A stretch of DNA of 20,133 nt from a virus, in IMG/VR virus record IMGVR_UViG_3300031578_003106, positions 1-20,133 of that record; one strand, written 5' to 3'. Shown piece by piece: positions 1 through 20,133 of this stretch; positions within the stretch are counted from its first letter, which is position 1; every line of letters begins with the position of its first letter. The notes beneath the pieces were generated by a model that saw nothing but the letters and a program-made list of their open reading frames with translations, was not told the origin of the DNA and did not search any database. The position numbers were made by a program, and so were the translations under genes.

Positions 1-1070
1 TACTCATATTGCATCGCAGTCCAGGGACGTAAGATCCCTTGTTCAGTTGCCCACGATAGCATCATCTCGTATGCTTTTTGTGGGCCTCCTAACTCTAATA
101 CTACCTGCTTCCAATCCTTTTTAGAGAATTCTACTACTTGAGGGTGCTGTAGAGTATAGGATTGTGAGGATTTAGGATGCACTACAAAACCACACTGTAT
201 GGCCCCTTCTAATAATTCCGTGGTTAAATCGAATCCATTATCATTTAGTAAGTGAACATCTTTAATCTTTGGATGCTCTAACCGGGACTTTTTAAGTTTT
301 TCAATATTGATATTTACTTTTTGACCTAATCTAAGATCTCTATCTTTATCATCTTTAATTTGGCCGGTGGCTGCAAACTCACAACGTAAGGTAGAATAGA
401 ATTTAATTGCGTGGCCTCCTGCTGATTGTGATTGTTTCGCAAAGGCCATCGCACCTATTTTATTAATAGCATGGTTAATAAAGATCAGACAAATTTTACT
501 CTTGGCTACATCTTTCATTAACTTTTTCATGCCACCTCGAATAACTCTAGCGTCCTGACCTACTCGGGCTTCTTGCCCATATTCTTTTTTATCTTCGTGT
601 TCTGTTGTAACTCCTGTAATAGAGTCTACTACAGCCACGAAAGGCTTATTATACCCAGCATTTATTTTTCCTTGAATCGTTGAATCAAGCTGTCTAAAGA
701 TGCCTTCGACGGTATTTACCTCTCCAATCAGAAAATTAGTATCAATATCAACCCCGATCTGCTCGGCCCGCTCATCATCCCAAGCATATTCGGCATCAAT
801 ATACAAGCCGCCGCCGCCCATGCGTTGCGCTTGTGCAATCGCATGGAGGGCAGCGGTTGTTTTACCTGACCCTTCGAAGCCAAAATATTCAATAACTCTT
901 CCTGCTGGTAATCCGGGTCTACCAATAGAAAGATCTAATCTTGGTATTCCTGATGGAATACCATATGGAACACTTCCGTTTAGACTAATGTCCCCAGCCT
1001 TATGAATACTAGAATCTTTATCTTCTTTAGCAGATTTTTGTATTGTTTTATAGATAGCTTCAAAGGACAT
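1..1070 (-). CDS. recA: RecA/UvsX-like recombinase (3' part beyond window)
   Basis: ATP-dependent strand-exchange protein that coats ssDNA for recombination and recombination-dependent replication. The frame starts at ATG 1070 and stays open to base 1, so 356 codons are visible and the stop lies outside. Seen: Walker A GFEGSGKT at residues 64-71; the RecA-type strand IDAEYAWD near residue 97 that carries the catalytic Glu; a Walker B-like segment FVAVVDS; and SQSAGGHAIKFYST, matching the RecA L2/core region. The visible length is already about that of a bacterial RecA, so little is missing. It follows the HTH gene in the same frame, separated only by that gene's TAA and one codon, and has no strong ribosome-binding site, which suggests translational coupling. 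RecA and phage UvsX are hard to separate by eye; the family call itself is secure. Confidence 0.93.
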   Translation of the reverse strand, partial: MSFEAIYKTIQKSAKEDKDSSIHKAGDISLNGSVPYGIPSGIPRLDLSIGRPGLPAGRVIEYFGFEGSGKTTAALHAIAQAQRMGGGGLYIDAEYAWDDERAEQIGVDIDTNFLIGEVNTVEGIFRQLDSTIQGKINAGYNKPFVAVVDSITGVTTEHEDKKEYGQEARVGQDARVIRGGMKKLMKDVAKSKICLIFINHAINKIGAMAFAKQSQSAGGHAIKFYSTLRCEFAATGQIKDDKDRDLRLGQKVNINIEKLKKSRLEHPKIKDVHLLNDNGFDLTTELLEGAIQCGFVVHPKSSQSYTLQHPQVVEFSKKDWKQVVLELGGPQKAYEMMLSWATEQGILRPWTAMQYE

Positions 1071-1073
1071 TAA

Positions 1074-1406
1074 TTATGGCCTAAGAATTCTGAATTGTGT
1101 TTCTTCAACCTTCTCACAAGTAGCATAAGAGGAGTCTTCTGGTACATCAATGGGAACAACTACCTCAAAGGCACCTTCCCCAACTTTTGGTCTTGATGTA
1201 CCCTCTGTTACTGTGGCAATAGCTTCGCTAGCGGTAGTTTTATGTACCACCTTCTTCCTACGTCCCTTGGGTCGAACCGTTGCACCATGAGCGTGCAGGG
1301 CTCTAGATACTGTAGGAATACTGCAAGAGTATTCTTCAGCTAATTGCTTAAGAGTTGCGCCCGCTTCATACTTTTTAACTACTTCATCTAAATTAACGTT
1401 TTTCAT
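1074..1406 (-). CDS. small helix-turn-helix DNA-binding protein
   Basis: A 110-aa protein. Residues about 5-45 form a typical resolvase/transposase-style helix-turn-helix: a KKYEAGATLKQLAEEY helix, a turn, then SIPTVSRALHAHG as the likely recognition helix. A basic patch follows (RPKGRRKK, residues 46-53), then a linker rich in Thr and Ala, and a possible beta-rich tail (about 75-110). Such HTH units occur in phage regulators and homing-type proteins, so a role in DNA binding is reasonable but its target is unknown. The start is supported by AAGGA seven bases upstream of ATG 1406. It lies between the ssDNA-binding protein (4-base gap) and recA, so it may regulate this cluster or act with its neighbours at DNA. 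No catalytic domain is visible. Confidence 0.8.
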   Translation of the reverse strand: MKNVNLDEVVKKYEAGATLKQLAEEYSCSIPTVSRALHAHGATVRPKGRRKKVVHKTTASEAIATVTEGTSRPKVGEGAFEVVVPIDVPEDSSYATCEKVEETQFRILRP

Positions 1407-1409
1407 TTC

Positions 1410-2222
1410 TTATCCTTCCACCGGAATGGGAGGAGCCGGGATATCTGTATTCTCCGACTCGATAGGTGCCTGTGGGGCTACTTCGTCACTCTTAACAATA
1501 TTTTGGAATTCTGGTGTACTATTCGGGTTTTCGTCATAAGCATTATCTAATTCAGTCTTGAAAATCTCAAGATACTCCTGCATTTCTTCATAGCTGGCTG
1601 GAGTAAACGTAACGTCTAAATCATGAGGAACAAGCGATCTGCCATACCCATTTGTATCTAAGTAATCAAGAATACTACGAGACTGTTGATTAGGGACACC
1701 CTTGACCGTGTACTCAGTGTCCATTCGACCCTGACCCGTTCTGGTAATACGAAGATCATAACCTTTTTCAAGATTAGTAATATCTCCCCATCCACCGGCA
1801 TGATCTTGATCGTGGTCTAGAATCTGGCGAAAGGTTTTAACCCCACACTTTAGAATCTTAACACAGTTATCAATTTTAGGGGCTCCATCTGGAGTATCCT
1901 TAACTACAACATTGAAGAGATAAGATCTACGAGGACGGAATTCCCGTGCTCTCTTAATATTCTCTTCACCCTTTAATTCATATAGCCGACGACCCTCTTC
2001 CTCAAAAGGACAAGGATCTCCATTAGTGGCCGGACTTACGATGGGCTTCTTCTTCCCATCAACAGTTAACCAAACCTCTTTAACCTCACGGAACCATCTC
2101 CCTCTATCGGAATATGCAGGAAGAACGCGAAGGTGCGTTGCACCCTTTTTCAAAAAGATAAAATCTTTCTGATCCTCTTCGATTGGCTTATTAGTGTGAA
2201 AACCTGATGTTTCTACTGGCAT
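1410..2222 (-). CDS. gp32-like single-stranded DNA-binding protein
   Basis: A 270-aa protein that coats ssDNA at the fork and in recombination. Residues about 22-35 (FIFLKKGATHLRVLPAY) begin the OB-fold-like core. DPCPF near residue 69, the basic and aromatic stretch RPRRSYLFNVVVKD near 96-109, VKILKCGVKTFRQILD near 121-136 and GGWGDITNLEKGYDLRI near 143-159 follow the pattern of T4 gp32-like proteins. The C-terminus (about 225-270) is acidic and Pro-rich, as expected for the tail that binds partner proteins. The full gp32 zinc ligand set is not visible: only C71, C120 and C126 are present. A strong ribosome-binding site (AAGGAG, 5-base spacer) fixes the start and predicts high expression. 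It sits between a UvsY-like gene and HTH-recA, which suits a recombination cluster. Confidence 0.85.
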   Translation of the reverse strand: MPVETSGFHTNKPIEEDQKDFIFLKKGATHLRVLPAYSDRGRWFREVKEVWLTVDGKKKPIVSPATNGDPCPFEEEGRRLYELKGEENIKRAREFRPRRSYLFNVVVKDTPDGAPKIDNCVKILKCGVKTFRQILDHDQDHAGGWGDITNLEKGYDLRITRTGQGRMDTEYTVKGVPNQQSRSILDYLDTNGYGRSLVPHDLDVTFTPASYEEMQEYLEIFKTELDNAYDENPNSTPEFQNIVKSDEVAPQAPIESENTDIPAPPIPVEG

Positions 2223-2227
2223 TGTAT

Positions 2228-2233
2228 CTCCTT
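2228..2233 (-). promoter_or_regulatory. strong ribosome-binding site of the SSB gene
   Basis: Read on the minus strand this is AAGGAG, five bases before ATG 2222. It is among the best Shine-Dalgarno matches in the window. Together with the 43-base gap upstream, it is consistent with high, independent translation of the ssDNA-binding protein. Confidence 0.8.
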
Positions 2234-2265
2234 ATTATCTGTTTTTATTTATTACAAATCAACTG

Positions 2266-2703
2266 TTAATATCCGCCACCTGTCTTAGCAATTTCTGTTC
2301 TTTGCTTATAGGCGAGTGCAATTAAACAATCAACTTTCTTTTGTTGTGATCGAAATAAATTTTCAATTTTCTGAAAATCTCTTTCTGCTTGTATCTGTAA
2401 TTGTATTTTATTTTGTCGTATTTCGTTACATATTACCTGTTCTTTAATTCCTCCTTCTGTTATCTTGGCCTTCTCAGAATAGGCAACGGACCTAATTCCC
2501 ATAGAAAGCTCAGCGTCGGTTTTTTCAACAGCGGCCTTTGCGTTAGCCGCTTGGGCCTTCAAATCAGACGCTAGATTCCCGTAGAATGCAAGATCTCGGC
2601 CAGCCCGGCACAACTCACCGTCTACATCATCTTCGTTGAGCACAAACGATTCTAGGTCGGTCTGAATCGTCTCTCCGTTGAGTATTACTTGGACTTCTGA
2701 CAT
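2266..2703 (-). CDS. helical protein, candidate UvsY-like recombination mediator
   Basis: A 145-aa, almost wholly helical protein with long amphipathic stretches: about 35-75 (AFYGNLASDLKAQAANAKAA and on) and about 80-140. The second part has the pattern ITEGGIKEQV, then an 'A-E-R-D-F' helix, then KKVDCLIALAYKQRTE. I recognise this 'K-x-T-E-x-x-I ... K-x-x-L-x-x-L-A-x-x-x-R-x-E' layout from small phage proteins annotated as recombination mediator or UvsY-like. T4 UvsY (137 aa) has the same size, helical content and helix order and loads UvsX onto gp32-coated ssDNA. The position between polymerase and SSB, with recA downstream, fits that role. Identity at residue level is weak, so the function is inference. 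AAGGA about nine bases before ATG 2703 supports the start. Confidence 0.5.
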   Translation of the reverse strand: MSEVQVILNGETIQTDLESFVLNEDDVDGELCRAGRDLAFYGNLASDLKAQAANAKAAVEKTDAELSMGIRSVAYSEKAKITEGGIKEQVICNEIRQNKIQLQIQAERDFQKIENLFRSQQKKVDCLIALAYKQRTEIAKTGGGY

Positions 2704-2715
2704 GAATTTAATCCT

Positions 2716-3177
2716 TTACGGTAATATGGCTCCCAGAATCTCACCCACTAACTTAAATGGAAAAAGAACAACAGCTCTTGTAGTTTTCCATACTTCGTGT
2801 TCAGTTACTTTCTCTGCAAACGAAGGATCTTCATTACGGTCAAGGTTAACAATTTCAAGAGCGATTTGTCTTTCGGCTACTGCAAGATTAGCATCCTTAG
2901 CAACTTCATATTGCATTTGAAGACGACAAATCTCAGCCATTTGTACAACAGACCCTCCAAATCCTGCTCCACCGCCCTGCACGGCTCTAGAACACGCTTC
3001 TCCTATTCCGATAGATAGATATGTCGCAGCGCCACCATCGTTGTCTTCTCGATTATCTACATTTACATTAGTATTACTACTATTATCAACATCACTATTA
3101 TCGTTATTGTTATCACCAGCCATCGCGATTAATGGGAGAAGTAAGATTACTCCTGCGATCCCCAGATTATTTTTCAT
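2716..3177 (-). CDS. exported protein with signal peptide and Asp/Asn-rich linker
   Basis: A 153-aa protein of unknown function. The N-terminus is a classic signal peptide: MKNN, then a hydrophobic core (LGIAGVILLLPLIA), then a likely signal peptidase I site after AMA near residue 20. Residues about 22-48 are a low-complexity Asp/Asn stretch, probably a flexible linker. A Gly-rich, partly helical part follows (YLSIGIGEACSRAVQGGG, then QMQYEVAKDANLAVAERQI), and a hydrophobic tail (VVLFPFKLVGEILGAILP) that could touch or insert in a membrane. C62 and C84 could pair. It overlaps the polymerase stop as ATGA, so it is coupled to polymerase translation, an unexpected place for an exported protein. 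Lysis, superinfection exclusion or envelope modification are possible; none is shown. Confidence 0.75.
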   Translation of the reverse strand: MKNNLGIAGVILLLPLIAMAGDNNNDNSDVDNSSNTNVNVDNREDNDGGAATYLSIGIGEACSRAVQGGGAGFGGSVVQMAEICRLQMQYEVAKDANLAVAERQIALEIVNLDRNEDPSFAEKVTEHEVWKTTRAVVLFPFKLVGEILGAILP

Positions 3178-5786
3178 GTTCTCAAAATATCCTTAGGTTT
3201 TTTACTATCGGATTCTGCTTCACTCCACGTTTCCCCTATTCCGATTGCACAGGGGAATGAGTAATCTTGTAATTCTTTTATAGGTCTGGTCGCGGCTTTA
3301 TAGATCATCTGTACGAACCAATCCACATATTTATCATCTACTTCCCAAGCCGCAGAGTCGTGAACTGTATTCACTAAAAATATATCACTTTCCGAGATTC
3401 CTTGGGTTCTCCAATTTTCAATCCAAGTATGTATTAGATTGATTGTTCGACAAGTAATCCCGCTGGCTGTACTCTGAATAGAGAAGTTTTTAACTTCTCG
3501 TTCGGCTGCCTTGCGTTTATATTCTTCTTTTTCAAGTAACGCAATACCCATTCGACGTTCGCGACCGTATGGTGTAGCAAAAACTCCGTCGTTTTGTTTT
3601 GCATATTCAGGCACCATATCTAAATAAGAAGTTAAATTAGGGAATTTAAGTCGGAAATTCCTCATTCCCTTATTAAAAATGGCCCAAGTCAGTGGCCTAA
3701 CAATTCCATTCCTATCTTCCCATTCACCCTTCTTAATTAAATCATGGCCTTCTGATCCATAAGCAAGACCGAAATTAACCGCTTTACCTAATTGCCTATT
3801 CTTATCACTTACTTGGTCTAAGTTTAATCCAAGCATGACCGCTGCGGTCGCTGTATGAATATCAATACCATCTGCGAATAATCGTAAGAGTTCCTTATCT
3901 TCGGATAAAATAGCCAAGACACGTAATTCCACTTGACTATAGTCAAAATAAACTAATTTTTTACCTAAAGGAACCGCGAAGGCATCTCGTAAATTTGCTC
4001 GCCCTGCGGCTGTTCGTTTCTTATCACTATTAGGAAGCTGATGGTAGATACGACAGGATAGCCGCCCCGATTCAGTTCCGTGAATCAACCAACTATAGCG
4101 CACTCTATTAAGCGTGTCAACATCGGCAGAAATATTTTCTAAATAGGTTCCTAAGATCTTGATAACATTACGAAATTCTAAAATCTTCTTAGCGAATGGT
4201 ACCTTATCGGCAATAGCAAGTAATACTTCTTTTCCTGTACTGTATCCGGTTGCCTTTTTAGGATCTAGAATCTTATTTTTGTGCCCCATTTGAATGAGAG
4301 CTTCTTTCACATTCGTAGGGCTACTTGGATTAAACGTCGGCCAAGTAAGATTTTGTAGCTCCACTAGCAGTCTCTCTTTATCCGACGTATAATCTTTATG
4401 TAAGATTTTTAGTGTGTCTTTTCGAATATAGTGACCGTGCCATTCAGCATCGGCTAGTGTATGGATTAGAGGCTCTGTTTCTTCTTGATAAAGTTTCCAT
4501 AAATGAGGCTTAGCAAGAAGCTGATTGTAATATAATTTAGTTAACTTCCAACAACACTCCGCGTCATTCGCGGCATAAGGCCATAAGATATTATCTGGGA
4601 TATAATCATATGTTTTTCGTAATTTCGTTCCCCGGCCAACTATCTCATGTAATTTAGAACTATAGTCACCAACCCCAAATTCAATATCCGCTAAGTATTC
4701 TAAACCATGAGGTTTTTGTTCACTTAGAATGTGGTGCATAAGCATTGAATCAAATATAAATCCTTTTACTTTGATTCCGGTATGCTTACGAACAGTATTG
4801 AGGTCATATTTTGCGTTATGTGCAGCCTTAGAAATAGTAGGATCTTTAAATACATTCTTGAGAATTTTTATAACAGATGCTTGATCCTCAGGGCCCCAAT
4901 ATTTTTTTAACTTCCAATCCAGCCCGTCCGGGTCGTGCTGATAGATAGGAACAATAGCTGTATTGGGTTCATCCCCAGGTGGCCCCCAACAAAAACTAAA
5001 GCAAGTTAAAGGCTCCCTATCCCAGGGTAAGGATCGAGACTCAGTATCAAATGCAAAAAACTTATCTAATTTTAATTTCTCTGCAATCTGTCTAACATCC
5101 TCTACTGATTTAGCCAGTATATAACTGGCTTTATAATCTTCAACTTCTGCTTTCCCAGTGGTTATTAACTTTAGCGCCGTCCGATAATCATCTATAGCTC
5201 TTTGTTCTATTTGAGGATTTGTATTGTGCTTAAAGAACCCAGGGTCATAGGAAGGAATTACCCAATACGATTGCCCGGATTTATTATCTGGTAGGGGGAG
5301 ATTAAAATGCTTTCCACGTATAGTGTTGATACCTCCCTTGTTGTGGAGGTTGAATAAACGCAAAACGCCCGAGCCCAAAGTCATTATAACTTTAGGTCGG
5401 GCGAGTTCTATTTCATCATATATATGTGGGAGACAAGCCTTGATTTCTTGAACCGTCGGCTTGCGCTTGGAAAAGCACTTATTTAAATAAGTAACGTAAA
5501 CCTTGTCGCGAGAGAACCCTGCTTTTTTAGCAAAGTCTAAAATCTTTTCAAAGTTACTATCAAAACCAATATGGCCCTTTAAATCATCATACCTATTGGG
5601 CCGGTCAACAACAATAAACAGATCATAATCATGATCTAGATCATTATCTGCATAGGGCTGTCTGCGTTCTCTAGAAATTTCAATCGAATTCAGGGACTTC
5701 CCTTTGATTTGGACTTGAGAACAATCAAATGCTAATTTGCATCCTGGGGTTCCTCCTTCTTCCGATCTACATGGAACTGTTGGCAT
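3174..5786 (-). CDS. polA: family A DNA polymerase with UDG-like N-terminal domain
   Basis: Replicative DNA polymerase, 870 aa. Residues about 55-205 resemble a family 4-type uracil-DNA glycosylase fold (VYVTYLNKCFSKRKPT at 97-111; IKACLPHIYDEIELARPKVI at 115-134), with cysteines C104 and C118 placed like iron-sulfur ligands and C6, C16 and C22 near the N-terminus. The usual glycosylase catalytic motifs are degenerate (VDRPN, IPSYDPG), so it may be structural. A DEDDy 3'-5' exonuclease follows: D247 and E249 (DTES), D328 (NAKYD), Y404 and D408 (YAAND). Polymerase motifs: A, D615 (YFDYSQVELR); B, R664, K668 and F672 (RQLGKAVNFGLAYG); C, H809 and D810 (TVHDS, with Ser where Pol I has Glu). No 5' nuclease domain is present. 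It starts 6 bases after the previous stop. Confidence 0.96.
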   Translation of the reverse strand: MPTVPCRSEEGGTPGCKLAFDCSQVQIKGKSLNSIEISRERRQPYADNDLDHDYDLFIVVDRPNRYDDLKGHIGFDSNFEKILDFAKKAGFSRDKVYVTYLNKCFSKRKPTVQEIKACLPHIYDEIELARPKVIMTLGSGVLRLFNLHNKGGINTIRGKHFNLPLPDNKSGQSYWVIPSYDPGFFKHNTNPQIEQRAIDDYRTALKLITTGKAEVEDYKASYILAKSVEDVRQIAEKLKLDKFFAFDTESRSLPWDREPLTCFSFCWGPPGDEPNTAIVPIYQHDPDGLDWKLKKYWGPEDQASVIKILKNVFKDPTISKAAHNAKYDLNTVRKHTGIKVKGFIFDSMLMHHILSEQKPHGLEYLADIEFGVGDYSSKLHEIVGRGTKLRKTYDYIPDNILWPYAANDAECCWKLTKLYYNQLLAKPHLWKLYQEETEPLIHTLADAEWHGHYIRKDTLKILHKDYTSDKERLLVELQNLTWPTFNPSSPTNVKEALIQMGHKNKILDPKKATGYSTGKEVLLAIADKVPFAKKILEFRNVIKILGTYLENISADVDTLNRVRYSWLIHGTESGRLSCRIYHQLPNSDKKRTAAGRANLRDAFAVPLGKKLVYFDYSQVELRVLAILSEDKELLRLFADGIDIHTATAAVMLGLNLDQVSDKNRQLGKAVNFGLAYGSEGHDLIKKGEWEDRNGIVRPLTWAIFNKGMRNFRLKFPNLTSYLDMVPEYAKQNDGVFATPYGRERRMGIALLEKEEYKRKAAEREVKNFSIQSTASGITCRTINLIHTWIENWRTQGISESDIFLVNTVHDSAAWEVDDKYVDWFVQMIYKAATRPIKELQDYSFPCAIGIGETWSEAESDSKKPKDILRT
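4092..4120 (-). promoter_or_regulatory. sigma-70-like promoter match inside polA (weakly supported)
   Basis: Read on the minus strand: TTGACA (4115-4120), a 17-base spacer, then TATAGT (4092-4097). The match is good, but the bases also encode ordinary polymerase residues around V556-W566, so it may be chance. If active it would transcribe the exported protein, UvsY-like, SSB, HTH and recA genes. Confidence 0.3.
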
Positions 5787-5792
5787 TATTTT

Positions 5793-6023
5793 CTATCCGT
5801 TTCCTCTTTCTTGTAATACTTTTAATGTAATAAATCTTTCTACTACTTTTTCTGGTACTAATTCAGAACAATCAGCACAAACTGAGTTAAGCTTTCTAAA
5901 TATTATTGAGGCAGCAGGGGAATAGGAACCTTGTCTCCCACCACATCCATCATGTCTTAACCATAGACTCCCATCATATATTTGAATAAAAAAATCATCG
6001 ACTCTATAAATAATTTTACGCAT
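5793..6023 (-). CDS. small CxxC family protein, copy 1
   Basis: A 76-aa protein of unknown function and a member of the dispersed small family of this window. It has an N-terminal beta-like part (MRKIIYRVDDFFIQIY), WLRHDGCGG carrying H24 and C27, and then C49-A-D-C52 followed by P58 and the helix EKVVERFITLKVL. The H/C plus CxxC set could bind one zinc ion. It begins 8 bases inside the end of the primase gene and ends 6 bases before polA, so it is cotranscribed with both. The shared pattern with seven other genes, together with its place in a tightly packed operon, is the main support that it is real. Divergence from the other copies is strong, so membership is inferred from pattern rather than high identity. 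Confidence 0.7.
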   Translation of the reverse strand: MRKIIYRVDDFFIQIYDGSLWLRHDGCGGRQGSYSPAASIIFRKLNSVCADCSELVPEKVVERFITLKVLQERGNG

Positions 6024-6861
6024 AAATTAATTCTTTTATTTCTTTTTTAGAGTAATTATCAGGTTGCCCTTTGATTATAATTTCTTGTGCTGGAATACCA
6101 AGTGCTTGTAAGGTTCTAGTTGGTCTAGTATAGTTAGCCCCTTCGTCCCAAAGTATATTCACTTTTTTACACTTTGATCTAAGTATTTGTTTACATTGTT
6201 TATTACTTAAGTAGCTTCCAAAGTTCGTTGTTATTTGTAAATCTTTAAGCCATATAGCATTGAATGTATTTTCAACTAATGTCAGGGTATCCCATTGTGA
6301 TGCTATATCCCAATTAAATAGAAAGTCAGTAGTCTTTACTCCATGACAATATCTATATCTTTTAGCACTCCCCTTAGTAAATCCATTTTCAGCAGGTTCG
6401 GAGCGATCCACGAATCGTCTCACATAGTTTAGCAGAGTTCCACCTTCGTGTACAGGGATTACTATACTGATATCATCAGCCTGAATATCAAACTCAGCAA
6501 TATCTGAAAGTTCTACACCTCTATTAAGAAGACAATCTATTGCCCAAGTATCATTTCTTTCTAGAATAGACCAACACCCTTTAGGTATTGCCACCTCAAC
6601 TGGCCCTTTAGCTTTTGCATTATCAATAGAAGGAATATATCCAGCCATCTCTGGACTGTAACCGATGAGATAGATAAGATCATCAAGTGAGGGTTTCTTA
6701 TGACACTTAGCCTTGTGGCAATATCCTACATTCTTATCAATATTGAAATAGAAATTATCGTATCCACAATAAGGGCAGGGGAACCTCAATTCATTATGGC
6801 TACTATTACTTACTGCAAAATTACCAAGGAGCCAGTGGACTATATCCTTTTTATTTATCAT
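6016..6861 (-). CDS. DNA primase (zinc finger plus TOPRIM)
   Basis: A 281-aa primase that would make RNA primers for the lagging strand together with the DnaB-like helicase. An N-terminal zinc-binding domain is seen: C29-P-Y-C32 and YC48-HKAKC53. The TOPRIM core has its glutamate in LTLVE (E197) and its acidic motif in NILWDEG (D239), with a likely third element near the KGQPDNYSKKE stretch (264-274). The length is short compared with bacterial DnaG (about 580 aa) and near that of phage primases without a fused helicase. The helicase is encoded separately at 9504-10928. The start overlaps the end of the 65-aa gene upstream by 11 bases, with only a weak ribosome-binding site, suggesting coupling. 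The family call is firm from the two domains in order. Confidence 0.88.
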   Translation of the reverse strand: MINKKDIVHWLLGNFAVSNSSHNELRFPCPYCGYDNFYFNIDKNVGYCHKAKCHKKPSLDDLIYLIGYSPEMAGYIPSIDNAKAKGPVEVAIPKGCWSILERNDTWAIDCLLNRGVELSDIAEFDIQADDISIVIPVHEGGTLLNYVRRFVDRSEPAENGFTKGSAKRYRYCHGVKTTDFLFNWDIASQWDTLTLVENTFNAIWLKDLQITTNFGSYLSNKQCKQILRSKCKKVNILWDEGANYTRPTRTLQALGIPAQEIIIKGQPDNYSKKEIKELIYA

Positions 6862-7048
6862 CTCGACTCATTCGTTTAACGTGTGCTATAACTTGAGTAC
6901 GGTGAATCCAATCAGGGCCCGGATCAGAAAGAGCGCCATCAATCATTCGTTTAATATGCCCACATACTCTCTCGAAATTGGAGGTACCTTCGGGATCAGA
7001 ACATAGTCTATTACTAGATACTTCTTTACGAATTTGTGCTAGTGTCAT
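6851..7048 (-). CDS. small hypothetical protein before primase
   Basis: A 65-aa protein that I do not recognise. It is polar and probably mostly helical: MTLAQIRKEVSS, then FERVCGHIKRMIDGAL, then DWIHRTQVIAHVKRMSRDDK. The two lysine/arginine-methionine segments (HIKRMIDG and HVKRMSRD) look alike and may mark an internal repeat. It overlaps the SH3-like gene upstream by 23 bases and primase by 11 bases, so the three are translated together. AGAGG about ten bases upstream of ATG 7048 supports the start. A role with primase is only suggested by position. Confidence 0.6.
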   Translation of the reverse strand: MTLAQIRKEVSSNRLCSDPEGTSNFERVCGHIKRMIDGALSDPGPDWIHRTQVIAHVKRMSRDDK

Positions 7049-7325
7049 TTTCTTTAGCCTCTACTACTTTCTTTTCAATTATAGCATCCATAGGGTCAGC
7101 TTCTAATTCTTCCCATATCCATTTTATTTCAGTTTTACCTCCATGCCCATGAACATTAATAGCATTCTTAATACTTCCATAAATATTAGTGCTACCATTT
7201 TTACCTAACCAACGTATAATACATGTACCGTCGCTGGATTCAAAGACTTCAGCTATTTCAGATCCTTTACCAGAGACACCATGTACATCTTCGTGTCGTA
7301 CTATTGTACCTACTCTTATACTCAT
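7026..7325 (-). CDS. small beta-rich (SH3/KOW-like) protein
   Basis: A 99-aa protein of unknown function. The first 65 residues look like a small beta barrel: MSIRVGTIVRHEDVHG, alternating charged and hydrophobic residues with Gly turns, then TCIIRWLGKNGS. The tail (about 73-99) is acidic and probably disordered. The start MS-x-[R/K]-[V/I]-GTI and the later [I]-x-WL-x-GK recur in the 55-aa product of 9330-9497, so the two may be related. KOW or SH3-like folds often bind nucleic acid or protein, but nothing here proves that. AGGT lies upstream of ATG 7325 at a long spacing. It overlaps the next gene by 23 bases. Confidence 0.6.
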   Translation of the reverse strand: MSIRVGTIVRHEDVHGVSGKGSEIAEVFESSDGTCIIRWLGKNGSTNIYGSIKNAINVHGHGGKTEIKWIWEELEADPMDAIIEKKVVEAKENDTSTNS

Positions 7326-7337
7326 TTAACTTTTTAC

Positions 7338-7652
7338 CTATTTACTCTTCACGATGGCGGCGTCAATCGCAGCGAGCAGGGCTTCGGCTTCGGTGCCGCC
7401 CTGCGCTAGTACGCACCCGTCGATCTCAGCGTGCCACCGTCCACTTTCCAGCTTGCTGACTTCGATCACGCGCTGGTCGGCGGCGAGGATGAAGATGCCC
7501 GTCTCGCCCGCAGGGTGTCTGCCCGTTTTCATCCACCTCCCCACGACGTAGCCTCGGCAGTCTGGGCCATGCTCAGGGCATGGGTTGTCACGCCTCACCC
7601 ATTCGCACGGGCGGATCTCGTCCCTCGGGTCGAGCGGGTAGCGGTCGCTCAC
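7338..7652 (-). CDS. GC-rich cargo gene: small Cys/His protein
   Basis: A 104-aa hypothetical protein in a visibly GC-rich patch (41 of 60 bases at 7381-7440 against about one third GC in its flanks). The N-terminus carries a possible zinc site: C16 (RPCEW), C25-P-E-H28 (NPCPEHG) and C32 (GPDCRG). After that comes a basic stretch (GRWMKTGRHPAGETG), strands (IFILAADQRVIEV, SGRWHAEIDG), and a C-terminal helix (GGTEAEALLAAIDAAIV). The last part resembles the 'aeAllaAi' end of many small phage proteins. The start is GTG 7652, whose GTGA overlaps the stop of the preceding gene. Composition unlike its neighbours points to recent acquisition. A long reading frame on the other strand here is taken as a shadow. 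Confidence 0.65.
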   Translation of the reverse strand: MSDRYPLDPRDEIRPCEWVRRDNPCPEHGPDCRGYVVGRWMKTGRHPAGETGIFILAADQRVIEVSKLESGRWHAEIDGCVLAQGGTEAEALLAAIDAAIVKSK

Positions 7653-7822
7653 GGCTCCTCCCTTTCCAGTGCTTCACGCGCAATCTCTACATTTTGCGCG
7701 CCGATCCACGCGGCCGATCTCACCAGCGGGTTGCATGAGGCGATGCTTTCCAGCGCCGCCCGCAGCCGCTCGTTCTCGGCCTCAAGCTTATTCACGTCGG
7801 CGGAGAGTTCTTTAGCGTCCAT
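7649..7822 (-). CDS. GC-rich cargo gene: 57-aa coiled-coil protein
   Basis: A 57-aa hypothetical protein. Residues 5-30 are a heptad-rich helix (ADVNKLEAENERLRAALES). A short CNP turn follows, and then a second helix (AQNVEIAREALEREEP). This 'leader coil plus EIAREAL tail' pattern is common among small phage proteins of high-GC genomes and has no known role. AAGGTG six bases before ATG 7822 supports the start. It overlaps the end of the preceding gene by 11 bases and its TGA overlaps the GTG start of the next gene (GTGA), so the GC-rich pair is fitted seamlessly into the operon. Confidence 0.65.
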   Translation of the reverse strand: MDAKELSADVNKLEAENERLRAALESIASCNPLVRSAAWIGAQNVEIAREALEREEP

Positions 7823-8027
7823 GTTGCCACACCTTTACATCATAGAGTTTAAGATCAAGTTGAGTATTTTTACTTTTTCCAATCAAAATATCGTGGAGCT
7901 GATTTCGCAGTACCACACAATCTCCCCCCGGTATATTAGGAGTGACTCCCTTAAGCCAGTTATTCTCCAGCACCGTTAGGGCTTCACGCCGGATTCGAAT
8001 GTCTTTCGTCAAACTATTTTTCTTCAT
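7812..8027 (-). CDS. small hypothetical protein
   Basis: A 71-aa protein that I do not recognise. The N-terminal half is basic and helical (KKNSLTKDIRIRREALTVLE), followed by NNWLKGVTPNIPGGDCVVL and a C-terminal half with strands (LDLKLYDVKVW). The upstream sequence has an AAGAAG element about eight bases before ATG 8027. Base composition is that of the AT-rich phage backbone, so it marks the border of the GC-rich patch, whose first gene overlaps its end by 11 bases. Confidence 0.5.
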   Translation of the reverse strand: MKKNSLTKDIRIRREALTVLENNWLKGVTPNIPGGDCVVLRNQLHDILIGKSKNTQLDLKLYDVKVWQHGR

Positions 8028-8030
8028 TAT

Positions 8031-8357
8031 TTAACTTCTTTCTTTATAATAATAATAATAAGGACTAATTGGTTCCGAAATTTCATTATTTAACTTTAAT
8101 AAAGTTCGAATTTTGGTGCCTGCAATTAGAATTTCACTTGTAAATGGTGATGAACAAAGCCTACATGATTCCCAATTACTTTGTGTGAAAAAACATTCTT
8201 TATTTTCAAATAAATAAACCCCTTCAATAGCATTTCGGGCATGGTCCGCAGGGTGTACGTGTCCAATTAGGTCTGAATTTAAACAATATACCCACCCACT
8301 ATCAGATATTTTATATACATCTTCAATAGGAAATCCTTTGTGTTTTTCAAATCTCAT
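8031..8357 (-). CDS. small CxxC family protein, copy 2
   Basis: A 108-aa member of the dispersed family. It has an N-terminal strand region (VYKISDSGWVYCLN), then LIGHVHPADHA with H33 and H35, then C65-R-L-C68 followed by the helix SEILIAGTKIRTLLKLN. The tail is odd: YYYYYKERS, encoded by a tandem TAT (Tyr) tract, read on the plus strand as ATA repeats at about 8048-8062, which could slip. It overlaps copy 3 upstream by 4 bases. H-x-H plus CxxC could make a zinc site. Function is unknown; the common pattern with copy 3 (LIGHVHPAD against YIAHLHPDN) supports shared ancestry. Confidence 0.7.
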   Translation of the reverse strand: MRFEKHKGFPIEDVYKISDSGWVYCLNSDLIGHVHPADHARNAIEGVYLFENKECFFTQSNWESCRLCSSPFTSEILIAGTKIRTLLKLNNEISEPISPYYYYYKERS

Positions 8358-8635
8358 GTATCTGATCTCAACTTGAATAAAGTTATAAGCAGTTTAGATT
8401 GGATAATTTCTTCCGGTGTCATACTTAAATTACATGGCGGACAACATAGTGTTGGTCCAACTGTTGTTCCAAGCGACGTGAGTAGATTATTACCCACTGC
8501 CATGATTTTCGTGTGGTGGATGCTCAGACTATTGTCTGGGTGGAGGTGTGCAATATAATTATAAAACATATTATACCACCAGTTATTATTAATTCTGTAA
8601 AATAGCTTGTATGTAGGGTGCTGTTCAATTTTCAC
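8354..8635 (-). CDS. small CxxC family protein, copy 3
   Basis: A 93-aa family member starting at GTG 8635, with an AAGAGAA element about eight bases upstream. It has the strand region LFYRINNNWWYNMFYNYI, then AHLHPDN with H30 and H32, a middle helix, and a knuckle C64-C65-P-P-C68 followed by P74 and EEIIQSKLLITLFKLRSD. The aromatic NNNWWYN stretch is also seen in copy 6 (KNSWWWYC). A perfect TATAAT here (8570-8575) arises from the codons of this aromatic motif. It is the first gene after the 150-bp gap, and it overlaps copy 2 by 4 bases. Confidence 0.68.
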   Translation of the reverse strand: MKIEQHPTYKLFYRINNNWWYNMFYNYIAHLHPDNSLSIHHTKIMAVGNNLLTSLGTTVGPTLCCPPCNLSMTPEEIIQSKLLITLFKLRSDT

Positions 8636-8785
8636 ATCGTTGTTCTCTTGGTTGTACTGGTTGTTGTTAGTTTAAATTTGAATCGTAAAAGAGAAGAAGA
8701 ATAAGAGAAGATATATAAGTAGTTGTTTAAGAAGATACACTTGTTTAAGGCACAAGGTGGTCTTAGGTCCATAAGCCTTGAAAAT
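8636..8785 (-). other. longest intergenic gap, possible structured RNA leader
   Basis: About 150 bases without a convincing gene, between family copies 4 and 3. Read on the minus strand, the first part can fold: CAAGG pairs with CCTTG, enclosing CTTA paired with TAAG around a TGGACC loop. The second part is a pyrimidine-rich run (TCTTCTCTTATTCTTCTTCT) up to the ribosome-binding site of the GTG start. No U-run follows the hairpin directly, so it is not a standard terminator. A leader, RNase-processing or regulatory role is possible but unproven. Confidence 0.4.
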
Positions 8786-9010
8786 TTATTTACTCCTCAG
8801 TTTATTTAAGAAGCGTGCTTTTTTAATAATTTTTAAATCAAATGCTTGCTTACAGTTAGCACATTTCAGGATATTTATGCTATGAGTATTAATACTTTTA
8901 TTATCAGAGCATAAACAATTAATATGTCCAACCCGAATGTTTGATTGAACAGCACAAATAACAGTATTCCCGTCAGTCCAAATTACCGTAGCGTCCCATA
9001 TAAATTTCAT
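8786..9010 (-). CDS. small CxxC family protein, copy 4
   Basis: A 74-aa protein and the most compact family member. It has strands (MKFIWDATVIWTDGNTVICAV), then VGHINC with H29 and C32, a short spacer, and C50-A-N-C53 followed by the helix DLKIIKKARFLNKLRSK. Its closest relative is copy 5 next to it, where HINC, CxxC-K and IIKKA/VIKKA recur at matching places, so the two arose by tandem duplication. The start overlaps the previous stop as TAATG. The H, C, C, C set is right for one zinc. Basic C-terminal residues could contact nucleic acid, which is a guess. Confidence 0.75.
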   Translation of the reverse strand: MKFIWDATVIWTDGNTVICAVQSNIRVGHINCLCSDNKSINTHSINILKCANCKQAFDLKIIKKARFLNKLRSK

Positions 9011-9360
9011 TAATCTCTAGGCCCCAGGTTTTGTAGTAACATAGCTTTCTTTATAACCTTTGGATCAAATGGGATTTTACATTGGTTACATATATTATAG
9101 TTATGCTGTTCATGAAGCATCCCTTTTAATACATTATATGCAGATCTTACTGACTGACCAGACAGATGGTCTTCCCCACAATTGATGTGAGCAATCATCA
9201 TGCTACGATCTATAAAACTAAAATAGTATATCGCAGTAGTATTGTCCCACCAAATTAAAATTCTGTCCGAATCCATGAAACGGCTTTCGATTTTTTCTCT
9301 AGGGAGAATACCATTTTTTTTCGAACGTGTCAACCCTTGCTCTTCAGTGTCTTTCGACAT
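9010..9360 (-). CDS. small CxxC family protein, copy 5
   Basis: A 116-aa family member. Residues 1-28 are a charged extra N-terminus (MSKDTEEQGLTRSKKNG and on). Then come strands (DRILIWWDNTTAIYYFSF), IAHINC with H58 and C61, a helical spacer, and C91-N-Q-C94 followed by DPKVIKKAMLLQNL. AAGAGG seven bases before ATG 9360 supports the long form, which overlaps the end of the 55-aa gene by 31 bases. An internal ATG (residue 29) just before the conserved part would give a form like copy 4, and a promoter-like element lies between the two starts. Function is unknown. Confidence 0.75.
   Translation of the reverse strand: MSKDTEEQGLTRSKKNGILPREKIESRFMDSDRILIWWDNTTAIYYFSFIDRSMMIAHINCGEDHLSGQSVRSAYNVLKGMLHEQHNYNICNQCKIPFDPKVIKKAMLLQNLGPRD
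9305..9333 (-). promoter_or_regulatory. sigma-70-like promoter match inside copy 5 (weakly supported)
   Basis: Read on the minus strand: TTGACA (9328-9333), a 17-base spacer ending in TGG (extended -10), then TATTCT (9305-9310). Transcription would start near 9298, upstream of the internal ATG 9276, giving a shorter protein that keeps the whole conserved region. It may be a chance match. Confidence 0.3.
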
Positions 9361-9497
9361 ACCAAAGCCTCTTTTCCCTTAAGCTTTCCTGTTAACCAAA
9401 GAATTTTAACTGTTTCCCATTTGCCTGTTCCATTGACTCGTCCCTCCCAATCACCATTGGGGCCACCTAAAAGAATAGTTCCTATTTTATAACTCAT
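9330..9497 (-). CDS. 55-aa SH3-like small protein
   Basis: A short gene in the gap between the DnaB-like helicase and family copy 5. It runs from ATG 9497 to TGA at 9330-9332. The product begins MSYKIGTILLGGPNGDWEGR and continues with a Gly turn and TVKILWLTGKLKGKEALV, ending basic. The MS-x-K/R-x-GTI start and the I-x-WL-x-GK strand match the product of 7026-7325, suggesting a small beta-barrel fold shared by the two. AAGAGA upstream serves as ribosome-binding site. The gene starts 6 bases after the helicase stop and ends 31 bases inside copy 5. Function is unknown. Confidence 0.6.
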   Translation of the reverse strand: MSYKIGTILLGGPNGDWEGRVNGTGKWETVKILWLTGKLKGKEALVCRKTLKSKG

Positions 9498-9503
9498 ATT
9501 TGA

Positions 9504-10928
9504 TTATCTCTTTTTTGATTTTCTTTGTTGTCTTTCTCTAGGAGTTGAGGCCCACTTACTTTTCTCTTCCTCTTCTTCCTCATCCTCAAAAACAGATGAA
9601 TCAATTACATCATTCGTAATACTCATTTTACTTAAGTCACACTCAAGCTCAACAGCCCTACCTGCTCGTCTAGATTGACGCATCTTTAAGGGCACTAATT
9701 TTAAGGCTACTCTATCTGAATTAGGAATATCTACCTGACTCATACCAATTACAGCAGTCGCTTCCTGTAAGTGTCTGATTGAAGCCTGTGCCATAGTCAT
9801 GTCTATGTCAGAACCCTTACTCAGACCGGCTCTATTCGTCTGTGCTGCGGTCCAAATCAACATGTTGTGCCGTTTAGCCAGGCGTACAAGATCCTTCGCT
9901 ACAGCCCCCATCCAGCCCCATTCGTTGTCTCTCTTATACCCAGATAATGAGGGTTTCATTCTCTCCATATAATCAAGTACAATTACATCAGGTTTCCACC
10001 CATGTAAATTAGCCATCTTAGCTAACTCAGCTTCTAATTCATCAGTAGAAATTTCTCTGTTATATTCTGTAATAACAAATCTTTTATTAAGATTATTCGT
10101 CCAATGTCTCTCAAGTCCTTTATACGCTACACCTGGATCATTCATAATCTCTTCTACTGGGGTGCCTGTAATTCGAGCGAGGGCCCTTTCGGTAACTTCC
10201 TCAAGGACTAATTCGTTTGTGATGAACCATACATTCTTTTCTTCAATCGCTGCAATCTTATGTCCAATCACTAATAATAATGCAGACTTGCCGTGTCCGG
10301 TCGGTGCGATCACTACAGCTAATTGTTTTTTTCTTAACCCCCCACCCGTCCAATCATCGAGCACAGTAATATTAGTAGGAATTCTAATATTAATAGGGTT
10401 GAAGTCTGCTGTATCCATTAGATGCTCAATAGCCTGTTGAAGATCCATCGTTCGATCATCCCCAGCATTAGCAAATTGGGACAACCACGATTGAACGTCT
10501 TTTACCATCCCCGGACCATCAAAATCTATTTGTTTCTGATTGAACCCCTGATCTTTTATCATTTCAAGAAAGGATCTTGAAATTGCCACATCCTTGGCTT
10601 GACCAAGTACATAAATCTGTTCAGAACGATCTGCTGATACCTTTTGTAATTCTTCTAATATATCTTTATATCTTAACTCATAAGCATCAGAATCTTTGTC
10701 TTTGAATATCTTATGAAGTGTCACTAATGATGGGGGTTCCCCATTCTTTTTTGTGAACGCATACACCTCAGCTAATATCGGCTGATACTCTGCTCTATTT
10801 AACCATTGGGGTCTAAATATCTGAGAGAATTTCTTAGCATCTTCTGGTCTGCCGGTTAATGATGTTACAAAAATGTCTTCGTCAAAAATACTATTTCTCC
10901 TCATCTCCTGGGGTAAACATAATTTCAT
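9504..10928 (-). CDS. dnaB: DnaB-like replicative helicase
   Basis: Hexameric 5'-3' fork helicase of the RecA/DnaB fold, about 474 aa from this start. Seen: a helical N-terminal domain (about 15-120); Walker A APTGHGKS near 208-215; the NELVLEEVTERALARITG helix near 238; Walker B VIVLDYMER with D319; the sensor-like AAQTNRAG near 361; and an arginine-finger strand KMRQSRRAG near 415. The tail has a run of Glu (EDEEEEEE) then basic residues. The frame is open further up to an ATG at 10979, but that would overlap the previous gene by 89 bases. ATG 10928 has GGA five bases upstream, and ATG 10904 has AGGAG touching it. The start is therefore uncertain. The enzyme would pair with the separate primase. 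Confidence 0.9.
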   Translation of the reverse strand: MKLCLPQEMRRNSIFDEDIFVTSLTGRPEDAKKFSQIFRPQWLNRAEYQPILAEVYAFTKKNGEPPSLVTLHKIFKDKDSDAYELRYKDILEELQKVSADRSEQIYVLGQAKDVAISRSFLEMIKDQGFNQKQIDFDGPGMVKDVQSWLSQFANAGDDRTMDLQQAIEHLMDTADFNPINIRIPTNITVLDDWTGGGLRKKQLAVVIAPTGHGKSALLLVIGHKIAAIEEKNVWFITNELVLEEVTERALARITGTPVEEIMNDPGVAYKGLERHWTNNLNKRFVITEYNREISTDELEAELAKMANLHGWKPDVIVLDYMERMKPSLSGYKRDNEWGWMGAVAKDLVRLAKRHNMLIWTAAQTNRAGLSKGSDIDMTMAQASIRHLQEATAVIGMSQVDIPNSDRVALKLVPLKMRQSRRAGRAVELECDLSKMSITNDVIDSSVFEDEEEEEEKSKWASTPRERQQRKSKKR

Positions 10929-11247
10929 CAATTCCAAAACCCGCAAGCATATCTTTAAGTTCTCTTGCCATTGCTTCAAAATCTGTGGCAGTCTTATCCT
11001 TGGAAACTAATTCATCTAACATAATAACTGGAATCTCTAAATCTATGTTATGTCCATTAATTCTATCTTGTTGATCTTCTTCAGACTCCATAAAGAAAGT
11101 ATGATCGTTAGCACATTTATATGCTGTTACATATTCTGAATATGCTTCTAAATCATACCCATAATCTTCACAAACCAACAACCCAGATGTTTCTTCATTA
11201 TAATCTACAAATTCTTCAACTTCTTTAGAACATACAGGACAGTTCAT
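10891..11247 (-). CDS. small zinc-ribbon-like acidic protein
   Basis: A 118-aa protein of unknown function. It opens MNCPVCSKEVEEF (C3, C6), and a second possible pair lies near C45 and H49 (YKCANDHTFF), which together resemble half-conserved zinc ribbon ligands; C26 is also present. The remainder is strongly acidic (ESEEDQQDR, then a helix FEAMARELKDMLAGFGID). The first codon overlaps the stop of the previous gene by 1 base. It overlaps the helicase start by 38 bases. Proteins of this kind are common in phage replication regions, and no specific role can be read from the sequence. Confidence 0.65.
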   Translation of the reverse strand: MNCPVCSKEVEEFVDYNEETSGLLVCEDYGYDLEAYSEYVTAYKCANDHTFFMESEEDQQDRINGHNIDLEIPVIMLDELVSKDKTATDFEAMARELKDMLAGFGIDEIMFTPGDEEK

Positions 11248-11603
11248 TATAAATACTTCTCAATTAAGTTAGCAATTTGCTTAAAGGTTTTAGGTTTACG
11301 ATCATCCCAAAACTCCCCATCATTCCACTCAGATAATGAGTGTTTACCTACTACCGGGTCGGCATTATCTAATCCCGCCCAATTTCTAACTTTAAATGGT
11401 AAAAGTCCTGCGGTATCATGATATCTATTAAGCTCATTCCACACACCACCGGTTTCTTCTGCGTGAATATTACAAAGAACACCCAAACAACAGAAACTCT
11501 CTTCGCCGGTTTTCTCGTCTACCTGCAATAACTTCTCTCTGCCTTGCTCATATACTCCAGAACGAAGTTCACGTAACCAAATCTTTTTAATTCTTTTGTT
11601 CAT
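11247..11603 (-). CDS. conserved phage protein with CCLGVLC motif
   Basis: A 118-aa protein. I recognise the layout as a widespread phage family of unknown function: an N-terminal W-L-R-E-L-R-S-G-x-Y-x-Q-G segment (9-21), the signature FCCLGVLCNIHAEE near 38-51, and an end with DGEFWDDRKPKTFKQIANLIEKYL in which a 'T-F-x-x-I-A-x-x-I-E' helix is typical. The Cys pair plus a third Cys might hold a metal, but this is not established. It overlaps the UvsW-like gene by 4 bases upstream and the next gene by 1 base. The family has no known activity, so no role is assigned. Confidence 0.8.
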   Translation of the reverse strand: MNKRIKKIWLRELRSGVYEQGREKLLQVDEKTGEESFCCLGVLCNIHAEETGGVWNELNRYHDTAGLLPFKVRNWAGLDNADPVVGKHSLSEWNDGEFWDDRKPKTFKQIANLIEKYL

Positions 11604-13057
11604 GTTATTACTTTAAATCCTTGTTGTTTATAAATTTCAATTCGTTCATTTGATTGTCGCTTCAATGTTTTAGATGAAAGATCCATAAAGTCTCTGAATT
11701 GTAGAGTCTTTTTACCTTTGGAATTCCTCAACCCTCTACCCAGTCTTTGAATAGTATTGATAACAGATTTACCTCCACCCGCAACAATAATAGATTTTAG
11801 TTGTGTATAATCAAATCCCTGGTCAAAGATAGTGGTACACACAATCGCTTCCAGCTTTTTATTACTAAGATCATCCAAAGCTTTCTGTCTAACAGCCTGA
11901 GAATCTTCTCCAATAAGCAGCTTAGTCTTTACTCCCTTTGCGGTGAGAGCACGTTCAAGGATTTTAGCATGTGCTACTTGGGTAGTCAATACGAACAATG
12001 GCTTCGGAAGAATGACGGCCTCTTCTGCTGTAAGCTTTGTTCTAATAGGATTAAGCGTCACCCCCATATCATAGCAATCCGGCCACTTCTCAGGGCACGT
12101 AACTTTCTTTACTTCAATAATCTTGATATTGGCATCAACAAGATAACCTTCTTTAATCAAGGTTGCTGTTTTAACTTCTTTAAGTACGTTCCCTGTGGCC
12201 CCTTGTAAAAGTATATTAGAATACTCATCCTTCATAAATGGTGTAGCTGTAAGGCCCCACCGATAAAAAGCTTTGGGCATATAATCAGAACATTTTACAA
12301 ACCAGTTGCCCCCCGATGACTTAGCTGCAATCTGATGCGCCTCATCAAAAAATACCTGTTGTGTATTAGAAAGTAAGGCTTCGATTTGAGGATCTGCGGT
12401 ATTCCTCATAAGGGTTTGAATAGTTGCTATAGTAATCCCATCTGATTTGGGTGCTATTACTCCATCAAATACTCTACCTACTGTATACCCATATTTTTCA
12501 AATCGTTCTTTAGCTTGCCACGCTAGAGTTTTAAGGTGAACAATAAAAAGAGTCGGCAAGTAACCTGTAGTTTCATACATGGCTACTGCCAACTCAGTTT
12601 TACCTGCCCCAGTAGCTAATTGAAAAATACCACGGGGCCAATAAAGATTTTGAAATTTATTTGTAAGTCCAGCGTTCACCCCTTCAGATTGATAATATCT
12701 GAGATCCATTGAGGTGCTTTGAAGCCGTGGATAAGGGTTGAACCTTTTATCTATTAGACGGGGGAGGGTTTTAGTTTCTCTCCACAATGTATTAAGCACC
12801 ACCGGAAGAAGACCAGTATTAAATTCTCCAGAAGGAGAAATAACATCTACCTTGCCATCCCAGCCATTAACCTTTCTTTTAATTTGAGGATTCTTTTTAA
12901 GAAAAGCAATATCTTTCAAATAAAGCTTATGTGCTTTCATGAATTTTGCACCGGGGGTCATTGTCTTTAATACCCGACGGACGTGTTTATATGCTAATGT
13001 ATCATTATCACAATCAGCTTTCGCAACAGCAAGAACATTACTAAATTCAATATTCAT
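11600..13057 (-). CDS. uvsW: UvsW-like SF2 DNA helicase
   Basis: A superfamily 2 helicase of 485 aa that by family would branch-migrate or unwind recombination and replication intermediates. Seen: an N-terminal domain of about 115 aa, as in T4 UvsW; motif Q-like LRYYQSEGV near 119; motif I ATGAGKT at 148-154; motif Ia-like FIVHLKTLAWQ; motif II DEAH at 238-241; motif III GLTATP near 268-273; motif V TTIFDQGFDY near 408; motif VI QRLGRGLR at 437-444. Length and domain order fit T4 UvsW (about 500 aa). It could instead be a related RadD-type or phage restart helicase. The start overlaps the previous gene by 11 bases. It belongs with RecA, SSB and the UvsY-like gene in a recombination-dependent replication scheme. 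Confidence 0.85.
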   Translation of the reverse strand: MNIEFSNVLAVAKADCDNDTLAYKHVRRVLKTMTPGAKFMKAHKLYLKDIAFLKKNPQIKRKVNGWDGKVDVISPSGEFNTGLLPVVLNTLWRETKTLPRLIDKRFNPYPRLQSTSMDLRYYQSEGVNAGLTNKFQNLYWPRGIFQLATGAGKTELAVAMYETTGYLPTLFIVHLKTLAWQAKERFEKYGYTVGRVFDGVIAPKSDGITIATIQTLMRNTADPQIEALLSNTQQVFFDEAHQIAAKSSGGNWFVKCSDYMPKAFYRWGLTATPFMKDEYSNILLQGATGNVLKEVKTATLIKEGYLVDANIKIIEVKKVTCPEKWPDCYDMGVTLNPIRTKLTAEEAVILPKPLFVLTTQVAHAKILERALTAKGVKTKLLIGEDSQAVRQKALDDLSNKKLEAIVCTTIFDQGFDYTQLKSIIVAGGGKSVINTIQRLGRGLRNSKGKKTLQFRDFMDLSSKTLKRQSNERIEIYKQQGFKVIT

Positions 13058-13766
13058 CTACAGTATTCCGTATCACTTTATATTGCTTTGTTGATATTAT
13101 CTGCTTTGTTTGTTCAACGATCCGCTCTCGCCCAGAGTCTAGCGCATCCAAATCCTCAACGCCAGCAACGTTCTTTGACTGTTTTTCAATCAAGTCGGGA
13201 AAGCTATTATTATTTTCTTCAATAATTTCATACTGTGAAGGCATCCAATCTTTAAATGGTTTATACCTCATATTGGTAGCAATATCTTCCATCTTTAGAT
13301 TGAGCATAAACTTAATACGTCTAATCTTCTCAACCGTTACCACATACTCGGGGTTCTGTTCAATTCGCTGTGCCTCAGCCTTAACTACTGTTTCTATTAA
13401 AATCTGAATAGTGTCTGCAAAGGAATCAATATCGGGGATATCCTCTCGTCTAGTCTGAGTCGGCTTATACTTACCTTCACACTCAGTACAAACAGTAACT
13501 ACATTATCTTTATGAATCGCACCGTTGTGTTCCAGTGCGGTATAATACCTAAAATGCAAAGCATTTAATGTCTTTTCAGCTCGGATATTTAATGGGGTGC
13601 CACAGTATACACACTTACCTCCATATTTTTGGTAGATTTCATGTGCCTCAGCCGAACTAAACCTGTGTGGGATGCCAAATTTAATTGTGCGTTTGGTATC
13701 TGTATTAAATTTAAGGAGCGCCTTCTTAAAAGAATTGGCACCCCGTGTACGTGTTTTGGGTGTCAT
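13047..13766 (-). CDS. HNH-like zinc protein near UvsW
   Basis: A 239-aa protein. Residues about 36-100 look like an HNH/treble-clef unit: KCVYCGTP (C52, C55), then TALEHNGAIHKDNVV (H80, N88), and TVCTECEGKYK (C93, C96). The C-x2-C ... H ... N ... C-x2-C order is that of zinc-stapled HNH nucleases, though the first catalytic residue is E79-H80 rather than the usual D-H. The remaining 140 residues are helical and charged without known motifs. Its place next to UvsW and the overlap of 11 bases suggest a resident DNA-processing nuclease rather than a homing gene. ATGA overlap joins it to the gene before. Activity is inferred from motifs only. Confidence 0.65.
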   Translation of the reverse strand: MTPKTRTRGANSFKKALLKFNTDTKRTIKFGIPHRFSSAEAHEIYQKYGGKCVYCGTPLNIRAEKTLNALHFRYYTALEHNGAIHKDNVVTVCTECEGKYKPTQTRREDIPDIDSFADTIQILIETVVKAEAQRIEQNPEYVVTVEKIRRIKFMLNLKMEDIATNMRYKPFKDWMPSQYEIIEENNNSFPDLIEKQSKNVAGVEDLDALDSGRERIVEQTKQIISTKQYKVIRNTVDEY

Positions 13767-14017
13767 GTAGTATTAATTATTTTTAATATTGTTTCTACTT
13801 TTTGCCGAACATCTGAAGGAATATCCTTACCCCAATCAGGCCGAGGCCAAGCTGATCCGGCGAACGTGCCCGTCCTTCGTGTTTTAAAATAACGTATTAT
13901 ATATGTATATGTATCAAGCACTACTTGATACTGTGATACATTTTTATAATATATCATTGCAGATGTATTGGTAGATTTGGTATACTTTGTTACCTGTCTA
14001 ATTGTCCAATCCGTCAT
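13763..14017 (-). CDS. small protein, tandem paralogue 1
   Basis: An 84-aa protein of unknown function. It begins MTDWTIRQVTKYTKSTNT and appears beta-rich (MIYYKNVSQYQVVLDTYTYIIRY), with a basic Gly/Pro loop (TRRTGTFAGSAWPRPDWG), and a C-terminal helix IPSDVRQKVETILKI. The neighbour 14014-14310 shares the DW[ST]I opening, strand pattern and IPxx[V/I]RxKVExILK ending, so the two are tandem duplicates. Both junctions are ATGA overlaps. The bases 13798-13812 also occur exactly in the end of the HNH gene at 14336-14350. Confidence 0.65.
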   Translation of the reverse strand: MTDWTIRQVTKYTKSTNTSAMIYYKNVSQYQVVLDTYTYIIRYFKTRRTGTFAGSAWPRPDWGKDIPSDVRQKVETILKIINTT

Positions 14018-14310
14018 ATCCCACTCACCTTTAATATAAACTCTACTTTATTCCTAATATAAAAAGGTATTTCATTATTATGTGCTCTTCTACCAACCGT
14101 ATAAGTCCACACATTATTTACAAATACATCATTCGTTTTATAAAACCAAACCCCGCTAGTTTGAAGGAGTACAAACCCAGAACTTGCAAAATGTGTAGGA
14201 TTTATAGTATAACTACCTAGTGCTATATACTTTATTTTATCTTTATATGTAATAAGGATACTTTTATTAGGAGTCGCTATCTTTATACTCCAATCAGGTG
14301 CTTTACTCAC
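14014..14310 (-). CDS. small protein, tandem paralogue 2
   Basis: About 98 aa from GTG 14310. This start is chosen because it puts SKAPDWSIKIA in line with the MTDWTIRQ start of the paralogue and leaves only four bases after the HNH stop. The frame is open further up to a TTG at 14367, but that would lie inside the HNH gene. The protein has strands (SILITYKDKIKYIALGSYTI, then GFVLLQTSGVWFYKTND and VWTYTVG) and ends IPFYIRNKVEFILKVSG. It is beta-rich with a short C-terminal helix, and its role is unknown. Confidence 0.6.
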   Translation of the reverse strand: MSKAPDWSIKIATPNKSILITYKDKIKYIALGSYTINPTHFASSGFVLLQTSGVWFYKTNDVFVNNVWTYTVGRRAHNNEIPFYIRNKVEFILKVSGI

Positions 14311-14314
14311 CCAA

Positions 14315-14866
14315 CTATTCGATTCCTTTTTCTTTCTTTTTGCCGAACATGTCTGCGAATTCTCCAACGTGTGTCCACCTCTGCATTCGAATAATTTTAC
14401 TAATAGCCGACTGAGACACTCCGAATATCTCAGCTAATTCAGTTTGATTCAATTTCCCGTGGTCATATACTCTTCGAATCTCATTAATCTCACGTTCAGT
14501 GAGCTTTTTCATGCCATTCTTTTCGCCGCGCACCTGTCTATTCTTTTTCTCTTTATCGTGATTATTGTCATAGACGGTGCCTAATTCAAGATGATCCGGT
14601 CGGACACACGGGGGGTTATCACACCTATGACAGATGCAATTCTCTGGTGGAATAGGACCATTCTGTAGCTCCCAAGATAATCGGTGAGCTTTAAAAGTCT
14701 TTTTAAAATCTTTTCTAGAGACGCCGATTCTTCCATAGCCATCTTTGTCCCGACTACCTTGCCACTCCCAACAAGATTTGGCATCTTCTACAACTTTAAC
14801 CTTTCCCCAAAACTTATCTAATTTTGGTGTTGGGCCTTCTGCATTATTTATTTCTTTTATTTTCAT
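14315..14866 (-). CDS. HNH homing-endonuclease-like protein with HTH
   Basis: A 183-aa HNH_3-type protein. Seen: CWEWQGSRDKDGYGRIGVSR (32-51), AHRLSWELQNGPIPPENC (60-77), the core CHRCDNPPCVRPDHLELGT near 79-97 with its paired cysteines and DH, then DNNHDKEKKNR. This is the well-known phage free-standing homing-nuclease pattern. The C-terminus has a resolvase-like helix-turn-helix (LTEREINEIRR, then QTELAEIFGVSQSAISKII) ending QRWTHV, likely for target recognition. It overlaps the next family copy by ATGA, so it is embedded without disturbing the operon. HNH_3 genes commonly spread between phage genes, so this is probably a mobile gene, though its cleavage site is not visible. Confidence 0.88.
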   Translation of the reverse strand: MKIKEINNAEGPTPKLDKFWGKVKVVEDAKSCWEWQGSRDKDGYGRIGVSRKDFKKTFKAHRLSWELQNGPIPPENCICHRCDNPPCVRPDHLELGTVYDNNHDKEKKNRQVRGEKNGMKKLTEREINEIRRVYDHGKLNQTELAEIFGVSQSAISKIIRMQRWTHVGEFADMFGKKKEKGIE

Positions 14867-15156
14867 ATCAAATTTAATTTCCCCATTGTTTCATATTTTT
14901 TTTCTAACTTCTTGAATTTATCAGGAAGTTTTAAACGACACGCTGCGTACTGGCAGTAATAATTGTCTAAATAATTAAAATCAAAACCATCTTTGGTCTT
15001 GTGACAGTGTAGAAACCCCATCACGGCGCTGGGCTCGTCACTCCTAAAGAACTCTCCGCCGACGTGAATAAGTGAATATGTTGACCCCAGACAATACCAC
15101 CACCAGCTATTTTTTATTTGTATATTTTTATACACCCCGTTTATTATTATTTTCAT
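14863..15156 (-). CDS. small CxxC family protein, copy 6 (divergent)
   Basis: A 97-aa divergent family member. It has strands (MKIIINGVYKNIQIKNSWWWYC), then SLIHVGGE with H31, an extra HCH (50-52), and a wider knuckle C68-Q-Y-A-A-C73 followed by LPDKFKKLEKKYETMGKL. The WWWY and IH parts match copies 2 and 3. The cysteine spacing is x4 rather than x2, so zinc binding may differ. It follows the NUMOD4 gene by a 12-base gap, without a clear ribosome-binding site, and overlaps the HNH start. Confidence 0.6.
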   Translation of the reverse strand: MKIIINGVYKNIQIKNSWWWYCLGSTYSLIHVGGEFFRSDEPSAVMGFLHCHKTKDGFDFNYLDNYYCQYAACRLKLPDKFKKLEKKYETMGKLNLI

Positions 15157-15168
15157 ATTAAATTTATT

Positions 15169-15714
15169 TCAATCCAATGGTAAAAAAGGTTCAATCTCTT
15201 CCCAGCGTTCAGACTTAGAAATCCGAGTAATTGTAGCTGGGGAAATATCATATTGTTTAGCTATCCGTGCCTTGACACCACGAATATTTAAAGAATCCAA
15301 GAGCGTTTGTTTGATCTCTTTAACCTGTTCAATAGTGAGCTTAGCTGCATTCTTTTCTTTAACTACACCAATTTCTTTTAAGTTATACACCGAACAATCA
15401 AACACATCGTCGCTCTTATATACGACACGGCCCCCTCGGCGCGGCTTAAGCCATGCGTCTGCTACAAGATACTTCACATCAAAAGACTTAGTAACCCCCT
15501 CTAATGTTCGTAGCTTTACCTTAGGATGTGAGTGACTCTTATTTGCATTTACCTTTAATAGCTTAGGAGTCGTTTTATATTTTCTTTTATTAGGAACACC
15601 AGCACGCCGATGCCAATGCCTTTTAATCCGACCCATATTAGATACAGAGTATATCCCTTCATATCCTTTTATAGGTTTCCATCTCTCTTTACTTTTCCAA
15701 TTAAGTGGTTTCAT
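15169..15714 (-). CDS. NUMOD4 protein with degenerate HNH and HTH
   Basis: A 181-aa protein. It begins with a NUMOD4 motif (RWKPIKGYEGIYSVSNMGRI near 12-31), which in homing nucleases binds DNA. A central part aligns with the HNH region of such nucleases (FDVKYLVADAWL, then SVYNLKEIG), but the canonical N-H-x-D-G-N segment reads VVYKSDDVFDCS, so catalytic His and Asn are missing. The C-terminus is a helix-turn-helix (IEQVKEIKQTLL, then ARIAKQYDISPATITRI) ending SERWEEI, parallel to the end of the HNH gene at 14315-14866. It is probably a nuclease-derived DNA-binding protein, possibly inactive as a nuclease. ATGA links it to the preceding gene. Confidence 0.8.
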   Translation of the reverse strand: MKPLNWKSKERWKPIKGYEGIYSVSNMGRIKRHWHRRAGVPNKRKYKTTPKLLKVNANKSHSHPKVKLRTLEGVTKSFDVKYLVADAWLKPRRGGRVVYKSDDVFDCSVYNLKEIGVVKEKNAAKLTIEQVKEIKQTLLDSLNIRGVKARIAKQYDISPATITRISKSERWEEIEPFLPLD

Positions 15715-16013
15715 TTATACTCTAATTTCCATAAAAAATAAGCTTTTTTAAGCAGCTTTTCGGGTGTCTGTTTATCACATGCTACACACTTTTTATAGTG
15801 ATAATCAGACACCCTCCATCCAATTGCATGTATGCTATCTTCATGAATGTGGTCAAGTAAATACGGAAATGTTAATTCCATATCTTCTTGAAGAAGTGCC
15901 GCTCTCATAGCTGGCCGAAGGAACAGATATTCTTTATTCAATATAATAGCACCCATGCGTAGTTCTTTTTCAAGGGTTCTGGCACCAACACCAGTCAGTG
16001 TGTGTCTTGTCAC
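15711..16013 (-). CDS. small CxxC family protein, copy 7
   Basis: A 100-aa family member starting at GTG 16013, which overlaps the previous stop as GTGA, with AGGA eight bases upstream. From residue 21 it reads GAIILNKEYLFLRPAMRAAL, then a His-rich part (LLDHIHEDSIHAIGWRV), then C76-V-A-C79 followed by PEKLLKKAYFLWKLEYK. Copy 8 matches along the same length, including the WRV tripeptide before the knuckle and LKKA[YH]F, so these two form a closer pair than the others. The N-terminal 20 residues come from the edge of the GC-rich patch. Function is unknown. Confidence 0.72.
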   Translation of the reverse strand: MTRHTLTGVGARTLEKELRMGAIILNKEYLFLRPAMRAALLQEDMELTFPYLLDHIHEDSIHAIGWRVSDYHYKKCVACDKQTPEKLLKKAYFLWKLEYK

Positions 16014-16189
16014 GAGGCGTATCCTATACGCTCTAGGATCGCTCTAGCTTGGGCCGATTGATCCTCGTGGCACGGGCATAGGCGCTCGATCGGAACGTCC
16101 TTCTCGTGGGCCTCTTGTGATAGATGCTCGGTCAGACACATGAGAACGTCACGCAGCGATCCTGCTAGCTCTAGCTCTAGTTTGCTCAT
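16010..16189 (-). CDS. GC-rich cargo gene: 59-aa helical protein
   Basis: A 59-aa hypothetical protein. It is helical at first (MSKLELELAGSLRDVLMCLT), with CPCHE near residues 38-42 and a second helix SAQARAILERIG. A strong ribosome-binding site GAGGTG lies five bases before ATG 16189, and the TGA overlaps the GTG start of copy 7. The start of the gene has short tandem CTAGCT-like repeats (16163-16180) behind the LELEL string. Composition is far more GC-rich than the phage backbone, which suggests import. Confidence 0.62.
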   Translation of the reverse strand: MSKLELELAGSLRDVLMCLTEHLSQEAHEKDVPIERLCPCHEDQSAQARAILERIGYAS

Positions 16190-16263
16190 TTCGTCACCTC
16201 AGCGGCTACCCACGCGGGAGCCGTGATTGGGGCGCGACTCACACGCGCGCCGTCGGGGATAGG

Positions 16264-16503
16264 TCAGACAGAAGATCGAACCCACCTTTGGTCTTCCATC
16301 GCGGAATCCATAGCATCCCGGAGCGACTGTCCGGGCCTGCACCGGATTAGATGCACGCAACTATAATCTTCACCATCGTGTTTTTCCGTCGCGCTTGTTG
16401 TCGGCAAGGCAACACTCGACGGGTTGGGTCCAGCGTGCTGTTCGGTAAACCAGTCGAGCCGCTCCTTATCAGTCGGTGATCGGAATCTGTCAGACTTCAC
16501 CAT
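16264..16503 (-). CDS. GC-rich cargo gene: 79-aa hypothetical protein
   Basis: A 79-aa protein that I do not recognise. I take ATG 16503 (MVKSDRFRSPTDKERLDWF) as start because GAGGT lies four bases upstream, although the frame is open to 16527. Features seen are polar: TEQHAGPNP, SCVHLIRCRPGQSLRDAM and DQRWVRSSV. After its TGA the same frame stays open for 25 codons and ends as ATGA on the start of the next gene, so the TGA may have truncated a longer protein. It overlaps the gene before by 14 bases. Confidence 0.55.
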   Translation of the reverse strand: MVKSDRFRSPTDKERLDWFTEQHAGPNPSSVALPTTSATEKHDGEDYSCVHLIRCRPGQSLRDAMDSAMEDQRWVRSSV

Positions 16504-16708
16504 ATCTACCTCGCATCTCATATACATCTTTAATTACATGCAAAACACATTCAAGCCGATTGATAGGAAACCCACCAACAATTTCATCGTCTACAACAAG
16601 AATAAACCTCTGCCTATCCTTATTAAAATAAAGAGTTCCCGTACCACAATTCATTAATTCAGAATGGGCGATCCGAATAAACCCTTTAGGGATTAGTGTT
16701 GTACTCAT
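16490..16708 (-). CDS. small hypothetical protein
   Basis: A 72-aa protein without known family. It is probably alpha/beta: GFIRIAHSELMNCG, then TLYFNKDRQRFILVVDDEIV with two likely strands, and the helix PINRLECVLHVIKDVYEM. It has no CxxC knuckle, so I do not place it in the family, though the I-A-H segment is reminiscent. The start overlaps the stop of copy 8 as ATGA and its end overlaps the GC-rich gene by 14 bases. Its composition is that of the backbone. Confidence 0.55.
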   Translation of the reverse strand: MSTTLIPKGFIRIAHSELMNCGTGTLYFNKDRQRFILVVDDEIVGGFPINRLECVLHVIKDVYEMRGRYGEV

Positions 16709-17136
16709 ATATTATTTAGTTTCGTAATAAAATGTGCCTTCTTAAGCATTTTAGGATCGGCGGATTCGTAGCAAGATTGACATTTATTAACTTGAGAGTT
16801 GTCAACCCTCCAGAAAAAATGCGCAATATCATGCACTTCAGGGTGATAGTGGAGCAATAAGAATGCTGCTGTAACCTCGATAAGATTTGTACGAGGGCTT
16901 GCTGTTTGTAATATATAAAGTCTCTGAACAGTCGGAGTTTCTAAAATATAATTATTTCCTAAATAAATATAACCAAGATCCTTTACGTCCCGCCCTTTTG
17001 TTTTACTCAGTAGATCTTTTATCTCTAAACCAACCCCATCCTTCAAGGACTCGATGGAATAAAGATTCTGGCTTTTCTGTGTCTGAGAAGTGGTAGTGAC
17101 TTGCTCCCCAGATTCTAACTCTTCCCCAATAGACAT
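16705..17136 (-). CDS. small CxxC family protein, copy 8
   Basis: A 143-aa family member from ATG 17136, which has GGAG eight bases upstream. Residues about 1-55 are polar (SIGEELESGEQVTTTSQTQ and on) and lie in the 134-base overlap with the phospholipase A2-like gene. The conserved part starts LGYIYLGNNYILE and continues with a His-rich LLHYHPEVHDIAHFFWRV and C119-Q-S-C122, followed by ADPKMLKKAHFITKLNNI. Copy 7 matches across this part. I see no ATG, GTG or TTG start in frame just downstream of the overlap, so either the overlap is real or a rarer start is used. The ATGA end couples it to the next gene. Confidence 0.68.
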   Translation of the reverse strand: MSIGEELESGEQVTTTSQTQKSQNLYSIESLKDGVGLEIKDLLSKTKGRDVKDLGYIYLGNNYILETPTVQRLYILQTASPRTNLIEVTAAFLLLHYHPEVHDIAHFFWRVDNSQVNKCQSCYESADPKMLKKAHFITKLNNI

Positions 17137-17434
17137 AAGGAATACTCCATTGCTCCCACTTATTTGCACCCTGTAATTTTAATACTAGGGCGAGATTTCG
17201 TCGGAGTATTTGATCTGACTCTCTTCTTCCGGCCCAATTTGGTCCCTTAATAGAATTCCCGTAGTGGAAATCGTGTATAACACACGCGGGCCAAAGATCA
17301 TAATATCTTAAATAGTCTGGGCTACAACTACAGCCATCACACTCAAAACCCTTTACCTCAGGTCTTGGACCTTCTAATTTTAACCAATGTTCTGCTGGAA
17401 AATGGCGATCTTCGCCTGATACTCTGAATTTCAT
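17003..17434 (-). CDS. phospholipase A2-like HD-motif protein
   Basis: A 143-aa protein, first gene after the perfect sigma-70 promoter. Residues 32-40 (CDGCSCSPD) resemble a Ca-binding-loop region, 50-59 (ACVIHDFHYG) hold the H54-D55 pair of the phospholipase A2 active site, and SDQILRRNL near 73-81 supplies a later Asp (D74) on a helix. SIPYVYWGRVRIWGAS follows. The order loop, C-x2-H-D-x2-Y, then Asp is also seen in small phage proteins of unknown role, so enzyme activity is a hypothesis. No signal peptide is visible. The last 45 codons overlap copy 8. GGAGG eight bases before ATG 17434 is a good ribosome-binding site. Confidence 0.6.
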   Translation of the reverse strand: MKFRVSGEDRHFPAEHWLKLEGPRPEVKGFECDGCSCSPDYLRYYDLWPACVIHDFHYGNSIKGPNWAGRRESDQILRRNLALVLKLQGANKWEQWSIPYVYWGRVRIWGASHYHFSDTEKPESLFHRVLEGWGWFRDKRSTE

Positions 17435-17463
17435 TTAACAATCCTCCACCCTCCTCATATCTA

Positions 17464-17492
17464 ATTATATGTTTTTGGGTGGCTATTGTCAA
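17464..17492 (-). promoter_or_regulatory. perfect-consensus sigma-70 promoter
   Basis: Read on the minus strand: TTGACA (17487-17492), a 17-base spacer, then TATAAT (17464-17469). Both hexamers and the spacing equal the bacterial housekeeping consensus. The TGA within TTGACA is the stop codon of 17489-17761. The predicted start of transcription near 17457 leaves a short leader of about 23 bases with a strong ribosome-binding site before ATG 17434. It would drive the phospholipase A2-like gene and the genes downstream, early in infection if host polymerase is used. Confidence 0.85.
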
Positions 17493-17761
17493 GAAATTAG
17501 AATATCCCCATTCTCAGCAATCTTCTCATCCTCATAAGGATGGGCCTCTTGTCTATCAAATTCACTAATTAACCCAATCAGCGTGCCTCGAATATGAGAA
17601 ATAGTATTATAGGAACGTCGATGGTTCCACCACGCTAATAGGATCTTATAAAATACATAGGTAACATCCCCCTCAGACCAACTCATCGCTTCAAGTCTTC
17701 GGGTAATACGCTCAATATCATTAACCAATACGGCCCGTCTATCATCTTTAATATAAGGCAC
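17489..17761 (-). CDS. small conserved phage protein (MPYI...PYEDxKI type)
   Basis: A 90-aa protein. I recognise a common small phage family from its ends: MPYIKDDRR at the start and EFDRQEAHPYEDEKIAENGD at the end, with a helical middle (VLVNDIERITRRLEAM, then YVFYKILLAWWNH and TLIGLISEF). I believe this is the family listed as DUF6899, but could not check. No function is known. The start is GTG 17761, sharing a base with the previous TAG. The stop codon lies inside the -35 box of the strong promoter, so this gene ends one transcription unit exactly where the next begins. Confidence 0.75.
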   Translation of the reverse strand: MPYIKDDRRAVLVNDIERITRRLEAMSWSEGDVTYVFYKILLAWWNHRRSYNTISHIRGTLIGLISEFDRQEAHPYEDEKIAENGDILIS

Positions 17762-18006
17762 TATAAATAATTCCCATCTAATTTAACGTCAGGTTTTTTC
17801 TCTTCTGGCGGAGCCCCCCCGTGTTTGAAGAGGTGTTCTAATTCTCTGGGGACTTCCATATAACCACCCCCAGGCATAAGAGGATTCTTACGCCATTTAA
17901 TGCCACTCTCATCCTCATTTTCTTCTTGACCAAATCCATATCCGTAAATCTTTGCAACAATTATAACCAATAATAGGATAATTATTACATCTGCTATTGG
18001 GATCAT
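17761..18006 (-). CDS. small membrane-anchored protein
   Basis: An 81-aa protein with one N-terminal membrane segment (about residues 4-21, ADVIIILLLVIIVAKIYG). An acidic stretch follows (GFGQEENEDESG), then a Pro/Gly-rich soluble part (NPLMPGGGYMEVP), and a charged tail with PPEEKKPDVK. There are no charged residues before the hydrophobic segment, so topology is unclear. It overlaps the sigma factor stop as ATGA. Its role is unknown; it might act on the host membrane. Confidence 0.68.
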   Translation of the reverse strand: MIPIADVIIILLLVIIVAKIYGYGFGQEENEDESGIKWRKNPLMPGGGYMEVPRELEHLFKHGGAPPEEKKPDVKLDGNYL

Positions 18007-19217
18007 CTAATTCCTTCCATTAATAGTGTTTTAAACTTGTTCGAACCTTTAAGTTTTTGAAACGCCGTTTTTTTAATTTGATTAATGCGCTCTCTAGATA
18101 GGTTTTTATTATCTAATTTAAGTTGAGTTTGCACCTCTTTAAGGGAGCGTTCATCTCCTGTCTGTAAATATTTATAATAAATAATTGTAAATTCTAAATC
18201 ATTTAAATTTCTAGAACACTCTTCTATTAAATCTCTTTTATTACTTTGAATTAATAAGTGTTCTTCTGGATTGGGTGTTTTCTCGTCTGGTAGTAGATCC
18301 CCTAGTGTTTTAGGTCTAGATGATTCATCCCCAGTGAAAGAATTTTGATAATCAAGAGGAATTGAATTGCCCCCTAGAAGCTCAATAGCTTCGTTGACTT
18401 CCTCTTCTGTAATTTTTTCTTCTGTTAATAAAGTTCTTTCTTTACGCTCAGCTAATATTTCATTAGCTTTCTGACTTAAGCCTAAAATATCGTCCGGCTT
18501 AGTCATGCGTCTGGTTGCTTCAATAATTAAAAAAATCTTTTCTAGTTTATTCCGGGGTAGCCGAACTAATCTAGATTGATTCATTATATATTCTTTGACT
18601 TTTTTAGTTGCATTCTTATAGGCATAAGTAATAAATTTAATTCTTTGCCCATCTTCCCGAACATAATTTGGATTATATTTTTCAATAGATTCTAGAATAC
18701 CTTTATTGGCTTCTTGTATTGCATCTTTAACTTCAATACCAAATATATTTGAGGCATATCTATCTGCTATTTTAATTGCTGCCATTAGGGTTGAATGGAG
18801 TATCTTTTCTTCTATCCCCAATAGCGCGGTTTTTAATGCTTTAAACTCCTTAATATGCCTGGGCTCCACCAACGCTTGAGCCGCTTTATAATAAGTTAAT
18901 AAAGAAAATGAGATTTTTGTGAAGTCCCCTGTAAGAAAGGCTATTTGTAGCCTGTCAGATACTTGCTTATTATGCCCCTTCTTTTTAGCATTATAAGAAC
19001 TATCTAATTTAGCAGGAGATTTCCCTCCAGCCATTAAATCAAAATAAAAAATCTTTAATTGCTGGATAGTTATAGGAGTCTTTGTTATAAATATATGTAA
19101 TTGTTTCTTATATAAATTATAAGATTCAAATAATTCATATTCCTCTTTATCACTCAACGTGTGTTGAGTACGAGAAACATCATTATAATATGGGATTATT
19201 GTTAAGTCTGTTGGCAT
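18003..19217 (-). CDS. phage-encoded sigma-70-family factor
   Basis: A 404-aa sigma factor that would direct host RNA polymerase to phage promoters. Region 1.2-like TLSDKEEYELFESY is near 20-33. Region 2 spans about 140-222 (IADRYASNIFGIEVKDAIQE, then GILESIEKYNP, then FITYAYKNATKKVKEYI, ending SRLVRLPRNK at 215-224). A region 3-like helical part is near 225-285, and region 4 near 335-392 (LEFTIIYYKYL, then LSRERINQIKKTAFQKLK), close to the ITRERIRQIE recognition helix of RpoD. Residues 40-135 are an extra segment between 1.2 and 2. It has no good ribosome-binding site; the stop of the preceding gene is 5 bases away. Its target promoters are not known. Confidence 0.88.
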   Translation of the reverse strand: MPTDLTIIPYYNDVSRTQHTLSDKEEYELFESYNLYKKQLHIFITKTPITIQQLKIFYFDLMAGGKSPAKLDSSYNAKKKGHNKQVSDRLQIAFLTGDFTKISFSLLTYYKAAQALVEPRHIKEFKALKTALLGIEEKILHSTLMAAIKIADRYASNIFGIEVKDAIQEANKGILESIEKYNPNYVREDGQRIKFITYAYKNATKKVKEYIMNQSRLVRLPRNKLEKIFLIIEATRRMTKPDDILGLSQKANEILAERKERTLLTEEKITEEEVNEAIELLGGNSIPLDYQNSFTGDESSRPKTLGDLLPDEKTPNPEEHLLIQSNKRDLIEECSRNLNDLEFTIIYYKYLQTGDERSLKEVQTQLKLDNKNLSRERINQIKKTAFQKLKGSNKFKTLLMEGIR

Positions 19218-19221
19218 TTAA

Positions 19222-20133
19222 TTATTCGTTTTTTAGTATCGGGCGACCAATACTATTATATTTTTCTGAATGGGTTGTGTACCATTCTGGGAAAGAAATG
19301 ACCCCTGTTACCTCATAATTCTTTATCGTGTTCCAAGTTCCTTTTAGGTATGCTTTATCCTCAACATACCTATACTCAGATTGTAGAAACAAAGGTCTAA
19401 ATGGACAATAATGATCTGGTGTGCATAGCTTAAGCCAGGCGGCCATAGCTAGATCATAGCGATCCTTCTTATCCTTATACTTTTTATGTATCTCAATAGT
19501 TTCTTTTAAACTTACACCTTCTTTAGGCTCCAATTCTGTTCCGATCCCCTTAATTATACCCCGACCATTCGTCAAACCTTTATATAGAATGGGGTCTGTA
19601 ACCCCCATTCTATATAGATCGGGGGGATTACTAATAATATCTACTTGTTCCTGAGAAATTGAAGGAGGTACAAATTCCGGCGCTGGTACCCACCAGTTAT
19701 CTTTTGTGTATAAAGAAACACCCAATTTATCCGCAGTAAGATAGGTTAGTGCTTCACTAATCGTCTTAATCGAATAAGGTATTTGGGCACAAAAGAGTTG
19801 TCCATATTCTAAGTTAATGTGAGATATAAATTCCTCAACATTAGAAACTAAGTCAAATGAGGCAAGTCTAAAGAATATATATTTAACTCCACCGATCTCT
19901 ATTAAAGCAGTCTTTGATACAGAATCATAGACAATAACTTTCGAGGTAGAAATATCTTGAATTGTCTTAAAATAATCAAAGTTTGTGTCCCCTTCCCTGC
20001 AATAATCCCCCATATTTGCTCGCCTCATAATTCTGGTGGCACCCCTGTTATTATTTACAAGTATTCGGGGGTAACCTCTAAATTTAATCATCAAAATCAA
20101 CGGCGTCGGGTTGACTTTATCCTCTACAATAAA
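19222..20133 (-). CDS. unknown protein upstream of the sigma factor (start uncertain)
   Basis: A protein of about 290 or more residues that I do not recognise. The first ATG in the frame is 20091 (MIKFRGYPRILVNNNRG), without a ribosome-binding site, and the frame stays open to the right edge, so the start may be outside. ATG 20013 (MGDYCREG) has GAGGCG seven bases upstream and is another choice. Seen: beta-rich segments (SKVIVYDSV, ALIEIGGVKYIFFR), a helical middle (SISQEQVDIISNPPDLYRMG), a charged helix (IEIHKKYKDKKDRYDLAM), and a Cys/aromatic part (LCTPDHYCPFRPLFL). No catalytic signature stands out. It ends 4 bases before the sigma gene, so they are probably cotranscribed. A 14-bp inverted repeat lies within it. 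Confidence 0.7.
   Translation of the reverse strand, partial: FIVEDKVNPTPLILMIKFRGYPRILVNNNRGATRIMRRANMGDYCREGDTNFDYFKTIQDISTSKVIVYDSVSKTALIEIGGVKYIFFRLASFDLVSNVEEFISHINLEYGQLFCAQIPYSIKTISEALTYLTADKLGVSLYTKDNWWVPAPEFVPPSISQEQVDIISNPPDLYRMGVTDPILYKGLTNGRGIIKGIGTELEPKEGVSLKETIEIHKKYKDKKDRYDLAMAAWLKLCTPDHYCPFRPLFLQSEYRYVEDKAYLKGTWNTIKNYEVTGVISFPEWYTTHSEKYNSIGRPILKNE
19581..19616. repeat. 14-bp perfect inverted repeat with 8-base loop
   Basis: The arms TATATAGAATGGGG (19581-19594) and CCCCATTCTATATA (19603-19616) are exact reverse complements around an 8-base loop (TCTGTAAC). It lies inside the coding sequence of the unknown gene, where it encodes LYRMGVTDPILY. In mRNA it would form a stable hairpin. 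No U-run follows, so it is not a standard terminator. Confidence 0.9.

Follow-up and report, generated by a model that had tools for sequence, protein, structure and literature searches.

Eight small genes in a phage replication block

The window analysed here, a complete 20 kb IMG/VR record (20,133 nucleotides), represents part of the genome of an uncultured tailed phage. Eight of its small genes encode proteins in which a histidine motif is followed by a pair of cysteines, which raises the question of whether they form one family and, if so, what role such a set may have in a phage. The first-pass annotation had grouped these genes by their pattern. All eight ORFs are indeed present, on the minus strand and within a phage replication gene block (Table 1), and the histidine plus C-x2-C pattern recurs in 8 of 8 products (as C-x4-C in copy 6). 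At the second position of the first ligand pair, some copies have a cysteine (HINC, HDGC) and others a histidine (HVHP, HLHP, HIHE, HYHP), while in copy 6 a clear second ligand is missing or displaced (HVGG).

Table 1. Family copies and neighbouring genes of the window, with the rank and E-value of each copy in the two profile tests described in the text.
Feature	Position	Strand	Size and context	Motifs or match	Leave-one-out profile (141 ORFs)	Relatives-only profile (89 ORFs)
Family A DNA polymerase	3174..5786	-	directly downstream of copy 1	Pfam DNA_pol_A 1.5e-59
Copy 1	5793..6023	-	76 aa, between primase and DNA polymerase	HDGC...CADC...LVPEKV	rank 1, E 0.0045	E 2.5e-5
Copy 2	8031..8357	-	108 aa	HVHP...CRLC	rank 1, E 9e-4	rank 3
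Copy 3	8354..8635	-	93 aa, GTG start, 4-base overlap with copy 2	HLHP...CPPC	rank 2, E 0.7	rank 9
Copy 4	8786..9010	-	74 aa	HINC...CANC...FDLKIIKKARFLNKL	rank 1, E 1.5e-7
Copy 5	9010..9360	-	116 aa	HINC...CNQC...FDPKVIKKAMLLQNL	rank 1, E 5e-9
DnaB-like helicase	9504..10979	-		Pfam DnaB_C 4e-16
Neighbours of family copies	14315-14866 and 15169-15714			HNH_3 / NUMOD4
Copy 6	14863..15156	-	97 aa	HVGG...CQYAAC (x4)	rank 1, E 0.47	rank 7
Copy 7	15711..16013	-	100 aa, GTG start	HIHE...CVAC...TPEKLLKKAYFLWKL	rank 1, E 1.6e-6
Copy 8	16705..17169	-	154 aa from GTG 17169 or 143 aa from in-frame 17136	HYHP...CQSC...ADPKMLKKAHFITKL	rank 1, E 3e-7
Phage sigma-70-like factor	18003..19217	-		PHROG 351 E 3e-25; gene order

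Contigs and relatives of the phage

The same phage is also represented by contig L003 (99.99% identity over window positions 1-7456), which adds 28 kb. This independent contig likewise carries copy 1 and is devoid of further copies. A contig continuing the window to the right was searched for and none was found. Searches with single copies yielded no relatives, the sequences having diverged too far; relatives were found with the DnaB-like helicase as marker. The helicase search gave 3 contigs of about 50% identity, and the helicase alignment search then gave 18 viral contigs, two of them 119.6 and 119.5 kb long (genomes A and B). The third large relative (genome C), a contig of 119.6 kb, comes from a MAG that bears the label Deltaproteobacteria bacterium OFTM19; this host label is based on binning only. 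Genome C resembles the window in GC content, and genomes A and B are GC-rich. The replication genes of the window are common to the 18 viral contigs and one MAG contig. Contigs L009-L013 have only a distant helicase in common with the window and carry no family copy. A literature search found no paper describing such a family or these samples.

Common ancestry of the copies

In pairwise BLAST against a database of the eight products, the closest pairs were copies 7/8 (4e-11), 4/5 (2e-7) and 4/8 (8e-6), followed by the weaker pairs 2/3 (4e-4) and 4/7 (6e-4). The eight copies were further compared by leave-one-out, in which a profile built from seven of them was used to rank the eighth among 141 ORFs of this phage. 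All copies but one ranked first, with E-values from 5e-9 to 0.5; copy 3, the weakest, came second. An independent profile was built from 44 proteins of the relatives with no window sequence. Applied to the 89 window ORFs, it placed seven copies at ranks 1-7 and the eighth at rank 9, a ranking whose probability by chance is about 1e-10. Copies 3 and 6 score weakly when taken individually, so their membership is assigned by layout and rank.

The link between the window and its relatives was approached from both sides. The first profile built from the window only had no significant match in the relatives. The link became clear with the larger family and with genome C, in which the window-only and the relatives-only profiles converge on one series of short genes located at 48.9-50.5 kb (best E 3e-5 and 2e-7, respectively). 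The final profile matched none of 555 control ORFs from unrelated contigs and from the other contig of this phage, none of 650 shuffled copies and none of 81 minus-strand ORFs.

Zinc knuckles arise repeatedly by convergence, and the weak scores of copies 3 and 6 would suit a mere resemblance between unrelated small CxxC proteins, but the ranks obtained in the leave-one-out and cross-phage tests, the connection through genome C and the absence of false positives in the controls make this very improbable. The shared ancestry that the first-pass annotation had suggested from the layout is thus supported both within the window and across phages. All eight genes are members of a single multigene family, specific to a lineage of uncultured tailed phages whose genomes measure about 119.5 kb.

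Two cysteine-less ORFs of the window (13763-14017 and 14014-14367) were considered as degenerate copies. They are alike (1.5e-4) and one of them takes rank 8 with the relatives-only profile. They were rejected as they have no score with the full profile.

Protein layout and predicted fold

The proteins of the family have a common layout. It comprises a pair of N-terminal strands, which often include a tryptophan, then an H-x(1-3)-[C/H] motif as first ligand pair, a loop of variable length and a CxxC motif as second pair, usually followed by a proline; a helix of about 12 residues lies at the C-terminal end. The histidine and both cysteines are invariant in the family alignments (A7, A8), and both ligand pairs are kept in 64 of the 65 copies of genomes A and B. 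Four Cys/His ligands in two pairs, as in zinc ribbons, are present at the sequence level, incompletely in copy 6. Each protein is therefore probably a small zinc-ribbon-like module, and the four conserved Cys/His positions point to a metal site.

Structures were predicted for one relative and for copy 5. AlphaFold models based on the family alignments have three strands plus a C-terminal helix in both cases: the relative was modelled with a pLDDT of 78, and copy 5 (predicted strands 33-37, 42-47 and 54-58, predicted helix 100-112) with a mean pLDDT of 69 and a pTM of 0.57. Foldseek returned no significant match among PDB and viral models (best E 1.2 and 0.9); as the models are of medium confidence, the missing match to a zinc-ribbon fold is weak evidence.

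Comparison with known families

The suggestion that the family is undescribed is supported: none of the PHROG, Pfam or NCBIfam families covers it, no fold matches it, and no significant match was obtained in 50,697 phage records. The family was previously unnamed and is missing from the searched family libraries and the searched cultured phages. A sequence search of the PDB gave chance-level matches only (a PARP zinc finger, E 0.27). DksA/TraR, Zn-ribbon and sigma/anti-sigma models had no match to the family above cut-off. HNH models matched none of the eight window copies, unlike the neighbouring genes 14315-14866 and 15169-15714.

Several known families show partial likeness. PHROG 1081, of unknown function, matches one relative (L008:1635-1955) at 28 of 67 positions (E 6e-4), but this is the only match among 79 scanned family members and it covers the first ligand pair only. 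Zinc-ribbon and zinc-finger domains such as Zn_ribbon_HMPTM, zf_C2H2_13 and zf-CHCC also hold two Cys/His ligand pairs on strand turns, but their matches to the family are all below cut-off and each concerns a single member. The Lar-like restriction alleviation proteins are small zinc-ribbon-like proteins of phages and prophages with two ligand pairs and then a helix, a layout common to Lar and the family. One copy of genome A matches the Lar family PHROG 6795 (E 2.8e-4 for that genome), and no other family copy does. The first pair of the family is however H-x-C/H, whereas that of Lar is CPxCG. The Lar model PF14354 matched no copy of the window, genome A or genome B at E 1, and its matches in the MAG holding genome C were all below cut-off, none of them within the gene array described below. 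Membership of the Lar family was rejected, PF14354 having no match above cut-off in any of these sequences.

Copy number and genomic placement

The amplification within one genome that the first-pass annotation had noticed exceeds what could be seen in the window, reaching 37 copies per genome in the relatives. Genomes A and B carry 31 and 34 copies at a strict threshold, on one strand only, and 33 and 37 with the final profile. The final profile counts at least 10 copies in genome C, with further similar short genes close by. In genomes of 119 kb, 31-37 divergent copies kept under selection amount to roughly a tenth of the genes or more.

The core gene order is largely conserved among the relatives (terminase, array, AAA, sigma factor, UvsW, ligase, RtcB, DnaB, primase, PolA, RecA, SbcD, SbcC) and the number of copies between core genes varies. 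The sigma-70-like factor is the conserved neighbour of the family in every relative covering that region. Copy 1 has a counterpart at the equivalent position in a relative (L007:6965-7294), directly before PolA. Arrays, in which the copies stand head to tail, hold 16 of the 31 copies of genome A and 14 of the 34 of genome B; the other half lies outside, among genes for replication and repair. The array comprises the first genes of the rightward strand in genomes A and C, where it adjoins structural genes read divergently, and it lies at the matching place in genome B. Judging by its gene content, the rightward strand is probably the early strand. Eight successive stop codons in genome C have the form ATGA, a sign of translational coupling. 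A promoter scan 5' of the genome C array performed no better than on shuffled sequences. As the window has no region matching the array, a further array is predicted upstream, beyond position 20133 and before the sigma factor. The same strand encodes NAMPT and a NUDIX/nucleotidyltransferase in genome C and, in genome A, the ligase RtcB together with an HD-domain hydrolase, which we take to be of probable counter-defence type in this clade.

Selection and gene turnover

Orthologues were defined as reciprocal best hits between genomes A and B, which gave 24 pairs. These pairs have a median identity of 62% and a pN/pS of 0.47, compared with 78% and 0.28 for other early genes. Per-pair dN/dS ranges from 0.21 to 0.55, well below 1 in all 24 pairs, and the ligand residues are retained. 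Family orthologues are under purifying selection and evolve faster than core genes. Such low identity combined with dN/dS below 1 is the mark of genes that are maintained and quickly evolving. Positive selection is unsupported since pN/pS, though above that of core genes, stays far below 1; rapid evolution is also seen in small early genes unrelated to the family (pN/pS 0.38). Identity is unevenly distributed along the proteins: highest over the CxxC motif and helix (73%), it falls to 65% for the N-terminal part and is lowest (56%) for the loop separating the two ligand pairs.

Reciprocal partners are missing for 7 of the 31 copies in one genome and for 10 of the 34 in the other, which shows that the genes turn over. 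Such gain and loss between related genomes, like the homing-type HNH/NUMOD4 genes that adjoin copies in the window, might speak for neutral or selfish duplications of little function, but the selection acting on every orthologous pair, the conservation of the ligands and the absence of a nuclease signature in the family itself leave this reading hardly credible.

Possible functions

The best explanation of these observations, tentative as it is, is that the proteins are binding modules, stabilised by zinc, that serve host takeover or counter-defence. The metal would maintain a scaffold shared by all copies, and variation in the N-terminal strands, the loop and the outer face would let each copy bind a different partner. 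Produced early in infection, the copies would attach to host proteins involved in defence, nuclease activity, transcription or translation and block or redirect them, and the phage would retain and reshuffle a large set of binders as an arsenal for host takeover and counter-defence. Small binders of host proteins are suggested by the constant scaffold with variable loops, the many copies, their turnover, the early promoter-proximal array and the neighbours of counter-defence type. The charge of the proteins may be counted in favour as well: it is neither consistently acidic, as in a DNA mimic, nor consistently basic, as in a nucleic-acid binder. Against this explanation, the modelled folds match no known inhibitor in Foldseek, the pN/pS ratio is far below 1, rapid evolution is shared with small unrelated early genes, and the copies located between replication and repair genes fit accessory roles in replication or transcription equally well.

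Because many copies lie between replication genes and beside the sigma factor, transcription regulation and replication accessory functions are the main rivals. As regulators, the proteins would bind nucleic acids or RNA polymerase and time phage transcription together with the sigma factor of the same region. A zinc-ribbon-like layout is common among transcription factors, the sigma factor belongs to the same block in the window and its relatives, the copies are scattered between gene modules, and those of the window and genome C are basic (pI 8.5-8.8). The copies of the GC-rich genomes A and B have however a pI of 6.0-6.4, about the proteome median, and dozens of highly divergent regulators would be unusual in a 119 kb genome. 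With the DksA/TraR, Zn-ribbon and sigma/anti-sigma models also lacking a match above cut-off, a regulatory role appears unlikely. Less probable still is a role as accessory subunits of the phage replication and repair machinery, each copy being the partner of an adjacent enzyme. The copies are indeed found among the UvsW, ligase, RtcB, DnaB, primase, PolA, RecA and SbcD genes, and overlaps of start and stop codons are frequent there, but the number and identity of copies per site differ between genomes while the enzymes are constant, and up to 16 copies sit in an array distant from them.

The host-takeover explanation can be carried further, at the cost of more doubt: the phage lineage may keep 10-37 paralogous metal-stabilised mini-binders, each for a different host target, that would be deployed together from the promoter-proximal array at the start of infection. 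With such a library, a bacteriophage would be using a multigene family as its strategy for counter-defence and host takeover. The multigene families of large eukaryotic DNA viruses, for example those of African swine fever virus, offer a likeness. They too are tandem arrays of divergent paralogues that undergo gain and loss and are often host-directed; the family described here, in contrast, consists of small metal-binding-type proteins of bacteriophages, and no sequence relation is claimed. If host-directed, the copies would make up a ready set of small inhibitors, and pull-downs could reveal what they target (defence systems, polymerase, nucleases). The profile and alignments of this work make the family findable and testable in other phages.

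Genes adjoining the family copies

Homing-type endonuclease genes lie immediately downstream of copies 6 and 7 of the small CxxC protein family, and each overlaps the stop codon of its respective copy by 4 bases. The start of copy 8 is in turn overlapped by the phospholipase A2-like ORF, whose product matched PF09056 in Pfam (E 1e-4) and PHROG 1158, annotated as tail assembly chaperone (E 1e-7). The two mutually related ORFs resemble the family in size and in their C-terminal helix and have no CxxC; their inclusion as members is unsupported.

Coordinates of the genes discussed
Feature	Location	Strand	Basis
HNH_3 / NUMOD4 homing-type endonuclease genes	window 14315-14866, 15169-15714	-	model matches
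Phospholipase A2-like motif protein, 143 aa	window 17003-17434	-	motif CVIHDFHYG
Two mutually related ORFs	window 13763-14017, 14014-14367	-	E 1.5e-4 to each other
Family A DNA polymerase	window 3174-5786	-	domain content
RtcB RNA ligase	genome A (L037) 4522-5748	+	
NAMPT and NUDIX/nucleotidyltransferase-like genes	third genome (L049) 11256-12587, 12970-13857	-	

Relatives and other features of the window

In genome A, one of the two relatives of about 119.5 kb, family copies flank the RtcB gene, whose product shares 59% identity with the RtcB proteins of Erwinia and Pseudomonas phages. In the third genome, NAMPT adjoins the NUDIX/nucleotidyltransferase-like gene, a pair that resembles phage NAD+ reconstitution genes. 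Nearly all family copies of this genome (L050 9098-10726, minus strand) end in Leu-Leu; this C-terminal LL may have a function, or it may arise as a side effect of the ATGA overlaps.

The nearly identical contig L003 terminates at window position 7456, close to the genes in 7338-7822, and a recent insertion around this interval possibly broke its assembly. The composition of one product encoded there (MSDRYPLDPRDEIRPCEWVRRD..., window 7338-7822) seemingly differs from that of its neighbours. The DNA polymerase carries, on the same chain, a uracil-DNA-glycosylase domain at its N-terminus along with a 3'-5' exonuclease domain.
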